Assembly (NCBI RefSeq): GCF_028767125.1
Contig: NZ_JAKCWP010000004.1
Span: forward strand, 62,001 to 126,000
From: Chelativorans sp. YIM 93263
GTDB taxonomy: Bacteria > Pseudomonadota > Alphaproteobacteria > Rhizobiales > Rhizobiaceae
Reading direction: 5' to 3'
DNA: 64,000 nucleotides
Both the position numbers and the translations under genes were made by a program. Positions 1 to 64,000 of this stretch are shown here, in pieces. The notes under the pieces were generated by a model. It was given only the letters and a program-made list of their open reading frames with translations, was not told the DNA's origin and searched no databases. Each line of letters starts with the position of its first letter. Position 1 is the first letter of the stretch.

Positions 1-68
1 GCACCAATGTGCTCGACGCCGCGTTCGCCGCGCTCGACCGCATCGAAAAAAAGCGGACCAACCGATGA
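1..68 (+). CDS. C-terminal tail of an unidentified upstream gene (partial)
   Basis: The first bases read through an open frame that ends with a TGA at 66-68, giving a basic C-terminus (…DRIEKKRTNR). The stop overlaps the ATG of the epimerase gene as ATGA, so the two genes are probably translationally coupled and co-transcribed. Only about 21 residues are visible, too few to assign a family. In some alphaproteobacteria an RNase J gene precedes the epimerase, but the tail does not prove that here. Confidence 0.5.
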   Translation, partial: TNVLDAAFAALDRIEKKRTNR

Positions 69-502
69 TCGGCAAGCTCAATCACATCGCCATCGCCGTG
101 CCCGATCTCGTCCAAGCCGCAGCGCAATATCGCGACCGTCTGGGTGTACTGGTTAGCGCCCCCCAGGCATTTCCCGAACACGGTGTGACCGTGGTGTTCA
201 TCGATACGGGCAACACCAAAATCGAATTGCTCGAGCCCTTGGGGGAGACCTCACCGATTACCAAATTCCTTGCCGCCAATCCCGACGGCGGCATGCATCA
301 CATGTGCTTTGAGGTTGATGACATCACTGCAGCGGCAGCCCAGCTTGCCGCCACGGGCGCGCGCGTTCTGGGCGATGGCAAACCGAAGACTGGTGCTCAC
401 GGCCAGCCGGTCCTGTTCGTGCACCCCAAGGATTTTTTGGGCACGCTGATCGAACTCGAACAGCGCGCCGGCGTTGAGCGGGCAGGGGGCACGTGTGGCT
501 GA
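65..502 (+). CDS. mce: Methylmalonyl-CoA epimerase (VOC fold)
   Basis: This 145-residue protein is a glyoxalase/VOC-fold protein that would interconvert (S)- and (R)-methylmalonyl-CoA, the step between propionyl-CoA carboxylase and methylmalonyl-CoA mutase. The start reads IGKLNHIAIAVPDL, with the first metal-ligand His in the NHIAIAV strand. The second half has GMHHMCFEVDD followed by a GTLIELEQ strand carrying the metal-ligand Glu, and its length fits the family. Its ATG overlaps the stop of the preceding gene. It lies on the far side of the LacI gene from the catabolic operon, so it is probably housekeeping, but its product step would receive propionyl-CoA made by that operon. Confidence 0.9.
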   Translation: MIGKLNHIAIAVPDLVQAAAQYRDRLGVLVSAPQAFPEHGVTVVFIDTGNTKIELLEPLGETSPITKFLAANPDGGMHHMCFEVDDITAAAAQLAATGARVLGDGKPKTGAHGQPVLFVHPKDFLGTLIELEQRAGVERAGGTCG

Positions 503-524
503 AAAGTCGGGAGGCAAGGCGAGA

Positions 525-1538
525 TTATTTCGAGGGGATTGCAGGACCGGTGGTTTTGCGAATCACAAGCTGGCATTTGACCTGAACGTGGTCGTAAGCG
601 CCCTCGTCCCGGTTCATGGCCGACTCGAGAATCGCCATGGTCGCATTGACCATCTTGGGCACGTCCTGACGAACCGTCGTCAGTTCCACGCCCGTCCATG
701 CGGCCATATCGATATCGTCAAAGCCCACGACCGAAACATCGCCCGGCACTTTGAGTCCAAGCTCGTACCGCAGCGCGAAAAGGCCGCCGATTGCGAGTCG
801 GTCATTGGCAAAGAAAATGGCCTCGGGCGCGCTGTCCATGACCTGTTTAGCGGACAGCACACCGGCCTCGTGGGAATATTCCAGCCCGCCGCCCACAGCC
901 GTCAGCGTCATGCCCAGTTCCGCCAACCTTTGCGTATAGGCCGCCTCGCGCTCCATGCTCGTCGGCGTGCCCGTGGGGCCGCCGACAAACGCCACCCGGT
1001 TCAGGCCAAGCGAATGAAAATGGTCTGCGACCGTTCGGGAGCTGCCGAAATTGTCCGAATGGACATTGGCGACCTGGCCTTCGGTCTTGGCCCTGTTCAC
1101 CAGGATAACCGACCGCCCGTCTTCGGCCCATTTGGCGACCGCGGCATTGGAAATACGGCCCGAAATCACCACCACGTGACGGACATTGTACTGGCGCAGC
1201 ACATCGAGCTGGTCGGACCCATCGGCCCCGGCGGGCAGGTTGAACAACAGCGGATGAAGTCCGATCGCCTGCATCCGCGAGGATAGCTTGTCGAGCAGGT
1301 CCAGATACAAGGGGCTGTGGATATCGGCCGTCACAACGCCGACGATGTCAGAGGTGTGCTTTGAAAGGATACGGGCGATGGCGTTGGGGCGATAGCCCAA
1401 TTGCTGTGCCGCTTCTATGACTTTGCGGCGTGTTTCGGGCGATACGCTGTCCTGTTTTGAAAAGGTGCGCGATATCGTCGATTGGCTGACGCCAATCATC
1501 CTGGCCAGCTGACGCGAAGTCAGCGGTTTCTTTTCCAT
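525..1538 (-). CDS. LacI-family transcriptional regulator
   Basis: This is a 337-residue LacI/GalR-type repressor. The N-terminal helix-turn-helix (residues 7-28) reads SRQLARMIGVSQSTISRTF, followed by the hinge-helix region (GYRPNAIARILS). The periplasmic-binding-protein-like effector domain fills the rest (VGVVTADIHSPLYLDLL … FFANDRLAIGGLFAL … VSVVGFDDID). The ATG at 1538 is preferred over an upstream in-frame start because it begins exactly at the HTH and has a GGAGGGG-like site about 12 bases upstream. The gene is divergent from the catabolic operon at 1683. The palindrome at 1638-1651, and its copy at 5254-5267, are the likely operators. The effector is unknown; it is probably the transported substrate or an intermediate. 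Confidence 0.92.
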   Translation of the reverse strand: MEKKPLTSRQLARMIGVSQSTISRTFSKQDSVSPETRRKVIEAAQQLGYRPNAIARILSKHTSDIVGVVTADIHSPLYLDLLDKLSSRMQAIGLHPLLFNLPAGADGSDQLDVLRQYNVRHVVVISGRISNAAVAKWAEDGRSVILVNRAKTEGQVANVHSDNFGSSRTVADHFHSLGLNRVAFVGGPTGTPTSMEREAAYTQRLAELGMTLTAVGGGLEYSHEAGVLSAKQVMDSAPEAIFFANDRLAIGGLFALRYELGLKVPGDVSVVGFDDIDMAAWTGVELTTVRQDVPKMVNATMAILESAMNRDEGAYDHVQVKCQLVIRKTTGPAIPSK

Positions 1539-1637
1539 ACGCTTGGCGACCCCTCCGGTAACTGCCACGCCTATTCTCAAGCCACCGCGATCCCGCCTTG
1601 TCAACAAATTATGCCAGAAAAGCCAAATTCACCCTAT

Positions 1638-1651
1638 TGCATCCGGATGCA
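1638..1651. promoter_or_regulatory. Perfect palindromic operator upstream of the catabolic operon
   Basis: TGCATCCGGATGCA is a perfect 14-bp palindrome with a central CpG, the usual geometry of LacI-family operators. It lies between the divergent lacI-type gene and the first CoA-transferase gene, 31 bases before that start codon. A copy with one mismatch lies at 5254-5267. Assignment to the adjacent regulator is an inference from position and symmetry. Confidence 0.7.
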
Positions 1652-1682
1652 TAAGCCAATAGGCTGCCTGCAGGAGGAATAG

Positions 1683-2723
1683 ATGTCTTCACCATTCAGT
1701 TCGCTGCATGTGGTCGACCTGAGCGGATCGATCGCTGGCAATTATTGCAGCCGCTTGTTTCTGGATTTTGGTGCGCAAGTTACGCTGGCCGAACCCGAAA
1801 ACGGCGCGTCCGTGCGTCATGTGCCCCCCTTTGACAAGGACAGGCGCTCCTTGGCGTTTCATCATCTCAACACCGGCAAGCGGGTGGTTGATCTGCCCAA
1901 GTCAAAGGCGGAACTGGCCGATCTGGTTGCCGGAGCCGATGTCGCCATCGTGCCTCAGGGGTTCAAGGACGAGATTGCCAAACTGGCCGGTGACCGGTGC
2001 GTTTGCGTCGAGGTATCTGCCTTTGGTGCGGATGGTCCCTATGCTGGCTGGCAGGCCAACGAGATGGTGCATCAGGCGCTTTCGGGGATGATGTCCAACA
2101 ATGGCGAGCCGGGCAGGGAGCCGCTCTATGGCGTGGGCAACCGCGCCTCCTATGCGGGCGGGGTGGCCGCTTATATCACCGCGATGGTAGGGCTGTTCAC
2201 CAGGGAAGACGACGGGCAGGGCCAGAAGGCGAGTGTCGATGTTGCCGAAACCGCAGCGGCCATGTGCTTTCCCTATGTGCTTCAATATTTCTACAACGGC
2301 ACCAACCGCCGCCGCGGCGATCAGGATATTCCGGCCGGGCAGGTCCTTTGCGAGGGCACCTGGGTGTGCATCTGGATCTATCCCCATCGCTTTGCGGCCA
2401 TGTGCAAGGCGCTTGGTCTGTCTCAGCTGATCGATGATCCGCGTTTTGCACAGGTCGCCGACCGGGTGAAGAACTGGGCGGAAATGTTCGACATCATCCA
2501 GGACCATGTACGCGACGAAGATGCTGAAGACGTCGTCTCGCGTCTTCAGGAGGCCCAGGTCATTTCCGCGTGTGCCTATCGTCCCAGCGAGTTGCTCGAA
2601 AATCCGCATCTGGCTGCGCGCCAGTATTGGGATGGACCCGATGCCCAAGGGCTCCCGCGTTTGGGGGCGCCCTTTCGTCTTTCGCGAATGCCGCGCTCGC
2701 GCGTCAATGAAGTCACAGAGTGA
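1683..2723 (+). CDS. CaiB/BaiF family protein, short paralogue lacking the usual catalytic Asp
   Basis: This 346-residue protein is a class III (CaiB/BaiF) CoA-transferase homologue. Its N-terminus (LHVVDLSGSIAGNYCSRLF) and the DGQGQKASVDVAETAA segment are family features. Family enzymes form an acyl-aspartyl intermediate. When aligned on the GxGQ motif with the next gene, the position that holds Asp181 there is Ser156 here (NRASYAGG). It may therefore be a non-catalytic partner subunit or have another function. A strong AGGAGG site (1673-1678) precedes the ATG. It is the first gene of the operon, and the next start is only three bases after its stop, which suggests the two products act together. 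Reading it as a subunit is inference. Confidence 0.85.
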   Translation: MSSPFSSLHVVDLSGSIAGNYCSRLFLDFGAQVTLAEPENGASVRHVPPFDKDRRSLAFHHLNTGKRVVDLPKSKAELADLVAGADVAIVPQGFKDEIAKLAGDRCVCVEVSAFGADGPYAGWQANEMVHQALSGMMSNNGEPGREPLYGVGNRASYAGGVAAYITAMVGLFTREDDGQGQKASVDVAETAAAMCFPYVLQYFYNGTNRRRGDQDIPAGQVLCEGTWVCIWIYPHRFAAMCKALGLSQLIDDPRFAQVADRVKNWAEMFDIIQDHVRDEDAEDVVSRLQEAQVISACAYRPSELLENPHLAARQYWDGPDAQGLPRLGAPFRLSRMPRSRVNEVTE

Positions 2724-2726
2724 ACA

Positions 2727-3983
2727 ATGCTACCTTTCGAAAACATCCGCGTCGTTGAACTGACGACGGCGTGGGCCGGTCCCATGGCTGGCCGCATTCT
2801 GGCGCACTTTGGCGCTGACGTAACCCATATCGAATCGCCCACACGCACCAACACCTGGCGCACGAACAAGGGCGCCCCATCGCCCGTCAATTACCCTGAT
2901 TTCGATCCCGGCGAGCGGCGATGGGACCGGGTGTTTCTGTTCAATTCCCAGAATGTGAACAAGCGCTCGCTCGCCATCGATCTCAAGGCCGAAGGTGGTG
3001 TTGAAACCGTTCGGGACCTGGTGCTGCAAAGCGATGTGCTGATCTGCAATTTCCGGCCCGGCATGTTGCGGCGGCTGGCGCTCGACTATGAGAGCCTGTC
3101 CAAGCACAAGCCCGAAATCATCGTCGCCGAAATGCCGGCCTTTGGGCTCGAGGGACCCCATTCGTCCTATGCGGCCCTGGGGCCGACAATGGAAATGGCA
3201 GCCGGGATGTCCGCGGCCATCGCCTATCACGACGGCAAGCCGACCGTGACCGGACCGTCCTATCTCGATCCCATCGGCGGCTTCAATGCGGCTGCGGCCA
3301 TCGCGACCGCGCTTTATCATCGGCGCAAGACCGGACTGGGCCAGCATATCGAGGTTTCCCAGGTCGAGGCGGCAATGCAGTTCATCGGCCCGGAGATTCT
3401 CCATGCCGCGGTAGAGGGCAAAGATACAAAGCCTGATGGCAACCGCGTTGCCCATGCAGCGCCACACAATGCCTTCCCGGCACAGGGCGAGGATGAATGG
3501 GTCGTCATTGCCGCACAAACCGACGCGCAGTGGCAAGCACTCTGCGCCGAAATGGGGCAGGCCGAACTGGCCGGGGACCCCCGGTTTGCGGACGTTGGAT
3601 CGCGCAAAGCCAATGAGGACGCACTCGAGCGCATCATCGCCGATTGGACGGGCGCGTTCGACAAACATGAGCTGGCCGCAAAACTGCAGTCGGCAGGCGT
3701 CATCGCCGCACCGGTGAACACGCCTCATGATCTGGCACATTCGGACTATCTCAGGGCGCGCGGATTTTACGCCGAGATCACCCATCCGGTTGCCGGAACC
3801 CATCCCCATCCGGGCTTGCCGTTCCATCTCGAGCGCGCGCCGGGGGACTATCGGCGCTCTGCCCCTGCGTTCGGCGCCGACAATGCCCACCTTCTGGGCG
3901 AAGTTCTCGGGTTCGACTCCGAACGGATCGACGCCATGGTCCGCTCGCGCACCATTGCCGATGCGCCCAACAAGGAGGCTTGA
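2727..3983 (+). CDS. CaiB/BaiF family CoA-transferase
   Basis: This 418-residue class III CoA-transferase is predicted to move CoA from a donor such as succinyl-CoA or acetyl-CoA to a carboxylic acid substrate. Family features are RVVELTTAWAGPMAGRILAHFGADV near the N-terminus, the NVNKRSLAIDLK segment, DVLICNFRPGML, and TGLGQHIEVSQVEAAM. Asp181 in the YLDPIGG stretch sits where the nucleophilic aspartate of formyl-CoA transferase is expected. The length is normal for the family. It follows its short paralogue with three bases between the genes, so a two-subunit transferase is plausible. The substrate cannot be read from the sequence; hydratases and an enolase-superfamily enzyme downstream suggest a hydroxy- or unsaturated acid. 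Confidence 0.88.
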   Translation: MLPFENIRVVELTTAWAGPMAGRILAHFGADVTHIESPTRTNTWRTNKGAPSPVNYPDFDPGERRWDRVFLFNSQNVNKRSLAIDLKAEGGVETVRDLVLQSDVLICNFRPGMLRRLALDYESLSKHKPEIIVAEMPAFGLEGPHSSYAALGPTMEMAAGMSAAIAYHDGKPTVTGPSYLDPIGGFNAAAAIATALYHRRKTGLGQHIEVSQVEAAMQFIGPEILHAAVEGKDTKPDGNRVAHAAPHNAFPAQGEDEWVVIAAQTDAQWQALCAEMGQAELAGDPRFADVGSRKANEDALERIIADWTGAFDKHELAAKLQSAGVIAAPVNTPHDLAHSDYLRARGFYAEITHPVAGTHPHPGLPFHLERAPGDYRRSAPAFGADNAHLLGEVLGFDSERIDAMVRSRTIADAPNKEA

Positions 3984-3985
3984 GC

Positions 3986-4792
3986 ATGACTGCGCTCGAA
4001 CACGACTATGCCGTCACGGCCGTTCTGGACGACAACCCCGGCTACAAGGGCAGCGTGCACGAGGATTCGGTCGCGCGCGCCCAAGGTTTCCGCGCCGCGT
4101 TGATCCCGGGGGCCTTCGTTTATGACTATGCAACACGGCTGGCGACCCGCGCCTGGGGCGTCGAGTGGCTGGCACGGGGTGCCATTGCGGCCCGGTTCCG
4201 TCGCCCGGTGTATGATGGCGATGAGCTTGTCGTTAAGGCGACACCTGCCGGGACATTCGAAGGCGGCCCCAAGGTCGATGTCACCATCACCAATGCGGAG
4301 GGCGAGCAGGTTCTCGTGGGCTGGATGGCCCTTGCGGATTCGCCGCCTTCGGTACCCGCTGTCGAGGCATTGGCATTCCATCCCTTTGCCACGCCAAAGC
4401 CCGAGCTGCGGGTGGAAGACCTTGCCCACGGGCTCGAGTTCGGCACAGAAGACCGCGTACTGACTGCCCAGGATATAGCGGACTCCCGCACCGCCATGGG
4501 CAACACCGAGGCAATCTACGATGATGGATTGGCCCATTCGGCATGCATGGTCCGGCTGACCATGCGCGATGTCCTGACCAGCTACAAATTCCCGCTCGCG
4601 CCGGTGTTCACCGAAGTGGAAACACGCAACTGCGCGCCGCTCAAAGCTGGACGCCGGATCCAGACGGCAGCGCAGATCCTGGACGTGTTCGAGAGCAATG
4701 GCCGGCATTATTTCAAGAGCGAGGAATATCTGGTCGCCGATGGCACCGAGATTGTCGCCCGTCACATTCGCACCAACCTGATCGCAGGATGA
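3986..4792 (+). CDS. MaoC-like double-hotdog protein, probable acyl-CoA hydratase/dehydratase
   Basis: This 268-residue protein has the length of a double-hotdog fold. A segment near residue 40 (ALIPGAFVYDYATRLATRAWG) and FRRPVYDGDELVV resemble hotdog dehydratases. The canonical R-hydratase Asp/His signature is not obvious, so catalysis is inferred from fold and context. The ATG at 3986 is chosen over a TTG at 3980 because AAGGAGG (3972-3978) is correctly spaced for it. It starts two bases after the preceding CoA-transferase stop. Together with the next gene it would supply hydration or dehydration of a CoA ester. Related 260-290-residue MaoC proteins act in itaconate and mesaconate metabolism, but identity with those is not shown. 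Confidence 0.7.
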   Translation: MTALEHDYAVTAVLDDNPGYKGSVHEDSVARAQGFRAALIPGAFVYDYATRLATRAWGVEWLARGAIAARFRRPVYDGDELVVKATPAGTFEGGPKVDVTITNAEGEQVLVGWMALADSPPSVPAVEALAFHPFATPKPELRVEDLAHGLEFGTEDRVLTAQDIADSRTAMGNTEAIYDDGLAHSACMVRLTMRDVLTSYKFPLAPVFTEVETRNCAPLKAGRRIQTAAQILDVFESNGRHYFKSEEYLVADGTEIVARHIRTNLIAG

Positions 4793-4811
4793 CCAGCAAG
4801 GGGCTCAACTG

Positions 4812-5240
4812 ATGCAAGTCAAGCCAGACGATACAATCACTGTCGCCAAGACCGTCAGCGAATTCGATGTCTACCAGTTCGCGGGACTGTCGGGCGATTT
4901 TTACGAGGCGCATGTCAACCAGGCCTTGATGGAAAAGTCGGCCTTCGGTGAGCGGATTGCCCACGGGGCGCTGCTGGTGGGGTTCATGTCGGCCGCCGGC
5001 ACGGCGCTGATCGCTCTCGTGCGTCAGCGCGGCGACCAGTCTACGCCCGTATCGCTGGGCTACGACGGCATCAAATTCGTCGAACCTGTGCGGTTCGGCG
5101 ACACGGTCACCGTTCGTTACACCGTTGAAAGTCTTGATGTCGAGCGGCATCGCTCGACCGCCGCAATCACTGTCACAAATCAGCACGACCGGACCGTCGC
5201 GGTGGCCAAACACATCATGAAATGGTTGCCCAAGGATTGA
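4812..5240 (+). CDS. MaoC-family (R)-specific enoyl-CoA hydratase-like protein
   Basis: This 142-residue single-hotdog protein has the hydratase-2 type motif: FAGLSGDFYEAHVNQALMEK places the expected catalytic Asp29 and His34 six residues apart, followed by FGERIAHGALLVG. Such enzymes add water across trans-2-enoyl-CoA or catalyse the reverse reaction. It is the second hotdog protein in the operon. The second copy of the palindromic operator lies 14 bases beyond its stop, so transcription may be re-initiated or blocked there. Confidence 0.82.
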   Translation: MQVKPDDTITVAKTVSEFDVYQFAGLSGDFYEAHVNQALMEKSAFGERIAHGALLVGFMSAAGTALIALVRQRGDQSTPVSLGYDGIKFVEPVRFGDTVTVRYTVESLDVERHRSTAAITVTNQHDRTVAVAKHIMKWLPKD

Positions 5241-5253
5241 TTTATTTTTCATT

Positions 5254-5267
5254 ACATCCGGATGCAC
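5254..5267. promoter_or_regulatory. Second copy of the LacI-type operator, inside the operon
   Basis: TACATCCGGATGCA matches the operator at 1638-1651 with one mismatch in the left half-site; the right half-site is identical. It lies in a 101-base gap between the hydratase and thioesterase genes, the largest gap in the first half of the operon. This suggests an internal regulated promoter or a second repressor contact for looping. Confidence 0.65.
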
Positions 5268-5307
5268 CATGCGCTAGGTTTCTGAGGGGAGAGGGAGGAG
5301 ATCGCCA

Positions 5308-5355
5308 ATGAATGTGACGACGCCAAACATGTGCGTGGTCCATGGCCCGTCGTAG
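5308..5355 (+). other. Possible 15-codon leader ORF overlapping the thioesterase start
   Basis: An ATG at 5308 follows a very good ribosome site (GGGAGGAG, about 7 bases upstream) and opens a frame of 15 codons (MNVTTPNMCVVHGPSS, then TAG at 5353). It ends 11 bases after the thioesterase ATG at 5342, which itself has a poor ribosome site. This arrangement fits a leader peptide that couples translation to the next gene. It could also be a chance ORF beside a mis-assigned start. Confidence 0.3.
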
Positions 5356-5791
5356 TCCGAGCTCGCGTTCGGCCTTTGACACATTCGTTACGATCACGCC
5401 GAGATGGAACGATATCGATGTCTTCGGCCACGTGAACAATGCCGAATTCTACGCCTGGTTTGACACTGCCGTGCTGACCGTCCTGCACCGGCTTGATGCT
5501 GTGGCAGCAGAGGGCAGCGCCCATGCAGCCCTTGTGGTCGAAAGTGGCGCGCAGTTCTTTGCCCCGGTCCTGTTCACCGACACGGTTGAAGTCGGTCTGT
5601 CCGTTGACAGGATCGGCACCAGTTCAGTCACCTACAAGCTGGGTGTGTTTGCAAACCAGGACGACACAGCGGCGGTAGAGGGCGGTTTTACCCATGTGTT
5701 CGTAGATCGCGCAACCCGGCGGCCCGTGCCCATTCCCCAGACCGTTCGGAGCGCCTTTGAAACGCTCATGCCAGAGAAAGCCAGCCAATGA
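5342..5791 (+). CDS. Acyl-CoA thioesterase, 4-hydroxybenzoyl-CoA thioesterase (hotdog) family
   Basis: This 149-residue hotdog thioesterase is predicted to hydrolyse an acyl-CoA to free acid and CoA. The diagnostic segment is PRWNDIDVFGHVNNAEFY, with Asp26 as the likely catalytic residue. FAPVLFTDTVEVGLSVDRIG and GGFTHVFVDRATRRPVPIP are the usual later strands. The start has a weak ribosome site but is preceded by a well-supported 15-codon reading frame. The stop overlaps the start of the enolase-superfamily gene by four bases (ATGA). In the pathway it could release an end product or rescue CoA from a dead-end ester. Confidence 0.8.
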   Translation: MARRSPSSRSAFDTFVTITPRWNDIDVFGHVNNAEFYAWFDTAVLTVLHRLDAVAAEGSAHAALVVESGAQFFAPVLFTDTVEVGLSVDRIGTSSVTYKLGVFANQDDTAAVEGGFTHVFVDRATRRPVPIPQTVRSAFETLMPEKASQ

Positions 5792-6897
5792 CACGTCTTC
5801 CGATCGACAGCATTGAAACATTGCGCCTGCGGTGGAACCCAAGCGATCCATCCAGCCGCTACACAGCCTTGGTCCGGATCAAGTCGGGTGATCTCGTGGG
5901 ATACGGCGAAGCGTCGCCAATCCTGGGCGGCGAGCACTCGCTGGGCATCGTCGATCGCGACATCGCTCCTGAGCTTTTGGGCAAGGATGCTCATGATACC
6001 AGCGTTCTTTATGACCAGTTGCTCCACAAATGCGTCAAGCTGGGCCCAGAGGGTGCGGTCACCGGCGCGCTGGCGGCAGTGGATATTGCGCTTTGGGACA
6101 TCAAGGGCAAAGCGCTGGGCCTTCCGGTCTACAAGCTGCTGGGCGGAGCTTGGCGGACGCAGATCCCGTTCTATTCATCGATCGGCGGCAATCATGGCCG
6201 CACCGTCGATGAGACCGTGCGCGCTGTCGAAAAGCGCTTGATGGCTGAAAAGCCTGCGGCCATCAAAATTCGCTGGGATGGGGATCGGACCACCCAGGAC
6301 GCCGATCTTGCGGGCGATATTGCCAAGGCAAAGGCGGTGCGCAAACTCGTCGGAGACGATTTTCCGCTCGGGTTCGATGCCAATAACCTCTACAGCGTCG
6401 GTGGCGCCATGCGGGTGGGTCGGGTGCTCGAGGATTTGGGGTACCTCTGGTTTGAAGAGCCCGTTCAGCACTATGACATTCACGGAATGGGCGAGGTCGC
6501 GCAAAGGCTCGACATCACGGTTTCCGCCGGGGAGCAGTCCTACACCACTCAGGCGGTCCTGGATCTGATCCGGGCCGGGGTCCGGATGGTTCAGCCCGAT
6601 ATCATCAAGATGGGCGGGATTACCGGCCTGATGAAATGCGCTGCATTGTGCCAGGCGCATGGTGTCGAGCTGGTACCCCACCAGACGCAGCCGATTGTGG
6701 GTCACATGGCCAACCTGCATGTGCTCGCCACGATCATGCACTTTACCAAGCCTGCCGAGTACGCAGACCCGTCCGGCAGGATGGACATAGCCTTCACCGC
6801 CCCACCGAAACCCAAAAACGGATGTTTCAGGCTCGATGACCGTCCAGGTCTCGGGTTGGAGGTGAATACTGCCGAGCTCGATCGGCGGTTGATCTAG
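5788..6897 (+). CDS. Enolase-superfamily enzyme, mandelate racemase subgroup
   Basis: This 369-residue enzyme of the mandelate racemase/muconate lactonizing family abstracts a proton alpha to a carboxylate. Metal ligands are visible at Asp197 (LGFDANN), Glu223 (WFEEPVQ) and Glu249 (VSAGEQS). The K160-x-R162 motif (AIKIRW) and the Asp271-His298 dyad (QPDIIKMGG; LVPHQTQP) place it in the mandelate racemase subgroup, so racemisation, epimerisation or acid-sugar-type dehydration is expected. It overlaps the thioesterase stop and precedes the transporter genes. The substrate is likely the compound imported by that transporter. No characterised member could be matched by eye. Confidence 0.87.
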   Translation: MTRLPIDSIETLRLRWNPSDPSSRYTALVRIKSGDLVGYGEASPILGGEHSLGIVDRDIAPELLGKDAHDTSVLYDQLLHKCVKLGPEGAVTGALAAVDIALWDIKGKALGLPVYKLLGGAWRTQIPFYSSIGGNHGRTVDETVRAVEKRLMAEKPAAIKIRWDGDRTTQDADLAGDIAKAKAVRKLVGDDFPLGFDANNLYSVGGAMRVGRVLEDLGYLWFEEPVQHYDIHGMGEVAQRLDITVSAGEQSYTTQAVLDLIRAGVRMVQPDIIKMGGITGLMKCAALCQAHGVELVPHQTQPIVGHMANLHVLATIMHFTKPAEYADPSGRMDIAFTAPPKPKNGCFRLDDRPGLGLEVNTAELDRRLI

Positions 6898-6926
6898 CAA
6901 GACCAGCAACATGGGAGGAGACCTTT

Positions 6927-8519
6927 ATGCGGATATCAAGAAGAACTTTGCTCAAGACCGGTGCTGCCGGCATGGCCAGTACCGTGTTCCTGCCTGGACT
7001 TGTCCGTGCACAGAATGCGGATGACGTTATTCGCCTCGCTGTTGCAGCAGGCGGACCCCGCTCGGCCGATCCCAACCAGACGACACAAGGTGCCGACAAC
7101 TGGACGACCGAACAGATGTTCGAGCAACTGGTACGGCCGCCCGACGGACTGTTCGCTGCTGCCGACGACGAGTATGTGCCCACGCTTGCGACGAGCTGGG
7201 AAACCTCTGAGGACGGGCTGACCTGGACGTTCCAGCTCCGCGAAGGCGTGCAGTTCCACAAGGGCTATGGTGAGATGACCTCCGAGGACGTCGTCCACAG
7301 CTTCGATCGCGCGCGCTTCGATGGCGTCAATACCGCCGTTTTCGGCAACATCGAGAGCGTTGAAGCCACAGGTCAATACGAAGTCACGTTCCGGCTGCGG
7401 GGGCCGGATCCGTTGTTTCTGGGATCAACGATTTTCCAGAACGGGGCATCGATTGTCTCCAAGAAGGCCGAAGAGGAAAAGGGCGACAGCTTCAACACCG
7501 ACTCGATCGGTACCGGTCCTTATGTCCTGGACTCCTTTGACAGCTCGAACGGCACCCGTTTGACTCGTCACGATGATTACTGGGATGGTCCGGCCAATAT
7601 CAGCAACGTCGAAGTTGCCTATATTGCCGACACCACGGCCCGGACGCTGGCTCTGATCGCTGGCGAAATCGACATCATCGAAGCGGTCCGTGCGCCGGGC
7701 TGGATCGACCAGATCCGTCAGCGCGATCCTGATCTGCGTGTGGATATGACCAATCCGGGGTCGTTCATGACCCTGCATATCAACCTCAACCAGGAGCCGT
7801 TCGACAACCCGATGGTTCGCAAGGCTATCGCCACCGCAATCGATTCTGCTGCGGTCGCCAACGCTCTTGCCCCGATGGGTATGCCCACGGTCACGCTCTC
7901 CCCGCCGCACTACCCGACAGGTTGGGCGCGCGAGGAGCTGCCTGAAGAGCTGCGCTACGACTACAACCCCGATACGGCCCGCCAGATGCTGGCAGACGCC
8001 GGCTTTGCCGACGGCATCAGCTTCGAGGCCAACGTCAGCCAGCGCGAGGACTATCGCTCGACAATGCTGATCGTGCAGGAACTCATGCGTCCTGCAGGTA
8101 TCGACATGCAACTCAATGTGATGGACCACTCGGCCTATCATGGGGCAAACCGTGAAGACCAGAACACCCTGGCTCTCCATGCTGCCAGCTATCCGCCCGT
8201 GCCGCTCGACTACATGAGTCGGTATCTCTCGAGCGGGGCCGAAGTGAAGGCAGACGGAACCGGTGGGGGCAACTATTCCCACTATGGCGTGGCCATTCCC
8301 GGTGTTGACGACGAGCTCGCTCAGATGCAAGTCGCGACGAGCTTTGATGAGTACGTATCGATCGGCCGTGAAATCGAACGCAAGGTGCAGGACGACCTGC
8401 CCGTGCTCGGTGTGATGACCCTCGGGTTCACCGCGGTGCGCAGCGCCCGTGTGGATCTCGGATACGAAGTAGACGGTGGCTACGCTCGCTGGCGTTTCCA
8501 CAAGGCAACCAAGTCCTAA
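6927..8519 (+). CDS. ABC transporter substrate-binding protein, peptide/opine/nickel family (SBP family 5)
   Basis: This 530-residue extracytoplasmic binding protein is of the DppA/OppA type. Its N-terminus carries a twin-arginine signal (SRRTLLKTGAAG, with an AQN cleavage region near residue 29), so it is probably Tat-exported folded to the periplasm. Family blocks include TEQMFEQLVRP, FQLREGVQFHKGYG and TSEDVVHSFDRARF. It begins a five-gene transporter set (binding protein, two permeases, two ATPases) placed within the catabolic operon. The operon's CoA enzymes argue that the ligand is an organic acid or conjugate rather than a peptide. Confidence 0.92.
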   Translation: MRISRRTLLKTGAAGMASTVFLPGLVRAQNADDVIRLAVAAGGPRSADPNQTTQGADNWTTEQMFEQLVRPPDGLFAAADDEYVPTLATSWETSEDGLTWTFQLREGVQFHKGYGEMTSEDVVHSFDRARFDGVNTAVFGNIESVEATGQYEVTFRLRGPDPLFLGSTIFQNGASIVSKKAEEEKGDSFNTDSIGTGPYVLDSFDSSNGTRLTRHDDYWDGPANISNVEVAYIADTTARTLALIAGEIDIIEAVRAPGWIDQIRQRDPDLRVDMTNPGSFMTLHINLNQEPFDNPMVRKAIATAIDSAAVANALAPMGMPTVTLSPPHYPTGWAREELPEELRYDYNPDTARQMLADAGFADGISFEANVSQREDYRSTMLIVQELMRPAGIDMQLNVMDHSAYHGANREDQNTLALHAASYPPVPLDYMSRYLSSGAEVKADGTGGGNYSHYGVAIPGVDDELAQMQVATSFDEYVSIGREIERKVQDDLPVLGVMTLGFTAVRSARVDLGYEVDGGYARWRFHKATKS

Positions 8520-8531
8520 AAGGAGCGTCGC

Positions 8532-9467
8532 ATGGCGAGATATATCTTCGTCAGAGCATTGGACTCGATACCAACGATCTTTCTCGTTCTTACGTTGGTT
8601 TTCATCGCCATGCGCATTCTTCCGGGCGATCCGGCCATTGCGGTTCTCGGTGAGAACGCACGGCCGGAAACCATTGCGCTGTTCCGCGAACGGTTCGGTC
8701 TCAACGATCCGATCTGGCTTCAGTATCTCCACTTCCTGCGGGACGTGGTAACGCTCGATTTCGGCACATCCTTGATGAAGGGTGTGCCGGTCGGCGACCT
8801 GATTTTGCGCAATATTCCCTATACGATCGAACTCACGATCGCCGCGATGATCATCGGCATTTCCGGCGGGATTCCGCTCGGCGTCTGGGCGGCAATCAAC
8901 CGCAACAAGGCTCCCGACAACGGCTTTCGTGTCTTTTCGCTCATCGGCTATGCCGTGCCCGATTTCTATCTCGGCGCCATGCTGCTGATCATTTTCGCGC
9001 TGAACCTGGGCTGGTTTCCCATCACCGGGGCGGGCGTGGAATTCACCGATCGGCTCCATCATATCGTCCTGCCGGCGGTGACCCTGGCGATGCTCAAGAT
9101 CGCCTTTCTCGGTCGGCTCTCGCGCACGTCGCTGCTCGAGGTCATGGGGCGCGACTATGTCCGCACGGCACGCGCAAAAGGGGCCCGCGAGCCTCGGGTG
9201 ATCTACCGGCACGGCCTGCGCAATGCCCTTCTGCCGCTTTCGACTGGCCTAGGCCTCTCGGTGCTGACGACCCTTTCGGGTTCGGTGGCCGTCGAGTTGG
9301 TCTTCAACCGCCCGGGTATCGGCCGGTTGCTGATCGATGCCATTTCCGAGCGCGACTATCCGGTCATTCAAGCTGGGGTGATCGTGTTCGCCGCAGCAGT
9401 GGTCATTGTAAATCTGCTTATGGAAATTGTTTACGTCGTGGTTGATCCGCGCATCAAGGTGAAGTGA
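8532..9467 (+). CDS. ABC transporter permease (DppB/OppB type)
   Basis: This 311-residue inner-membrane protein has the family N-terminus (ARYIFVRALDSIPTIFLVLTL), the MRILPGDPA motif after the first membrane helix, and the EAA loop near residue 210 (GRDYVRTARAKGAREPRVIYRHGLRNALLP). Several hydrophobic segments follow. An AAGGAG-type site lies just before the start, 12 bases after the binding-protein stop. It pairs with the next gene to form the transmembrane channel. Confidence 0.93.
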   Translation: MARYIFVRALDSIPTIFLVLTLVFIAMRILPGDPAIAVLGENARPETIALFRERFGLNDPIWLQYLHFLRDVVTLDFGTSLMKGVPVGDLILRNIPYTIELTIAAMIIGISGGIPLGVWAAINRNKAPDNGFRVFSLIGYAVPDFYLGAMLLIIFALNLGWFPITGAGVEFTDRLHHIVLPAVTLAMLKIAFLGRLSRTSLLEVMGRDYVRTARAKGAREPRVIYRHGLRNALLPLSTGLGLSVLTTLSGSVAVELVFNRPGIGRLLIDAISERDYPVIQAGVIVFAAAVVIVNLLMEIVYVVVDPRIKVK

Positions 9468-10339
9468 TGAGTGCAGTTGAAAAAATCGAGCTGCCCAAAG
9501 AACCAAGTGCTGTGGGCAACCTGGTCAAGGCGATCCTGCTCAAACCGGCAGGGCTGATCTCAGCCGTCGTGGTGCTGATCTTTGCGTTCATTGCGATTTT
9601 CGCGCCAGTTCTGGCACCCTATGACCCGCTGGCTCAGAGCTTTCTTTCAGTAAACGCCCTGCCCAGCGCAGCCCATTGGCTGGGCACCGACCAGTTCGGC
9701 CGCGATGTGCTCTCGCGTCTGATCTATGGCTCGCGCAACTCGTTGATCATCGGCTTTCTCTCGCCGGTCTTTGCGGCCCTGATCGGGACGACCCTGGGTG
9801 TGCTGGCCGGGTATTTCGGCGGTATCATCGACCGGGTCGTCACCCGGCTTATCGATATGCTCATGGCCTTTCCCGAGCTGTTGCTGGCGATCCTGATCGC
9901 CGCGGCCCTGGGCGGCGGGTTCTGGAACGTGGTCGTGGTGCTCACCGTCGCCTTCACTCCTGGCTTTGCCCGTGTGGCCCGTGCGTCCACACTCTCGGTC
10001 AAGGAGGAACCTTACGTGGAAGCTGCGGTCGCCGCTGGCGTGCGCACGCCGCTGATCATCATCCGCCACGTCGTTCCCAATATCGCGGCACCCGTCGTCG
10101 TGCTGCTCACGCTCTGGACCGCGTCCTCGATCCGGCTTGAAGCCACGCTCAGCTTTCTGGGCATCGGCACGCAGCCCCCGGCGGCAAGCTGGGGCAACAT
10201 CATCCGTGAAGGCCTGTCCAACATTTTCGCGACCTCGTGGCCGATCCTGTCTGCCGGCCTGGTGATCACCATCGTGGTCATGGCGATCAGCATTATTGGC
10301 GACAGCATGCGCGATATTCTCGATCCCGAGATCAACTGA
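9467..10339 (+). CDS. ABC transporter permease (DppC/OppC type)
   Basis: This 290-residue permease has an N-terminal membrane helix followed by YDPLAQSFLS and HWLGTDQFGRDVLSRLIYG, the conserved DppC block. The EAA loop is EEPYVEAAVAAGVRTPLIIIRHVVPN. The ATG at 9467 is preferred because it overlaps the stop of the previous gene as ATGA; a GTG three bases earlier is less likely. Its own stop overlaps the next gene's start, which shows tight coupling of the transporter genes. Confidence 0.93.
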   Translation: MSAVEKIELPKEPSAVGNLVKAILLKPAGLISAVVVLIFAFIAIFAPVLAPYDPLAQSFLSVNALPSAAHWLGTDQFGRDVLSRLIYGSRNSLIIGFLSPVFAALIGTTLGVLAGYFGGIIDRVVTRLIDMLMAFPELLLAILIAAALGGGFWNVVVVLTVAFTPGFARVARASTLSVKEEPYVEAAVAAGVRTPLIIIRHVVPNIAAPVVVLLTLWTASSIRLEATLSFLGIGTQPPAASWGNIIREGLSNIFATSWPILSAGLVITIVVMAISIIGDSMRDILDPEIN

Positions 10340-11349
10340 TGAAAAATTTGCTTAAGATCGAAGACCTGTGCGTCGAGTTCGGGCCTGCCAACAATGCCAT
10401 CCATGTGCTCAACCACGTCAATATCGAGTTGGGTGCAGGCGAGGCAGTTGGTCTGGTCGGGGAGTCCGGGTCGGGCAAGTCGATTACCTCGCTCTCGATC
10501 CTGCGCCTGCTGCCCGAGCCTCCGGCTCGCGTCACCAGCGGAAAGATTTGGTTCGAGGATCGCGACTTGGGCCAGTTGCACAAGTCCGAGCTCCCCACGA
10601 TCCGGGGGCGCGACATTGCAATGATCTTCCAGGAGCCGATGAGTTCGCTCAATCCGGTGATGAAAGTCGAAGCGCAGATCTCCGAAGCGCTTATGCTGCA
10701 CAACCCGTCCATGAAGAAGGCAGATCGTCGAGCCCGTGCCGTCGAGTTGTTGACCCTCGTGGGCATTCCCGATCCCGAAGAGCGGCTCAATTCCTACCCG
10801 CACGAGTTCTCCGGCGGCATGCGTCAACGCGTGATGATCGCTATGGCTCTGGCCTGCGACCCCAAGCTCTTGATTGCCGATGAGCCGACCACGGCGCTGG
10901 ACGTGACCATCCAGGCCCAGGTGCTGGACCTGATGCGCCAGTTGCGCAACAAGTTCAACACCGCTGTGCTGCTGATCTCGCACGACCTCGGGGTGGTCGC
11001 CGATGTGTGCGACCGGGTTGTGGTCATGTATGCGGGCCATATCGTGGAGGATGCCGAGATCTCCTCGCTGTTCTCCCATCCCCAGCACCCCTACACCAAG
11101 GGCCTTCTAGCCGCGGTGCCCTCGCTGTCAGACACACGCGAGCGGCTTTACCAGATCCCCGGTTCGGTCCCGGCGCCCGGCACCATCAAGAAGGGCTGCC
11201 CCTTTTACGAACGTTGCGAAGTGCGCAAACCGGTTTGCGCCGAACAGATGCCGCCCATGGAGACCATCCGGGAGCGCCACAGGGTCGCCTGCTGGGTTGC
11301 CCAGGAGGCCGGAAATTCGGCCCAGAGCACTGAGAAGGAAAAAGTATGA
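10339..11349 (+). CDS. ABC transporter ATP-binding protein (DppD/OppD type)
   Basis: This 336-residue ATPase powers the transporter. It shows Walker A (GESGSGKS), the signature motif (YPHEFSGGMRQRV), Walker B with the D-loop (LLIADEPTTALD) and the H-loop (LISHDLGVVADV). The C-terminal oligopeptide-transporter domain carries a Cys-rich stretch (CPFYERCEVRKPVC) typical of this family. The ATG overlaps the preceding stop (ATGA), and its stop overlaps the next ATG in the same way. Confidence 0.94.
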   Translation: MKNLLKIEDLCVEFGPANNAIHVLNHVNIELGAGEAVGLVGESGSGKSITSLSILRLLPEPPARVTSGKIWFEDRDLGQLHKSELPTIRGRDIAMIFQEPMSSLNPVMKVEAQISEALMLHNPSMKKADRRARAVELLTLVGIPDPEERLNSYPHEFSGGMRQRVMIAMALACDPKLLIADEPTTALDVTIQAQVLDLMRQLRNKFNTAVLLISHDLGVVADVCDRVVVMYAGHIVEDAEISSLFSHPQHPYTKGLLAAVPSLSDTRERLYQIPGSVPAPGTIKKGCPFYERCEVRKPVCAEQMPPMETIRERHRVACWVAQEAGNSAQSTEKEKV

Positions 11350-12341
11350 CGGGCCCGGTAGTTCGCGCAGACGATTTGGGCAAACTGTTTTCGGACCGCG
11401 CCGGGCTGTTCCAGGCCCAGTCTGAGACGGGCGTGCGTGCGGTCGACGGTGTTTCCCTCGAGATTGCGCATGGCGAAACGCTCGCTGTGGTGGGAGAGTC
11501 CGGGTGCGGCAAGTCCACCCTTGGACGCCTGCTGCTGCGGCTGATCGAGCCGTCGAGCGGCAAGGTGTTTCTCGAAGGCGAGGAAATTACAGGGCTGACG
11601 CGCAGCCAAATGCGCAAGTTCCGCCAGCGCGCCCAAATGGTCTTCCAGGATCCCTATGGCTCGCTCAGCCCCCGGCGCACCGTCGCGCAGATCATCTCCG
11701 AGCCCCTCGAAGTGTTCGGGCTGGTCAAGAACCGCGCCCAGCAGCGTGACCGCGTGGCAGAGATGCTCACCCAGGTCGGTTTGCCAACAGCGGTGATGGA
11801 CCGCCGCCCGCGCCAGTTCTCGGGCGGGCAACGCCAGCGCATCTGTATTGCCCGTGCCATTTCGGTTGACCCGAGCTTTATCGTGGCGGACGAGCCGGTC
11901 TCTGCGCTCGATGTGTCGATCCAGGCGCAGGTGATCAACCTGATGCAGGACCTCCAGCGCGAAAAGCAGTTCTCGTTCCTGTTCATTGCCCACGATCTGG
12001 CGGTCGTTCGGCACATGGCCGACCGCGTTGCCGTGATGTATCTGGGCCGGATCGTGGAGATGGGCACCAAGCGCTCGATCTATACCGCGCCCCAGCATCC
12101 CTACACCCAGGCCCTGCTTTCGGCGGCTCCTGAAGCCAAGGTCAGCCGGGGCAATGGCCGGATTGTGCTGCAAGGCGACGTTCCCAGCCCGCGCAGAGTG
12201 CCCCCCGGGTGCAGCTTTCATACCCGCTGCCCCATCGCGCAGGACATCTGCCGCAAGGAGCGCCCCCCGCTCGAGACGAAAGGCGATGGCCAGGCCGTGG
12301 CCTGCCATTTCGCCAAGCCGTTCCCCATCCCCGTGGGATGA
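11346..12341 (+). CDS. ABC transporter ATP-binding protein (DppF/OppF type)
   Basis: This 331-residue second ATPase has Walker A (GESGCGKS), signature ([16 protein letters not shown]), Walker B ([12 protein letters not shown]), H-loop ([12 protein letters not shown]) and the C-terminal Cys motif ([14 protein letters not shown]). It completes the five-gene importer and overlaps the upstream ATPase by four bases. Confidence 0.94.
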
Positions 12342-12403
12342 TTCTGGATCGCCGATCCCGGACAGGGCAGATTGAGATTGCCCGAGGCCTTTGGAGCACT
12401 GCA

Positions 12404-13732
12404 ATGACCGTGAGATATCTCAAACGTGGAAAGCCGCTTGCCGAGCGCGTGCAAGACGATGCGTCGATCCGCGGGACCGTCCAGACCGCCATCGCCGATA
12501 TCCGCGAGCGCGGGGACGGTGCCGTCCGGGAGATGGCTGACAAGTTCGATCACTATACCCCCGAGAGCTTCAAACTGAGCGCCGAGCAGATCGAGGCGCT
12601 GATTGCCCAGGTTCCCGCCCAGGCGCTCGACGACATCAAGTTCGCCCAGGACCAGGTCCGCCAGTTTGCGCTCGCCCAGAAGGACGCCCTGCGCGACGTG
12701 GAAGTGGAAACCCGGCCCGGTGTTATTCTGGGGCACAAGAATATCCCTGTCCAGTCGGTGGGCTGTTACGTGCCCGGCGGCAAGTTTCCCATGGTGGCCT
12801 CGGCCCATATGTCGGTGCTCACCGCCGCCGTGGCGGGCGTGCCGCGGATTGTCGCCTGCACGCCGCCGTTCAATGGCCAGCCCAGCGCGCCAGTCGTCGC
12901 TGCGATGCATTTGGCCGGTGCCCATGAAATCTATGTGCTCGGCGGTATTCAAGCGATCGGGGCCATGGCCACCGGAACCGATACGATCGATGCTGTCGAC
13001 ATGATCGTGGGCCCGGGCAATGCATTTGTCGCCGAAGCCAAGCGACAGTTGTTCGGGGAGGTAGGCATCGACCTGCTCGCAGGTCCCACCGAAACCATGG
13101 TGATCGCCGATGAGACGGTGGATGGCGAATTGTGCGCCACAGACCTGCTGGGCCAGGCCGAGCATGGCTACAACAGCCCCGCAGCGCTTCTGACCACCTC
13201 TGAAGCGCTGGCCCAATCCACGCTTTCTGAAATCGACAGGCTGCTGGAAATTCTGCCCACAGCCGAGACTGCTGGGGCGAGCTGGCGCGACTATGGGGAA
13301 ATCATTGTCTGCGACACCCATGAGGAGTTGCTCGGGTTGGCCAACCAGATGGCCTATGAGCACGTCCAGGTCATGACCGACCGCGACGAATGGTATCTGG
13401 ACAATATGACCAGCTATGGCGCCCTGTTTCTGGGACCGCGCACCAATGTTGCCAATGGCGACAAGGTCATCGGGACCAACCACACCCTGCCAACCCGGCG
13501 CGCCGGCCGTTACACCGGCGGGTTGTGGGTCGGCAAGTTCCTCAAGACTCACTCCTACCAAAAAATCACGACCGACACCGCAGCGGCTGAAATCGGAGCC
13601 TATGGGTCCCGATTGTGCATCCTGGAAGGTTTCGTCGGTCACGCCGAGCAATGCAACATCAGGGTCCGCCGCTACGGCAAGGGCAATGTGGCCTATGGCG
13701 CGCCAGCACAAGACCCTGCAAGCCCAAGCTAG
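12404..13732 (+). CDS. Histidinol-dehydrogenase-like NAD-dependent dehydrogenase (HisD paralogue)
   Basis: This 442-residue protein is homologous to HisD, which oxidises an alcohol to a carboxylate in two NAD-dependent steps. HisD blocks are present: [31 protein letters not shown] and [20 protein letters not shown] followed by DLLGQAEHG. The later [17 protein letters not shown] region departs from biosynthetic HisD, and the gene sits in a catabolic operon rather than a his operon. Such paralogues include sulfopropanediol 3-dehydrogenase (HpsN), so oxidation of a primary alcohol or diol to an acid is the favoured reading. The ATG at 12404 has GGAG about 8 bases upstream. Confidence 0.85.
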
Positions 13733-13782
13733 AGCAAAGACGCCCTAGCGGAAATCAAAACGCGAATTTGGAGACACGCTCA

Positions 13783-14769
13783 ATGTACAAGGCTCTCGTC
13801 GTTGAAAAGGATGATGCCGGAAAAACCAGCGCATCGGTCCAAGAGCTTACCGATGATCGCCTGCCCGAGGGCGATGTGACGGTGGCCATCGAACACACCA
13901 CGCTCAACTACAAGGACGGCTTGTGCGTCGGATCGGGTGGCGGGTTGGTGCGCGAGTACCCCCACGTCCCAGGCATCGACTTTGCCGGCACGGTGCTGGA
14001 GTCCCAAAGCGATCGCTACAAGGCGGGCGACAAAGTCCTTCTGACAGGCTGGCGCGTGGGCGAGACCCATTGGGGTGGCTATGCCCAAAAGACCCGGCTC
14101 AATGCCGATTGGCTCGTGCCGCTCCCCGAAGGGCTCACGACGCGCCAGGCCATGGCCATCGGAACCGCAGGGCTGAGCGCGATGCTGGCCGTCATGGCGC
14201 TCGAGCGCAATGGGGTCAAACCGGGCGATGATGTTCTGGTCACCGGCGCATCGGGCGGAGTCGGCTCGGTTGCCACTTCCATTCTGGCCAATCTGGGTTA
14301 TGCCGTGGCCGCAGTCACCGGCCGCCCGGAAAATGCTGATTATCTCAAGGCGCTGGGCGCGAGCACAATCGTTCCGCGCGAGGAAATCAACGAAACCATC
14401 AAAAAGCCCCTCGAAAAGGAAAGCTGGAACGGTTGCGTCGATGCCGTCGGCAGCGCGATGCTGGCGCGAGTTCTCGGCCAGATGAAATATGGCGGCACGG
14501 TCGCAGCAATCGGGCTGGCAGGGGGCGCCGATTTGCCCGCGACCATGATCCCTTTCCTTCTCCGAGGCGTCAGCCTTGTAGGCGTCGACAGTGTGCACCA
14601 GCCGTTTGAAAACCGTCAGCAAGCCTGGGCCCGGTTGGCACGGGACCTGCCGCTCGAAAAACTCGAGCAGACAATTCAGACCGCGACGCTCGCCGATTTG
14701 CCGGATCTGGGACGCCGCATTCTAAAAGGTGACGTTCAGGGCCGTGTCGTCGTCGACGTTAACGCCTGA
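13783..14769 (+). CDS. acuI: MDR-family oxidoreductase, acrylyl-CoA reductase (AcuI/YhdH)-like
   Basis: This 328-residue zinc-free medium-chain reductase resembles AcuI/YhdH, which reduces acryloyl-CoA to propionyl-CoA with NADPH. Visible features are the N-terminal MYKALVVEKDDAGKTSASVQ-type start, TTLNYKDGLCVGSGGGLVR, PGIDFAGTV, and the nucleotide-binding site VTGASGGVGSVATSILANLGY. The ATG at 13783 follows a short gap after the HisD-like gene. In this operon it would remove the electrophilic enoyl-CoA made by the CoA-transferase/hydratase steps. Propionyl-CoA would then connect to the methylmalonyl-CoA epimerase gene at the window start. The exact substrate is inferred. Confidence 0.8.
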   Translation: MYKALVVEKDDAGKTSASVQELTDDRLPEGDVTVAIEHTTLNYKDGLCVGSGGGLVREYPHVPGIDFAGTVLESQSDRYKAGDKVLLTGWRVGETHWGGYAQKTRLNADWLVPLPEGLTTRQAMAIGTAGLSAMLAVMALERNGVKPGDDVLVTGASGGVGSVATSILANLGYAVAAVTGRPENADYLKALGASTIVPREEINETIKKPLEKESWNGCVDAVGSAMLARVLGQMKYGGTVAAIGLAGGADLPATMIPFLLRGVSLVGVDSVHQPFENRQQAWARLARDLPLEKLEQTIQTATLADLPDLGRRILKGDVQGRVVVDVNA

Positions 14770-14789
14770 TCACGATTGGATAGTGCGCA

Positions 14790-15797
14790 ATGGACAGCAC
14801 CAGAGTCGTCGCCCTGAGCCAGGACATGCCTTTCAGCCAGACCCTTATGGACCGGCTGTACGCTGCGATTGAGCCAGATACTATCATCCCATTTGATCCG
14901 AAGGATCGGGGGAGCCGAAGTGCGGCACTTCGGGATGCCGAGATTGCCATCATAGCGGGGGATACGCTCGAAGACGATGTGCTCGAAGCGCCCAAGTTGC
15001 GCTGGGTTCATTGCGATCACGCCGGGCTCAACCGCTCGGCGCGTCCCGAAGTATTTGCCAAAGGCCTCATCGTAACAGGCGCGGCCGGCCGCTCGGCTCC
15101 GGCGCTTGCCGAACATGCGATGATGTTCTGCCTGGTGCTCAGTTCGGGTTTTACACTTTTCCAGGATGCTCAACGCCGCCATGAATGGTTCCGCGGGCCC
15201 GAACTCGACCAACTTGGGGCCCTCTACGGCAAGACCATGGGGATCGTCGGGCTCGGCCATACCGGGTGCGAACTGGCAAAGCGGGCCAAGGCGTTTGGCA
15301 TGACGGTGCTGGGCTATCGCAGACGCAGGGCGGAGAGGCCGCCGGGGGTGGATGTGGTATTCTGCGCTGATGAAGGGCAGGGCATCTATGAGTTGCTGGA
15401 GAAGTCAGATTGTGTGGTGCTGGCCATCACCCTTTCGGACGCTACCCACCACCTCATCAATGCCGAGGCCTTTGCGCGGATGAAACCATCGGCTTTCATC
15501 ATCAATCTGGCCCGGGGCGAAGTCATAGACCGAGACGCCTTGATTGCGGCACTTGAGACAAAGCAGATTGCCGGTGCGGGCCTGGACGTCACCGATCCCG
15601 AGCCCCTGCCGGTCGGCGATCAGCTTTGGGACACCCCCGGGGTTCTAATAACCCCCCACTTCAGCGCCCCGGTCGCCGACCGCCGTGACCGTTCGGTCGA
15701 TATCATCATCGAGAATTTGGCGCGCTACAAGGCCGGCCAGGATCTGATCAATGGGCTGACACCCGAAGACATCTGGACGCCCGATAACCGAGGCTGA
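14790..15797 (+). CDS. D-isomer-specific 2-hydroxyacid dehydrogenase
   Basis: This 335-residue NAD(P)-dependent enzyme interconverts a 2-ketoacid and a D-2-hydroxyacid. The Rossmann motif is GIVGLGHTGCELAKRAKAFG near residue 151. The substrate-binding Arg is in INLARGEVIDRDALIAAL, followed by GAGLDVTDPEPLP, and the C-terminal catalytic His lies in TPHFSAP. It is the last gene of the operon, about 20 bases after the acuI-like gene, and no clear terminator follows. It may process a hydroxy- or keto-acid made by the enolase-superfamily or HisD-like enzymes. Confidence 0.88.
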   Translation: MDSTRVVALSQDMPFSQTLMDRLYAAIEPDTIIPFDPKDRGSRSAALRDAEIAIIAGDTLEDDVLEAPKLRWVHCDHAGLNRSARPEVFAKGLIVTGAAGRSAPALAEHAMMFCLVLSSGFTLFQDAQRRHEWFRGPELDQLGALYGKTMGIVGLGHTGCELAKRAKAFGMTVLGYRRRRAERPPGVDVVFCADEGQGIYELLEKSDCVVLAITLSDATHHLINAEAFARMKPSAFIINLARGEVIDRDALIAALETKQIAGAGLDVTDPEPLPVGDQLWDTPGVLITPHFSAPVADRRDRSVDIIIENLARYKAGQDLINGLTPEDIWTPDNRG

Positions 15798-16140
15798 GCT
15801 GTTCCACCAAGATGGGCGCTGCGAAGGCAAATTAAATTTCCCCAGAACAGTCGCGTCTGAAACCTGCTGGGGGCATTGGTCGGTATCACCGAAGCAGGTC
15901 ACATCAAAATGGTCAAAGATGAAGCACACCAGGCTCGGCGACGAACATTTCTTAGGCATCTTCGCTGTGCATGATGCTGGTGATCTGCGCCCCGGATTGG
16001 TGACGCAAGAATCGAGTGCGCAATGCCGCATACAGGACACCAACGACGGCAGTTGCGTCGACATCCGAATGTCGGCTTTCTCCGTTTCCTTGCCAGAACC
16101 GGACCGACCGCTTCCGGCCCCATTCCTGACATTACCCGCG
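15798..16140. other. Non-coding/degraded stretch after the catabolic operon
   Basis: No reading frame on either strand gives a recognisable protein. Frames are short and mutually contradictory. No hairpin with a T-tract was seen. It is the transition from the intact operon to the accessory region with broken genes. Confidence 0.4.
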
Positions 16141-16432
16141 GCGCTGTCATGACTGCCACATCTCGAAAGCAGGTTCAATTCGGAGCGCAGATGAGTCGGA
16201 TCGGGCAGCGCCGTTTCGGTCGCCGCATGGAGATGCCGCCAGATCGGCACCGCCTCGGCTGGGCCGCCCGGCCTGGCGTGAGCCGCAGCGGTCGGGCTCG
16301 CCTGTCCGTGGGATCGGGCGCGGTCTCGACCAAGCCACGGCGATCCAGCGGCTTGAGATTGGCAGTCAAGATCGTCCTGTCCATCGCCAGCGGCGCCGCC
16401 ACGCTGCCGAGGTTCGGTGGTTTCGGCCGAGC
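16141..16432 (-). pseudogene. Frameshifted MarR-family regulator remnant
   Basis: Read from 16432 downward, one frame gives the MarR recognition region (VAAPLAMDRTILTANLKPLD, RRGLVE, DRRARPLRLTPGRAA). It then loses homology, and the typical MarR C-terminal continuation (EAVPIWRHLHAATETALPDP) appears in a second frame. An in-frame stop just upstream of 16432 removes the N-terminal helix. The gene is therefore truncated at the start and frameshifted around 16268-16280. It is probably non-functional. Confidence 0.65.
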
Positions 16433-16523
16433 TTAGGTTAGACCGATGACGTAGCAGCGTCCTGCCCACGGTTACAGTCGTTGGGGCGAGGTGTCCACCC
16501 TGGCAATCGGCCCTGGGCAAAAT

Positions 16524-17446
16524 CTAGGACGCAGCCGGCGGCATCGGCTTTTTCGGCGTCCCGTGAAGGAGCGGATCGCCCGGTGCAAGTTCCTCTACCG
16601 TCTCGCCCATGGGCTGCGGATCGGGCAGATATTCGAACTCGCCCTTTCCATCAGGCGAAGGACCCTTGGCCCAGCTGCCTTGCTCGCTCGCCGTACCGTC
16701 GGAGCAGTTCCAGAACTGATACGCCACCTCAGATTTCTCGCGCTCCTGCGGGAAGGTCTGGGAACGGGTGTCTTGTCCAGTCCCTCCGCCTCGAGCTCGG
16801 CGATAGCCGCCAGCCACTGATTTTGGTGCATGGTGTCGCGGGCGATCAAGAAGGAAAGCATGTCGCGCACGCCGGGATCTTCGGTCATTTCATAAAGACG
16901 GCAGACCTTGAGCCGTCCCTGCGACTCGGCCGTGACGTTGAAGCGGAAGTCGGCGAGCAGGTTTCCCGAAGAGATCGTGTAGCGCGCGTTCCAAGGATAT
17001 CCGACGCTGTCGGTCGGGGTGGCACCCTGGCCAGAAACGATCGCATGCTGCGGGTTCATCCCGGAAACGATGACGTCCTCAAGGCGTGAGCCACCAAGCA
17101 CCGCGCCGACAGCGGAATTCTTGGCTGCGTCTTCCCTGGCTTCAACCGGCGAGGTCTCCAGAAGCCGCGCGATCATGGTGGCAAGCATTTCGACATGCGC
17201 GATCTCCTCGGTGCCGATGTCGAGTATCATGTCGCGGTATTTTGCCGGTGCGCGGCAGTTCCATCCCTGGAACAGACACGTCATCATGACGCTAATTTCG
17301 CCCCACTGGCCTCCAAGGACCTCCTGGAGCTGTTTGGCGTAGACGGGATCGGGCCGGTCGGGCTTGGCATTGTATTGGAACTGGTTCGTCGGAAGAACGT
17401 TGCTTTCTCCTTCTGGTGGACGGCCGCGAGGCTCGGGCCACGGCAA
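16524..17446 (-). pseudogene. Manganese catalase, frameshifted near the C-terminus
   Basis: The first frame encodes a dimanganese catalase (ferritin-like fold, converts hydrogen peroxide to water and oxygen): RPDPVYAKQLQEVLGGQWGE, GTEEIAHVEMLATMIARLLE and ISSGNLLADFRFNV carry the family's Glu/His metal-ligand pattern. At about 16760-16762 a run of three G (plus strand) seems to lack one base. Beyond it the expected tail (FPQEREKSEVAYQFWNCSDG … DPLLHGTPKKP) continues in another frame to 16524. The unshifted frame runs to 16595 with unrelated sequence. No good ATG is seen at the usual N-terminus (expected just before FQYNAKPD), so the start is also uncertain. Either a real disabling mutation or a sequence error is possible. 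Confidence 0.82.
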
Positions 17447-17705
17447 CTCGCCAACTAAAGGGGACCTCTGAGGTTCCAGTCAGATTCGCTCGCGAGAAAA
17501 TTAGTCGGTCGCGCTTATCGAAAATTGCAGGCGACTACATTGCGTGCCTGGAGTCGATGCCAATTTCGGTGTCAATTGTAAGCTTCCAGTGGGCACCCCA
17601 GCGCCGCGTTGCTCCGCAACTTGCCTGCTGAATACGTGTCGAGCGGAAGCTATATTTGACTCGCCGTGCCGATGCCGAGGCATAGTTTCATTGAAGGAGG
17701 CAACT

Positions 17706-17956
17706 GTGACGTCGGACAGCAACAGAATTCCTTCGGAATTGAGAAGAGCGCTGCAGAGTTTCTGCGGCGGCGCGCGAGCGAGCGGCCCATCTCGACTGCA
17801 AACATGATTCGCCGCGCACGCTATGCGTTCCCGCGGCTCGCCGTGTTTGATGATGAACTTGAAAGAATGATAGCCGAGGAAATTGTGGCCGTCGGTGGCA
17901 ATATTGCCTTCGACCGGCACACCAACGATCGCGTTGAGCGAGACCCAGGGCATTGA
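17706..17956 (+). pseudogene. Small hypothetical gene, apparently frameshifted
   Basis: A GTG at 17706 has an excellent AAGGAGG site and begins TSDSNRIPSELRRAL. That frame stops after 33 codons at 17807. From about 17755 a second frame gives a more protein-like, charged sequence (EFLRRRASERPISTANMIRR … FPRLAVFDDELERMIAEEIV) ending at 17956. The join suggests an indel near the CTGCAG at 17751. I do not recognise the family. Confidence 0.35.
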
Positions 17957-18028
17957 GTCAATAGCTATGTGGGCAGAACTGCAACGGTCAGTGCGCCGAA
18001 CCTGCCATGAGCCGGGTGGAGAGATTTC

Positions 18029-18406
18029 GTGAAGACGCCGATGGCACGAGTGCGTGGCCTTGGTGCTGCCAAATCGGGCACAGGAACTTTCATTGCCGAA
18101 CGACTGACTTCGCTCGTACTGGCACTGCTGACGCCATATGTGCTCGGGTTCTTTCTGTACCTTATCGGAAAGCCTCGGGACATCGTTCTGGCATGGGTAG
18201 GCTCCATTTATCTTGCACCTATCCTAGCGGCCTTCATGATTACCAGTGTCGTACACATGCGCATGGGCATGCAGGCCATCGTAGAAGACTACGTTCATAG
18301 CCACGGCTTGAAGACAACTCTATTGGTTGCAAACTGGATATGCTGCTGGTCGATCGCGCTGCTCAGCCTCTTCGCCATCCTCAAGATTTTCGTCACGCAA
18401 GCTTGA
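18029..18406 (+). CDS. sdhD: Orphan succinate dehydrogenase membrane anchor subunit (SdhD-like)
   Basis: This 125-residue membrane protein starts (GTG) with the typical alphaproteobacterial SdhD N-terminus (KTPMARVRGLGAAKSGTGTF). Three hydrophobic segments follow, around residues 26-48, 57-75 and 98-122. The second and third helices are separated by VVHMRMGMQAIVEDYVHSHG, which contains the His region that contacts heme/quinone in the family. SdhD normally works with SdhC, SdhA and SdhB, but none is nearby, so this is an isolated paralogue. It could modulate complex II under stress or be a stranded copy. Confidence 0.8.
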   Translation: MKTPMARVRGLGAAKSGTGTFIAERLTSLVLALLTPYVLGFFLYLIGKPRDIVLAWVGSIYLAPILAAFMITSVVHMRMGMQAIVEDYVHSHGLKTTLLVANWICCWSIALLSLFAILKIFVTQA

Positions 18407-18674
18407 TCTAGACGATTTGCGCATCAGGGGATGGGCATTGAATGATCGGTTCCTGGTCCTGTAAATGGCTAATGGGTTCCTGCTCTTACCGTTTCCAGTA
18501 ATACGGCACCAACTCCTGCCACTTTTCGAGACACTCAAGGAGGTTCAAAGCTCGGATGGTATGCCCGCGTGAGAGGGGCAAACCACCCCGGTTGCGGAGG
18601 TCTCGTCCTTCCGAACCGGAACCTTCCCATTCGGTCATTGTTTGCGCTGGGAGCCAAGCGCAGGAGATGGACCG

Positions 18675-18943
18675 ATGGCGACAAGATTCGAGCACAATCA
18701 TCCCGGCCAAAGAGAGCCGCGCGCTCATGGCGAGATTCACCACGAGAAGCGGATCGTCGACCTCAACACGGCTCCTGAGAGGAGATCGCCCACCTGCCGA
18801 TGGTCGGGCCCGAGCGTGCGAAGATCATCTGTGATAATCGGCCATTCGCCAGTTGGGAAGAGGTCGAGCGCCTTGAAGGTATCGGGAAGGATATGGTCGA
18901 CGATTTGATGAGCGGTGGAGCACAGATCGGATCCGATCAGTGA
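18675..18943 (+). pseudogene. Helix-hairpin-helix (ComEA-like) small protein with one-base frameshift
   Basis: An ATG at 18675 with an AGGAGA site starts a protein whose middle reads KRIVDLNTAP, the opening of a helix-hairpin-helix motif. Immediately after, at about 18777-18783, one G appears to be missing. The remaining motif (EIAHLPMVGPERAKIICDNR, PFASWEEVERLEGIGKDMV) continues in another frame to a stop at 18941-18943. Restored, it would be about 89 residues. Such domains bind DNA non-specifically. The following hydrolase GTG overlaps its stop (GTGA). Confidence 0.6.
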
Positions 18944-19944
18944 CCGCCAACCACCCTTGCCTTTGGCCCACTGTTCATGGTTGCGAGCGCTGGCCCTTGA
19001 GCATCAGGATTAGGTGGTATGGATGGCTCGCGGGACTGACGATCGCGGCCGGTGCCGCCGTTGCCGTTCAAATTCGCAGCCGAAAGACCGAGCGCGAGAA
19101 TCCACCCGCAGGCAAGTTCATCAAGGTCGAAGGCATCAGGATGCACTATGTTGAGCGTGGGCGCGGACCGGCGGTCGTTCTGCTGCACGGCAATTCCTCG
19201 CTAGGCGCTGATTTCCTGATCAGCGAACTCGTCCTCGTGGCTGAGGAAAAATACCGGCTGATTGTCTTCGATCGTCCCGGCTACGGCTACAGCGACCGGC
19301 CGAGGGGCGCCGATCGTACTCCGGAAAGGCAGGCGCACCTAATCCATGCAGCGCTCCGTCGCATCGGCGTTAGAGAAGCGGTGGTGCTTGGCCATTCATG
19401 GGGCGCGCTCGTGGCAATGGCAATGGCGCTTAACTACCCCCGCTTCGTGCGGGGCCTGGTCCTTGAAGCCGGTTTTCTATATCCCCAGCGGCGAGTGGAT
19501 CTGACCGTGCTTTCGCTGGCCGCAGCACCTGGCCTTGGCGCGTTGATGCGGCATAGCGTTTTGCCGCTGCTTGTCCGGGCTGCTTGGCCGCTTGTAGCCG
19601 CCCTGCTGTTCGCGCCAGCGCCGGTTCCGCAGCGCTTTTGGCGGTTCCCATGCTGGATGGTGCTCCGGCCCTCGCAGATGCGCGCGAGCGCGGCCGAACT
19701 TTGGCTGACCGGCTCTGCCGCCAGCCGGCTGAGCCGCCGCTACAGCGAATTGGGCGTGCCGCTGGTTATCCTCGCCGGGCGTGGCGACCACATCGTCGAC
19801 CACGAGGCGCATTCGGGCAGGCTGCACGCGGAACTGCCGCACTCAGAATACCGGGCCTTGGACGGCGTCGGTCATATGATCCATCACTCAAATCCACAAG
19901 AGGTGCTCGATGTCATCGAAGCGGTGCTTCGCCACGGGCGCTAA
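18940..19944 (+). CDS. Alpha/beta hydrolase with N-terminal membrane anchor
   Basis: This 334-residue protein has a hydrophobic N-terminal segment (about residues 27-44) followed by an alpha/beta hydrolase domain. LLHGNSSLGADF forms the oxyanion region, GHSWG holds the nucleophile Ser153, and the acid and His are likely in LAGRGDHIVD and GVGHMIHH. The GTG start overlaps the preceding helix-hairpin-helix gene; a TTG near 18995, just before the anchor helix, is an alternative. The substrate is unknown; epoxide hydrolase, haloperoxidase and esterase roles all fit the fold. Confidence 0.82.
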   Translation: MTANHPCLWPTVHGCERWPLSIRIRWYGWLAGLTIAAGAAVAVQIRSRKTERENPPAGKFIKVEGIRMHYVERGRGPAVVLLHGNSSLGADFLISELVLVAEEKYRLIVFDRPGYGYSDRPRGADRTPERQAHLIHAALRRIGVREAVVLGHSWGALVAMAMALNYPRFVRGLVLEAGFLYPQRRVDLTVLSLAAAPGLGALMRHSVLPLLVRAAWPLVAALLFAPAPVPQRFWRFPCWMVLRPSQMRASAAELWLTGSAASRLSRRYSELGVPLVILAGRGDHIVDHEAHSGRLHAELPHSEYRALDGVGHMIHHSNPQEVLDVIEAVLRHGR

Positions 19945-19977
19945 AGGCAGACCAGATCGGCCAATGTATCCAGCACA

Positions 19978-20514
19978 TCAACGACTCGGTGATGCGGGAT
20001 GGGGTGAAGGCTCGTCCGTCAGCGGCCGTGCGGATGCGAGCGCCGCATCTTCCGCGCTGATGCGCACGGACAGGAGGACGGCGTTCACAAAGGAGAAGAC
20101 CAGCGCGTAGAGCGGCATTGAGAATACGACCGGCAGAACCGCAATCTCGCCGATGACGACGAGGTAATTGGGGTGGGAGAAGAAGCGGTAGGGCCCGCGC
20201 ACGACGAGCGGCGCGCCAGGCATTACGATGATGCGCGTCGTCCACCTGTGGCCGAGCGTCGCCAGCACCCAGATCCTCATGATCTGCAGTGCGACAAAAA
20301 CCCCGAGCAACCACGGGTTTACCGCGCGGTCCCAGGCAAAAAGCCAGAGACCCGCAAGCCACAAGGCGTGCAGAAGGACGATAAAGGGATAGTGGCCCGG
20401 GGCGTGCTCACGGGCGCCGGCGGCGAGCAGTCGTGCGGTGTTGCGCCGGGACAGCCACAGCTCCAAGAGTCGTTCCAGCGTGACGAAGGCGAGGATGAGA
20501 CTTGCCGGTGTCAT
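19978..20514 (-). CDS. Isoprenylcysteine carboxyl methyltransferase (ICMT)-family membrane protein
   Basis: This 178-residue polytopic protein has the ICMT core LATLGHRWTTRIIVMPGAPL followed by GPYRFFSHPNYLVVIGE, where the HPNY region binds S-adenosylmethionine. Four or five hydrophobic segments are visible. Its ATG overlaps the stop of the type III polyketide synthase gene. Pairs of this type are known in bacteria, where the methyltransferase-like protein is thought to O-methylate alkylresorcinols or alkylpyrones made by the synthase. Membrane location suits a lipid-like substrate. Confidence 0.85.
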   Translation of the reverse strand: MTPASLILAFVTLERLLELWLSRRNTARLLAAGAREHAPGHYPFIVLLHALWLAGLWLFAWDRAVNPWLLGVFVALQIMRIWVLATLGHRWTTRIIVMPGAPLVVRGPYRFFSHPNYLVVIGEIAVLPVVFSMPLYALVFSFVNAVLLSVRISAEDAALASARPLTDEPSPHPASPSR

Positions 20515-21563
20515 GCTGCTTTTGCCAGGAAGACGCAGCTTGCCGTGAAGCCCGGCCCGAGCGCCAGCAACGCCGAGCGCTGCGGCAGACCGGTTTCCAC
20601 AGCCCGCGCCAGCACGAACAGAGCCGTTGGCGCAGACATGTTGCCGAACTCGCGCAGGACCGTGCGCTCGTGGTCGAGCGTGCCTTCGGTCATTGCCAAG
20701 GCGTGCTCGATGGAGGCGACCACCTTGGCACCGCCCGGATGACACAGAATGCGGTCGATCTCCTGCCGTTCGACGCCGGCGGTATCGAGGATGGCGGCAA
20801 GGGCCGTGCCCAGGTTCTCCTCGGCGAAGGGCGGTATGGCGCGGTCGAAGATGACGCCGAAGCCCTGCGCGTCGACGTGCCAGCCCATGATGTCCAGCGT
20901 ATCGGGCCACGTGTACTCGCTGGCGCCCGTAATCTCGGCGAAGCCCTCGTCACCCGCCTTCAGGACGCATGCTGCAGCACCGTCGCCAAAAAGTGCCGTC
21001 GCGACGAGATTGGCTTTCGTCAGCTTGTCCAGCCGGAATGCCAGGGTGCAGACTTCGACGACCACCAGCAGCACCGTTTTACCGGGCAGCGAGAGCGCAA
21101 GGCGCGAGGCGATCGCGAGCCCTGTCACTCCGCCCGCGCAGCCGAGGCCGAACACCGGCACGCGCATGACATCAGGGCGGAACCCGAGCGCACCCGAGGC
21201 GCGCGCTTCCAGACTAGGCGTGGAAATACCCGTGGAGGAGACGGTGACAATGGCATCGATATCCACGCCTGACAGGCCGGCCGATTTCAGCGCGGCATCG
21301 GCGGCTTCGACGAAAAGATCAATGGCGCCCTCGGTATAGACAGCGGTCCTTTCGGGCCAGCCTCTTTGCTCCAGATACCAGTCCATCGGACGGACGCCGT
21401 AGCGCTTTTCTATGCCCGCGGATTCAAAGACGCGCGCCAGCCGCTCGAACTCGGGAAGCCGGTGGCCGAATACCGCATGGGCTGCTTTGGCCACTTCATT
21501 TTGCGGCAGCACATGGGGAGGAACAGTGGTAGCGAGCGATAGGAGCTTCGCGGTTGTCGTCAT
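20511..21563 (-). CDS. Type III polyketide synthase (chalcone/stilbene synthase-like)
   Basis: This 350-residue homodimeric ketosynthase would extend an acyl-CoA starter with malonyl-CoA and cyclise it. The catalytic triad is visible: Cys142 (FGLGCAGG), His275 (ILCHPGGAK) and Asn308 (GNMSAPT). The length matches bacterial type III synthases that make alkylresorcinols or alkylpyrones. It is followed with a four-base overlap by an ICMT-like methyltransferase, so the two genes likely form a two-gene lipid-polyketide operon. The product cannot be predicted from the sequence. Confidence 0.93.
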   Translation of the reverse strand: MTTTAKLLSLATTVPPHVLPQNEVAKAAHAVFGHRLPEFERLARVFESAGIEKRYGVRPMDWYLEQRGWPERTAVYTEGAIDLFVEAADAALKSAGLSGVDIDAIVTVSSTGISTPSLEARASGALGFRPDVMRVPVFGLGCAGGVTGLAIASRLALSLPGKTVLLVVVEVCTLAFRLDKLTKANLVATALFGDGAAACVLKAGDEGFAEITGASEYTWPDTLDIMGWHVDAQGFGVIFDRAIPPFAEENLGTALAAILDTAGVERQEIDRILCHPGGAKVVASIEHALAMTEGTLDHERTVLREFGNMSAPTALFVLARAVETGLPQRSALLALGPGFTASCVFLAKAA

Positions 21564-21747
21564 CAGCGCAGGGTTCCTGTATCGGCATGCCCGTCCGGGC
21601 AGTCAGGCTATGAAACCACTTCGCGGTCCCGCAGTTCCTCGAGACCCACTTCGACGCGCCCAATCGGCCTTACCTTGCGCAGTGGAACATTTCCGAAGGA
21701 CAGAAAGTTGGCTAGCGCCACGAACCGGAATGAACTGGGAATGATGA

Positions 21748-22065
21748 GGGTCTCAGGGGCCTCACGGGCGATTTCTGTGTTGTGTCGACAGAGCACGCGC
21801 TCATGAGATCTGGGAGAGCGAAGGCAGGCCAACAGGCCGCGATCGTGAACACTGGGAGCGGGCAACTCGGGAGATCGAAGCAGAGGTAGAAGGGCCGGAT
21901 CACCAACCGTCGGAGCAGAACATGGATCAAGGCGGCGCTGATCGACTTCAACCGGGAGGGACAATTCCGAGCGGCGGGCCGGGCGCGGGCATGGGCAGTA
22001 TCGGCACAGGAGGGGGAAGCACGGCGGGAAAGCCGTCAGGCTCCGTTCGGAGGCGTAGCGCGTAA
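21748..22065 (+). pseudogene. DUF2934-family small protein, start codon not resolvable
   Basis: From an in-frame stop at 21745-21747 the frame is open to TAA at 22063-22065. It contains the DUF2934 signature RAHEIWESEGRPTGRDREHW followed by ERATREIEAE, then a Gly/Pro-rich tail (GGPGAGMGSIGTGGGSTAGK). No ATG, GTG or TTG precedes the domain in this frame. A GTG at 21782 (STEHA…) in another frame resembles the usual N-terminus, so an indel between about 21782 and 21800 is likely. An internal ATG at 21922 could still express a 47-residue tail. Confidence 0.55.
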
Positions 22066-22221
22066 TTCCGTGCCAGGTCAGAAAAGCGGATGTAACTGGG
22101 ATTGGAGGATTCCTTCAGATTGGCCGAAAATTGCTTCCGGCCTTCATGCCTGCGCGGAACATCTTTGGATCGTCCGATGTTGGAGCGCCATCGCAACGAA
22201 GTCAATTCGGGAGACTCCTGT

Positions 22222-22758
22222 ATGAAGCGTTCTTTCCTCCTCGTAACCGCCGCATTGGCGTTCGTGCTCGCAGGCCCGGCCATTTCGCAGGAAGCGGCGC
22301 CGGAGGCTTCCGGGTCCGGCGCCGCCCAGATCGAAATTCCGTCTACGCCCCAGGAATTCGCCATGATGGCGGCCCAATCCAACATGTTCGAGATCGAGTC
22401 GAGCCGCGTCGCACTGGAGAAGGCCCAGCAGGACGCCGTACGCGAGTTTGCACAGCGCATGGTCGACGATCACACCATGGCTTCGCAGCAGATGATGCAG
22501 GCGGCTCAGGCCGACGCTGTCACTGATGTGCCGCAGACGCTGGATGCCCGGCATCAGGAGATGCTTACGCAGCTGCAGAATGCCGCGCCGGAGCAGTTCG
22601 ACAGCCAGTACCTACAGATGCAGCTTGCAGCGCACCAGGAAGCGGTGGCGCTGTTCGAAGGCTATGCTCAGCAGGAAGGCGCGCTGGCCGATTTTGCGGA
22701 GACCACCGTTCCGACCTTGCAAGAGCATCTGTCGATGGTTCAGGACCTTGCCCAATAA
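22222..22758 (+). CDS. DUF4142 secreted/periplasmic protein
   Basis: This 178-residue protein has a clear Sec signal peptide (KRSFLLVTAALAFVLAGPAIS, cleavage near residue 23) and a mature helical domain. The DUF4142 pattern includes FAMMAAQSNMFEIESSRVAL and REFAQRMVDDHTMASQQM. The family has a ferritin-like four-helix shape and occurs in stress-associated clusters; its biochemical role is unknown. The ATG at 22222 begins exactly at the signal peptide. Confidence 0.85.
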   Translation: MKRSFLLVTAALAFVLAGPAISQEAAPEASGSGAAQIEIPSTPQEFAMMAAQSNMFEIESSRVALEKAQQDAVREFAQRMVDDHTMASQQMMQAAQADAVTDVPQTLDARHQEMLTQLQNAAPEQFDSQYLQMQLAAHQEAVALFEGYAQQEGALADFAETTVPTLQEHLSMVQDLAQ

Positions 22759-23282
22759 GGTCCAGCAACAAGGGCGTCTTGCGCGAGAGAAGCTCCGGCG
22801 ATGCAATAGCAAGAACTGCTGGCCATTTGCATTGCCGCCTGCCTCTCGCGCAGAACGCGTACTCCTACTACACGTTCTGGCGCCTCGCGTAGATCAAGTC
22901 GGGCAACAAGCTTTTCCCTGAAGCTCACATTCCTTGCGGAACCGTGGGCGATCCGCCTGCGTTCGCGGAGGCGCCATTCCAGGCCTCGTTCCAGTGGTGA
23001 TCTAATCATCGAGCGGGGACGCGAACGCTGCCGCGTGGTGGAGGAGCGCCATCGATCGCAAGGGTACGCCCAGCCGGTCTCGGGACCGGATATTCGGGCG
23101 CACCGGCTTCAGGACCCCCGGCTCCGTCGACGGTCGGCCGGAAGGCCGGCCGTCCGGGGCCCGCCGCCCCCGGGGCGATCGGCGGTTCCCAGAGGCGGCT
23201 TCGCTATTGCAACAAGACGCTGGAATTGAAACCGGTTGAACGATCGGTTCTCTCCGCACTCTAGCGCAATCGCGACGTCCAG
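22759..23282. other. Intergenic stretch without a supportable gene
   Basis: Frames on both strands are short or of unlikely composition (Arg/Pro/Ala-rich). A very GC-rich, self-complementary patch lies at about 23125-23170 (GGCCGGAAGGCCGGCC and a CCGGGG/CCCCGG pairing). It could form hairpins and sits between convergent genes, so it may help terminate both, but no T-tract follows. Confidence 0.35.
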
Positions 23283-23942
23283 CTATTTTCCCTTACGCTC
23301 CATGTATTCCTTCGTGTGGTGGTGGACCTGGCCGTCTTCGCCGCGATACTCTCGGCTCTTGAGATCGTCCCCGCTGCTCGACCGTTGCTGCTTTTGGCCA
23401 TCCGAGCCGTCCCGAGAGGTGCTCTGCGAGATGGCTTGGCTTTCACCGTTTTCCTGCAGCGCCTCATTATTAACCCGGCGCTCGGCGAGTTTGCTCATTT
23501 CCTCGTCCCAGCGGTATCCTTCCTCTACGGCCTGCTCCATGGCCTTCGCCAGTTCCTGCTCGCCGGCTTCCCTGGCCAGTGCTCTTACGGTGCCCCAGGC
23601 GGCGATGCAGTAGTGCTCCAGCCCCTGCGCGCCGGCAATGACGACCGCTTCCTTCATTTCCGCTGTCTGGACCTCGCCAACAAGGCTCTGCGCCTCTTCG
23701 ATCAGCCCACGAGCCGCTGCGTTCTGCGCTCTCGGTGATTTGCCGTCGAGCTTCTCCGAAGCTTTCCTTGCGGTTTCGAGTATGCGTTGTCCTTGCTTCA
23801 GTCTCTGCTCCAGCAATTGCGCCAACTGCTTGTTTCGAACCTCTCGACTCATTTGCTGCAGCGCCTTTGATGCCTGGCTTTCGGCATCCTCGATTTTCCG
23901 GACCTCGTATGCGAGCAGCTCCTGGGCAGTTTGGATAGGCAT
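23283..23942 (-). CDS. DUF892 (YciE/YciF-like) ferritin-like protein
   Basis: This 219-residue protein begins TAQELLAYEVRKIEDAESQA, the DUF892 N-terminal helix, and contains further long helices (EMKEAVVIAGAQGLEHYCIA; VEEGYRWDEEMSKLAERRVN). The Glu/His pattern suggests a di-metal four-helix bundle. The last 50 residues are a hydrophilic tail (SQSTSRDGSDGQKQ … HHHTKEYMERKGK). Family members are stress-induced in enterobacteria, function uncertain. It lies in the same accessory region as the manganese catalase. Confidence 0.85.
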   Translation of the reverse strand: MPIQTAQELLAYEVRKIEDAESQASKALQQMSREVRNKQLAQLLEQRLKQGQRILETARKASEKLDGKSPRAQNAAARGLIEEAQSLVGEVQTAEMKEAVVIAGAQGLEHYCIAAWGTVRALAREAGEQELAKAMEQAVEEGYRWDEEMSKLAERRVNNEALQENGESQAISQSTSRDGSDGQKQQRSSSGDDLKSREYRGEDGQVHHHTKEYMERKGK

Positions 23943-24067
23943 GGCAGGTCCCTTTCCTCAGTATTTGGATATCATGGCACCGAACCGCGTCCGGGGTTCA
24001 CTGTTCCTGAGGGTGAGCAAAATTCGGTTGCTCGGAAAAGATCCAATCGAAGTCACGGTCGCCTCGC

Positions 24068-24577
24068 TTACCGTCTGTACCTTTTGCGGCGACTGAGAAG
24101 CATGAGGGCCAAGGCGGAAGCTGCGGCCAGAACGGCTGCCTTCCGGACCAAACCTGTCTTGTTGTGCTTCCATTCCGCGCGAAGGCCCATTTCGGCGGGT
24201 AGGTTGGGGATTCGTCCTTGGAGGAGATCTCCCAACACCCCTTCCACCATGTTGATCCGGTCGGCCGCAAGCAGCATCAGCCAATGCCGCCAATCCGATT
24301 CGCTGTAGCCAAAGGCGATCCTGCGGATAGAGCCGCTGAGACCGCGGGGTGGCACGGAAGTGCCGAAGACGGCAGGCAGGCGATTGTGCTCGATGGATCG
24401 GAGCACTTCCACCCGGGGCTCCTGGAGCGACGGCCTGTCCCACGTCATCGCGCGTTCCTCGTCGCCGGCCCGGTCCCGGTAGGGATAGGTTGGGTCGTTG
24501 CGCGGATCGGCATCCACGCCCCAGCCCGTGACGGTAGCGGGGTTTACTTTTTGCTGCTTGGTGATGAATGATGGCAT
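24068..24577 (-). CDS. Hypothetical protein with C-terminal membrane helix
   Basis: This 169-residue protein of unrecognised family has a hydrophilic N-terminal two-thirds and one hydrophobic segment near residues 145-161 (AAVLAAASALALMLLS) followed by a basic SRRKRYRR end. It is therefore probably tail-anchored with the bulk in the cytoplasm. It starts 13 bases after the stop of the zinc alcohol dehydrogenase on the same strand and is probably co-transcribed with it. Confidence 0.7.
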   Translation of the reverse strand: MPSFITKQQKVNPATVTGWGVDADPRNDPTYPYRDRAGDEERAMTWDRPSLQEPRVEVLRSIEHNRLPAVFGTSVPPRGLSGSIRRIAFGYSESDWRHWLMLLAADRINMVEGVLGDLLQGRIPNLPAEMGLRAEWKHNKTGLVRKAAVLAAASALALMLLSRRKRYRR

Positions 24578-24589
24578 CGCCGCCCCGCC

Positions 24590-25741
24590 TTATCGTCCGC
24601 CATTCGGATAAAGAACAGGCTTGATGCAACCATCAAGCTTGGCGGAAAACATGTGATATCCGTCCGGCACCTCCTCAAGCCCCATCCGGTGAGTGATCAG
24701 TGCCTTGGGATTGATGTGCCCGGCTCGCACATGCTCGAAGAGTCGTGGTAGAAGGCGTTTAACCGAAGTCTGATTGGCGCGGATCGTGATCCCCTTGTTC
24801 AAAACGTTGCCGATGGGAACCACGTTGCCGGTCGGCCCGTAGACGCCTACGATCGAGACGATTCCGCCCTTCTTCGCGGAATTGATGGCCCAGTGCAGCG
24901 CGATGGCCGAACCCGCCTCGAGCTTCAGCCTCTTGCCGAACAAGCTATGCAGTGCGCTTCCTGCAGCGTCGGCGCCCACGGCGTCGATGCAAACGTCCGC
25001 TCCAAGCGAATCCGTCTGCTTCTTTATGAAGACCGCCATGTCTTCGATCTCGCGGAAGTCAAAGACCTCCGCTGGGCAGTAGCGCTGCGCGAATTCGAGC
25101 CGATAGTGAATGTGGTCGATGACGATGACGCGGCCGGCACCGAAAAGCCAGGCGCAACGCGCGGCCATAATGCCTACAGGGCCGGCGCCGAAGACGACCA
25201 CCGTATCACCCTTCTGGATGCCGCCCATTTCGGCCGCCTGATAGCCGGTCGGCACCACGTCTGTCAGCATCACGGCGTCATCGGGATCCATCCAGTCGGG
25301 GATCAGCGTCGGGCTCACGTCCGCAAAGGGAACGCGTACGTACTCCGCCTGCCCGCCCTCATACCCGCCTGCTGTGTGAGAATAGCCGTAGATTCCTCCC
25401 ACGGCCGTGGCCTCGGGATTCACCTCATGGCAGTTGCCGAACAGTCCTTGCTTGCAGAAGTGACACTGGCCGCAGGCGATGTTGAAAGGTACGAGCACGT
25501 GGTCGCCCCGCTTCAATTTCTCCACCCCGGGCCCCACTTCTTCCACAATCCCACAGAACTCGTGACCGAACGTCGTTCCTATCCGCGTGTCGGGAACCAG
25601 GCCGCGATAGAGGTGCAGGTCGGAACCACAGATGCAGGAACGCGTAACGCGGACGATCGCGTCCCGCGGATGTTCCATCCGTGGCATTGCTTTTCGTCTC
25701 GTTCGAACCCGATAAGGTCCCCTGTAGTCCGCTGCCAGCAT
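24590..25741 (-). CDS. Zinc-dependent alcohol dehydrogenase, formaldehyde-dehydrogenase-like
   Basis: This 383-residue medium-chain dehydrogenase has the catalytic-zinc start (CICGSDLHLYRG, GHEFCGIVEEVG) and the structural-zinc Cys cluster (CGQCHFCKQGLFGNC). The nucleotide site is VVVFGAGPVGIMAARCAWLF. The pattern fits the glutathione-independent formaldehyde dehydrogenase/threonine dehydrogenase-like group. The ATG at 25741 is preferred to an in-frame upstream start at 25828 because it gives the normal N-terminus and has an AAGGAA site. The physiological substrate may be formaldehyde or another small alcohol/aldehyde. Confidence 0.88.
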   Translation of the reverse strand: MLAADYRGPYRVRTRRKAMPRMEHPRDAIVRVTRSCICGSDLHLYRGLVPDTRIGTTFGHEFCGIVEEVGPGVEKLKRGDHVLVPFNIACGQCHFCKQGLFGNCHEVNPEATAVGGIYGYSHTAGGYEGGQAEYVRVPFADVSPTLIPDWMDPDDAVMLTDVVPTGYQAAEMGGIQKGDTVVVFGAGPVGIMAARCAWLFGAGRVIVIDHIHYRLEFAQRYCPAEVFDFREIEDMAVFIKKQTDSLGADVCIDAVGADAAGSALHSLFGKRLKLEAGSAIALHWAINSAKKGGIVSIVGVYGPTGNVVPIGNVLNKGITIRANQTSVKRLLPRLFEHVRAGHINPKALITHRMGLEEVPDGYHMFSAKLDGCIKPVLYPNGGR

Positions 25742-25806
25742 CCGTGTTTCCTTCGCAATGTCGCAAGGAACCACGCTGGTGGGTGGTTGTTCCACTTGCC
25801 CGATTA

Positions 25807-26466
25807 TTATGGGCTGGCGGTCACGCAAATGCGGATGCCTGGCTCAGGCGTGTTTTCTCGCGTGAGCGTGCGCAATTCTCTCGCCGGCCGGTGCCGGGCC
25901 ACTTCTTCAATCAGGCGGGTACCTCGACCTGCCATTCCGGAATATTCACTGCGCAGCAGACCCATAAGATGTGCAGCCACTCTTTCTGTACCCCATAGCA
26001 GCGCTTCCCGCTTGATGCCCTCCAGCCTGAACCCGACCTTCTCATAGGCTTTCTGAGCTTGCGGATTGAAGGCGTACACTTCTAGTTCTATGCGGTTCAG
26101 TCCGAGCTCCCGAAAGCCGAATGCCACGAGCAGACTGGTTGCCTCCGTACCGTATCCCTTGTCCCGCTCAACAGGGTCCCATATCGCGATACGAAATGAG
26201 GAGCTCCTGTTCGACCAGTCGATGTCGTTAAGGACCACCTCCCCAACCAGTTGCCCGTCGACGACGATGCCGTAGTCCCACCGGTCTGTCGCTTCCTCGA
26301 TCCTAATGCAGTGGGCTTGGACGTCCGCGAAGCTGTGCCGCGTATGTGTGCCTGTAAGACGCTGCGACGCGGGGGGCAGGGAGGCGAACATCGCAGTAGC
26401 ATCGCTTTTGGTGAGCGGCCGAAGAAGAAGTTTATTGCCCTTCAGGATTGGCTTTGTAAGTGTCAT
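25807..26466 (-). CDS. GNAT-family N-acetyltransferase (RimJ/RimL type)
   Basis: This 219-residue acetyltransferase matches the RimJ/RimL-like branch: LLLRPLTKSDATAMF at the start, GELVLND-like VGEVVLNDIDW, the acetyl-CoA-binding loop ERDKGYGTEATSLLVAFGF, and GLNRIELEVYAFNPQAQKAYEKVGF. The last 40 residues extend beyond the domain with a basic segment. It would transfer acetyl from acetyl-CoA to an amino group; target unknown. Confidence 0.85.
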   Translation of the reverse strand: MTLTKPILKGNKLLLRPLTKSDATAMFASLPPASQRLTGTHTRHSFADVQAHCIRIEEATDRWDYGIVVDGQLVGEVVLNDIDWSNRSSSFRIAIWDPVERDKGYGTEATSLLVAFGFRELGLNRIELEVYAFNPQAQKAYEKVGFRLEGIKREALLWGTERVAAHLMGLLRSEYSGMAGRGTRLIEEVARHRPARELRTLTRENTPEPGIRICVTASP

Positions 26467-26697
26467 GAGGGGTCTCGCAATAGTCCTTGGTCAGTGTAGT
26501 AACCGCAGCAAGCGGCTGGTTCAAACTAAGTCGGCGTCCGAAGATTGGACGGTTCGCTTTGCCCTTGAAATCTTCGCGTCCCTCCGGTGCCTCGGCAGGT
26601 TCTATGACACCCTCCCGAGAAGGACAGGCGAGGACACCGCTATTATGGAGATCATGTTCGCGATCTGACGACGACCTCGACATCGGCATTCAGCAGT

Positions 26698-28509
26698 TCA
26701 CTGCCCGCTCCTTCTGGTGAAGCCGTCGAGGCTCCATCGCTCGCTCCCCACGCCGTGGTGAACGATGAAGAGTCCTTCCGGATCGTATCGATGCTTGACC
26801 TCGAGAAGGTCTGCATAGTTGCTCCCCCAGAATGCCTCCTGCCACGATTCCTCAAAGAAGTTACTCTCCGCCACATAGGAAGCGGGTTTTGAGAGAAGCC
26901 TACGCATTTCGACCATTGCACCTTCAATCCTATCCGAGGCTTTCCGCGCGCTTTCGCGATTGGGCTCGCGACCCGGAATGCCGGGATACGCGGGCGGTCC
27001 TTCGGCCGCGCTGATCAGCAGCGCAAAAGCATCAATCGCCGCCGGATTGATTGCCGTCGCCGCTGCCGCTTCTAGAGCTCCGTCGGGAGCGCCGGCCAGT
27101 CCCTTGTTGAAATGCAGTGCCACGCTCCAGCGCCTGCTGGCCGCATAGAGCGCGTCGGCGAGCTCTCCCCTCCGGCGCGGCTCCAGGAGCGCCGCCGGAA
27201 GCCAGGCCGATTGGTATCCATAGAGAACCTGTCCCGCCTCTTCGAGATTTCCGGCCCAGAAAATGTTATCCTGGGAAACGCCCTCGCGCATATCAGCGAG
27301 CACTAACCCCGGGATCTGCTTAAGGAAGGCTGGGTCCCAGAAGCGGCGTGCCGGCAGGGCGATGATCAAAGGATCGGAGGCAATACGGAAGTCATGAGGC
27401 GAGGCGGCAATCTCATCGAAGAACGGCCGCCAAGCTGCTTCGGCTTGCGATTGATCCATGCCTTGAAAGACCATGCCGATGTCCAGCACGTTGCGGGGCC
27501 GGAATCGCACTTGCTCTCCCCAGTGCGGGTTGAAGAGGGCATCGCCATAGAAGTCCACTAGCCGCCCGACCAGCTGGCGGAACGCCTCGTCCGAGGTCGC
27601 TTCCACGGTTGCAAACACTCCACCGAAAAACTCCGGCAGCGGATGCGTCCGGATCGTCATTCGGGTCACGACGCCGAAGGTCCCGCCACCGCCGCCCTTT
27701 ATTGCCCAGAACAGGTCGGGATGCGTGCAGCGATTGGCGACGAGTACTTTTCCATCCGAGGTGACAATTTCTGCTTCCAGCAGGCTTCCGGCTGCCAAAC
27801 CAAAGGCCTTCGAGAAGCTGCCGAACCCTCCGCTTTGGATCAGTCCCGCGACGCCCACCGTTAGGCAGCCGCCGCCTTGCACATAGCGCCCGCCCGTTGT
27901 CGTTACTGCGTTGTAGACCTGCCCCCAAAGTGCGCCTGCACCAACCGAGACTGCCGTCTGGGACTGTCCGTCGCACCCGGCCCCGACGAAGGCGTCGTGC
28001 AAGGTCACTGAATCCATATGTCGAGTCCAGATCAGGAGAGAATCCGTCGCGTTGGAGGTACCCTGATAGCTATGTCCGCCGCCTTTTACGACGATCCGTA
28101 ACCTGTGCTCCCGTGCGAAATCGACGGCGGCGACCACATCGCCGGTCGTCTCCGCCGCCACAGCATAGACGCTCGGTTGGGAGGTCCACGCGTCTACCCA
28201 ACCGAGCGTCTGTGTCAGGCCAGGCTCGTCACCGAGAAAGTAGGGATTTCTCAGGTTTCCGAAGAGTTTTTCACAGCTGTCATCCCCAAGTCGTCCCGCA
28301 CAATTCGCAATTGGAGATTCGACCGGCAGCAGCCGCCCTCCGACACGACGCTTCAGCGCCGCCCAGTCTGCCTGCGAGGGCCATCCTGGATGGCCCGGTC
28401 GCGTCCGGGACTCAGGATTACTATTTGCCAGAGCGTCGAGTGGAGCACCCGTTCCGGCTATCCCAAGGAGCGGAGCCGCCGAAGCCAGCAGGAAATCTCT
28501 TCTGTTCAT
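26698..28509 (-). CDS. Secreted FAD-linked oxidoreductase with berberine-bridge (BBE) domain
   Basis: This 603-residue flavoprotein begins with a twin-arginine-like signal (NRRDFLLASAAPLLGIAG). The FAD-binding PP-loop is VVKGGGHSYQGTSNATDSLL, where the His of GGGHSY is the usual covalent FAD attachment site, and the C-terminal BBE domain includes NYADLLEVKHRYDPEGLF. It is probably exported folded by Tat and oxidises a sugar, alcohol or alkaloid-like compound using oxygen. The start at 28509 is chosen because it opens the signal and follows GGGAGAT. It is one of the longest genes here and appears monocistronic. Confidence 0.87.
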   Translation of the reverse strand: MNRRDFLLASAAPLLGIAGTGAPLDALANSNPESRTRPGHPGWPSQADWAALKRRVGGRLLPVESPIANCAGRLGDDSCEKLFGNLRNPYFLGDEPGLTQTLGWVDAWTSQPSVYAVAAETTGDVVAAVDFAREHRLRIVVKGGGHSYQGTSNATDSLLIWTRHMDSVTLHDAFVGAGCDGQSQTAVSVGAGALWGQVYNAVTTTGGRYVQGGGCLTVGVAGLIQSGGFGSFSKAFGLAAGSLLEAEIVTSDGKVLVANRCTHPDLFWAIKGGGGGTFGVVTRMTIRTHPLPEFFGGVFATVEATSDEAFRQLVGRLVDFYGDALFNPHWGEQVRFRPRNVLDIGMVFQGMDQSQAEAAWRPFFDEIAASPHDFRIASDPLIIALPARRFWDPAFLKQIPGLVLADMREGVSQDNIFWAGNLEEAGQVLYGYQSAWLPAALLEPRRRGELADALYAASRRWSVALHFNKGLAGAPDGALEAAAATAINPAAIDAFALLISAAEGPPAYPGIPGREPNRESARKASDRIEGAMVEMRRLLSKPASYVAESNFFEESWQEAFWGSNYADLLEVKHRYDPEGLFIVHHGVGSERWSLDGFTRRSGQ

Positions 28510-28714
28510 TTCATCTCCCTTTTTCCCTTGGGCAGCGATCAAGAAAACGAGCTTGGCGGATGTGCGCGTGCATTCCTCGGCGATCTCGATCTGGTGAAGA
28601 GTGGGAATCGTGGCACTCGATCAGCGCTCTGCTCGCCGGCAGCGGAACTGAGTAGCGCTGCCGTCGGGTCAGAATGGTACTCCGCTTACCGCTTGGGTTT
28701 GTATTCCGCCTGGC

Positions 28715-29197
28715 TCATCCTTGGATCAGCGCAATCATGAAGCATCCCAACGACAGGATTCCGCCCAACGTCCTCACATGGTTCCACCAGGTCCATCGCT
28801 GCAGGTAATGGGCCCAGACAGCGGCGCCTTCCGCCGTCGCCGGAACAACGAGAGCAAGCGCGTTGTTCATCGGAACGTTGAAGATGATCGTCACGCCGAT
28901 GATGCAAACGAGATAGGCCGCACCGCCTCCTGCCGCCAGAACCGCTCCCGATCCGACTGATCCGAGCAAACTGGCGCCGATGATCACGGCGCTCAGAAAT
29001 GCCGTCCCGAAGAACAGGAGCAAGAAGATGGGATTCAGGACCACGTTGTTGATGGCCTGCATGGCAGCAATGCCGGATTGTGGAGCGACACGATTCAATG
29101 CACCCATCACCACGTTGGAAAAGCTGTAGAAGAAGCCTGCCATCACCCCTGCGCCAGCTGCTGCGAGTAGTACGGTCATCGTGTATATGCGGTCCAT
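28715..29197 (-). CDS. DUF1772 (anthrone-oxygenase-like) membrane protein
   Basis: This 160-residue protein has four hydrophobic segments (about residues 5-28, 52-75, 82-105 and 140-158) and the DUF1772 pattern GVMAGFFYSFSNVVMGAL and NVPMNNALA. Its ATG overlaps the stop of the NmrA-like gene (ATGA), so they form a two-gene unit. Bacterial members have no established role; the anthrone oxygenase link comes from fungal relatives. Confidence 0.82.
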   Translation of the reverse strand: MDRIYTMTVLLAAAGAGVMAGFFYSFSNVVMGALNRVAPQSGIAAMQAINNVVLNPIFLLLFFGTAFLSAVIIGASLLGSVGSGAVLAAGGGAAYLVCIIGVTIIFNVPMNNALALVVPATAEGAAVWAHYLQRWTWWNHVRTLGGILSLGCFMIALIQG

Positions 29198-30039
29198 CAC
29201 ACAGCCGCCTGCCACACGCCTGCATCTGCAGTCCTGCGCGCATAGTCCGAAAAATCCCGTGGCTCGCGCCCGAGCGCGCGCTGTACTCCATCGGTGATAT
29301 AGGTGTTGCGCCCGTCCAGCACCTCGCGCGTAAGGAGTTCCAGCAGTTCGACGAACTCCGGTGGGATGTCGTCGTAGGTCCGAAGCTCGGCCGCATAATC
29401 CTCGACGGTGACGGGCACATATCGGATATCCCGGCAAGCAGCACTGGAGATCTCGGCAATAGCCTCTCGGAAGGTCAGCATGCGCGGGCCGGTTACCTCG
29501 TAGAGTTGTCCGACATGCCGCTCCTCTGACAGTGCGGCGACAACCATGTCAGCGATGTCGTCCGCATCGATGAAGGGCTCAGGAACGTCATCCCGCGGAA
29601 ACACTACTTCACCAGCAAGGATACCTTCTAGGAAAAAGCTTTCGGAGAAATTCTGGGCAAACCAGCTGGCGCGAACGATCGTCCATTCCGCGCCAGAGGT
29701 CATCACCACCTGCTCGGCCTTCTGGGCCTCCTTCTCGCCGCGGCCTGACAGCAGCACCAGCCTCTTCACGCCATTTCCTACAGCAAGTGAAGTGAATGCT
29801 GCAATTGCATCGACCGCACCCGGCAGGGCTATGTCCGGGTAGTAGGTGACATATGCCGCGCGCACACCGTCGATGGCACCCTCCCAGGAACTGCGGTCAT
29901 TCCAGTCAAAGCATGGCATGGCGGAGCGCGAACCGATGCGGACAGGGACGCCCTGTGCCTCAAGGCGCCGGGTAACCCGGCTTCCCGTCTTTCCATTTCC
30001 ACCGATGACTAGGATAGGGTTGCCAGTTGTCTTGGCCAT
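29197..30039 (-). CDS. NmrA-like NAD(P)-binding protein
   Basis: This 280-residue atypical short-chain reductase family protein has the Rossmann motif VIGGNGKTGSRVTRRLEAQG at residues 10-29, LVLLSGRGEKEAQKAE and ASWFAQNFSESFF, all usual in NmrA/azoreductase-like proteins. It probably binds NAD(P)H and acts as a redox sensor or quinone reductase. The ATG at 30039 has a GGAGAA site. It is translationally coupled to the DUF1772 gene downstream. Confidence 0.85.
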   Translation of the reverse strand: MAKTTGNPILVIGGNGKTGSRVTRRLEAQGVPVRIGSRSAMPCFDWNDRSSWEGAIDGVRAAYVTYYPDIALPGAVDAIAAFTSLAVGNGVKRLVLLSGRGEKEAQKAEQVVMTSGAEWTIVRASWFAQNFSESFFLEGILAGEVVFPRDDVPEPFIDADDIADMVVAALSEERHVGQLYEVTGPRMLTFREAIAEISSAACRDIRYVPVTVEDYAAELRTYDDIPPEFVELLELLTREVLDGRNTYITDGVQRALGREPRDFSDYARRTADAGVWQAAV

Positions 30040-30222
30040 CTTTCGGTTCTCCTTTACATGGATGAGAAATCCTCTACGCGCTGCGGGATCCAGCAATGTT
30101 TATGCGCGCAGGGAGACACCTCAGACCTGCCGCCTGTCTCCGTGCAGTACGAAGGTTGGCTTTATCTAGAAGGAGGGCCCACTGGGGCGGCTCCTTGTCC
30201 GGAATGCGGACCTACACGTGGC

Positions 30223-30687
30223 TCACGCGGCTCGGAAGGCTGCCTCAAGAGTTGCGGAATCGATCTTATTCATGGTCAGGAGCGCCTCCATGACGCGGCC
30301 TGCTGCCGTCTGGTCCTCCTTCATCAAGAGATCAGGCAATATTTCAGGGACGATCTGCCACCAGATCCCGAAGCGGTCTCTGAGCCAGCCGCAGGGCTTT
30401 TCCTCGCCGCCGTCGGCAGCCAATGCATCCCATAGACGGTCCGTCTCTGCCTGGTCATTCGTCAGAACAACAATAGAACTAGCGCCTGTATGCTCCATCT
30501 TCGGACCCCGATTGAGAATCTGATACGGCACTCCGCCAAGAGTGAATTCGATTGTCAGAGGCGGCTCGCCTACCGTCGGAGAGAAGATGCGCTCTATCCT
30601 GCTGTTCGGGACCAGAGACACGTAGCACTCGGCTGCTTCTTTGCCGTTTCCGGAGAACAACAAGCAGGTCTGGATCTTCGAAGCCAT
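30223..30687 (-). CDS. PhnB-like VOC-fold protein
   Basis: This 154-residue protein shows the PhnB/3-demethylubiquinone methyltransferase-like glyoxalase pattern: KIQTCLLFSGNGKEAAECYV, the GGEEKPCGWLRDRFGIWWQI block and a C-terminal KIDSATLEAAFRA helix. Proteins of this group are found widely in soil bacteria with no firm function. The ATG at 30687 begins the domain; a longer in-frame extension upstream has no family support. Confidence 0.85.
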   Translation of the reverse strand: MASKIQTCLLFSGNGKEAAECYVSLVPNSRIERIFSPTVGEPPLTIEFTLGGVPYQILNRGPKMEHTGASSIVVLTNDQAETDRLWDALAADGGEEKPCGWLRDRFGIWWQIVPEILPDLLMKEDQTAAGRVMEALLTMNKIDSATLEAAFRAA

Positions 30688-30880
30688 GGATAAATTTCCC
30701 CTCTTCCTTTTTAGCAAACCACCAGCAATGGCCTCCAGGGAGGCGGAGACTACTTCCGAGTCCTGAGCCATACGCTTTGCCCTGCTCATCGGCAGACGAG
30801 CGGCAATCACCTAGCGAATCTTAATGATTTCATTCAGTGGAACAATGCTGTTATATGAAACATGAAGTTGCTCATAATGA

Positions 30881-31792
30881 GTGTTGCACGTGGACCAGTT
30901 GAGAGAGCTTCGAACTGCTATTGCGATCGAGGAGGAAGGCAGCCTCGCAGCCGCTGCCCGAAAGCTTAATACGTCGCTGCCAAGCGTCTCCCGAACGCTG
31001 GCAGGACTGGAAAGCCGACTCGGACTCACCCTCTTTGACAGAAGTGCACGTCGCTGCCAGGCCACTGAGGCGGGCCGTAGCCTGCTTAATCGTTCACGGC
31101 GCCTGCTTGCCGAGTACGATGACATCGTTGCGGACACGGCAAAGCGGTGGAACGAGCCGCGGGGGCTGGTCACGGTGACGGCGCCACTTACTTTCGGACG
31201 GTTGCACGTAGTACCCGCAATCAGCCGCTTCCTTCTCGAAAATCCTGCTATCGATGTTGCTCTCGAACTGTCCGACGCTGTAGTCGACCTGCAGGACGAC
31301 CTCTTTGACGTCGCAGTACGTATCGGGCCGGTGCGTACGACGGCGCTAGTCGTCAGACGAGTAGCAGCCGTGAGCTGGTGGACATTGGCCAGTCCAGGTT
31401 ACCTTGCTAGTCATGGAATCCCGCTCAGGCCGGACGACCTCCGGAACCATATCTGGATACAGCATTCGAACATTCGGGTGCCGGCAGGCTTTCGCACCGC
31501 CGCCGGCCAGCGGTCGCGCCTCATCCCGCTCAAGCCGCGACTCGTCGTCAACGACGCAACGGCTGCCCTAGAGGCTGCACAGACTGGACTCGGAATCTGT
31601 TCGGCATACTCATACCAGGCCACTGAGGCGGTCGCGTCGGGCAAGCTCGTACGGATTCTGCGCGAAAATGAACCGAGACCGATGCCGGTCAGCATTGTGT
31701 ATCCGGAAGTAAAGCGCACGATCGCACGGCTCCGGAAACTGTCCTCCTTCCTAGGTCCAGAGTTGTCGAGCCGCTTGCGTTCAGGAGGATGA
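30881..31792 (+). CDS. LysR-family transcriptional regulator
   Basis: This 303-residue regulator has the N-terminal winged helix (LRTAIAIEEEGSLAAAARKL, SLPSVSRTLAGLESRLGLTL) and a LysR substrate-binding domain (RGLVTVTAPLTFGRLHVVPA). The start is GTG, at 30881 or nine bases later at 30890. It is divergent from the PhnB-like gene and may control that gene or itself. A strong 29-bp palindrome lies 110 bases after its stop. Confidence 0.9.
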   Translation: MLHVDQLRELRTAIAIEEEGSLAAAARKLNTSLPSVSRTLAGLESRLGLTLFDRSARRCQATEAGRSLLNRSRRLLAEYDDIVADTAKRWNEPRGLVTVTAPLTFGRLHVVPAISRFLLENPAIDVALELSDAVVDLQDDLFDVAVRIGPVRTTALVVRRVAAVSWWTLASPGYLASHGIPLRPDDLRNHIWIQHSNIRVPAGFRTAAGQRSRLIPLKPRLVVNDATAALEAAQTGLGICSAYSYQATEAVASGKLVRILRENEPRPMPVSIVYPEVKRTIARLRKLSSFLGPELSSRLRSGG

Positions 31793-31902
31793 CCACAAAC
31801 TCGTCGCGAACTAAACGGCCGGGGCACTGCGGGCGCTGGTTCGAGGTGTCGATATCGAGGACACGCTTTTGCTGGCTGAGCGCACTGAAATCTCAACTCA
31901 GG

Positions 31903-31931
31903 GCGGTCCTTCAGCAGTGCTGAAGGACCGC
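31903..31931. repeat. 29-bp near-perfect palindrome
   Basis: GCGGTCCTTCAGCA and TGCTGAAGGACCGC are exact 14-base inverted arms around a single central G. It lies between the LysR gene and the IS481 remnant. There is no T-tract for a classic terminator, so it may instead be a mobile-element end, a protein-binding site, or a terminator of unusual kind. Confidence 0.55.
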
Positions 31932-32204
31932 TTCCAGCGACAGCATTTCTCCACCCACGGGTCAACTTTGGTGGTTTCCTGCCTATCCGCTTTTCGGCGA
32001 ACATGGGATGTAAGCGGCTCTTTCCAGTTAGCTGAGACGACCGACAGCTATGCGCCCCCTCTCGGACGTCAAAGCCATGTTGGCAGACCTCCAAAAGCCG
32101 ACGATGCCTACGACCCATCCGAGGACAAGCCAATTATTTCGGCAAATGCGTTCCAATCCCGTCTCATCCGCCGACTGCCTCGGCCTAAGAGCCTCCAACA
32201 AGCT

Positions 32205-32540
32205 GTGGTCGGTTTGGCCGGCTCGAGGGCCGTCAGCCGCGACAGACTCGCCAGTGTTGCACGCGGCTGACGGTGGCCGCAAGACGCGGTTCTCGAGCGC
32301 GATGTGGCCGACGGTGAAGCGCTGGCGGCGCAGGGCCCCAATGCAGGGAGCCGCCGTCGGATCGTTAATGGCGGGCATCGTCCTGGGCGGTTACGTTCGG
32401 TGGGCTTTCGGGCGTGCTCCTCGGCCTTAAAGCGCTCGACCCAGCGCGCCATGATCTTCGGGGACGCACCATTGCTCAGCAAAACGTGCCGCGATGACCG
32501 ACAGCGCCATCTCGTCTCGACGCAGCGGCGTCAGACGGCA
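32205..32540 (-). mobile_element. Degraded IS481-family transposase remnant
   Basis: Pieces of an IS481-type transposase N-terminal half appear in order but in different frames: RLTPLRRDEMALSVIAARF, then SPKIMARWVERFKAEE, then IGALRRQRFTVGHIALE, then SRLTALEPAKP. The catalytic DDE domain is missing. The copy is therefore truncated and frameshifted and cannot transpose. No clear terminal inverted repeats were found around it. Confidence 0.6.
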
Positions 32541-32726
32541 TCTGAGCGAACAGCAAGCCGTGCACCGTTGCAGCAGTCTTCGCGACGCGCGGTGGCGCTG
32601 AACCAGTTAGCGTGACGAAAAACATACGTTTTCACGGACCACAATCAAAGGCAGACCTATTCCGGTTACGCGGACGAAGCGGGCGCCGTCGGTTCTTTCC
32701 GTTTCTCCGAAACAACAGGAAGCCGA

Positions 32727-33173
32727 ATGAACAACAAAGCTGAACTCGAACAATCCGACCGCGGCTATCCGACAGGCATGGTCCTGTGGCTTCTTCGTGC
32801 GGAAGCGCTGGCAGTGTTCGCAGCAAGCACCGCGCTTTTCTTCTTGTCTGGCGGAGAACCCTTGGTGTTCGCGATCCTGTTCTTTGCACCCGACCTCAGT
32901 CTTGTCGGCTATGCGGCGGGCAAAACGGTAGGCGCAGTTCTCTACAACGCTGTCCACAGCTATGCCCTTCATTCCGTTCTGGCCGTCGCCGGCGTTGTGA
33001 CCGGCCTGGCAATTCTCTGGCAGATCGCCCTGATATTCGTATCCCATGCCGCCTTCGATCGGAGCCTGGGCTACGGGCTGAAATACGCTGCCGGGTTCCG
33101 CCACACCCACCTCGGACCGATCGGCAAGCCTGCCCCCAAGCTACAGCTGAATTCGCTCAACAAGGAGACGTAG
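32727..33173 (+). CDS. DUF4260 membrane protein
   Basis: This 148-residue protein has three or four hydrophobic segments (LLRAEALAVFAASTALFFLS, EPLVFAILFFAPDLSLVGYA, HSVLAVAGVVTGLAILWQIALIF) and the family ending FDRSLGYGLKYAAGFRHTHLG. Function is unknown. It is separated from the RidA gene by one base, so the two are translated together. Confidence 0.85.
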   Translation: MNNKAELEQSDRGYPTGMVLWLLRAEALAVFAASTALFFLSGGEPLVFAILFFAPDLSLVGYAAGKTVGAVLYNAVHSYALHSVLAVAGVVTGLAILWQIALIFVSHAAFDRSLGYGLKYAAGFRHTHLGPIGKPAPKLQLNSLNKET

Positions 33174-33174
33174 G

Positions 33175-33576
33175 ATGGAAAAGCCGGAATTCATCGTCAC
33201 GCCGGGTTTTGGCGAGACCTTTCGCAACAACCTGCACTTCTCGACCGCCGTACGGATTGGAAACCGCGTGGAGACATCCGGCCAGGGCGGATGGAACCAC
33301 GATCTGGATATTCCAGAAGCGATCGAGGACGAGATTGCCACAGCGTTCAACAATATCGCCCTTGTTCTGGCGCAGGCCGGCGCGTCCTGGCGTCAGGTCG
33401 TCCATGTGAACACCTACCATGTCGGCGGCTTTCCGCCCCTCGTCAACGAGACGATCGTCCGTCTGTACCGACATCATATGCCGGACCATGCGCCGATCTG
33501 GACACAGCTCGGCGTCGAGGCGCTGGGGCTCCCCGCGATGCGCTTCGAAATGCGAGTGACCGCCATCACCGACTAG
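33175..33576 (+). CDS. RidA/YjgF-family protein
   Basis: This 133-residue protein is of the RidA superfamily, whose best known activity is hydrolysis of reactive enamine/imine intermediates. Family features are FSTAVRIGNRVETSGQGGW, FNNIALVLAQAGASWRQVVH and an APIWTQLGVEAL segment. The arginine essential for deaminase activity in RidA proper is not clearly in place, so it may belong to a non-deaminase subgroup. It is co-transcribed with the DUF4260 gene. Confidence 0.82.
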   Translation: MEKPEFIVTPGFGETFRNNLHFSTAVRIGNRVETSGQGGWNHDLDIPEAIEDEIATAFNNIALVLAQAGASWRQVVHVNTYHVGGFPPLVNETIVRLYRHHMPDHAPIWTQLGVEALGLPAMRFEMRVTAITD

Positions 33577-33650
33577 GATCGCTTCCGTCGACCCGGCGAT
33601 CTGAATCGGAAATCCTGGTCAGGGCGGCTCCGCCGCTTCAAGTCGGCAAG

Positions 33651-33695
33651 AGCCCGCAAGATTGGCACCTTCATAGCAGTTTCTGCGCCGCAGCA
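33651..33695. repeat. Dispersed intergenic repeat, copy A
   Basis: GCCCGCAAGATTGGCACCTT, followed by …AGCAGTTTCTGCGCCGC, closely resembles sequence at 38628-38670 and, over its first half, at 43421-43446. All three lie between genes of the same detoxification region. It lies in a 274-base gap between RidA and the XapX gene that has no other feature. Confidence 0.45.
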
Positions 33696-33850
33696 ATCAA
33701 GCACGGGCATTAGAGTAAACCTCCTAACGCCGACCTGCTTGTAAGCCGCGCGCCACCCGATGCCTCTGTGGCAGCGGTGCTTGCAACCCGCGCCAGTCCT
33801 TCAGTGCCGGCTAGAGCTTAGACCTCAAGTATCTCACCGGAGATCGATCC

Positions 33851-34102
33851 ATGGGCCAGCTTCACCCTTACATCCTTTCACTGGTCGTCGGTCTCGGGAT
33901 CGGCGTGGTCTACGGCCTGGTGTCGGTCCGTTCACCGGCTCCACCCATTATCGCCTTGCTTGGTCTGTTGGGAAGGCTCGCAGGCGAGGCCGGCGTCCAG
34001 TGGCTGAAGGGCCATACGAACCTCGTCCAGGCGGTCCTGCACGAAAAATCCTTCGCTCATCACGGCACCGACGAGGCAGCGAAGAAAGGCGACGTCGCCT
34101 GA
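33851..34102 (+). CDS. XapX/DUF1427 small membrane protein
   Basis: This 83-residue protein has two hydrophobic segments (YILSLVVGLGIGVVYGLVSV and PPIIALLGLLGRLAGEAG), a match to the XapX domain described near xanthosine uptake genes. The precise role is unknown. It is 42 bases upstream of the isochorismatase-like gene on the same strand, and such small proteins commonly accompany isochorismatase and amidohydrolase genes. Confidence 0.85.
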   Translation: MGQLHPYILSLVVGLGIGVVYGLVSVRSPAPPIIALLGLLGRLAGEAGVQWLKGHTNLVQAVLHEKSFAHHGTDEAAKKGDVA

Positions 34103-34144
34103 GGCGCACCAATCCGTTCTCCCATCACACAAAAGCGAGAGCCA

Positions 34145-34834
34145 ATGTCCTACAAACTGGAAGTCCTAACCCCTCAGAACAGCCAGCTTATCTTCATCGA
34201 TCAGCAGCCGCAGATGGCCTTCGGTGTCCAGTCCATCGATCGGCAGACCCTGAAGAACAACGTCGTAGGCCTCGCCAAGGCGGCTAAGGCCTTCGGGATT
34301 CCTACGACGATCACGACGGTTGAGACCGAAAGCTTTTCGGGGCCGACATTTCCCGAGCTGCTTTCGGTGTTTCCCGAGGCTCCCATCCTGGAGCGTACAT
34401 CGATGAACTCCTGGGATGATCTGAAGGTCCGTGAGTCTTTGGCGGCCAATGCCGCCGACGGGCGCAAGAAGATCGTTGTGTCAGGTCTCTGGACCGAGGT
34501 CTGCAACCTGACCTTCGCGCTCTCCTGTCTCGCCAACACCGACTATGAAATCTACATGGTGGCCGACGCCTCGGGCGGAACGTCCGTCGACGCTCACAAC
34601 CGCGCCATGGACCGCATGGTACAGGTCGGGATCGTCCCGGTGACCTGGCAGCAGGTCCTCCTCGAATGGCAACGCGACTGGGCTCGGCGCGAAACCTACG
34701 ACGCCGTCATGGCCATCGTGCGGGAGCATTCCGGGGCCTACGGCATGGGCGCCGACTATGCTTACACCATGGTGCACAAGGCTCCCGAACGAGTAGCACA
34801 CGGCCCGGTTGTCGCGCCCAGGCCGGCGGCCTGA
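34145..34834 (+). CDS. Isochorismatase-family hydrolase (YcaC/nicotinamidase-like)
   Basis: This 229-residue cysteine hydrolase has the expected Asp19 (LIFIDQQPQMAF) and nucleophile Cys120 (VVSGLWTEVC). The family cis-peptide region is TEVCNLTFALSCLAN, and TSVDAHNRAMDRMVQVG follows. It resembles the YcaC group more than true nicotinamidase. Substrates would be small amides or isochorismate-like compounds. A paralogue with the same layout lies at 52072-52725. It lies between the XapX gene and the amidohydrolase gene on the same strand. Confidence 0.87.
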   Translation: MSYKLEVLTPQNSQLIFIDQQPQMAFGVQSIDRQTLKNNVVGLAKAAKAFGIPTTITTVETESFSGPTFPELLSVFPEAPILERTSMNSWDDLKVRESLAANAADGRKKIVVSGLWTEVCNLTFALSCLANTDYEIYMVADASGGTSVDAHNRAMDRMVQVGIVPVTWQQVLLEWQRDWARRETYDAVMAIVREHSGAYGMGADYAYTMVHKAPERVAHGPVVAPRPAA

Positions 34835-34975
34835 ATGATGTGATCGGGCTGGACCAGCCGCCCTGCCGGGAGCAGCCCGTGTTCCCCACGCTAGCCGTCG
34901 CATCGCCGTCACGCTTTTCGGCGATGCGGCTGCGGCTCGTGCTCGCGGATTCGATGTGCTGCGAAGGAGAAAGCC

Positions 34976-36826
34976 ATGACCGCCAAAGATCTAATCGTCG
35001 TCAACGCCAAGGTGACGACTCTTGATCGGCAGAACCCCTCGGCCGATGCGATAGCGATCCGAGACGGCAGGTTCATTGCCGTTGGCCCCGAAGCCGACGT
35101 GCGCGCTTCCGCGCCAATCGCCGAGGTGATCGACGCGAAGGGGCGCCGGCTCATCCCAGGGCTGATCGACAGCCACACCCATGTGATCCGCGGCGGGCTG
35201 AACTATAATATGGAGCTTCGCTGGGACGGCGTCCCCTCGCTTTCCGATGCAATGACGATGCTCAAGCGGCAGGTCGACCGCACCCCCGCGCCCCAATGGG
35301 TTCGCGTCGTGGGCGGCTTCACCGAACACCAGTTCGCCGAAAAGCGGCTCCCGACCCTCGAAGAAATCAATGCGCTCGCGCCCGATACGCCCGTCTTCAT
35401 TTTGCACCTGTACGATCGCGCCCTGCTCAACGCGGCCGCCTTGCGTGTCGTCGGCTACACGAAGAACACCCCCAATCCTCCCGGCGGCGAGATCGTCAGG
35501 GATGGGGCCGGCAATCCCACTGGCCTGCTGTTGGCGCAGCCCAATGCAACGATCCTGTATTCGACGCTGGCCAAGGGACCGAAGCTGGATCCCGACTACC
35601 AGATCAATTCGTCGCGCCATTTCATGCGCGAGTTGAACAGCCTCGGAGTGACCAGCGTGATCGATGCCGGCGGGGGCTTCCAGAAGTATCCCGACGACTA
35701 CGAGATCATAGAGAAGCTGCATGCCGACGGCCAGCTGACGGTCCGCATCAGCTACAACCTGTTTACCCAGAAGCCCAAGGAGGAGCTTGCGGACTTCTCG
35801 TCCTGGGTGAACCAAGTCTCGCCCGGGCAGGGAGACGATGTCTACCGCCACAACGGCGCCGGCGAGATGCTCGTCTATTCCGCAGCCGATTTCGAGGATT
35901 TCCGCGTCGAGCGTCCAGACATGCCCCCGGATATGGAAGCCGATCTGGAACCTGTCATTCGTCTCCTCGCAGAAAACCGTTGGCCCTGGCGGCTGCACGC
36001 CACTTACGACGAAACGATCGATCGTGCGCTCGACGTGTTCGAGAAGGTCAACCACGACGTTCCGCTGCAGGGGATCAACTGGTTCTTCGACCACGCCGAG
36101 ACGATCAGCGACCGCAATATCGACCGCATCGCCGCGCTCGGGGGCGGCATAGCGGTACAGCACCGGATGGCTTTTCAGGGCGAGTATTTCGTCGAACGTT
36201 ACGGGGCGAAAGCCGCCGAGCGCACGCCGCCGATCCGCCGGATCATGGAAGCGGGGGTTCCGGTGGGGGCCGGCACTGACGCCACCCGCGTCGCCAGCTA
36301 CAATCCGTGGGTTTCGCTGTCGTGGCTCGTGACTTCGAAAACCGTTGGAGGCCTCGCACTCTATCCGCAGCACAATCGCCTCGATCGCGAGACAGCACTG
36401 CGCCTCTGGACCGAGGCGAACACCTGGTTTTCCAATGAGGAAGGCAGGAAAGGCCAGATCAAGGCCGGACAGCTCGCCGACCTCGCCGTGCTGTCCGGCG
36501 ATTACTTTTCCGTGCCGGAAAGCGACATCGTCCACCTGCGATCGGTCCTCACCATTCTCGGCGGCAAGGTCGTGCATGGAGACGGCGAATACGAGTGGCT
36601 TGCACCGGATCTTCCCGCTGCCATGCCGGACTGGTCGCCGGTCGCCACGTTCGGTGGCTACCACCAAACGAAGGAAGCCCGCACCAAGCTGATGATGAAT
36701 TGCGGTTGTAGCAGTTTCTGCGCGGTGCATGGTCATGACCATGCCGCCGCTCTCGGTACGCAGCTCCCAGTCTCCGACGCCCGCACTTTCTGGGGTGCCC
36801 TCGGATGCGGTTGCTGGGCCGTCTGA
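34976..36826 (+). CDS. YtcJ-like metal-dependent amidohydrolase
   Basis: This 616-residue amidohydrolase-superfamily enzyme has the composite-domain start (LIVVNAKVTTLDRQNPSADA), metal-binding DSHTHV near residue 64, a later FDHAETIS, and the catalytic Asp region GAGTDATR. The last 45 residues are Cys/His-rich (NCGCSSFCAVHGHDHA … GALGCGCW) and could bind a metal. AAGGAG precedes the ATG. It would hydrolyse an N-acyl, ester or imine bond of a small molecule. It is located between the isochorismatase-like gene and an MFS exporter gene. Confidence 0.87.
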   Translation: MTAKDLIVVNAKVTTLDRQNPSADAIAIRDGRFIAVGPEADVRASAPIAEVIDAKGRRLIPGLIDSHTHVIRGGLNYNMELRWDGVPSLSDAMTMLKRQVDRTPAPQWVRVVGGFTEHQFAEKRLPTLEEINALAPDTPVFILHLYDRALLNAAALRVVGYTKNTPNPPGGEIVRDGAGNPTGLLLAQPNATILYSTLAKGPKLDPDYQINSSRHFMRELNSLGVTSVIDAGGGFQKYPDDYEIIEKLHADGQLTVRISYNLFTQKPKEELADFSSWVNQVSPGQGDDVYRHNGAGEMLVYSAADFEDFRVERPDMPPDMEADLEPVIRLLAENRWPWRLHATYDETIDRALDVFEKVNHDVPLQGINWFFDHAETISDRNIDRIAALGGGIAVQHRMAFQGEYFVERYGAKAAERTPPIRRIMEAGVPVGAGTDATRVASYNPWVSLSWLVTSKTVGGLALYPQHNRLDRETALRLWTEANTWFSNEEGRKGQIKAGQLADLAVLSGDYFSVPESDIVHLRSVLTILGGKVVHGDGEYEWLAPDLPAAMPDWSPVATFGGYHQTKEARTKLMMNCGCSSFCAVHGHDHAAALGTQLPVSDARTFWGALGCGCWAV

Positions 36827-36935
36827 CCTCGGTAGCCACTTCGACGCGCGCCAATGCGATCTGCGCCGTCTGCCACGCGCCGAACAGGAACAATCCGATG
36901 AGATTTACCACCAAGGGTGGATGAAGGGAATGGTC

Positions 36936-38528
36936 ATGAGCGAACGGCGGCAGGAGATTGCAGCTGACACATCCGGACCACTGAGTTACCCGGTTTTCCG
37001 GGCACTGTGGATAGCGACCATCGTGTCCAATGTCGGCACATGGATGCACGATGTCGGCGCTGGCTGGCTGATGACCTCGCTGTCGCCAAGCCCGTTGCTG
37101 GTTGCTTTGGTTCAGGCGGCGACGACGCTGCCGATGTTCCTGCTTGCCCTTCCCGCCGGGGCGCTTGCCGACATCGTCGACCGGCGCAAGATGCTGCTGG
37201 CGGCGCAAATGCTCGGCTTGATTTCGGCGGCGATACTGGCTCTCCTGACGTACTACGGTCTCGTTACGCCAGAAGTCTTGCTGGCCGGGACGTTCATGCT
37301 CGGGATCGCCGCGGCGCTCAGCGCGCCAGTGTTTCAGGCGATCGTGCCTGAACTGGTGGACAGGCAGGCACTGCCGGACGCCATCGCGCTGAACAGCCTC
37401 GGCGTCAACATCTCGCGCGCAATCGGGCCGGCGCTCGGCGGGGTCATCGTCGCGATCGCGGGCACGCCGGCCGTGTTCGCGCTCAATGCACTGTCGGTGG
37501 TGGCCGTTCTGTTCGTCCTGTTTACCTGGCGACGCCCCCAAGCCGTTCACAACCTGCCGCCCGAACATTTTTTCGGGGCATTGAAGGCCGGTTACCGCTA
37601 CACGCGCCATTCACCGGCGATGCGTCTCGTGCTGGTACGGGCGGTGGCCTTCTTCCTGTTCGCCAGTGCACTGTGGGCGATGCTGCCGTTGATTGCCCGG
37701 CGCGGGCTTGGGCTTGATGCGGCCGGTTACGGGGTTCTTCTCGGCTGCATGGGCGCGGGGGCGGTGCTGGGCGCGATCCTGCTGAAGCGATTGCGCAAAG
37801 CGGTTTCCGCCAACACAATATCCGCCGCGGCCACACTGCTTTATGCGCTGGCGATGCTGGGGCTCGCTCTGGTCTCCAATCCGTGGATTGCCGGTGTCGT
37901 CCTGTTCGCGGCCGGCCTCGCCTGGATCGGCATGCTGACATCGCTCAACGTCGCCGCCCAGATGGCCTCTCCGGGATGGGTGAAGGCACGAGCGCTGGCC
38001 GTCTACCTGCTGGTCTTTCAGGGCGCGATGACCGGCGGAAGTGTGCTGTGGGGCTCGCTCGCTTCAAGCACCAGCGTCGCCACGGCGCTGGTGGTCGCGG
38101 CCGTCGGACAAGCGGTGGCGCTGCTCCTCGCTCTCTATTGGCGGCTGCCGCAGGATTCGGCCAGCGATCTGGCGCCCTCGAACCATTGGGCGGAACCGGT
38201 CGTCTCCGTCCAGCCGGCAGGGGATCGCGGTCCCGTTCTTATCGAGATCGAATATCGCGTAGACCCTGCACGCCTGGCCGAATTTGTCGCTGCATTGCGC
38301 AAATTCCATTCTGTAAGACAGCGCGACGGAGCGATCCGCTGGGATGTATGGGAGGATGCGGCCGAGGAAGGGCGCGTGGTCGAAAGCTTCGTCGTCGAAA
38401 GCTGGATTGAGCATCAGCGCCAGCACAGCCGGGTAACGCGTACCGACCAGCTCGATCAGGAAATGATAAACGCGTTCCATGTCGGTGATCAGCCGCCACT
38501 GGTACGTCATCTGCTGCGTCCGGCCTGA
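36936..38528 (+). CDS. MFS transporter (transmembrane secretion effector type) with C-terminal monooxygenase-like domain
   Basis: This protein of about 530 residues starts with an EntS-like major facilitator domain of roughly 400 residues (SYPVFRALWIATIVSNVGTW, LPAGALADIVDRRKML, and ten to twelve hydrophobic segments). It ends with a soluble domain of about 95 residues (VLIEIEYRVDPARLAEFVAA … GAIRWDVWEDAAEEGR) that looks like the antibiotic-biosynthesis-monooxygenase/ferredoxin-like fold. This combination is known in the MFS_3 family. The ATG at 36936 is chosen because AAGGGA lies 6 bases upstream and upstream residues have no homology. It probably exports a small molecule. Confidence 0.87.
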   Translation: MSERRQEIAADTSGPLSYPVFRALWIATIVSNVGTWMHDVGAGWLMTSLSPSPLLVALVQAATTLPMFLLALPAGALADIVDRRKMLLAAQMLGLISAAILALLTYYGLVTPEVLLAGTFMLGIAAALSAPVFQAIVPELVDRQALPDAIALNSLGVNISRAIGPALGGVIVAIAGTPAVFALNALSVVAVLFVLFTWRRPQAVHNLPPEHFFGALKAGYRYTRHSPAMRLVLVRAVAFFLFASALWAMLPLIARRGLGLDAAGYGVLLGCMGAGAVLGAILLKRLRKAVSANTISAAATLLYALAMLGLALVSNPWIAGVVLFAAGLAWIGMLTSLNVAAQMASPGWVKARALAVYLLVFQGAMTGGSVLWGSLASSTSVATALVVAAVGQAVALLLALYWRLPQDSASDLAPSNHWAEPVVSVQPAGDRGPVLIEIEYRVDPARLAEFVAALRKFHSVRQRDGAIRWDVWEDAAEEGRVVESFVVESWIEHQRQHSRVTRTDQLDQEMINAFHVGDQPPLVRHLLRPA

Positions 38529-38627
38529 CCGACAGAACGCCCAATCAAACGACCTATTCACGCCGCCCGCTGGCCGACGGGGCCCCATGCCCTGCGCTTG
38601 GCACCCTGTTTTTCGCGGCAGGAGATT

Positions 38628-38670
38628 GCCCGCAAGATCGGCACCTGGAAAGCAGCTTCTGCGCCGCGAA
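38628..38670. repeat. Dispersed intergenic repeat, copy B
   Basis: GCCCGCAAGATCGGCACCT, followed by AGCAGCTTCTGCGCCGC, matches copy A at 33651-33695 with a handful of differences. It lies in the roughly 300-base gap between the MFS gene and the chloroperoxidase-like gene, where no other feature is seen. Confidence 0.45.
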
Positions 38671-38832
38671 ATGTGTGCCCGCTCGCTATGCTTCAAATCG
38701 TGAAGCAATGAACCGCTCGCGTTCAAGGTGGAGTGCGAGCAGACGCGAGCCTCTCAAGCCGGAGGCGATACCACCGCCGCGAGGCCCTATTCCCGCGCGG
38801 CAGAGCCCCACCGACCACCAAGGAGAAATGCA

Positions 38833-39663
38833 ATGGCAACCATCACCATATCAGACGGCACCACCCTGTTCTACAAAAATTGGGGGCCGAAGGACGCCCA
38901 GCCGATCATGTTCCACCATGGCTGGCCGCTCAGCGCCGACGACTGGGACAACCAGATGCTGTTCTTCCTCTCGCATGGCTATCGCGTGATCGCGCATGAT
39001 CGCCGCGGCCATGGCCGGTCCGACCAGACCGACACCGGCAACGATATGGACACATACGCGGCAGACGTGGCCGAACTCGCCAAGGCACTGGACCTGCGCG
39101 ACGCCGTCCATATCGGCCATTCGACCGGCGGCGGCGAAGTCGCCCGCTATGCGGCCCGCGCCGAGCGTGGCCGGGTGGCGAAGGCCATTCTGATCGCCGC
39201 GATCCCGCCGGTGATGGTTCAGTCCGAAGCGAACCCGGACGGCGTTCCCATGGAGGTTTTCGACGGGTTGCGTTCCGCCCTGGAGACAAATCGCGCGCAG
39301 TTTTACCGTGATCTGCCGAGCGGGCCCTTCTATGGCTTCAACCGGGAGGGCGCGAAGGTCAGCCAGGGCCTGATCGACAATTGGTGGCGCCAGGGCATGA
39401 GTGGCGGCGCAAAGGCGCACCATGACTGCATCGAAGTGTTTTCGGAGACCGACTTCACGGAAGATTTGAAGGCACTCACCGTTCCCGTGCTGATCATCCA
39501 CGGCGAGGACGATCAGATCGTGCCGATCGAGAACTCTGCTCACAAGGCGATCAAGCTCGTCAGGGACGGAACGCTGAAGACCTATCGCGGCCTTTCTCAC
39601 GGCTTGTTCGCCACGCATCCGGATGTGGTAAACCCGGATATGCTGGCCTTCATCCGCGCCTGA
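38833..39663 (+). CDS. Alpha/beta hydrolase, non-heme chloroperoxidase-like
   Basis: This 276-residue hydrolase has [17 protein letters not shown], the nucleophile Ser97 in GHSTGGGE, an acid in HGEDDQIVP and the catalytic His in GLSHGLF. This is the typical set of cofactor-free haloperoxidase/perhydrolase relatives, which act in practice as esterases or perhydrolases. AAGGAG lies before the ATG. A GC-rich hairpin at 39687-39711 follows the stop. Confidence 0.9.
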
Positions 39664-39686
39664 GACGGCTTCGCCGAAGGCAATCC

Positions 39687-39711
39687 GGCGGCCGCGCCGT
39701 CTGCGGCCGCC
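39687..39711 (+). terminator. Candidate terminator hairpin after the chloroperoxidase-like gene
   Basis: GGCGGCCGC and GCGGCCGCC form a perfect 9-bp stem with a 7-base loop, starting 23 bases after the stop codon. There is no U-tract, so it may be a weak or Rho-assisted terminator. Confidence 0.45.
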
Positions 39712-39858
39712 GCAAGCGCGCCTTCGTGCACGCACTGCTCGCCGTCGCTGCGCGAGGATACACTGCCGGATAGTGTCGGCTTTCACCGGGAGTGTGTTCG
39801 GCGCTGTTGGAAGTGTTGGCAATCCGTGCTCGGCACTCGAAGATAAGGCATTGAAACT

Positions 39859-40887
39859 ATGAATGTCGTCAGGATCGCGATTGCCGGTTTCGGGGGCGTG
39901 GGCCGCGCCACGGCCAACCTTCTTTTGGCCCGGCGTGAGCGCTACCGGCAGGTCTATGGGGCCGACATTCGCCTCGTCGCGGTCTGCGGTTCGCGATCCG
40001 GACTGGCCGACGCAAGCGGTCTCGAAGCGGAGCGCCTGGATGCGCTCGAGCCGGATCTGTCGGGCCCGGCATTCATCGAGGCGAGCGGCGCCGACATTCT
40101 CATCGAGGCGGGGCCGAGCGACTTTCGCACCGGCGGCCCCGGCCTCGCCTATATCCGTTCCGCCCTCTCGGCGGGGCGCGACGCGATCGTGATATCCAAG
40201 GGTGCGCTGGTCCACAGCGGACCGGAGTTGCTGGCCCTGGCGCGATCCTCGGGCGCGATGCTGAAACTCAGCGGCGCCGCCGCCGCCGCGCTGCCGACCA
40301 TAGACCTTCTCGAGCACAGCCTGAAAGGCTGCGAAGTGCTCGAAATCGAGGGCATTCTGAACGCCACCACCAACTACCTGCTCGACGCGATGATGAACCG
40401 GAACCTCGGCTTCGACGAGGCGCTGAGGCGCGCCCAGGCGGGCGGTTTCGCAGAAGCCGACCCGCGCAACGATACCGAGGGCTGGGACACCGCCAGCAAG
40501 CTCATCCTCATCGCCAATTTCGGCCTGGACGCGGACCTGACGATGGACGAGCTGGTCGTCGAGGGCATTCAGTCGGTTGTGGCGCACGATCTCGAGACGT
40601 GGCGAAAGCAGCGTCTCGTTCCCAAGCTCGTCGGGAGCCTCATCCGGACGGATGCGGCGACGCGGGCGGCCGTCGGCGTCCGGACCTACCCGGCGACCGA
40701 TCCGCTTGCGCATGTCTCGGGAAAGAACAAGGCGATCCGCATCACCACGGACGCGATGGGCGAGACGATCGCGATCGGATCCGGAACCGAGCCTCTCGCC
40801 ACCGCGGCCGCCGCGCTGAAGGATCTCGAACATATCCTGACGGCAAGAGCGGTGCGGTCCACTGGTGTTTCAGGAGGAAAGGAATGA
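39859..40887 (+). CDS. Homoserine dehydrogenase-like NAD(P)-dependent protein (short form)
   Basis: This 342-residue protein has the Rossmann motif IAGFGGVGRATANLLL, the central ISKGALVHSGPELLALA and LKLSGAAAAALPTI segments, the EIEGILNATTNYLLDAM homoserine-dehydrogenase block, and AGGFAEADPRNDTEGWDTASK. The C-terminal ACT domain of long homoserine dehydrogenases is absent. The ATG of a glutamine amidotransferase overlaps its stop. The pairing suggests a modified amino-acid or specialised route rather than the threonine pathway. Confidence 0.85.
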   Translation: MNVVRIAIAGFGGVGRATANLLLARRERYRQVYGADIRLVAVCGSRSGLADASGLEAERLDALEPDLSGPAFIEASGADILIEAGPSDFRTGGPGLAYIRSALSAGRDAIVISKGALVHSGPELLALARSSGAMLKLSGAAAAALPTIDLLEHSLKGCEVLEIEGILNATTNYLLDAMMNRNLGFDEALRRAQAGGFAEADPRNDTEGWDTASKLILIANFGLDADLTMDELVVEGIQSVVAHDLETWRKQRLVPKLVGSLIRTDAATRAAVGVRTYPATDPLAHVSGKNKAIRITTDAMGETIAIGSGTEPLATAAAALKDLEHILTARAVRSTGVSGGKE

Positions 40888-41588
40888 CACGGAAAAGCGT
40901 ACAGGCCATTCGCCACATAGGCTTTGAGGACCTGGGAAGCTTTGCGGACCCTTTGAGGGAGGCCGGCTACGACATCGAATACATCGATGTGGCCGAGCGC
41001 GATCCGGCAGGGCTCGACCCTCTCGCCGCCGATCTCCTCGTGGTCCTGGGCGGTCCGATCGGCGTGTACGAGCACGACGCCTATCCGGTCGTCACCGACG
41101 AGATAGACCTGCTGCGGGCGCGGCTCGCAGCCGACCGGCCGACACTTGGCATATGTCTCGGCGCGCAACTGATGGCGGCGGCCCTCGGCGCGCGTGTCTA
41201 TCCGGGTCCGGCCAAGGAGATCGGCTGGTCGGCACTCGATCTGTCGGATACGGCCGCGCCCAATCCTCTCGCCGTGCTGCAGGATGTGCCCGTGCTCCAC
41301 TGGCATGGCGACACGTTCGATCTGCCGGAAGGCGGCACTCTGCTCGCATCCACCGCGCTCTGCACAAACCAGGCCTTCTCGCGTGGACAGAATGTGCTCG
41401 GCCTCCAGTTCCACCCGGAGGTTCTTGGCGCGCGGTTCGAGCACTGGCTTCTGGGGCATGCAAATGAACTGGCCACGGCAGGCATCGACCCCGTCACGCT
41501 ACGCCGCGATGCCGGGCGGCATGCCAGCCGGCTTGAACTAGCCAGTGCCGCGCTCCTCACCGATTGGCTGGCGCGCCTGACGCGGTAG
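40884..41588 (+). CDS. Class I glutamine amidotransferase-like protein
   Basis: This 234-residue stand-alone GATase1 domain has the nucleophile Cys in GICLGAQLMAAALGA and the His/Glu of the triad in LQFHPEV. The HWHGDTFDLPEG stretch is typical of GuaA-like glutamine amidotransferases that act on peptides or small amines. The start overlaps the homoserine-dehydrogenase-like stop (ATGA), after an AGGAGG site. It may supply ammonia or cleave a gamma-glutamyl compound. Confidence 0.88.
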   Translation: MTRKSVQAIRHIGFEDLGSFADPLREAGYDIEYIDVAERDPAGLDPLAADLLVVLGGPIGVYEHDAYPVVTDEIDLLRARLAADRPTLGICLGAQLMAAALGARVYPGPAKEIGWSALDLSDTAAPNPLAVLQDVPVLHWHGDTFDLPEGGTLLASTALCTNQAFSRGQNVLGLQFHPEVLGARFEHWLLGHANELATAGIDPVTLRRDAGRHASRLELASAALLTDWLARLTR

Positions 41589-41631
41589 TTCCTTGGCAAG
41601 CCTTCGCCTGCAGGGCGCCGCCCGTGACCAA

Positions 41632-42543
41632 TCACTGCAACGCGATGACACGTAGCGGATCGCGCACTGCCCGGCGATAATCGGTCGGGCTCATGTGTTG
41701 GTGCTTGATGAAAACACGGGCCAGCACCTGGTTGGACGAATATCCCACCTCCTGGGCGATCTCGGTGACCGGAAGCTCCGTCGTCTCGAGGAGTTCGCAG
41801 GCTCTCTCCACTCTCAGTCGTGTCAGATAGACCCGGGGCGGCACGCCGAGGCTCTGCTTGAACATGCGTGCGAAATGGAATGGCGACAGCCGCGCCTCAG
41901 CTGCCAGTTCGTCGAGGCTTATGTCTTCTGAAAACCGCGCCCTCAGCAGTTCCACGCTGCGCCTCTCTGCCCAAGGGGCGAGGCCGCCCTTGACCTGCGC
42001 GAATGGCGCCCCGCCCAATCGGCAGAGCTCGGCCAGGATCTCGCAACCCGCAGCCTGCGCCAGCAGCCGCGACGGCGCGCCCTCCTCATCGCACAAGACC
42101 CACAGGTTCCGGATTGCCGATCGGATAGAGGGCGAGGCGAAGGTCCCCATACATAGTTTCTGGTAGTCGACAGGGAACCGCCCCTCGGCGGCTTCATCCA
42201 GAATGGACTGCCACTGCGCCAACGGAAACGATAAGCTGCGAAGCTCATGAGCGGCGTCAACAATGACCGTATTTGCGAACCTCGGAGCGGAGAGAAAAAA
42301 GCCGCCCTTTTCGCTCCTCGCATCGAAACGCCCCCCTCCCATATCGCCGCTGACGCGGCTGCCACCATGCAAATCTTGATAGAGGACGATATCCGGGACG
42401 GCGGGGTCGGACATGTCCCCGGCCGGCTGCGCAGCTTCAAGCAGATGAATGATACCACCTGCCGACTTCTTCGTGCGCACATAGCTCGCCAGGTGACCGT
42501 CGCTGTACCATTGGGCAAAAGAGCTATAGGCAGGCACGCTCAT
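41632..42543 (-). CDS. AraC-family transcriptional regulator
   Basis: This 303-residue regulator has an N-terminal sensor region and two C-terminal helix-turn-helix motifs: DISLDELAAEARLSPFHFAR and PVTEIAQEVGYSSNQVLAR, ending HMSPTDYRRAVRDPLRVIAL. A degraded piece of a close paralogue's last residues lies at 49984-50059. It converges on the amidotransferase gene and is divergent from the TetR gene. Its target is unknown. Confidence 0.9.
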   Translation of the reverse strand: MSVPAYSSFAQWYSDGHLASYVRTKKSAGGIIHLLEAAQPAGDMSDPAVPDIVLYQDLHGGSRVSGDMGGGRFDARSEKGGFFLSAPRFANTVIVDAAHELRSLSFPLAQWQSILDEAAEGRFPVDYQKLCMGTFASPSIRSAIRNLWVLCDEEGAPSRLLAQAAGCEILAELCRLGGAPFAQVKGGLAPWAERRSVELLRARFSEDISLDELAAEARLSPFHFARMFKQSLGVPPRVYLTRLRVERACELLETTELPVTEIAQEVGYSSNQVLARVFIKHQHMSPTDYRRAVRDPLRVIALQ

Positions 42544-42704
42544 GCTGTGTCTCCAATGCTATCGCTGATCGGGCTGAGCCGGCGGCCCCTTCGCGCTTCG
42601 CAGATCGATCGGGCGCGAGTGTCAAACCGGTGGCGTGCGAAAGGCACCGCCGCGATCCTCGTCTCAAGCCACCCGCAGCCAATCACAAATACCCGTTGAA
42701 GCCC

Positions 42705-42736
42705 GTTTCAACCTCTTCTCACTCACTGGTTGAAAC
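42705..42736. promoter_or_regulatory. Inverted-repeat operator candidate upstream of the TetR gene
   Basis: GTTTCAACC (42705-42713) and GGTTGAAAC (42728-42736) are perfect 9-base inverted arms with a 14-base spacer. A third half-site, GTTGAA (42695-42700), forms a smaller dyad with the left arm. It lies in the divergent AraC/TetR promoter region, so either regulator could bind it. Confidence 0.55.
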
Positions 42737-42741
42737 GCTAC

Positions 42742-42777
42742 CGTTCCATCCACAGTGGAGGATTTTTGGATGGAACG
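42742..42777 (+). promoter_or_regulatory. 10-bp inverted repeat enclosing the TetR ribosome site and start codon
   Basis: CGTTCCATCC (42742-42751) and GGATGGAACG (42768-42777) are exact inverted arms with a 16-base loop. The loop contains the ribosome site GGAGGA, and the right arm contains the start codon ATG at 42770. As RNA this would fold the start codon into a stem; as DNA it is a plausible autoregulatory TetR operator. Confidence 0.55.
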
Positions 42778-43381
42778 CAAGAGTATCGACCGCAAAAAAG
42801 GACGGAAACCGAGCGGGGCGGCTGTCATGCGACCTGAACTGACGACAGCCCTGTACAGGGCGCTTTTCGAGGAGTGGGCGCAGACCGGCTACACGGGAAT
42901 GAGCCTGGAGCGGGTGGCGGATCGGGCAGGCGCGGGCAAGGCCGCCATCTATCGGCGATGGCCGTCGAAACTTGAGTTCGCGTGCGACGCGATACAGAGC
43001 GTCGCGTTCATGCGGTTGGGTTTCGCCGACCAGGGGTCTCTACAGGCAGATATCCTTGCATACCTTAGAGCCACGCGCACGGTTCTGCGACATCCTCTTG
43101 TGCGCCGGATAATCCCTGATCTGATTGCACAACGTTCACGTTCGAATGAACTGTCGGCGATTCTGCATGACATAGCAGTGGCACGGAGACAGTTCGGAAA
43201 TCAACTGCTGGACCGCGCAATCGCCCGGAATGAACTCCACGAGCACCTCGACAGGGAACTCGCGATGGATCTGCTCTTTTCCGCGCTCTATGGGCGCATG
43301 ATCATCCGGAGGAAAACCTTCACGAATTCTGACCTCGACAGGCTGGCCATTGCTATGGATGCAGCAATCAAGGCCTGCTGA
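42770..43381 (+). CDS. TetR/AcrR-family transcriptional regulator
   Basis: This 203-residue regulator has the N-terminal HTH MSLERVADRAGAGKAAIYRRW, where KAAIYRRWPSKLEF is the TetR recognition helix region. The remaining helices form the ligand-binding domain with the C-terminal ALYGRMIIRRKTF-type segment. The ATG at 42770 is chosen over an upstream GTG at 42755 because GGAGGA is correctly spaced. It is divergent from the AraC gene and upstream of the catalase gene. Confidence 0.9.
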   Translation: MERKSIDRKKGRKPSGAAVMRPELTTALYRALFEEWAQTGYTGMSLERVADRAGAGKAAIYRRWPSKLEFACDAIQSVAFMRLGFADQGSLQADILAYLRATRTVLRHPLVRRIIPDLIAQRSRSNELSAILHDIAVARRQFGNQLLDRAIARNELHEHLDRELAMDLLFSALYGRMIIRRKTFTNSDLDRLAIAMDAAIKAC

Positions 43382-43420
43382 CCAGCCCGCTGGCTGCTGC
43401 GTTAGGCCTCCACAAATCAA

Positions 43421-43465
43421 AGCGCAAGATCGGCATCTTCACAGCATGGATCGCGACGCGGCTGC
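43421..43465. repeat. Dispersed intergenic repeat, copy C (partial)
   Basis: AGCGCAAGATCGGCATCTTC followed by ACAGCA resembles the first half of copies A (33651) and B (38628); the second half has diverged. It is in the gap between the TetR gene and the catalase gene. Confidence 0.35.
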
Positions 43466-43567
43466 TGCAGCTTCTCTCTAGGGTTCTTTCCTGTACACCG
43501 TTCGGCGCCTCGCTGCCGAGCGACGGGGTCACGGACCAGCCCCTGATCGTCCGGAAAAGACTGAACC

Positions 43568-45052
43568 ATGAGGAAGAGACCGACGACCATGCCCCCGCAC
43601 GACGATCAGAACCTGCGCCTGACAACGACCGCCGGCACCCCCGTTTCCGACAACCAGAACAGCCTCACCGCGGGCGATCGCGGACCGGTTCTCATGCAGG
43701 ACTGGCAGCTGATCGAGAAGCTGGCTCATCAGAATCGCGAGAGGATTCCCGAGCGCGTCGTCCACGCCAAGGGTTGGGGCGCACACGGGCTGTTCAGGAT
43801 AACGGGCGACATATCGCATCTGACCTGCGCCAAGGTGCTGCAGCCCGGCGCCGAGACTCCCATGATTGCGCGTTTCTCGACGGTTGCGGGAGAAATGGGG
43901 GCGGCCGATCATGAGCGGGACGTTCGTGGCTTCGCGCTTAAATTCTATACGGAAGAAGGCAATTGGGATCTGGTGGGCAACAACACGCCGGTCTTCTTCG
44001 TGCGTGATCCGCTCAAGTTCCCCGATTTCATCCACACGCAGAAGCGCCACCCGCGCACCAATCTGCGATCGGCGACCGCGATGTGGGACTTCTGGTCCCT
44101 GTCGCCGGAGAGCCTGCATCAAATGACGATCCTCTTCTCCGACCGCGGCCTCCCTGCCAGCCCGATGCATATGAACGGATACGGCAGCCACACCTACAGC
44201 CTGTGGAACGACAGGGGCGAGCGGGTCTGGGTCAAGTTCCACTTCAAGACGTGTCAGGGGCATAGCCACTACACGAACGCCGAGGCGGAAGAGGTCGTGG
44301 GACGAACCCGCGAAGGCTATCAGGAGGCACTGTTCGGCGCGATCGAGGAAGGAAGCTACCCTCGATGGATCGTGCAAGTTCAGGTCATGACGGAAGCGCA
44401 GGCGGGCGAATTGCCCTTCGACCCGTTCGACGTCACGAAGGTCTGGCCCCATGCCGATTTTCCACCGATCGAGATCGGCGTGCTTGAACTCAACCGCAAT
44501 CCGGACAATTACTTTGCCGAGATCGAGCAGTTGGCCTTCAGCCCGTCGAACGTCGTGCGCGGCATCGGCCATTCACCGGACAGGATGCTGCAGGGGAGGA
44601 TCTTCGCCTATGCGGATGCCCACCGCTACAGGCTGGGCACGCACTACGAGGCGCTGCCGGTCAACCGGCCTCGGTGCCCAGTGCATCATTATCACAAGGA
44701 CGGGGCGATGCGCTTCTTCGGCCACATGCCCAATGCCGATGCCTATTACGAGCCGAACAGCTTCGGCGGCCCGGTGGAGGACCGATCGTTCATCGAACCA
44801 CCGCTCCAGATAGACGGTCCGGCTGCCCGGTTCGATCACCGGGACGGAAACGATGACTACAGCCAGCCTCGCGCGTTGTTCCTGCTGTTCGACGACGCTC
44901 AGAAGGCCAGGCTGTTCGCCAACATCGCCGCCGCGATGCGCGGCGTTCCCGAATTCATCATCGAACGCCAGATCGAACTTTTCCGCCAGGTCCATCCGGA
45001 TTTCGGCGCCGGCGTCTGCGCGGCGCTTGACGCGGTGGACCCGCAATTTTGA
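43568..45052 (+). CDS. Heme catalase
   Basis: This 494-residue monofunctional catalase converts hydrogen peroxide to water and oxygen. The distal His66 is in [12 protein letters not shown], the Asn is in [14 protein letters not shown] (residues 138-139), and the proximal heme-ligand Tyr348 is in [14 protein letters not shown]. The length is that of small-subunit catalases. An ATG seven codons later (43589) is an equally possible start. It lies beside the TetR gene and upstream of the glyoxalase/hydrolase fusion on the same strand. It backs up the broken manganese catalase at 16.5-17.4 kb. Confidence 0.95.
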
Positions 45053-45130
45053 TCTCGCCGGGCCGATGCGAAAACCCGTCTGAAGGTTCATAAGCATAAG
45101 GGGAAACCAGGCGCGGAAGGCATCACGGGA

Positions 45131-46660
45131 ATGACCAGCGGCATACACCACGTCACCGGCATCACCTCCAATGTGCAGGCCAACGTCGACTTCTACGTCG
45201 GCTTTCTCGGGCTAAGGCTTGTGAAGCGCACCGGAGGCTACGCGGACGCCGAGCAGTTGCATCTTGTCTATGGAGACGGCCTCGGCAGTCCCGGTTCGTT
45301 GCTGACGTTCCTTGTCTGGGAGGCGGCGGGCCGCGGCCGTACGGGCATCGGCCAGGTATCGGAAGTGGCGTTGGCGGTGCCACCAGCTTCGCTCGGTGAT
45401 TGGATTACCAAGGCGCTCGCCGCCAACATTCCGCTCGAGGGTCCATCTCGCGAGTTCGGGGAGCCGGTCCTCCGGCTGAAGGATCCGGACGGGCTGATCG
45501 TGAAGCTGGTCGGAGTGGAGATGGCAACGCCGGCCCCACTTCCGAACGCGCCCACCAGGCTGCGGGGCGTCACGCTCCTGACAGACAAGGCGGTAGAGAC
45601 CGCAAGCTTTCTGGTACGTTTCGGGTACACGGAATACCGGCGGTCAGGCGTGACACAGCGCATGGGTTCCGAAACCGACATCGTCGATGTCAGGGAGGTG
45701 TCTGGTTTCGTGCCTTCCGTGTCCGGCGGCGGGGTGCCCGACCATGTCGCTTTTCGGGCGCGCGACATCGATGAGCTCCGCTCCATGCGGCTTTCGCTGA
45801 AGGGCCACGGGTCAACCGAGGTTCATGATCGAAAGTACTTCGTGTCGCTCTACGTTCGCGATCCCGCCGGCATACTGATGGAATACGCGACCGATGGGCC
45901 GGGCATGACCATTGACGAAGCGCCTGCCGAGCTTGGCCAGACACTGTTTCTGCCGCCGCATGATGCCGATCGCGCAGAGGATCTGAGGGCAATACTTCCG
46001 CAATTCGCCCTTCCCGGCGAAGAGAGATTTCCGGCCCGCGACCTCCCTTTCATTCATCGTTTCAACCGGCCGCAGAATCCGGACGGCACGACCTTGGTGC
46101 TGCTGCATGGCACCGGCGGCAACGAAGCCGATCTGATGCCGATCGCACGACGCATAGCCCCGCATTCGATGCTGCTCGGCGTGCGTGGCCGAGCGACCGA
46201 GGAAGGAGCCAATCGCTGGTTCCGCCGCGTCGATGCAACGACGTTCGATCAGCAGGATATCCGTGGCGAAGCCGAAGCCTTCGCGGCGTTTGCCGAAGGC
46301 GCCGTAACCGGCTATGGCCTCGACCCCGACAAACTTGTCTTCCTCGGCTATTCCAACGGCGCCAACATGCTGGCGGCGGTCATCCAACTTCATTCTGGCG
46401 TCGTGCGCCGCGCGATTCTGCTGCGCGGCATCCAGACCCTGGAGAAACCACCGGTCGTGGATCTCTCGGACACGAGCGTACTGGCGCTAACCGGACGTGA
46501 TGATGCCTTTGCTCGCAATGCGCCGGCGCTGGCGTACGCGCTTATGGTTCAAGGAGCGCGCGTCGACAGTCTGGAGCTCTCAGCCGATCATGAACTGGTT
46601 GCTGCAGACGTCACTGAATCAGCTGAATGGATTCAGCGAAGACTCTCTATGAATAGGTAG
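45131..46660 (+). CDS. Fusion of tandem VOC (ring-cleavage dioxygenase-like) domains with a carboxylesterase-like alpha/beta hydrolase
   Basis: This 509-residue protein starts with two glyoxalase/VOC modules of MhqO/LinE type: SGIHHVTGITSNVQANVDFY, then VTLLTDKAVETASFLVRFGY and GVPDHVAFRARDI. From about residue 310 it continues as a phospholipase/carboxylesterase-like hydrolase with LLHGTGGNEADLM, the nucleophile Ser in GYSNGANMLAA, Asp in LTGRDDAF and His in SADHELV. In Bacillus the corresponding hydroquinone/quinone-detoxifying proteins (MhqO and MhqD) are separate. The fusion suggests aromatic or quinone ring cleavage followed by hydrolysis in one polypeptide. Confidence 0.87.
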   Translation: MTSGIHHVTGITSNVQANVDFYVGFLGLRLVKRTGGYADAEQLHLVYGDGLGSPGSLLTFLVWEAAGRGRTGIGQVSEVALAVPPASLGDWITKALAANIPLEGPSREFGEPVLRLKDPDGLIVKLVGVEMATPAPLPNAPTRLRGVTLLTDKAVETASFLVRFGYTEYRRSGVTQRMGSETDIVDVREVSGFVPSVSGGGVPDHVAFRARDIDELRSMRLSLKGHGSTEVHDRKYFVSLYVRDPAGILMEYATDGPGMTIDEAPAELGQTLFLPPHDADRAEDLRAILPQFALPGEERFPARDLPFIHRFNRPQNPDGTTLVLLHGTGGNEADLMPIARRIAPHSMLLGVRGRATEEGANRWFRRVDATTFDQQDIRGEAEAFAAFAEGAVTGYGLDPDKLVFLGYSNGANMLAAVIQLHSGVVRRAILLRGIQTLEKPPVVDLSDTSVLALTGRDDAFARNAPALAYALMVQGARVDSLELSADHELVAADVTESAEWIQRRLSMNR

Positions 46661-46770
46661 TCCCTTTGCACGAGCAGTCCTGTTGGGGCCGAATTGGACT
46701 AACCTGCTTCCAAGGGTTTCCGCGACCGCGGGCAGGCTTGGCGATCGCCTCGACCGACGGCCGCTGACGA

Positions 46771-48153
46771 TCAGCTCCTGCGCATCAGGATCATCTTCTC
46801 CTGCGTCATGTCGCGCATCGTGTAGGGGATGCCGCCGGTGCCGTAGCCGGATTCCCTGCGGCCGGCGAAGGGCATCCAGTCGGTTCGGAAGGCGGTGGGA
46901 TCGTTGATCATCACGGCCGAGGCATCGAGGCGTTCGGCAGCGCATAGCGCGACGTCTATGTCCTGTGCGAAGATGCTCGCCTGGAAGGCCGTCGGCAGCG
47001 CGTTGGCCTGGGCGATCGTCCCGTCCAGATCGCGGTAGCGGTAGACCGCGACCACGGGGCCGAACACCTCCAGCGTCGATAGTTTCGCATCGGCAGCGGG
47101 GTCGAGCAGAACCGCCGGCTCAAGGGTCGTCTCGGAGAGGCGCTTGCCGCCGGTGGCCAGCGTGGCCCCGCCCTCGACCGCATCCGCAATCCACTGTCCA
47201 ACCCGGTCGGCCTCGCGCGGCAGGATCAGCGGTCCGACTTCGGTGTCCTTCAGAGTGGGATCGGCGGTGCGCAGTCTTTCCACGCGGGCGACGAGCCTCT
47301 GCGTGAAATCCTCGGCGATGTCGGCATGGACGAAGATGCGCTGCGTCGACACGCAGACCTGCCCGGCATGGTAGTAGCCGCCCTTGACGATGGGCTCGAT
47401 GACCTTGCCCAGATCGGCGCTGCGGTCGACGATGGCCGGTGCGGCCCCGCCATGTTCCAGTGCCGAACGCGTGCCGGGGGCGAGCTTGGCGTGCAGCGAC
47501 CAGCCGACCTTGGCCGACCCGATGAAGCTGAGGAAGGCGACGCGGCCGTCGGTCGCCAGCTTTTCGGCCAGAGCGTTGTCGTCCGTGACGAAGGTCTGGC
47601 ACCACGGCTCGAGCAGACCCGCCTCGCGGACCAGCGCCACGAATTCAAGACATGACAGCGGTGTCGTGGCTGCCGGCTTGATGATGACCGGGCAGCCCAC
47701 CGCGATGGCCGGCGCGATCTGATGGACGATCAGGTTCAAAGGATGGTTGAAGGCGGAGATCGCCGCGATGACGCCGATGGGTTCCTTCGTGGTGAACGCC
47801 CAGCGGTTCTCGGCTGCGGTCGACAGTCCCATCGGGATCTCGCGGCCGGCGAAATTGCGCAGTTCGTCGGCAGCGTTGTGGACCCCATCGATGGCGCGAT
47901 TGGTCTCGACGATGGCATCGGGCAGCGGCTTGCCGCCCTCGCGCGCGATCTGCATGGCGAGATGATCGCGCCTGCCTTCCATCAGCGTGGCCAGCCTGCG
48001 CAGGATGGCGATGCGCCGGTGAGGCTTCAGCCAGCCGTCGCGATCCCTGAAGACCTGCTCGGCCGCCTGCAGCTTGCGCTCCAGCGCCGCGGCGTCGTCG
48101 GTCTCGATCTCTGCGATAGCCACGCGATCGAAGGCTTGCACGACCTTTAGCAT
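46771..48153 (-). CDS. NAD(P)-dependent aldehyde dehydrogenase
   Basis: This 460-residue enzyme oxidises an aldehyde to an acid. It has the AFNHPLNLIVHQIAPA binding region, general base Glu233 (SALEHGGAAPAIV, where ELGG is usual) and nucleophile Cys267 (YYHAGQVCVSTQR). The C-terminal motif FGPVVAVYRYRD is also present. The ATG at 48153 gives the normal N-terminus. It is followed on the same strand only after a gap by other genes and is preceded by the TPP-enzyme gene 44 bases upstream, so the two are probably co-transcribed. Confidence 0.92.
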   Translation of the reverse strand: MLKVVQAFDRVAIAEIETDDAAALERKLQAAEQVFRDRDGWLKPHRRIAILRRLATLMEGRRDHLAMQIAREGGKPLPDAIVETNRAIDGVHNAADELRNFAGREIPMGLSTAAENRWAFTTKEPIGVIAAISAFNHPLNLIVHQIAPAIAVGCPVIIKPAATTPLSCLEFVALVREAGLLEPWCQTFVTDDNALAEKLATDGRVAFLSFIGSAKVGWSLHAKLAPGTRSALEHGGAAPAIVDRSADLGKVIEPIVKGGYYHAGQVCVSTQRIFVHADIAEDFTQRLVARVERLRTADPTLKDTEVGPLILPREADRVGQWIADAVEGGATLATGGKRLSETTLEPAVLLDPAADAKLSTLEVFGPVVAVYRYRDLDGTIAQANALPTAFQASIFAQDIDVALCAAERLDASAVMINDPTAFRTDWMPFAGRRESGYGTGGIPYTMRDMTQEKMILMRRS

Positions 48154-48196
48154 TGTCGGTCTCCTTGCGTTTTCGGGCGCTTGCCGCGACAGGTGC

Positions 48197-49852
48197 TCAC
48201 GTGCAATCCACGTCGGGCGTGCGGTTGCGCAACTCTTCGACGAGCACACGGGTATTCTCGGAATAGTCGATCGGCACATCGACCAGATGGACACCGCCGC
48301 CGGCGAACGCCGCCTCGAGCGTCGGCACGAAATCCTCGACCGCGCTCACCCGGGAACCCGTCGCGCCATACGCCTCGGCATAGCGCACGAAGTCGGGATT
48401 ACCGAAGCTCATGCCGAAATCCGGAAAACCGTCGACCGCCTGCTTCCAACGGATCATGCCATACGCGCTGTCGTTCAGGATGACCACGACGAGGTTCAGC
48501 CCGAGCCGCACGGCGGTCTCCATCTCCTGCGAGTTCATCATGAAGCCCCCATCGCCGCAGACCGCCATGACGCGGCGTTCCGGATGGAGCATTGCCGCCA
48601 TCATCGCCGAGGGCAGGCCGGCGCCCATCGTCGCGAGCGCATTGTCGAGCAGCAGCGTGTTGGCGACATGGGTGCGGTAGTTGCGGGCGAACCAGATCTT
48701 GTACATGCCGTTGTCGAGGCAGACGATGCCGTCTTCCGGCATCACCTTGCGGACATCGTGGACAATGCGCTGGGGTGTGACCGGGAAACGCTCTTCTTCG
48801 GCGCGATCGTTGATGCGGGCGAGGATACGCTGGCGCAGATCGAGCATTCCCTCGTCGGGCGTCAGCCTTCCTTCGAGCCGTGCGGCAAGCGCCTCGACGG
48901 CGGCACCGATGTCACCGATCACCTCGATATCCGGGTGGTAGACCTGCTCGACAGTGGCCGACTGGTAGCCGACATGGATGACCCTTGGGCCACCGGCGCT
49001 CTTCATCAGGAAGGGCGGCTTCTCGACCGTGTCGTGGCCGATGGCGATGATCAGGTCGGCGCGCTCGACGGCCTCGTGGACGTAGTCGCCCTCCGAGAGC
49101 GCTGCGGTTCCCATATAGAGATTCGAGCCGCCGGTGACCGCGCCCTTGCCCAACTGGGTATTGAAGAACGGCAGCCTCGTGCGCCTCACGAAGCTCGAAA
49201 GCGCCTCGACCAGCGCAGGCCGGTTGCCTGCCGCGCCGATCATCACGAGCGGCCGCTTGGCGCCGAGGATCATCTCCGCGCCCCTGTCGAGCGCGGTGGC
49301 ATGGGGAACGGAGCGCTCCAACGAGTGGCGCGGAATGACCGAGGCATTCTCGATCTCCTCGGCCGCGACGTCCTCCGGCAACTCCAGATGCACCGGTCCC
49401 GGCCGCTCCTCCATCGCGACGCGAAACGCGTCCCGCACCGTCGCGGGGATGGCGCCGGCGCTGACGATCTGACGCGTCATCTTGGTCAGCGGTTTCATCG
49501 AGGCGACGATGTCGACGATCTGGAAGCGGGCCTGTTTGGCGCTCATCACCGGCTTCTGGCCGGTAATGAGGATCATCGGCATGGCGCCGAGGTGAGCGTA
49601 GGCCGCGCCGGTCGAGAAGTTCAGCGCGCCCGGTCCGAGCGTGGCGAGGCAGACGCCGGGCTTGCCCGTTAGCCGCCCATGCGTGGCGGCCATGAAGGCC
49701 GCGGCCTGTTCGTGACGCGTCAGGACCAGTTCGATGCTGGAGGTCCGCAGCGACTCCAGCAGGTCGAGGTTCTCCTCGCCCGGCACACCGAAGACGCGGT
49801 CCACGCCCTCGTTCTCCAGCGCGGCGACAATAAGGTCCGATCCTTTCGGCAC
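48197..49852 (-). CDS. Acetolactate synthase large-subunit-like thiamine diphosphate enzyme
   Basis: This 551-residue TPP-dependent enzyme has the catalytic Glu in FGVPGEENLDLLESL, the RHEQAAAFMAATHGRLTG region, and the TPP/Mg site CGDGGFMMNSQEMETA ending in NDSAYGMIRWKQ. It would condense 2-ketoacids or decarboxylate one. No small subunit gene is near, which suggests a catabolic or specialised role rather than branched-chain amino acid synthesis. It is upstream of the aldehyde dehydrogenase gene on the same strand, so a ketoacid-to-aldehyde-to-acid sequence is possible. Confidence 0.9.
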   Translation of the reverse strand: MPKGSDLIVAALENEGVDRVFGVPGEENLDLLESLRTSSIELVLTRHEQAAAFMAATHGRLTGKPGVCLATLGPGALNFSTGAAYAHLGAMPMILITGQKPVMSAKQARFQIVDIVASMKPLTKMTRQIVSAGAIPATVRDAFRVAMEERPGPVHLELPEDVAAEEIENASVIPRHSLERSVPHATALDRGAEMILGAKRPLVMIGAAGNRPALVEALSSFVRRTRLPFFNTQLGKGAVTGGSNLYMGTAALSEGDYVHEAVERADLIIAIGHDTVEKPPFLMKSAGGPRVIHVGYQSATVEQVYHPDIEVIGDIGAAVEALAARLEGRLTPDEGMLDLRQRILARINDRAEEERFPVTPQRIVHDVRKVMPEDGIVCLDNGMYKIWFARNYRTHVANTLLLDNALATMGAGLPSAMMAAMLHPERRVMAVCGDGGFMMNSQEMETAVRLGLNLVVVILNDSAYGMIRWKQAVDGFPDFGMSFGNPDFVRYAEAYGATGSRVSAVEDFVPTLEAAFAGGGVHLVDVPIDYSENTRVLVEELRNRTPDVDCT

Positions 49853-50215
49853 AGCCTGAACTCTCTAGTTGTTGGTTTCGACGGAACGTGCGGTGATCAT
49901 GAACGGTCAGACGAACCTTCCGATCACGTATATTGCGCTGGAGGCTGCGGACTCTTGGAATCAGGTCCCCGCACGGGTTTTCTCAGGCACATGCGGTTGA
50001 GCCCATCCGACCATAGACGAGCGGTCCGCGATCCCGTCTGCTCTATAGCGCTGCAGTGACCTTCACCAACACCTCTACAGGTTCAAGCCTCGGCCGCGGA
50101 GCTCTCACCTGCGCCATATCAAGGCCCCGCCATAACGGCGATCATCGCCGTTCCTGCCAGCATCGCGATCACCGATCGACGGGAGTGCCCTGTGTGGTGA
50201 GCGCGCATTGACGTG
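49853..50215. other. Gene-poor gap with the AraC relic
   Basis: Between the TPP-enzyme start and the following reductase gene there is no intact frame with recognisable protein. The AraC relic is the only interpretable sequence. Confidence 0.45.
49984..50059 (+). pseudogene. Relic of an AraC regulator C-terminus
   Basis: The last codons before TGA at 50057-50059 read HMRLSPSDHRRAVRDPVCSI followed by ALQ. This matches the end of the intact AraC at 41632 (HMSPTDYRRAVRDPLRVI, then ALQ) in an otherwise gene-free stretch. Nothing upstream resembles the rest of the protein, so this is a leftover of a deleted paralogue. Confidence 0.5.
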
Positions 50216-50899
50216 TCACGCTTGCTCGGAGCCGGACGGCGCAGTGGCTTCTCGGACAGCCGCTACCGCCTCGGCGATGGGTACGTCGCCGCCGGTCACC
50301 TCCAGGATCAGGCGGCTCAGGTCGGGCGATTTGAGCAGCGCGACGACCGTGGTTGCGACGTCGTCGCGCGTGATCTCCTCGTGGACCTTGGCGAGACCGA
50401 GATCGACCCGACCCGTCCCCGGACCGTTGAGAAGCGCAGAGGGGCGCACGATCAGCCAGTCGAGATCTGTCTGAACGAGCGCGATTTCCGCCCGCTTCTT
50501 CTGAACCATGTAGTGCTCGAACGAAGCGTCCATGCGCCGCTCGCGCCAAGCTTCGGGGAAGACGGAGACGAGTATGAACCGTCGCACGCCGGCGAGCGCT
50601 GCCGCCTCTGCGAGCTTGCCCGGTCCATCGCCATCGATGCGGGTCGTCGCATCGTCGCCGTCCTTGCCGCCGGCGCCGGCGCTGAAGACGACCGCGTCGG
50701 CGCCGCGCACCGCGTCGGCGAGCTCATCGACCGACATCGCGACGAGGTCGCCGAACTTGGCCTTGATGCCGAGGGACGCCAGCGCCTCGACCTGACGCTG
50801 CTGACGTACAAGACCGGTGGGTTCGTCGCCCGCCGCGGCGAGTTGCTCCCGGACAAGACGGCCGACGCCGCTGCCGATACCAACGATGAATACCTTCAT
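50216..50899 (-). CDS. NAD(P)-binding reductase (atypical SDR/NmrA-like)
   Basis: This 227-residue protein has the Rossmann opening VFIVGIGSGVGRLVREQL, AVVFSAGAGGKDG, and VRRFILVSVFPEA, followed by the family DWLIVRPSALLNGPGTG. It is of the atypical short-chain family with NAD(P)H-binding and no standard YxxxK. Its start lies inside the frame of a broken DUF1330 gene, so upstream sequence has been deleted or rearranged. Confidence 0.85.
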   Translation of the reverse strand: MKVFIVGIGSGVGRLVREQLAAAGDEPTGLVRQQRQVEALASLGIKAKFGDLVAMSVDELADAVRGADAVVFSAGAGGKDGDDATTRIDGDGPGKLAEAAALAGVRRFILVSVFPEAWRERRMDASFEHYMVQKKRAEIALVQTDLDWLIVRPSALLNGPGTGRVDLGLAKVHEEITRDDVATTVVALLKSPDLSRLILEVTGGDVPIAEAVAAVREATAPSGSEQA

Positions 50900-51095
50900 G
50901 CTTTTTCTCCATCGTGGGGAAGCGCAAGATCGCGACCCCGTCGACCGGCTCGCCCTCGAGCACCTCGTGAGGGCCGTAGAAGGCGAGCGGTTCTAGCGGA
51001 TGCGCGTCGCGCGCGGCCGGCGTCCGCTCGCGGTAGCGATCGAGCGCCTGCTCGTCGGAAACCGTGTCACGGACGAAGACCACGTAGGCGCTCAT
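50724..51095 (-). pseudogene. DUF1330-family gene, C-terminus lost
   Basis: The first 60 codons encode a DUF1330 dimeric alpha-beta barrel start (SAYVVFVRDTVSDEQALDRY, PLEPLAFYGPHEVLEGE). The sequence then becomes Arg-rich and unrelated because it reads through the start of the reductase gene in another frame. The usual second half (a tryptophan/tyrosine-containing strand) is absent. The start overlaps the stop of the DJ-1-like gene as ATGA, so it was once part of that operon. Confidence 0.6.
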
Positions 51096-51778
51096 GCCGA
51101 CGCTCCGAGTTCCTCGACCAGGCGCCGGGCGGCGCCGGCGGACGAGGCCGGGTTCTGGCCGGTGATCAGCAGGCCATCCTGTACGAAGTACGGACCCCAG
51201 TCAGGACCCTTCGAATAGATGCCGCCCTTGGCCTGCAACTCGTCCTCGACGAGGAACGGCACGACTTCCGTCAGGCCGACGGCGGCCTCCTCGCTGTTGG
51301 TGAAGCCGGTGACCTTCTTTCCTTCGACGAGCGGACGGCCGTTCGGCGTCTTAACGTGACGGAGCACGCCCGGCGCGTGGCACACCAGCGCGACCGGCTT
51401 GTCCGCGGCAAGGAAGCTTTCGATCAGCGCCGCCGAGACCGGGCTTTCGGCGAGATCCCACATCGGGCCGTGGCCGCCTGGATAAAAGACCGTATCAAAA
51501 TCAGCCTGGGATATGTCGGCGAGCTTCACGGTATTCGCCAGCGCTTCTCGCGCCTCGGCGTCGGCCTCGAAGCGGCGCGTGTCCTCGGTCTGGAAGTCGG
51601 GCTCGTTGCTTTTGGGATCAAGCGGCGGCTGGCCGCCGTCCGGCGACGCGAGCGTGATCTCGTAGCCAGCTTCCTTGAACACATAATAAGGCGCGGCCAG
51701 CTCTTCGAGCCAGAAACCGGTCTTGCGGCCGGTGTCGCCGAGCTGGTCATGCGACGTCAGAATCATTACAACTTTCAT
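51092..51778 (-). CDS. DJ-1/PfpI-family protein (Hsp31/glyoxalase III-like)
   Basis: This 228-residue protein has GFWLEELAAPYYVFKEAGYE at the N-terminus, the TVFYPGGHGPMWDLAE turn, and the nucleophile Cys133 in ALVCHAPGVL. These are the typical features of type 1 glutamine amidotransferase-like class I proteins of the Hsp31 group, which act on methylglyoxal or as chaperones. It precedes the DUF1330 and reductase genes on the same strand, a typical stress operon layout. Confidence 0.88.
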   Translation of the reverse strand: MKVVMILTSHDQLGDTGRKTGFWLEELAAPYYVFKEAGYEITLASPDGGQPPLDPKSNEPDFQTEDTRRFEADAEAREALANTVKLADISQADFDTVFYPGGHGPMWDLAESPVSAALIESFLAADKPVALVCHAPGVLRHVKTPNGRPLVEGKKVTGFTNSEEAAVGLTEVVPFLVEDELQAKGGIYSKGPDWGPYFVQDGLLITGQNPASSAGAARRLVEELGASA

Positions 51779-51782
51779 GACT

Positions 51783-51986
51783 TTATTCTCCAATAGGATG
51801 TTGGTACGGGCCGCCGCAGCGGCAAGAATAATCGCGGGCGCGGAGGTACCCACGCACCGAATGCTGGGGTTCGTGAAGCTCCGCGTCCTCATGGTAGATG
51901 GTCCGGATCGCCGCGATGCGCCATGTAGGGTCGCGCTCGCCGAACACCAGGTCGAGATTGGCCTGCATGAGCTTCTCGAAATCCAT
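51783..51986 (-). pseudogene. Truncated NTF2/SnoaL-like protein
   Basis: The first 45 residues (DFEKLMQANLDLVFGERDPT, WRIAAIRTIYHEDAELHEP) look like the start of a SnoaL/NTF2-like cone-fold protein of about 130 residues. The sequence then diverges into Cys/Arg-rich residues and stops after 67 codons. GGAGG lies 6 bases before the ATG at 51986. It is probably a remnant. Confidence 0.5.
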
Positions 51987-52071
51987 CCGTGCCTCCATTG
52001 TGTAGTTCTGGGCGGCGACATGGATGACGAGGCTTGGACCTTTCTGGGCCGCCTCGCTATCCCTGCTCGAA

Positions 52072-52725
52072 TCAACCCGCCGAGCTCGGCACCGGCGTGT
52101 TGAGCAGTTGCTGTTCCCACAGATAGGCGATGGCGCTGCCGCCGATGTGGTACTTGAGGGCGTCGTTCAATTCGGTCGCGGTCTCGGCCCGGGCCCAATC
52201 GCGTTGCCATTCGGAAGCGAGGGCCAGCCACGTCATCATGTTGATGCCGCCCGCGATCATGCGCTGGATCGCGACCTCGTGGGCCTCGACCGACGTGCCG
52301 CCGGACGCGTCGGTGATCACGGTCACGTCCCAGCCTTCGCCCGCCGCCTGGATTGCCGGCATCGCCACGCAGATCTCGGTCCACAGACCGGCGATGATCA
52401 GTTGCTTGCGCCCCGCCGCCTTGACCGCATCCACAACCTTCGGATCCTCCCAGGTGTTGATCGTCGTGCGGTCGATCACCTCCTGGTCGGGGAACACCTC
52501 GGTGACATGCGGAAAGATGTCACCGCCCCGGGCGGCAACTACGCTGGTCAGGATCGTGGGCACGCCGAACACCTTGGCGACCTTGGCGAGCGCGGTCGTG
52601 TTGTTCACCACCGCCTGCGGGTCGTGGCTGTTCAGGTTCGCGAGCTGGTAGGGCTGGTGGTCAATCAGAACGAGGACCGAATCCTCGGGGCGAAGAAGCG
52701 AGGCAAGGCCGTTGCGAAAAGTCAT
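52072..52725 (-). CDS. Isochorismatase-family hydrolase (YcaC-like)
   Basis: This 217-residue hydrolase has the active-site Asp22 (LVLIDHQPYQLA) and Cys119 (IIAGLWTEICVAMP), with the GGTSVEAHEVAIQRMIAGG segment. It is a paralogue of the gene at 34145, sharing the GLWTE-x-C nucleophile block. Substrate unknown. It lies upstream of the NTF2 remnant and the DJ-1-like gene on the same strand. Confidence 0.9.
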   Translation of the reverse strand: MTFRNGLASLLRPEDSVLVLIDHQPYQLANLNSHDPQAVVNNTTALAKVAKVFGVPTILTSVVAARGGDIFPHVTEVFPDQEVIDRTTINTWEDPKVVDAVKAAGRKQLIIAGLWTEICVAMPAIQAAGEGWDVTVITDASGGTSVEAHEVAIQRMIAGGINMMTWLALASEWQRDWARAETATELNDALKYHIGGSAIAYLWEQQLLNTPVPSSAG

Positions 52726-53140
52726 TCCAATCTCCTAGGTCTTGAGGGAAGCGCTCATTGGGTGCTTGAAACTACCAAAGGCTCTCGGGCACTGCGGTGC
52801 AGGTCGTGCCACTCTGGTGCCGTTCTTGCTCCGAATCAGGCTCGTCGCTGCGCGAAGACTTGAGTTCGTTAGGTTTCTTGGAAAGGGTACGACGGCATTC
52901 GCCTATCTGCTGCCGGAAACGAGTGAGTGCCGGGCTGCCCGGCGAGTGCGGAAACTGACATCTCCATCGGTGATACGGTACGGCCTGATCCTGCCAAGCT
53001 GTGTTGCGAAACGGGGAGCCGAATAGACACTGAATACTTTTGGACGTTCGTGGAAGTTGCCGATGCGGGGGGCGTTTCGGCCGCCGGCTACGACGATCGC
53101 TCGGCAGGATCAGGCGATCCGACGACAGAGGATGATGCAC
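52726..53140. other. Promoter-side gap with the LysR relic
   Basis: There is no intact gene between the divergent isochorismatase and pirin genes. Aside from the LysR relic, frames on both strands are short and unrecognisable. Confidence 0.45.
53023..53100 (+). pseudogene. Relic of a LysR regulator N-terminus
   Basis: An ATA-initiated frame reads DTEYFWTFVEVADAGGVSAA, the first helices of a LysR protein, and then loses homology within 25 codons. It lies directly before the pirin gene. The remainder of the regulator is absent. Confidence 0.4.
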
Positions 53141-54076
53141 ATGAGTTGGAACCCAGCACTCGAACCCGGTTGTCCCGACGAGGTCGGCATACACGCAATC
53201 GAGACCCTGATCGTCCCGCGTTCCCGCGACCTCGGCGATTTCCAGGTCCGGCGCGCCCTGCCGGCACCGAAGCGGCAAATGGTCGGGCCGTTCATCTTCT
53301 TCGACCAGGCAGGGCCGGCAGAGTTGCTGACCGGGCAGGGCGTCGACGTCCGGCCGCATCCGCATATCGGCCTCGGCACGGTCACCTACCTGTTCCAGGG
53401 CGACTTCCATCACCGCGACAGCACCGGCGCCGACCAGATCATCCGCCCCGGCGCGCTGAACTGGATGGTCGCCGGGCGCGGCGTTACCCATTCGGAACGC
53501 ACGTCGGCGGCTGCGCGGAGCGGCCCGAATAGCCTGTTCGGCATCCAGACCTGGTTGGCCCTGCCGGACAGCCACGAGGACGTGGCGCCCAGCTTCGAGC
53601 ATCACGGCAAGGACACCCTGCCCGTCGTCCAGGATCGCGGCGTCTCGGTTCGGCTCATTCTCGGGAACGCCTATGGCAAGACCGCGCCCGCGACGATGCT
53701 TTCCGAGACATTCTACGCCGATGTGAAGCTCGAGCCGGGAAGCCGGCTGCCGATGCCGGACGATCACGAGGACCGCGGCATCTACATCGTCGAAGGCTCG
53801 ATCTCGGTCGCCGGACAGGAATTCGAGGCGTCGCAGATGATGGTGTTTCGGCCGGGCGACCGCATTACGGTGGCCGCCGGGCAGCGGGGGGCGCGATTGA
53901 TGATCCTCGGCGGCGCGACCTTCAACGGACCGCGTTACATCTGGTGGAACTTCGTCGCCTCGTCGCGAGAACGTATCGAACTCGCCAAGACGGAATGGCG
54001 TGCCGCGAACTGGGGCAAGGGACGCTTCGATCTGCCCGTCGACGACCGCAGCGAGCACATCCCCCTTCCGGAATGA
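53141..54076 (+). CDS. Pirin-family protein
   Basis: This 311-residue bicupin has the pirin metal-binding motif VRPHPHIGLGTVTYLFQG with the second set HRDSTGADQIIRPGALNWM, and RGVTHSERT. Pirins of bacteria are often quercetinase-like or redox-sensing iron proteins. The ATG at 53141 is chosen because the AGAGG site is best spaced for it; 53132 and 53135 are in-frame alternatives. It is followed after 25 bases by the DUF5996-GNAT fusion. Confidence 0.92.
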   Translation: MSWNPALEPGCPDEVGIHAIETLIVPRSRDLGDFQVRRALPAPKRQMVGPFIFFDQAGPAELLTGQGVDVRPHPHIGLGTVTYLFQGDFHHRDSTGADQIIRPGALNWMVAGRGVTHSERTSAAARSGPNSLFGIQTWLALPDSHEDVAPSFEHHGKDTLPVVQDRGVSVRLILGNAYGKTAPATMLSETFYADVKLEPGSRLPMPDDHEDRGIYIVEGSISVAGQEFEASQMMVFRPGDRITVAAGQRGARLMILGGATFNGPRYIWWNFVASSRERIELAKTEWRAANWGKGRFDLPVDDRSEHIPLPE

Positions 54077-54101
54077 CCGGAACCAGCGTGGAGAACCAGC
54101 A

Positions 54102-55349
54102 ATGAACAAGTGGCCCCAATTTGATTACCTCAGCTGGCGCGAAACGTGTTCGGCGCTGCATCTCTATCTACAGATCGCCGGCAAATACCGGCTCGCGCAC
54201 ACGCCCTGGCTCAACCATTCGTGGCACGCGACCTTCTACGTGACGCCGAACGGCCTGGCCTCCTCGCCCATCCCGGACGGGCCAGGCATCGAGATCCTGT
54301 TTGATCTGCGCGAGCACAAGGTCGTCGGCACCTGCGGCGACGGTCGTAGGAAATCTTTCGATCTCGGGCCGATGACCGTCGCGACATTCCACGCGAGCTT
54401 CGTGCAACTGATTTCCGAACTCGGCGGCACTCCCACCTTCAACGGCAGCCCGAACGAGGTGCCATTCCCGGTTCCCTTCGCCGAGGATGATCGCGACCGG
54501 CCCTATGACCGCGAAGCCGTTCAGCGCTTCCATCAGGCTCTGATCGCGGTCGACAAGGTCTTCAACCGGTTCCGCACCTCCTTCCTCGGCAAGTCCAGCC
54601 CCGTTCATCTGTTCTGGGGCAGCTTCGACCTCGCCCTCACGCGCTTTTCCGGACGGCGCGCGCCGCTTCATCCCGGCGGCGTCCCGGCACTGCCGGACGA
54701 CGTGGCGCAGGAGGCCTATGACCGCGAGGTCTCGTCAGTGGGCTTCTGGCCGGGCGGCGGCGGCATCGACTATCCCGCCTTCTATGCCTACGCCTATCCG
54801 GCACCTGGCGGTTACCGCGCCGCGTCGGTCCGGCCCGATGCTGCGTTCTGGCACGAGGGCCTCTCGGAATTCATCCTCCCCTACGATGCCGTGCGGTCGG
54901 CCGCCGATCCCGACGAAGCCCTGATGGCCTTTCTCGTATCTACCTACGAGGCCGCCGCCGATCTGGGCGGTTGGGACCGCGATCTCTTGGAATGCGCGCA
55001 TGGAGCGCCGCGGCAGGTCCGCCGGCCCGACGCCGAAACGGCCAGGCCCGCGGCCTCGACCGGCGACGAGACGGTCGAGCGGGAGGATGGCGCGTCGAAG
55101 GGACGCTACCGGCTGGTGATCGACGGGGTCGAAGCCGAGATGACCTATAGCCGGGCCGGCGACGGCCGGATCATCATCGACCACACGGAAGTACCTGCCG
55201 CCTTGCGCGGCCGCAAGGTCGGGGAGCGCCTGGTGCGCCAGGCGATCGAGGATGCGCGGCGCGACGGCATTGTCATCATGCCGCTCTGCCCATTCGCGAA
55301 GGCGCAGATCGAACGCCATCCGGAATGGCAGGACGTGCTGCGTCCGTGA
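54102..55349 (+). CDS. DUF5996 protein fused to a C-terminal GNAT (YjdJ-like) acetyltransferase domain
   Basis: This 415-residue protein starts with about 310 residues of a DUF5996-type domain (WRETCSALHLYLQIAGKYRL, HSWHATFYVTPNGLASSPIP, and a WGSFDLALTRFSGR block). A low-complexity linker (DAETARPAASTGDETVERED) leads to a small GNAT domain of about 90 residues (YRLVIDGVEAEMTYSRAGDG … RGRKVGERLVRQAIEDARRD). The GRKVGERL stretch is the acetyl-CoA loop. The two domains are usually separate genes. The gene overlaps no neighbour. Confidence 0.85.
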   Translation: MNKWPQFDYLSWRETCSALHLYLQIAGKYRLAHTPWLNHSWHATFYVTPNGLASSPIPDGPGIEILFDLREHKVVGTCGDGRRKSFDLGPMTVATFHASFVQLISELGGTPTFNGSPNEVPFPVPFAEDDRDRPYDREAVQRFHQALIAVDKVFNRFRTSFLGKSSPVHLFWGSFDLALTRFSGRRAPLHPGGVPALPDDVAQEAYDREVSSVGFWPGGGGIDYPAFYAYAYPAPGGYRAASVRPDAAFWHEGLSEFILPYDAVRSAADPDEALMAFLVSTYEAAADLGGWDRDLLECAHGAPRQVRRPDAETARPAASTGDETVEREDGASKGRYRLVIDGVEAEMTYSRAGDGRIIIDHTEVPAALRGRKVGERLVRQAIEDARRDGIVIMPLCPFAKAQIERHPEWQDVLRP

Positions 55350-55453
55350 TGGGAGGACGACGGCGCATCTGCGCGGCTCTGCGCACCTTCCTTTCCAGCC
55401 ATCTCGGGAGCGAGAGCAACAAGTAGGAACATTCAAACGGCAGGAGCGATGAA

Positions 55454-55693
55454 ATGAGCGATGTAAAATATCGGATTGTCGAGCACGACGGCGGCTGGGC
55501 TTATCGGGTGGACGGTACGTATTCCGAGACCTTTCCCAGCCATGATGCGGCCTTCGGCGCGGCGCGGCGGGCGGCCTGCAAGCAGTTGCGGCCGGGCGAG
55601 ACCACGGGCATCGTCTGGGAGGACGCGACTGGCCACTGGCACGCGGAACTCTCGCGGGCCGGCGACAGACCACATACAAAGGTCATCGGCTGA
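55454..55693 (+). CDS. DUF2188 small protein
   Basis: This 79-residue protein matches DUF2188 with YRIVEHDGGWAYRVDGTYSE, FPSHDAAFGAARRAACKQL and a C-terminal WHAELSRAGDRPHTKV. Function is unknown; members are short and cytoplasmic. GGAGCG lies before the ATG. It sits about 105 bases after the DUF5996-GNAT gene on the same strand and could be in one operon with it and pirin. Confidence 0.82.
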   Translation: MSDVKYRIVEHDGGWAYRVDGTYSETFPSHDAAFGAARRAACKQLRPGETTGIVWEDATGHWHAELSRAGDRPHTKVIG

Positions 55694-55768
55694 CGCAGCG
55701 CTGCGGGGTGAGGAACGCTCAGACCGCTTTTGGAATGGTGCTCGCGCACGCCCTCGTAGCAATCCCGG

Positions 55769-56404
55769 CTATTTTGGCGTGGCCGCGCCGTAGCGCAGGC
55801 CATCCAGCAGCAGCATGACCATTTGTTCGATGTGTGCCGCCCCATCGTCCCCGGACGCCACGGCGAGATTGCCGATCGCGCGCAGCAGATCATAGGCAGC
55901 AACGTCGTCACGGATGTCACCCGCATCGGCAGCGGCATTCAGCAGCATCGACAAGGCGGGCTCGAACCGGCTTCTGAAATGGTCCGGCAAGGTGGCGAAT
56001 GCCGGATCGCCAGAATGGAGCGCGGCGGCCAACCCCTGTTTGGTGGCCAGGAAGCGCGTGTAGAGCATCAGCCAGGCCGCCAGGGCCTCCGTTGGGCTCC
56101 GCTCGGCGGCAAGCGGTTTAGCCGCATCGGCACAGGCATCGACCTCGCGACGGAACACCGCCGCCACCAGGTCGGCCCGGGTCGGGAAACGGCGGTAGAG
56201 CGTACCCAGTCCGACACCGGCTTGTTTCGCGATCTCCCGGATCGGCGCATCAACCCCTGAGCGGGCGAACACAATCTTCGCTGCTTCCAAAAGCGCTTCC
56301 TCGTTTCTGCGGGCATCGGCGCGCATTCGCGGCACCGGCGTCTCCTCATCGCTCGCGCTCGATGGCGCGATCTCGGCTGCATTCCAGTTTTTCGGCGACG
56401 CCAC
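55769..56404 (-). CDS. TetR/AcrR-family transcriptional regulator
   Basis: This 211-residue regulator has the HTH IREIAKQAGVGLGTLYRRFP and a C-terminal all-helical ligand domain (DAFA-type FRSRFEPALSMLLNAAADAG). GTG at 56404 is chosen because AAGGAGG is 9 bases upstream; a nearer GTG at 56410 is too close. It is divergent from the alpha/beta hydrolase gene at 56495. Two direct repeats at 56427-56467 lie between them and are the probable operators. Confidence 0.9.
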   Translation of the reverse strand: MASPKNWNAAEIAPSSASDEETPVPRMRADARRNEEALLEAAKIVFARSGVDAPIREIAKQAGVGLGTLYRRFPTRADLVAAVFRREVDACADAAKPLAAERSPTEALAAWLMLYTRFLATKQGLAAALHSGDPAFATLPDHFRSRFEPALSMLLNAAADAGDIRDDVAAYDLLRAIGNLAVASGDDGAAHIEQMVMLLLDGLRYGAATPK

Positions 56405-56426
56405 TTTCACAACCCTCCTTGATAAG

Positions 56427-56441
56427 CGGATCACTGTTCCG
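56427..56441. promoter_or_regulatory. TetR operator, copy 1
   Basis: CGGATCACTGTTCCG is an imperfect 15-bp palindrome (outer CGGA/TCCG and inner CA/TG pair). It recurs with one base difference at 56453. Its position in the divergent promoter of the TetR and hydrolase genes suggests autoregulation and control of the hydrolase. Confidence 0.6.
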
Positions 56442-56452
56442 TATGTAGGGAC

Positions 56453-56467
56453 CGGATCATTGTTCCG
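56453..56467. promoter_or_regulatory. TetR operator, copy 2
   Basis: CGGATCATTGTTCCG repeats copy 1 with one change, 26 bases downstream (start to start), about two and a half helical turns. A pair of dimers could bind side by side over the promoter of the hydrolase gene. Confidence 0.6.
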
Positions 56468-56494
56468 TTTATTAATTCGGAGGTTCGCAGTTCC

Positions 56495-57436
56495 ATGTCA
56501 AGTTCATCCACGGAAGACCGGGCAAAGAGCTCCGGCTTACCTGCTGTCATTTCTATCGCTCCCATCGGCTTGCCCTCGCCGAGGCGGGGCGTCGACCTGC
56601 AGGTGCGGGTATCCGCGCCGATCGCAGGCGACGCGCTGCCCGTCATCATCTTCTCGCACGGCAACGGACAGTCGCTTTACGCCTATGGCCCCCTCGCTGA
56701 TTATTGGGCGGCACATGGCTTTGTCGTGATCCAGCCCACGCATCTGGACTCGCGGATGCTCGGCCTTGCACCGGACGATCCTCGCCGCCCCCAGTTCTGG
56801 CGATTCCGCGAGGAAGACCTGGCAACCAATCTCGACGGGCTCGACCGCATAGAGAGCGAAGCACCGCTGATCCGGGGGCGGCTCGATCGCTCGCGCATCG
56901 CGGTTGCCGGCCATTCGTGGGGCGGGCAGACCGCCAGTACGCTGCTTGGCGCCACCCATCCCGATCCCGATGACGGATCGGTGGTCAACAGGAAGGATGC
57001 TCGTATCAAGGCGGGCGTGCTGCTGGCGACACCCGGCAATGGCGGTGAGGATCTGAGCGAGTTCGCAGCCCGCTCACTGCCGTTCATGCATCCGGATTTT
57101 TCCGACATGACCACGCCGACGCTGGTCGTCGTCGGCGACGCGGACAAGGGTGGACTGACCACGCGCGGACCGGACTGGTGGCGCGATGCCTACGATCTTA
57201 GCCCTTCGCCCAAAGCATTGTTCACCGTCTATGGTGGCGAACACGCTCTCGGCGGCATCCCCGGTTACGAGGCGTGTGAGACGACGGACGAACGGCCCCA
57301 GCGGGTCGCCGCAATCCAGCTCCTTTCAACCGCCTTCCTCCGCAGCGCGCTCTACCCCGGCGATCCTACTTTTTCCGAGGCGGTCGCGGCACTGGAAGCC
57401 GATGACGCGCCGGAAGGCAGCGTCGAAACGAAGTGA
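56495..57436 (+). CDS. Alpha/beta hydrolase (dienelactone hydrolase/chlorophyllase-like)
   Basis: This 313-residue hydrolase has VIIFSHGNGQSLYAYGPLAD as the oxyanion region, Ser141 in VAGHSWGGQTAST, Asp in VVGDADKGGL and a C-terminal His in TVYGGEHALGG. No signal peptide is apparent. GGAGG lies 10 bases before the ATG. It is divergently controlled with the TetR gene and is followed by an SDR gene 65 bases downstream, probably in the same transcript. Confidence 0.87.
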   Translation: MSSSSTEDRAKSSGLPAVISIAPIGLPSPRRGVDLQVRVSAPIAGDALPVIIFSHGNGQSLYAYGPLADYWAAHGFVVIQPTHLDSRMLGLAPDDPRRPQFWRFREEDLATNLDGLDRIESEAPLIRGRLDRSRIAVAGHSWGGQTASTLLGATHPDPDDGSVVNRKDARIKAGVLLATPGNGGEDLSEFAARSLPFMHPDFSDMTTPTLVVVGDADKGGLTTRGPDWWRDAYDLSPSPKALFTVYGGEHALGGIPGYEACETTDERPQRVAAIQLLSTAFLRSALYPGDPTFSEAVAALEADDAPEGSVETK

Positions 57437-57500
57437 GCCGGACGCCCGTGTCCGCTCCGTCCCCTCACAACCGCCACCACCAACCACACTGGAGTTTTGC

Positions 57501-58250
57501 ATGAACACGATCCTCATCACCGGCAGCTCGTCCGGCTTCGGGCTTGAGACTGCCCGCTATTTCCTCGATCGCGACTGGACCGTCATCGCCACCATGCGCG
57601 CACCTCGCGAGGACCTGCTGCCCGCATCCGAACGTTTGCGCGTCGTTGCGCTCGATGTGACCGACGCCGCCAGCATCGCCCGCGCCGTGGAGGAAGCAGG
57701 TCCGATCGACGCTCTCGTCAACAATGCGGGCGCCGGACTCATGGGCGCGCTGGAAGGCGTGTCGATCGACGCGACGCGCCAACTCTTCGAACTGAACACG
57801 TTCGGCACCATGGCGATGACGCAAGCCGTGCTGCCCGGCTTCCGCGCGCAAGAATCGGGCGTGATCGTCAACGTGTCGTCGGCCGTGACGCTCAAGCCGC
57901 TGCCACTGTTGTCGGCCTATACGGCCAGCAAAGCGGCCGTAGAGGCGTTCAGTGAAGACCTCGCGCTGGAGGTGGAACCGTTCGGGGTCCGCGTGCGCCT
58001 GATCGTTCCCGGCCGTGCTCCGGAAACGCCGTTCAGCGCGACCGCTCGTGCCCGCTCGCAGAACGGCATACCCGAAGCCTATGCTGCCTGGGCCAAGCAG
58101 GTGTTCTCCGCGGCACCGCAGCAGCCGGTCGAAGTCACCACCGCAAGCGACGTCGCGGAAGCGGTCTGGCAGGCGGTGACCGATGCCTCTTCGGCCCTTC
58201 GCATCCCCGCCGGCGCGGACGCGGTCACGCTTGCTGCGAAGGCCGCGTAG
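57501..58250 (+). CDS. Short-chain dehydrogenase/reductase
   Basis: This 249-residue enzyme has the NAD(P) motif ILITGSSSGFGLETARYF, the LDVTDAASIARA acidic turn, VNNAGAG, and the catalytic YTASK (SAYTASKAAVEAF). It would oxidise or reduce a carbonyl/alcohol; substrate unknown. The start at 57501 lies after GGAG, and the hairpin at 58269 follows its stop. It follows the TetR-linked hydrolase gene and is probably induced with it. Confidence 0.92.
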   Translation: MNTILITGSSSGFGLETARYFLDRDWTVIATMRAPREDLLPASERLRVVALDVTDAASIARAVEEAGPIDALVNNAGAGLMGALEGVSIDATRQLFELNTFGTMAMTQAVLPGFRAQESGVIVNVSSAVTLKPLPLLSAYTASKAAVEAFSEDLALEVEPFGVRVRLIVPGRAPETPFSATARARSQNGIPEAYAAWAKQVFSAAPQQPVEVTTASDVAEAVWQAVTDASSALRIPAGADAVTLAAKAA

Positions 58251-58268
58251 CAGCAGGCCTTGCCCACT

Positions 58269-58295
58269 GGCCGGATCGTTCGACGCGATCCGGCC
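58269..58295 (+). terminator. Candidate terminator hairpin after the SDR gene
   Basis: GGCCGGATCG and CGATCCGGCC form a perfect 10-bp stem with a 7-base loop, 18 bases after the stop. A U-tract is weak (TTCACC), so efficiency is uncertain. Confidence 0.5.
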
Positions 58296-58889
58296 TTCAC
58301 CAGCGGCAAGATCAAACGAGACGGTGACTTCCGAAGCTCCGCAAACGTAATCTTGGGCAGGTGTCTAGGCTTGGATGACAGGAATGGGCGGAAATGCGAC
58401 TGACCGCTCTTTGGGAGGCAGGATGTCATAACTGCATTCCCTAGGGCAGCAGTGATAGGGGAAAGTAGCCGACCTTATCGATGAATTTATCATGGTGTGG
58501 GGAGTTCGACAGTCTGGCCCGCCACATCGATCACCACTTTACCGCGAAGTCATTCATCCCGATCCTTCTATCCCTTTCGGCCTGGGGGGAAGCCAATATG
58601 GACCTGTTCCAGCAATCTGAGACGGCGGCATCGTAACTCTTCGCCGAGCTGCAAGTCCATGCGGTGACACCGCCCGTTCCCATGAGTTAACGTACATTGG
58701 GACTGCTGGGGATTGCAGAAACGGCGGTCGGCCTCGGGCCATGTACTCGAAGATATCGCCCCGGCCGAAAAAGGGGGCGGGAGTTCAGCTACCAGCGCTA
58801 TCTCGCGATCCTCAGCGAGGGAACCGATCCTTTGCCTGTCGCCACCTGAAATCTTCCGTCGGCCGCCCCAACTCTCATTGAGTCTGTTC
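58296..58889. other. Intergenic stretch between the SDR gene and the recombinase
   Basis: Nearly 600 bases hold no supportable gene. Short frames exist on both strands but have no recognisable motif. It forms the left side of the mobile-element region. Confidence 0.35.
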
Positions 58890-60656
58890 CTACGCTGCTG
58901 TGCGAAATAATTCTCCAAGGAGCGCTGTGTCCATCTGGAGCAGCATGGGGTGAAGAGGAGAGGGCGGTCGCAAGTAGAGATGATTGCAGGCCCCCGCAAC
59001 CACCGATACCAACAAACCCGTCGCAACAGCGGCGGGTTTTGTCGTTTCGGAAGCCTTTCCAATGGCATGCCGTTCCGTCCACGCCAGGATCTGACCCAGT
59101 TCGCCGTGAAGCGTCGCATCAATCTCGCCACGTCCTGGACCGGGAGTGAGCACGATCTTCTCGATCAGCAGCCGCAAAGCCTCAGCCGCTTCCTGGCGCT
59201 CGGCAGGGCGATTCAGGGCCTGTGTGAGCTTTGTGACCTTCTTCGCATAGATCGCTGACGCCGTCGGCAGCAGGTCTGGTTTGTCGTCCGGCGTATCCGC
59301 CAAGAGTGAGGTCAATTCGGCCTTGCGGGTTTCCAGGCCGGTCATCTTCTCCTTCATCGACGGGTGATACATTCCGTCGGCAATGGCCTCGATGATCTGG
59401 GCGATCTGCTTCTCGACCTTGGCCAGCTCCGCATGCCAGGCATCCCCATTCGAGCGGCGCTCGCGGTTCAGCCGGTTGGTCTCTTCCGCATAGGCGCGCA
59501 TCGCCTCGGCGGCGATCTCCGGTGCCATCATGCGGTCCCTGAGACCAGAGAGCACACGGCTCTCCAGTTCATCCTGCCGGATGGTGCGGCTGTTGGAGCA
59601 GGTGCCTTTGCTGATGTGGTTCGAGCAGGCGAAGCGGCCCGCTCCGCGCAGCGAATAGGGACCGCCGCAGCAGCCGCAGAAGACCAGGCCGGACAGAAGG
59701 GACTGAGGTCGGCGCTTGCCGTTGAGCTGGTTCTTCTTGTGGTGCTTGCGCACCGCCTCGGTGACATTCGCGTATTTATCCGCGATCGCGGCCTGCCGCT
59801 CACGCACCGCCTGCCAAAGCGCATCATCGACGATGCGCAACTCAGGCACCTCGCGGGTGAGCCATTCGCTCTCGGGGTTGAGGCGCGACACGCGCTTTCC
59901 GGTCGATGGATCCTTGATGTAGCGTAGCCGGTTCCAGATCAGGCGACCAATATAGAGCTCGTTGTTGATGAGGCCGGTTCCGCGCTTCACATGGCCCCGG
60001 ATCGTGGTGTCGCCCCATGGTTTGCCGTTTGGACCGGGAATGCCCTCTTCGTTCAGGGTGCGAGCGATCGTACGCGGACCCACACCAGAGGCAAATTCCC
60101 GGAAGATACGCCGGACGATGTTCGCCTCCGCGTCATCGATCTCGCGATCGCCGCGGATCGGATCGCCGCGTGCGTCGAGCTGTTTGACGACCTTGTAGCC
60201 ATAGCAAAGTCCGCCGCCCGATTTGCCCTCCTCGACACGGCCACGAATGCCACGATGGGTCTTTGCAGCGAGTTCCTTGAGGAACAGCGCGTTCATCGTG
60301 CCCTTGAGCCCGACATGCAACTCGCTGATCTCGCCTTCCGAGAGGGTGACGATGGGTATGCCGGCGAACTTCAGATGTTTGTAGAAGGTGGCGACATCGG
60401 CTTGGTCGCGGCTGACCCGGTCCAGCGCTTCGGCCAGCACCATGTCGAACTTCCCGGCCTGCGCGTCCTGGAGCAGTGACTGGATGCCGGGACGCAGGAT
60501 CATGCTGGCCCCGGAGATACCCGCATCCTTGTAGGTCCCGACGATCTTCCACTTCTCCCGCTTCGCCTGTTCCCGGCAAATCCGGAACTGGTCCTCGATC
60601 GACGCTTCGCGCTGATTGTCGGAGGAGTAGCGGGCATAGAGCGCGACTCTGGTCAT
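58890..60656 (-). CDS. Large serine recombinase
   Basis: This 588-residue site-specific recombinase has the resolvase-type N-terminal catalytic domain with Ser11 in ALYARYSSDNQREASIED, the DRVSRDQADVATFYKHL motif, a recombinase domain (GVGPRTIARTLNEEGIPGPN), a zinc ribbon (CGCCGGPYSLRGAGRFACSN) and a long coiled-coil. Length is in the usual range. The last 30 residues (LRPPSPLHPMLLQMDTALLG) look non-homologous, so the true C-terminus may be shorter or the end may have recombined into new sequence. It likely integrates or excises a nearby element. Confidence 0.92.
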   Translation of the reverse strand: MTRVALYARYSSDNQREASIEDQFRICREQAKREKWKIVGTYKDAGISGASMILRPGIQSLLQDAQAGKFDMVLAEALDRVSRDQADVATFYKHLKFAGIPIVTLSEGEISELHVGLKGTMNALFLKELAAKTHRGIRGRVEEGKSGGGLCYGYKVVKQLDARGDPIRGDREIDDAEANIVRRIFREFASGVGPRTIARTLNEEGIPGPNGKPWGDTTIRGHVKRGTGLINNELYIGRLIWNRLRYIKDPSTGKRVSRLNPESEWLTREVPELRIVDDALWQAVRERQAAIADKYANVTEAVRKHHKKNQLNGKRRPQSLLSGLVFCGCCGGPYSLRGAGRFACSNHISKGTCSNSRTIRQDELESRVLSGLRDRMMAPEIAAEAMRAYAEETNRLNRERRSNGDAWHAELAKVEKQIAQIIEAIADGMYHPSMKEKMTGLETRKAELTSLLADTPDDKPDLLPTASAIYAKKVTKLTQALNRPAERQEAAEALRLLIEKIVLTPGPGRGEIDATLHGELGQILAWTERHAIGKASETTKPAAVATGLLVSVVAGACNHLYLRPPSPLHPMLLQMDTALLGELFRTAA

Positions 60657-60704
60657 CGGTTCGTCCTTCCAAGCTCCATGGTCGGTGTTGCGGGTCGCGA
60701 CTCG

Positions 60705-60905
60705 CTACTTTTGTTCGGGGAGGGCTGATGTCTCCCCATTTTTCTGATGGCCTTCTGCCGCCGCTCGCAGTTCATCATACTGCGCCGCCGACAGCAGCAC
60801 GAACTCCCGTCGACCATGGCGTGTGATCTCCACGGGCTCGCGGTGGGACTCGTTCAGATATTCTCCGAACTTGCGCTGAAATTCGAGTGATGTTGCCGTC
60901 GGCAT
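60705..60905 (-). CDS. Phd/YefM-type antitoxin (no toxin partner visible)
   Basis: This 66-residue protein has the Phd/YefM fold start (LEFQRKFGEYLNESHREPVE) and the ITRHGRREFVLLSAAQYDEL core, with a C-terminal acidic/hydrophilic tail for toxin binding. It would normally be followed by a Doc or RelE-type toxin gene, but none lies downstream, where the recombinase begins 50 bases later. It may act alone as a repressor or be a remnant. The palindrome just upstream is a likely operator. Confidence 0.8.
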   Translation of the reverse strand: MPTATSLEFQRKFGEYLNESHREPVEITRHGRREFVLLSAAQYDELRAAAEGHQKNGETSALPEQK

Positions 60906-60937
60906 GGCAGACTCCGAGAAGATACATATCTGCCCAA

Positions 60938-60958
60938 TTATACGTGTTATACGTATAA
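60938..60958. promoter_or_regulatory. Operator candidate upstream of the antitoxin
   Basis: TTATACGT occurs twice (60938-60945 and 60947-60954), and TTATACGTATAA (60947-60958) is a perfect 12-bp palindrome. It lies 33 bases before the antitoxin start, as expected of an autoregulatory antitoxin site. Confidence 0.55.
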
Positions 60959-61582
60959 AAGCAAAGGGTATTGACGTCAGGAGCGTTGCGCCTTGCGTTC
61001 CGCCGCCAGTTTCCGTTCGAACTGTTCGCGGGCAATCTGGCGACCGATCAGTCAGGCAAGTGAGCGGAGGGCGGTGTCGGTGCGCGTGGAATCACTCTGG
61101 TCCGTTTCCGGTCCAGTCGAGGGCGTGACCTCGGTGTTGTTCCTCTTACGCTTGACTGCCATTGGCTTCAAAAAACCCGCGCCCGGAAGGGGCTGGGAAG
61201 ATGGAAGCCTAAAGCCTCGCAACGGGAAAGATGTCCGGCTCTGCCGTGCGGTGAATAGGAGGCCTTGGCGTAGAAAAGGGAGGGGTCCGGCAGCAGCAGG
61301 AAGGGCGCTGGTCGAAGCCACGCGTGTCACTCTACCCCGGTCGCGTTCGAATCCCGCATGCTCCGCCAGCCCCCCGATTGTGCTCTATGCGCGATATTCT
61401 GCGACATGGCTACGCAGACGCCGCAGATAGCCGCACGGGCCACATATGCGGATATTGAACATGGCGTACGGGAAGCCCCATACTGGCAGGAGTCGACCCC
61501 GTCGCGGACCTTCGGTGGATTTTCAGTGCTCGTTAAAGCGGACGGACATGCTTGGGTGCCAAGCCAATACGCTCCCTTAACA
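60959..61582. other. Non-coding stretch flanking the tRNA-tail sequence
   Basis: Reading frames across this 620-base stretch are Arg-rich and unrecognisable. It includes a tRNA-like 3' end at 61345-61368. No intact tRNA is visible. Confidence 0.4.
61345..61368 (+). other. tRNA 3'-end fragment, possible attachment site
   Basis: GTTCGAATCCCGCATGCTCC, followed by GCCA, is the T-loop-to-CCA end of a tRNA (serine-tRNA-like). The sequence upstream (TCGC …) does not pair as the T-stem would require, and the rest of a tRNA is missing. Such a tail normally marks the end of an element that integrated into a tRNA gene, left as the duplicate att site. It lies about 700 bases from the serine recombinase start; the intact tRNA is outside the window. 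Confidence 0.5.
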
Positions 61583-62320
61583 TCAATCCTGTGCGGTCGG
61601 GCGCACCACGATGCTGCCGATTTCGACGTCGTTGGGTTGTTCGATTGCGAAGGCTATCGCCCGTGCGATCGCGTCCGGTGAAATGGCAAGCTCTTCCTTG
61701 CGCTTTTGGATCGCCGCTTTGATGTCCGGATCGGCTATGGTGGCATCCGCGAAGGTCGTGTCGATGAAACCCGGCGATATTTCCGTCACGCGCAGGTTTG
61801 GACCCGATTCCTGCCGCAGTGCTTCGGTGGCTGTCCGCAATGCATTCTTGGTCGCAGCGTAGACGCCCATAGTCGGCACGATTTTGATGCCAGCCGTCGA
61901 TACGACGTTGATGACGTGCCCGCTGTCCTGGCGACTAAATGCCGGCAACGCCGCAGCGATGCCGTAAAGCGCGCCCTTCAGGTTCACGTCGATCATGGCT
62001 TCCCAGCCATCGACCTTCAGAGCGTCGAAACGCGAGAGCGGCCCGATGCCCGCATTATTGACTATAACGTCAAGCCGCCCGAAACGCTCGCAGGCAAGAT
62101 TGACCAGCGTGTCCAGGTCCGCGCGTCTGGTGACGTCGGTTGCCCGAAAAATGGCTTCGCCGCCCGCCGCTTCGATCTCTCCTGCCACCGCGGCAATCTC
62201 CGCTTCGCTTCGTGCCCCCAGCACGAGGCGCCCCCCACGTTTGGCAAGATGAATGGCGGTTGCGCGGCCGATGCCGCGCCCGGCTCCGGTGATGGCGACG
62301 ATCTTGTTCTCTATGGTCAC
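61583..62320 (-). CDS. Short-chain dehydrogenase/reductase
   Basis: This 245-residue classical SDR has TGAGRGIGRATAIHL, VNNAGIGPLSRFDAL, catalytic Tyr/Lys in GVYAATKNALR and the Ser in NVVSTAGIKI, with ISPGFIDTTFAD after it. It is divergent from an AraC regulator beginning at about 62422 and is likely its target. The substrate is unknown. Confidence 0.92.
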   Translation of the reverse strand: MTIENKIVAITGAGRGIGRATAIHLAKRGGRLVLGARSEAEIAAVAGEIEAAGGEAIFRATDVTRRADLDTLVNLACERFGRLDVIVNNAGIGPLSRFDALKVDGWEAMIDVNLKGALYGIAAALPAFSRQDSGHVINVVSTAGIKIVPTMGVYAATKNALRTATEALRQESGPNLRVTEISPGFIDTTFADATIADPDIKAAIQKRKEELAISPDAIARAIAFAIEQPNDVEIGSIVVRPTAQD

Positions 62321-62421
62321 GATATGGGTTCCGTCTTCTGAATGAAAAGCCAGACCTATGCGACGTGGTCCGGATGATCTATGCTCAAATGGCCATGTCT
62401 TTGTCGCGATCCGCCGAAATC

Positions 62422-63312
62422 ATGCCCGATCCATTCTCCGAGGTTCTTGCGGCGCTCGGCGCGCGGAGCGTTCGCGGGACCGGCCTCGAAGCAGCGGGAG
62501 ACTGGGCGCTCGCCTTCGACGGGCGAACGCGGTTGAAGTTCGTCGCCGTCACACGAGGCCGATGCTGGCTTCTGCTTCCGGATCATTCGCCGGAAGCACT
62601 TGCGGAAGGCGATGTCGTTCTCATCAGTAACACGCGCTACACGGTGGCGAGTGACCCGGCGGTCGAACCGATCGACGGTATGCCGCTCTACGCTTCGCCA
62701 GGACACGACATGGTACGCCTCGGCGCGGGAGACGAGACGGCCATAATGGGCGGCGGAAGCGGCTTTGCGGATGGTGGCGCCCCGTTCGTTCTGGAGGCGC
62801 TCCCCACGTTCCTGCGTGTCGACCGGACCTCATCCACCGCCGAGGCTGTTGCAAGGACGCTGAAATCCCTGAGGACGGAGGTCAGTAGCGCGGAACTAGG
62901 TGGTTCGCTCGTCGCCGAGCGGTTGGCGGAAATCCTTGTCATCGCGGCGGTCCGCGCTTTCGTGGCCACCAGTCCGATAACCAGTGTCGGCTGGATCACC
63001 GCGCTGGCGGACCCACGGATCGGCAAGGCCCTCAGACTGTTGCACGGCAATGTCGCGCGCCGCTGGACGGTGCCAATGCTGGCGTCGGAGGTCGGCATGT
63101 CACGCTCGGCCTTCACGCAGCGCTTCGCCGACCGTGTCGGCCGCCCACCTCTCGACTACCTCACCCGCTGGCGCATGGTTCTGGCGCAGCGAAAGCTTAA
63201 CGCGGGCCAGACCGTCGCGGCAGTTGCCACCGCGGTCGGCTACAACTCGCAAAGCGCCTTTTCTCATGCCTTCAAGCGAACCTTTGGCCGTACACCACGG
63301 TCTGGTGGCTGA
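62422..63312 (+). CDS. AraC-family transcriptional regulator with cupin sensor
   Basis: This protein of about 296 residues has an N-terminal cupin domain (FSEVLAALGARSVRGTGLEA, AGDETAIMGGGSGFADGG) and two HTH motifs at the C-terminus (WTVPMLASEVGMSRSAFTQR; TVAAVATAVGYNSQSAFSHA). The start is uncertain: in-frame starts exist at 62365 (GTG), 62374, 62389, 62395 and 62422. I prefer 62422, which gives the common short family N-terminus. It is divergent from the SDR gene, a frequent arrangement for AraC proteins controlling an SDR. Confidence 0.85.
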   Translation: MPDPFSEVLAALGARSVRGTGLEAAGDWALAFDGRTRLKFVAVTRGRCWLLLPDHSPEALAEGDVVLISNTRYTVASDPAVEPIDGMPLYASPGHDMVRLGAGDETAIMGGGSGFADGGAPFVLEALPTFLRVDRTSSTAEAVARTLKSLRTEVSSAELGGSLVAERLAEILVIAAVRAFVATSPITSVGWITALADPRIGKALRLLHGNVARRWTVPMLASEVGMSRSAFTQRFADRVGRPPLDYLTRWRMVLAQRKLNAGQTVAAVATAVGYNSQSAFSHAFKRTFGRTPRSGG

Positions 63313-64000
63313 TGATAGCCTTTCCGACTGTTGTCGGGGCCATGGCTCATCGCCGAGGCCGTCGGGCATCGGTCGTCGGTGAGGAATTCTTTGCCGCGCT
63401 TGAAGAGCGACTGCTTTTCATCGCCCTCTCCCCGTAAGCGGACGAACTGCTTTCCACCCCGAGGCGGCCATTCGGAAAATGGCCAAATCCGCTAATAAAA
63501 CTGCGCGAGTTAGCACTGGAAGTCGCATCGTGCGGGTGAGAGGGCTATAGCGTCGATGTCGTGCTCATCATCGGGCACGGCCCTCCGGTGATCGCCGCTC
63601 CACATGCCGGAGCATGCGGGATAGCGATGAGAACTATGTCTACTCCATCACCCTCCATGTTCCTCTAAAATAGGCACACAAGCTATCCAAACGCCATGAG
63701 CAGCACCCAGGGATCATCTCCGACGTGAAGATCGTTGTACGTAGCTTCGCGCGTGTAACGCGGAGGCGAAAATTCTGTCGAGCCTGATCGACGATCAGCG
63801 AAACGGAGACCGTCACCATCTTTCTCGGGCGGGTTTAGCTCCTTGCTGCTTTGGCGTTTGTTGAGCTGGTGCTCGCCGATACAAGTGCGGCGGGCCATGT
63901 CAGAGCAAGTCAAGACAATGACAATTGGGGAATCATGATCTTGGACAGAACGCGCGTCTAAATCTTCGTCACCGCCGACTCAGCCATCCGTTGAACGCGT
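63313..64000. other. Right-hand end of window without a supportable gene
   Basis: No frame longer than about 76 codons with recognisable motifs is present. The last 70 bases contain a frame beginning ILDRTRV that vaguely resembles a LysR start but has an in-frame stop after seven residues. I cannot support a gene. Confidence 0.4.

Follow-up and report, generated by a model that had tools for sequence, protein, structure and literature searches.

A recurring, mostly alphaproteobacterial locus with a LacI-type operator and its possible role in the uptake and CoA-dependent degradation of a carboxylic substrate

Which compound might be handled by a gene block that sets CoA-transferases and hotdog proteins beside an enolase-superfamily enzyme and an Opp-type importer? 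The block lies in a 64,000-nucleotide stretch of Chelativorans sp. YIM 93263 (the window, meaning the whole stretch analysed), where open reading frames and profile scans delineate 14 genes at 1683–15797, all on the plus strand and with 13 intergenic gaps of −4 to 101 bp, beside a divergent LacI gene. The initial annotation had described thirteen same-strand genes with overlaps or short gaps; strand, content and coordinates stand, and the number becomes 14. The gene for the LacI-family repressor (525–1538, minus strand) likely starts at the ATG at 1538, its longest ORF, the one scanned, extending to 1607 (525–1607; PF00356 and PF13377 over cut-off), and its HTH is conserved among related loci.

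Related loci were taken from the best 80 of 565 relatives, with counts that favour close relatives, and their genes were called mechanically with identity thresholds that differ by gene. CaiA, whose presence defines the T1 group of related loci, occurs in 24 of the 82 enolase-bearing loci listed outside the window, and all 24 keep the divergent LacI gene, CaiB, MaoC2, the enolase-family gene (ENO) and the binding protein (SBP) gene. The linkage is more than chance and the block is conserved. CaiB at E ≤ 1e-120 was present in six of 397 sampled genomes of the order, the window's own included, and the other five share the same cluster context, each of them carrying two or more operator sites when one mismatch is allowed (two of the five overlap the earlier loci, L159 being the contig of L087 and L162 that of L014). 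Among 72,556 plasmid records, CaiA (E ≤ 1e-50) and MaoC2 (E ≤ 1e-15) were found in the same three, all with the enolase gene. The block is a recurring, apparently catabolic system, mostly of alphaproteobacteria. In five further LacI-type loci (T3), enolase and importer genes are present and the flanks examined contain no CaiA, CaiB or MaoC2; 16 enolase loci of the 'other' type have varied neighbourhoods. Two T1 loci bear titles from outside the alphaproteobacteria, L018 (Mycobacterium sp.) and L019 (a cyanobacterium MAG).

Around this core, the HisD-like, AcuI, 2HADH, MaoC and thioesterase genes are optional in the 24 CaiA loci listed. An AcuI-type gene was found in 11 of them, a HisD-like gene in three and a thioesterase gene in five, the same five that have MaoC, all within the flanks examined and as minimum counts, since several related loci end at 10 kb or at a contig end. 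Accessory genes that differ in presence and position between loci, and a HisD-like gene whose group is widespread (127 plasmid records at E ≤ 1e-120) and which appears to have been acquired on two or more occasions, would suit a general-purpose scavenging cassette, in which a common regulator and importer serve several substrates rather than one pathway. We consider this unlikely, given a core kept in 24/24 loci and three loci outside the window (L023, L087/L159 and L161) that hold every accessory function. The HisD-like gene had also been considered as a hallmark of the pathway and was downgraded on the same distribution.

The evidence for LacI control comes from a palindromic operator consensus, TTGCATnCGnATGCAA, which, with up to one mismatch allowed, occurs 50 times in the 29 LacI-type loci versus 0–2 times in each of ten simulations of the DNA, and is missing from 53 other enolase loci even at two mismatches. 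At one mismatch it was absent from five of the 29 (L030, L031, L033, L034 and L037), and Bosea L096 has the core and no operator. When 24 other genomes were searched whole, 20 had zero-mismatch sites, all inside the locus stretch; one-mismatch sites off the locus numbered 11, against two control-pattern matches, and additional regulon members beyond the locus are possible. When two mismatches were allowed, the genome of the window gave seven matches, of which five fall elsewhere than in the window, versus three for the control, and 4 of 100 window shuffles gave at least two matches at that stringency. Within the window, predicted operator 1 (TTGCATCCGGATGCAT, 1637–1652, one mismatch) precedes CaiA, and a weaker predicted operator 2 (TTACATCCGGATGCAC, 5252–5267, two mismatches) lies in the 101 bp that separate MaoC from the thioesterase gene, a position (MaoC|4HBT or MaoC2|ENO) that recurs in related loci. 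Owing to this second site, the locus probably comprises two LacI-controlled units instead of the single operon first proposed. Counts from a promoter and terminator consensus scan were near shuffled means. Regulation by LacI, as originally suggested, is supported by the conserved operator and the divergent repressor gene in all 24 CaiA loci, features by which we class the locus as putatively LacI-regulated.

ENO (5788–6897) has the MR/MLE domains (PF13378 and PF02746 over cut-off) and the metal ligands Asp197, Glu223 and Glu249 of the enolase superfamily. These three, together with Lys160, Arg162 and Asp271, are present in all 83 alignment rows listed, and His298 in 82. Racemases of this superfamily use a two-base site composed of KxK plus His-Asp, in which the second base is the KxK Lys. 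ENO lacks that arrangement, with K160-x-R162 in 83/83 rows; in an alignment to 2pp0, Arg162 falls at the Lys position of talarate/galactarate dehydratase. Since Arg replaces the second-base Lys, one-base elimination is favoured over two-base racemisation on these residues. We found no function for 3n4e/4dwd, the best PDB match and closest solved relative, and the nearest NCBIfam models are sugar-acid dehydratases, the best scoring 173 bits against a cut-off of 500, so that ENO falls short of the equivalog cut-off for the known enzymes. Non-phosphorylative sugar-acid pathways use enolase-superfamily dehydratases of the talarate/galactarate and fuconate type, and the locus resembles them in that such an enzyme is encoded together with an importer and dehydrogenases under common regulation. 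In sister clusters the enolase is accompanied by an iron ADH, ALDH, Ldh_2 and an FAH-family hydrolase, the last also a feature of those pathways. The window block differs from them in having a CoA-transferase pair, hotdog proteins, a thioesterase and an AcuI-type reductase, in the absence of any aldolase family match and in dehydratase scores far below the NCBIfam cut-off. A glycosidase-like protein, remote to an alpha-galacturonidase model, is encoded in nine related loci, mostly beside the importer genes, and is absent from the window block.

The importer comprises a family 5 SBP (6927–8519; PF00496, 247 bits), permeases B (8532–9467; PF00528, PF19300) and C (9464–10339; PF00528, PF12911) and ATPases D (10339–11349, scanned as ORF 10237–11349) and F (11346–12341; both PF00005 and PF08352), in agreement with the earlier description of a locus that looks catabolic and encodes a dedicated importer. 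Its architecture is that of Opp/agrocinopine-type family 5 importers; the SBP matches 6tfq best in the PDB, and AgaA and AccA more weakly. One could then imagine opine-like or amino-acid-conjugate catabolism, with Opp importing an N-carboxyalkyl amino acid or a plant or tumour metabolite and ENO acting as a racemase/epimerase or eliminase. Second-tier SBP relatives (~28–33% identity to the window SBP among the 60 listed of 89 records) include many on Agrobacterium plasmids; the two whose neighbourhoods were read are in opine-type clusters on Ti plasmids, next to genes of the octopine/nopaline dehydrogenase family and an FAD oxidoreductase. Enolase-Opp sister clusters are also carried by plasmids of Agrobacterium and Rhizobium. 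Nearer SBPs (43–58% identity), however, travel with an enolase gene in 16/16 plasmid records, the window block yielded no match to an opine oxidase or to the opine dehydrogenase family, Arg162 argues against two-base racemisation, and LacI with the glycosidase-like neighbour of other loci suggests carbohydrate; an opine-like substrate is thus improbable. The initial annotation had favoured a hydroxy- or unsaturated acid or conjugate, which is possible, and a sugar-type polyhydroxy acid or glycoside fits the comparison somewhat better.

How CoA chemistry enters is suggested by the first genes of the block. CaiA (1683–2723) and CaiB (2727–3983) both match PF02515 (192 and 344 bits), and CaiB carries Asp181 (in SYLDPIGG) in 25/25 alignment rows, the residue with a catalytic role in class III CoA-transferases, to which family and Asp assign it. 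CaiA appears to lack the catalytic Asp, with none opposite CaiB Asp181 in 25/25 rows when the two alignments were compared by eye. In some of the CaiA rows an Asp occurs four positions before that place. The pair forms one long protein in 19 of the 24 related loci, and two PF02515 stretches were confirmed within one such protein. MaoC2 (3986–4792), a double-hotdog protein with a predicted model of pLDDT 94, scores 23.7 bits for PF13452 (cut-off 22) and 20.6 bits for PF01575 (cut-off 27; scanned from 3980). A TTG at 3980 is an alternative start. The hydratase motif of MaoC (R)-enoyl-CoA hydratases is Asp plus His: MaoC (4812–5240; PF01575, 60 bits, over cut-off) has it as Asp29 and His34 in 6/6 rows, and MaoC2 has Tyr20 in the usual Asp place, His25 and Asp27 in 25/25. 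Among 385 genomes of the class, 10 encode distant relatives of MaoC2, and their neighbouring genes were uninformative. The thioesterase of the 4HBT fold is encoded at 5342–5791 (PF13279, 66 bits), and no crotonyl-CoA carboxylase/reductase was found over cut-off in the window's genome.

These enzymes could by themselves be the main pathway for a directly imported branched dicarboxylic acid of the itaconate, citramalate or methylmalate type, with ENO isomerising or lactonising a minor form. The simplest loci (e.g. L017, L018 and L026) consist of just the CoA-transferase pair, a hotdog protein, the enolase and the importer, and in the PDB CaiB is matched best by a subunit of benzylsuccinate CoA-transferase (9fn0_B, 198 bits). 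Benzylsuccinate CoA-transferase has one active and one degenerate partner, a pairing that the two adjacent CoA-transferase III proteins here appear to share, and four HpcH/HpaI-family proteins are encoded elsewhere in the genome. On the other hand, CaiB is distant from that enzyme, the block contains no toluene-pathway genes and no HpcH/HpaI-type lyase, LacI with Opp would be unusual for such small acids, and the five T3 loci keep enolase and importer in flanks that lack CaiA, CaiB and MaoC2. We regard such a substrate as a rather poor candidate.

The block ends with genes for a HisD-like dehydrogenase (12404–13732; PF00815, 443 bits, scanned as ORF 12209–13732), an AcuI/YhdH-type enoyl-CoA reductase (13783–14769; TIGR02823, 441 bits, scanned as ORF 13615–14769) and a D-2-hydroxyacid dehydrogenase (2HADH, 14790–15797; PF02826, PF00389). 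The HisD-like protein exceeds the TIGR00069 hisD cut-off (430 vs 243.8 bits), and a stronger PF00815 protein lies elsewhere in the genome (562 bits). It shares with HpsN and histidinol dehydrogenase the family and the zinc and catalytic-type residues Q251, H254, E319, H320, D353 and H413. HpsN is marked by G-R-Y-A/S-H with a sulfonate-binding His and HisD by GSAPL (PMC11382572); the window protein has neither, carrying GKFPM, and eight other HisD-like proteins carry GKFPM or GKYPL. DHPS-type sulfonate catabolism, in which this protein would be a sulfopropanediol dehydrogenase and 2HADH would handle sulfolactate, draws on the DHPS dehydrogenases 8v35 and 8wwe as top PDB matches and on the sister-cluster Ldh_2, which scores best against L-sulfolactate dehydrogenase, below cut-off. 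Against the missing HpsN motif, no sulfolactate lyase family match among the 14 proteins and a HisD-like gene in just three of 24 related loci, we judge it highly improbable. The AcuI-like protein exceeds the subfamily cut-off (TIGR02823), as AcuI acrylyl-CoA reductase would, and is unlike the AcuI equivalog in falling 7 bits short of NF051456 (433.1 vs 440). Both genes, assigned to the pathway from the outset, do lie in the block and are accessory to the locus (AcuI-type in 11/24). Delivery of propionyl-CoA to the neighbouring methylmalonyl-CoA epimerase, also part of the first proposal, was rejected: the epimerase gene is outside the block and convergent with LacI, and no homologue at E ≤ 1e-8 was found in 86 + 13 other loci searched. 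A branched-chain 2-oxoacid dehydrogenase operon beside the LacI-enolase-Opp loci L009, L016 and L089, likewise convergent with LacI, was set aside.

The gene set, conserved linkage, operator motif and conserved residues are established by sequence. From them we infer transcription units, repression, substrate class, reaction order and every single reaction in the reading that we prefer, at a probability of roughly 45%: a two-unit LacI regulon whose products import a carboxylic substrate and degrade it by CoA-dependent steps, the substrate being likeliest a sugar-type polyhydroxy acid or a glycoside carrying one. LacI would occupy operator 1, before CaiA, and operator 2, before the thioesterase–enolase–importer unit, and would be released, probably when the substrate or an intermediate appears. 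The compound would be taken up by the Opp-type importer, and ENO would abstract the alpha-proton and eliminate water to give a keto/deoxy acid, whose oxidation level 2HADH (keto/hydroxy) and the HisD-like protein (primary alcohol to carboxylate) may set here. The CoA-transferase pair would then put the acid onto CoA, the hotdog proteins would hydrate or dehydrate the thioester, AcuI would reduce an enoyl-CoA and the thioesterase would rescue CoA. These CoA steps fit a sugar acid poorly, because the sugar-acid pathways known to us do without CoA-transferases. The Tyr of MaoC2 at the hydratase Asp position, the two mismatches of operator 2 and the lack of a glycosidase-like gene in the window block also count against this reading. 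A doubtful, somewhat bolder version is a novel CoA-thioester route for a sugar-derived acid, in which ENO dehydration and terminal oxidation yield a hydroxy-dicarboxylate that the catalytic-plus-degenerate CoA-transferase pair activates for fatty-acid-like dehydration and reduction, all under one LacI and operator. Methyl-erythritol derivatives, apiose acids, pantoate and tuliposides were weighed on chemistry alone and are not claimed.

A search of the literature available to us found no published assignment for the gene set, for its structures or for relatives of its SBP, in line with the original view that no known pathway uses this set; Rhizobium leguminosarum has reportedly been the subject of a rhizosphere transcriptomics study. 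The system reduces to one operator sequence, a repressor, a binding protein and a few core enzymes, and solving its substrate would help to assign the enolase group related to 3n4e/4dwd, the HisD-like proteins whose motif matches neither HisD nor HpsN, and the MaoC-like family whose active site is altered. If true, a CoA-thioester sugar-acid route would link carbohydrate and acyl-CoA catabolism, a joining for which we know of no precedent.

The initial annotation had described thirteen same-strand genes across 1683–15797 of the window; the stretch stands, with fourteen encoded proteins rather than thirteen, and both Pfam and NCBIfam support the family assignments of the block. Divergent from the LacI gene (longest ORF 525–1607, likely start 1538), it comprises the class III CoA-transferase paralogues CaiA (1683–2723, on the same strand as the rest) and CaiB (2727–3983), the double-hotdog protein MaoC2 (3986–4792), a MaoC hydratase (4812–5240), a 4HBT thioesterase (5342–5791), the enolase-superfamily protein ENO (5788–6897), an Opp-type importer with a family 5 binding protein (SBP), two permeases and two ATPases (6927–12341), a HisD-like dehydrogenase (12404–13732), an AcuI/YhdH reductase (13783–14769) and the D-2-hydroxyacid dehydrogenase 2HADH (14790–15797). 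Twelve of the thirteen intergenic gaps measure at most 62 bp, the other being the 101-bp MaoC–thioesterase gap. Elsewhere, the window encodes a manganese catalase (16595–17446, minus strand) and a second, Pfam Catalase-family protein (43568–45052, plus strand), a type III polyketide synthase of the chalcone/stilbene synthase family (20511–21563, minus strand) and a large serine recombinase (58890–60656, minus strand) whose domains comprise a resolvase, a recombinase and a zinc ribbon; this last gene possibly marks a mobile element.

At E ≤ 1e-60, ENO was found in three of 297 same-family genomes, the window's own included. A three-row enolase alignment was then used to scan 84,980 species genomes; we kept the best 80 of 565 relatives, and these, with two family-search loci and the window, gave 83 rows. 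By gene content, these rows, including the best 80 of 565, fell into T1 (CaiA present; 24 loci plus the window), T2 (a cluster c6 ALDH gene without CaiA; 14 loci), T3 (LacI without CaiA or c6 ALDH; 5 loci) and a remaining ‘other’ type (39 loci). The gene-neighbourhood check proposed for the LacI-regulated set recovered divergent LacI, CaiB, MaoC2, ENO and SBP in all 24 T1 loci within this best-80-of-565 sample. Of these loci, 23 also have permeases B and C and 11 have AcuI; 2HADH is present in seven (on the same strand in five), MaoC and thioesterase in an identical five, and the HisD-like gene in three. CaiA and CaiB are fused as one long protein in 19 of these 24, and two PF02515 stretches were confirmed in that of locus L032. 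In a quick enolase tree of the 83 rows (best 80 of 565 included), built without bootstrap, the 25 T1 rows lie inside a 32-row set with five T3 and two ‘other’ rows (SH-aLRT 90), itself nested in a 33-row set that adds one T2 row (SH-aLRT 80), neither fork attaining 95; the window pairs with two Paracoccus loci as its sister group (support 97). Other core genes were searched for as well: CaiA (E ≤ 1e-50) and MaoC2 (E ≤ 1e-15) hit the same three of 72,556 plasmid records, all with the enolase; a Neorhizobium galegae HAMBI 540 plasmid bears the CaiA, MaoC2, enolase and SBP genes, and a Devosia isolate (L087) has the cluster too; CaiB (E ≤ 1e-120) occurred in six of 397 genomes of the order, the window's included, and lay within the same cluster in all five others, two being contigs already in our set; and the MaoC2 profile, run on 385 genomes of the class, recovered ten distant relatives at 6e-33 to 3e-50 besides the MaoC2 of the window itself, which scored 4.5e-110. 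Two loci (L025:19564–20760 and L030:19573–20796) carry a second enolase-superfamily gene downstream of CoA-transferase and hotdog genes, with 3t9p, 3t8q, 3tcs and 3u4f as relatives.

A palindrome, TTGCATnCGnATGCAA, recurs in the LacI-side gaps of related loci; at up to one mismatch it occurs 50 times in the 591,725 bases of the 29 T1/T3 loci, with sites in 24 of them, as compared with 0, 0, 0, 1, 0, 0, 2, 0, 0 and 1 copies in ten first-order simulations of this DNA. Each of the 50 copies is placed either in the stretch that separates LacI from the first structural gene or directly upstream of the enolase or thioesterase gene, and none was found in the 53 T2/other loci even with two mismatches allowed. 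Among 24 whole genomes searched, 23 have the operator at one mismatch and 20 have zero-mismatch sites, all inside the locus stretch by coordinates; off-locus one-mismatch sites numbered 11, versus two matches of a reversed control pattern. At up to two mismatches, the window's own genome has seven matches versus three for the control. Two of these seven lie in the window: operator 1 (1637–1652, one mismatch) and operator 2 (5252–5267, two mismatches, in the 101-bp gap). Because four of 100 window shuffles yield two or more such matches, it is chiefly the conservation of its position that speaks for operator 2. The helix-turn-helix of LacI is conserved. No operator was found at one mismatch in L030, L031, L033, L034 and L037 (L030 has one at two mismatches), nor was it found in the Bosea plasmid locus L096; L031, L034 and L037 share a LacI hinge sequence unlike the common one, and in L030 and L033 the operator is missing although the hinge is of the common type. 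From operator placement we infer two putative LacI-controlled units, CaiA–CaiB–MaoC2–MaoC and thioesterase–ENO–importer–HisD–AcuI–2HADH.

In ENO, Lys160, Arg162, Asp197, Glu223, Glu249 and Asp271 are present in all 83 rows (best 80 of 565 plus three) and His298 in 82. Arg162 aligns with a Lys of talarate/galactarate dehydratase that we take to be the second base in racemases, and this replacement makes a one-base elimination more likely than racemisation. The best solved relative is 3n4e/4dwd, for which we found no function assignment. Among NCBIfam models, sugar-acid dehydratases come nearest, but every such score falls far short of the cut-off. CaiB keeps the Asp of SY[LM]DP in 25/25 T1 rows, window included, and CaiA has no Asp at that catalytic place when the alignments are compared by eye (25 rows; both from the best 80 of 565). 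The best PDB match of CaiB is a benzylsuccinate CoA-transferase subunit, an enzyme that pairs one active with one degenerate partner. The predicted MaoC2 structure (mean pLDDT 94) can be read, from its helix and strand order, as two hotdog domains, with Tyr at the place of the hydratase Asp.

The HisD-like protein keeps zinc- and catalytic-type residues and has the motif GKFPM where HpsN has GRY[A/S]H and HisD GSAPL (PMC11382572). It is one of four PF00815 proteins in the window's genome, and another of the four, encoded elsewhere, is a much stronger match to the family. By motif, the GKFPM/GKYPL class is neither HisD nor HpsN; it occurs in 127 plasmid records, and two of four plasmid contexts read (L092–L095) had SnoaL-type, SDR, LacI, RraA and sugar-ABC genes. 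A tree of nine HisD-like rows joins those of the window and L029 to four homologues from plasmids (100/99) and separates them from the proteins of the Devosia loci and L161, which have GKYPL. This tree suggests that the enzyme was gained by the locus at least twice, and the position of its gene varies between loci. Such repeated acquisition at varying positions argues that the HisD-bearing versions truly need to oxidise an alcohol to an acid.

Partner genes bear on the substrate. In T3 loci, LacI, the enolase and the importer occur with CoA genes missing from the flanks covered; other enzymes of these hosts may therefore be able to use what the enolase makes. T2 clusters join the enolase and the importer to Ldh_2, iron ADH and ALDH (T2 and T3 both within the best 80 of 565), and the three annotated T2-type plasmid clusters read also have an FAH hydrolase. 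The Agrobacterium/Rhizobium plasmid sister clusters L091, L098 and L099 (GntR, Ldh_2, iron ADH, ALDH, enolase, Opp, FAH hydrolase) have no LacI-type operator at one mismatch. A glycosidase-like protein of ~860 residues, mostly adjoining the Opp genes, occurs in nine loci among the best 80 of 565 (T1 L013, L014, L015, L022 and L026; T2 L076; T3 L010, at 14776–17343; other L035 and L061). This protein, seven rows of which form alignment A3, shows remote relationship to BPa0997, 6hze (profile 4e-11) and to an alpha-galacturonidase model of NCBIfam (1e-13, 50 bits, cut-off 1300), with no Pfam match for the L010 and L013 proteins; a GHL6/GH42-type protein is encoded at a plasmid locus of Shinella. 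These T2/T3 partners and glycosidase-like neighbours favour a glycoside or sugar-type acid as the putative substrate. Counting against that reading and towards an opine-type substrate, two second-tier SBP relatives read lie on Ti plasmids, adjoining opine-type genes; moreover, to our knowledge, sugar-acid pathways do not need CoA.

The LacI regulon is genuine and conserved, with its transcriptional control predicted from sequence, and our literature search found no assignment for it. What is new is the arrangement of known enzyme families, not a kind of system; the substrate and each reaction we infer. With the operator and the core defined, the question of the substrate can be put to a direct test.
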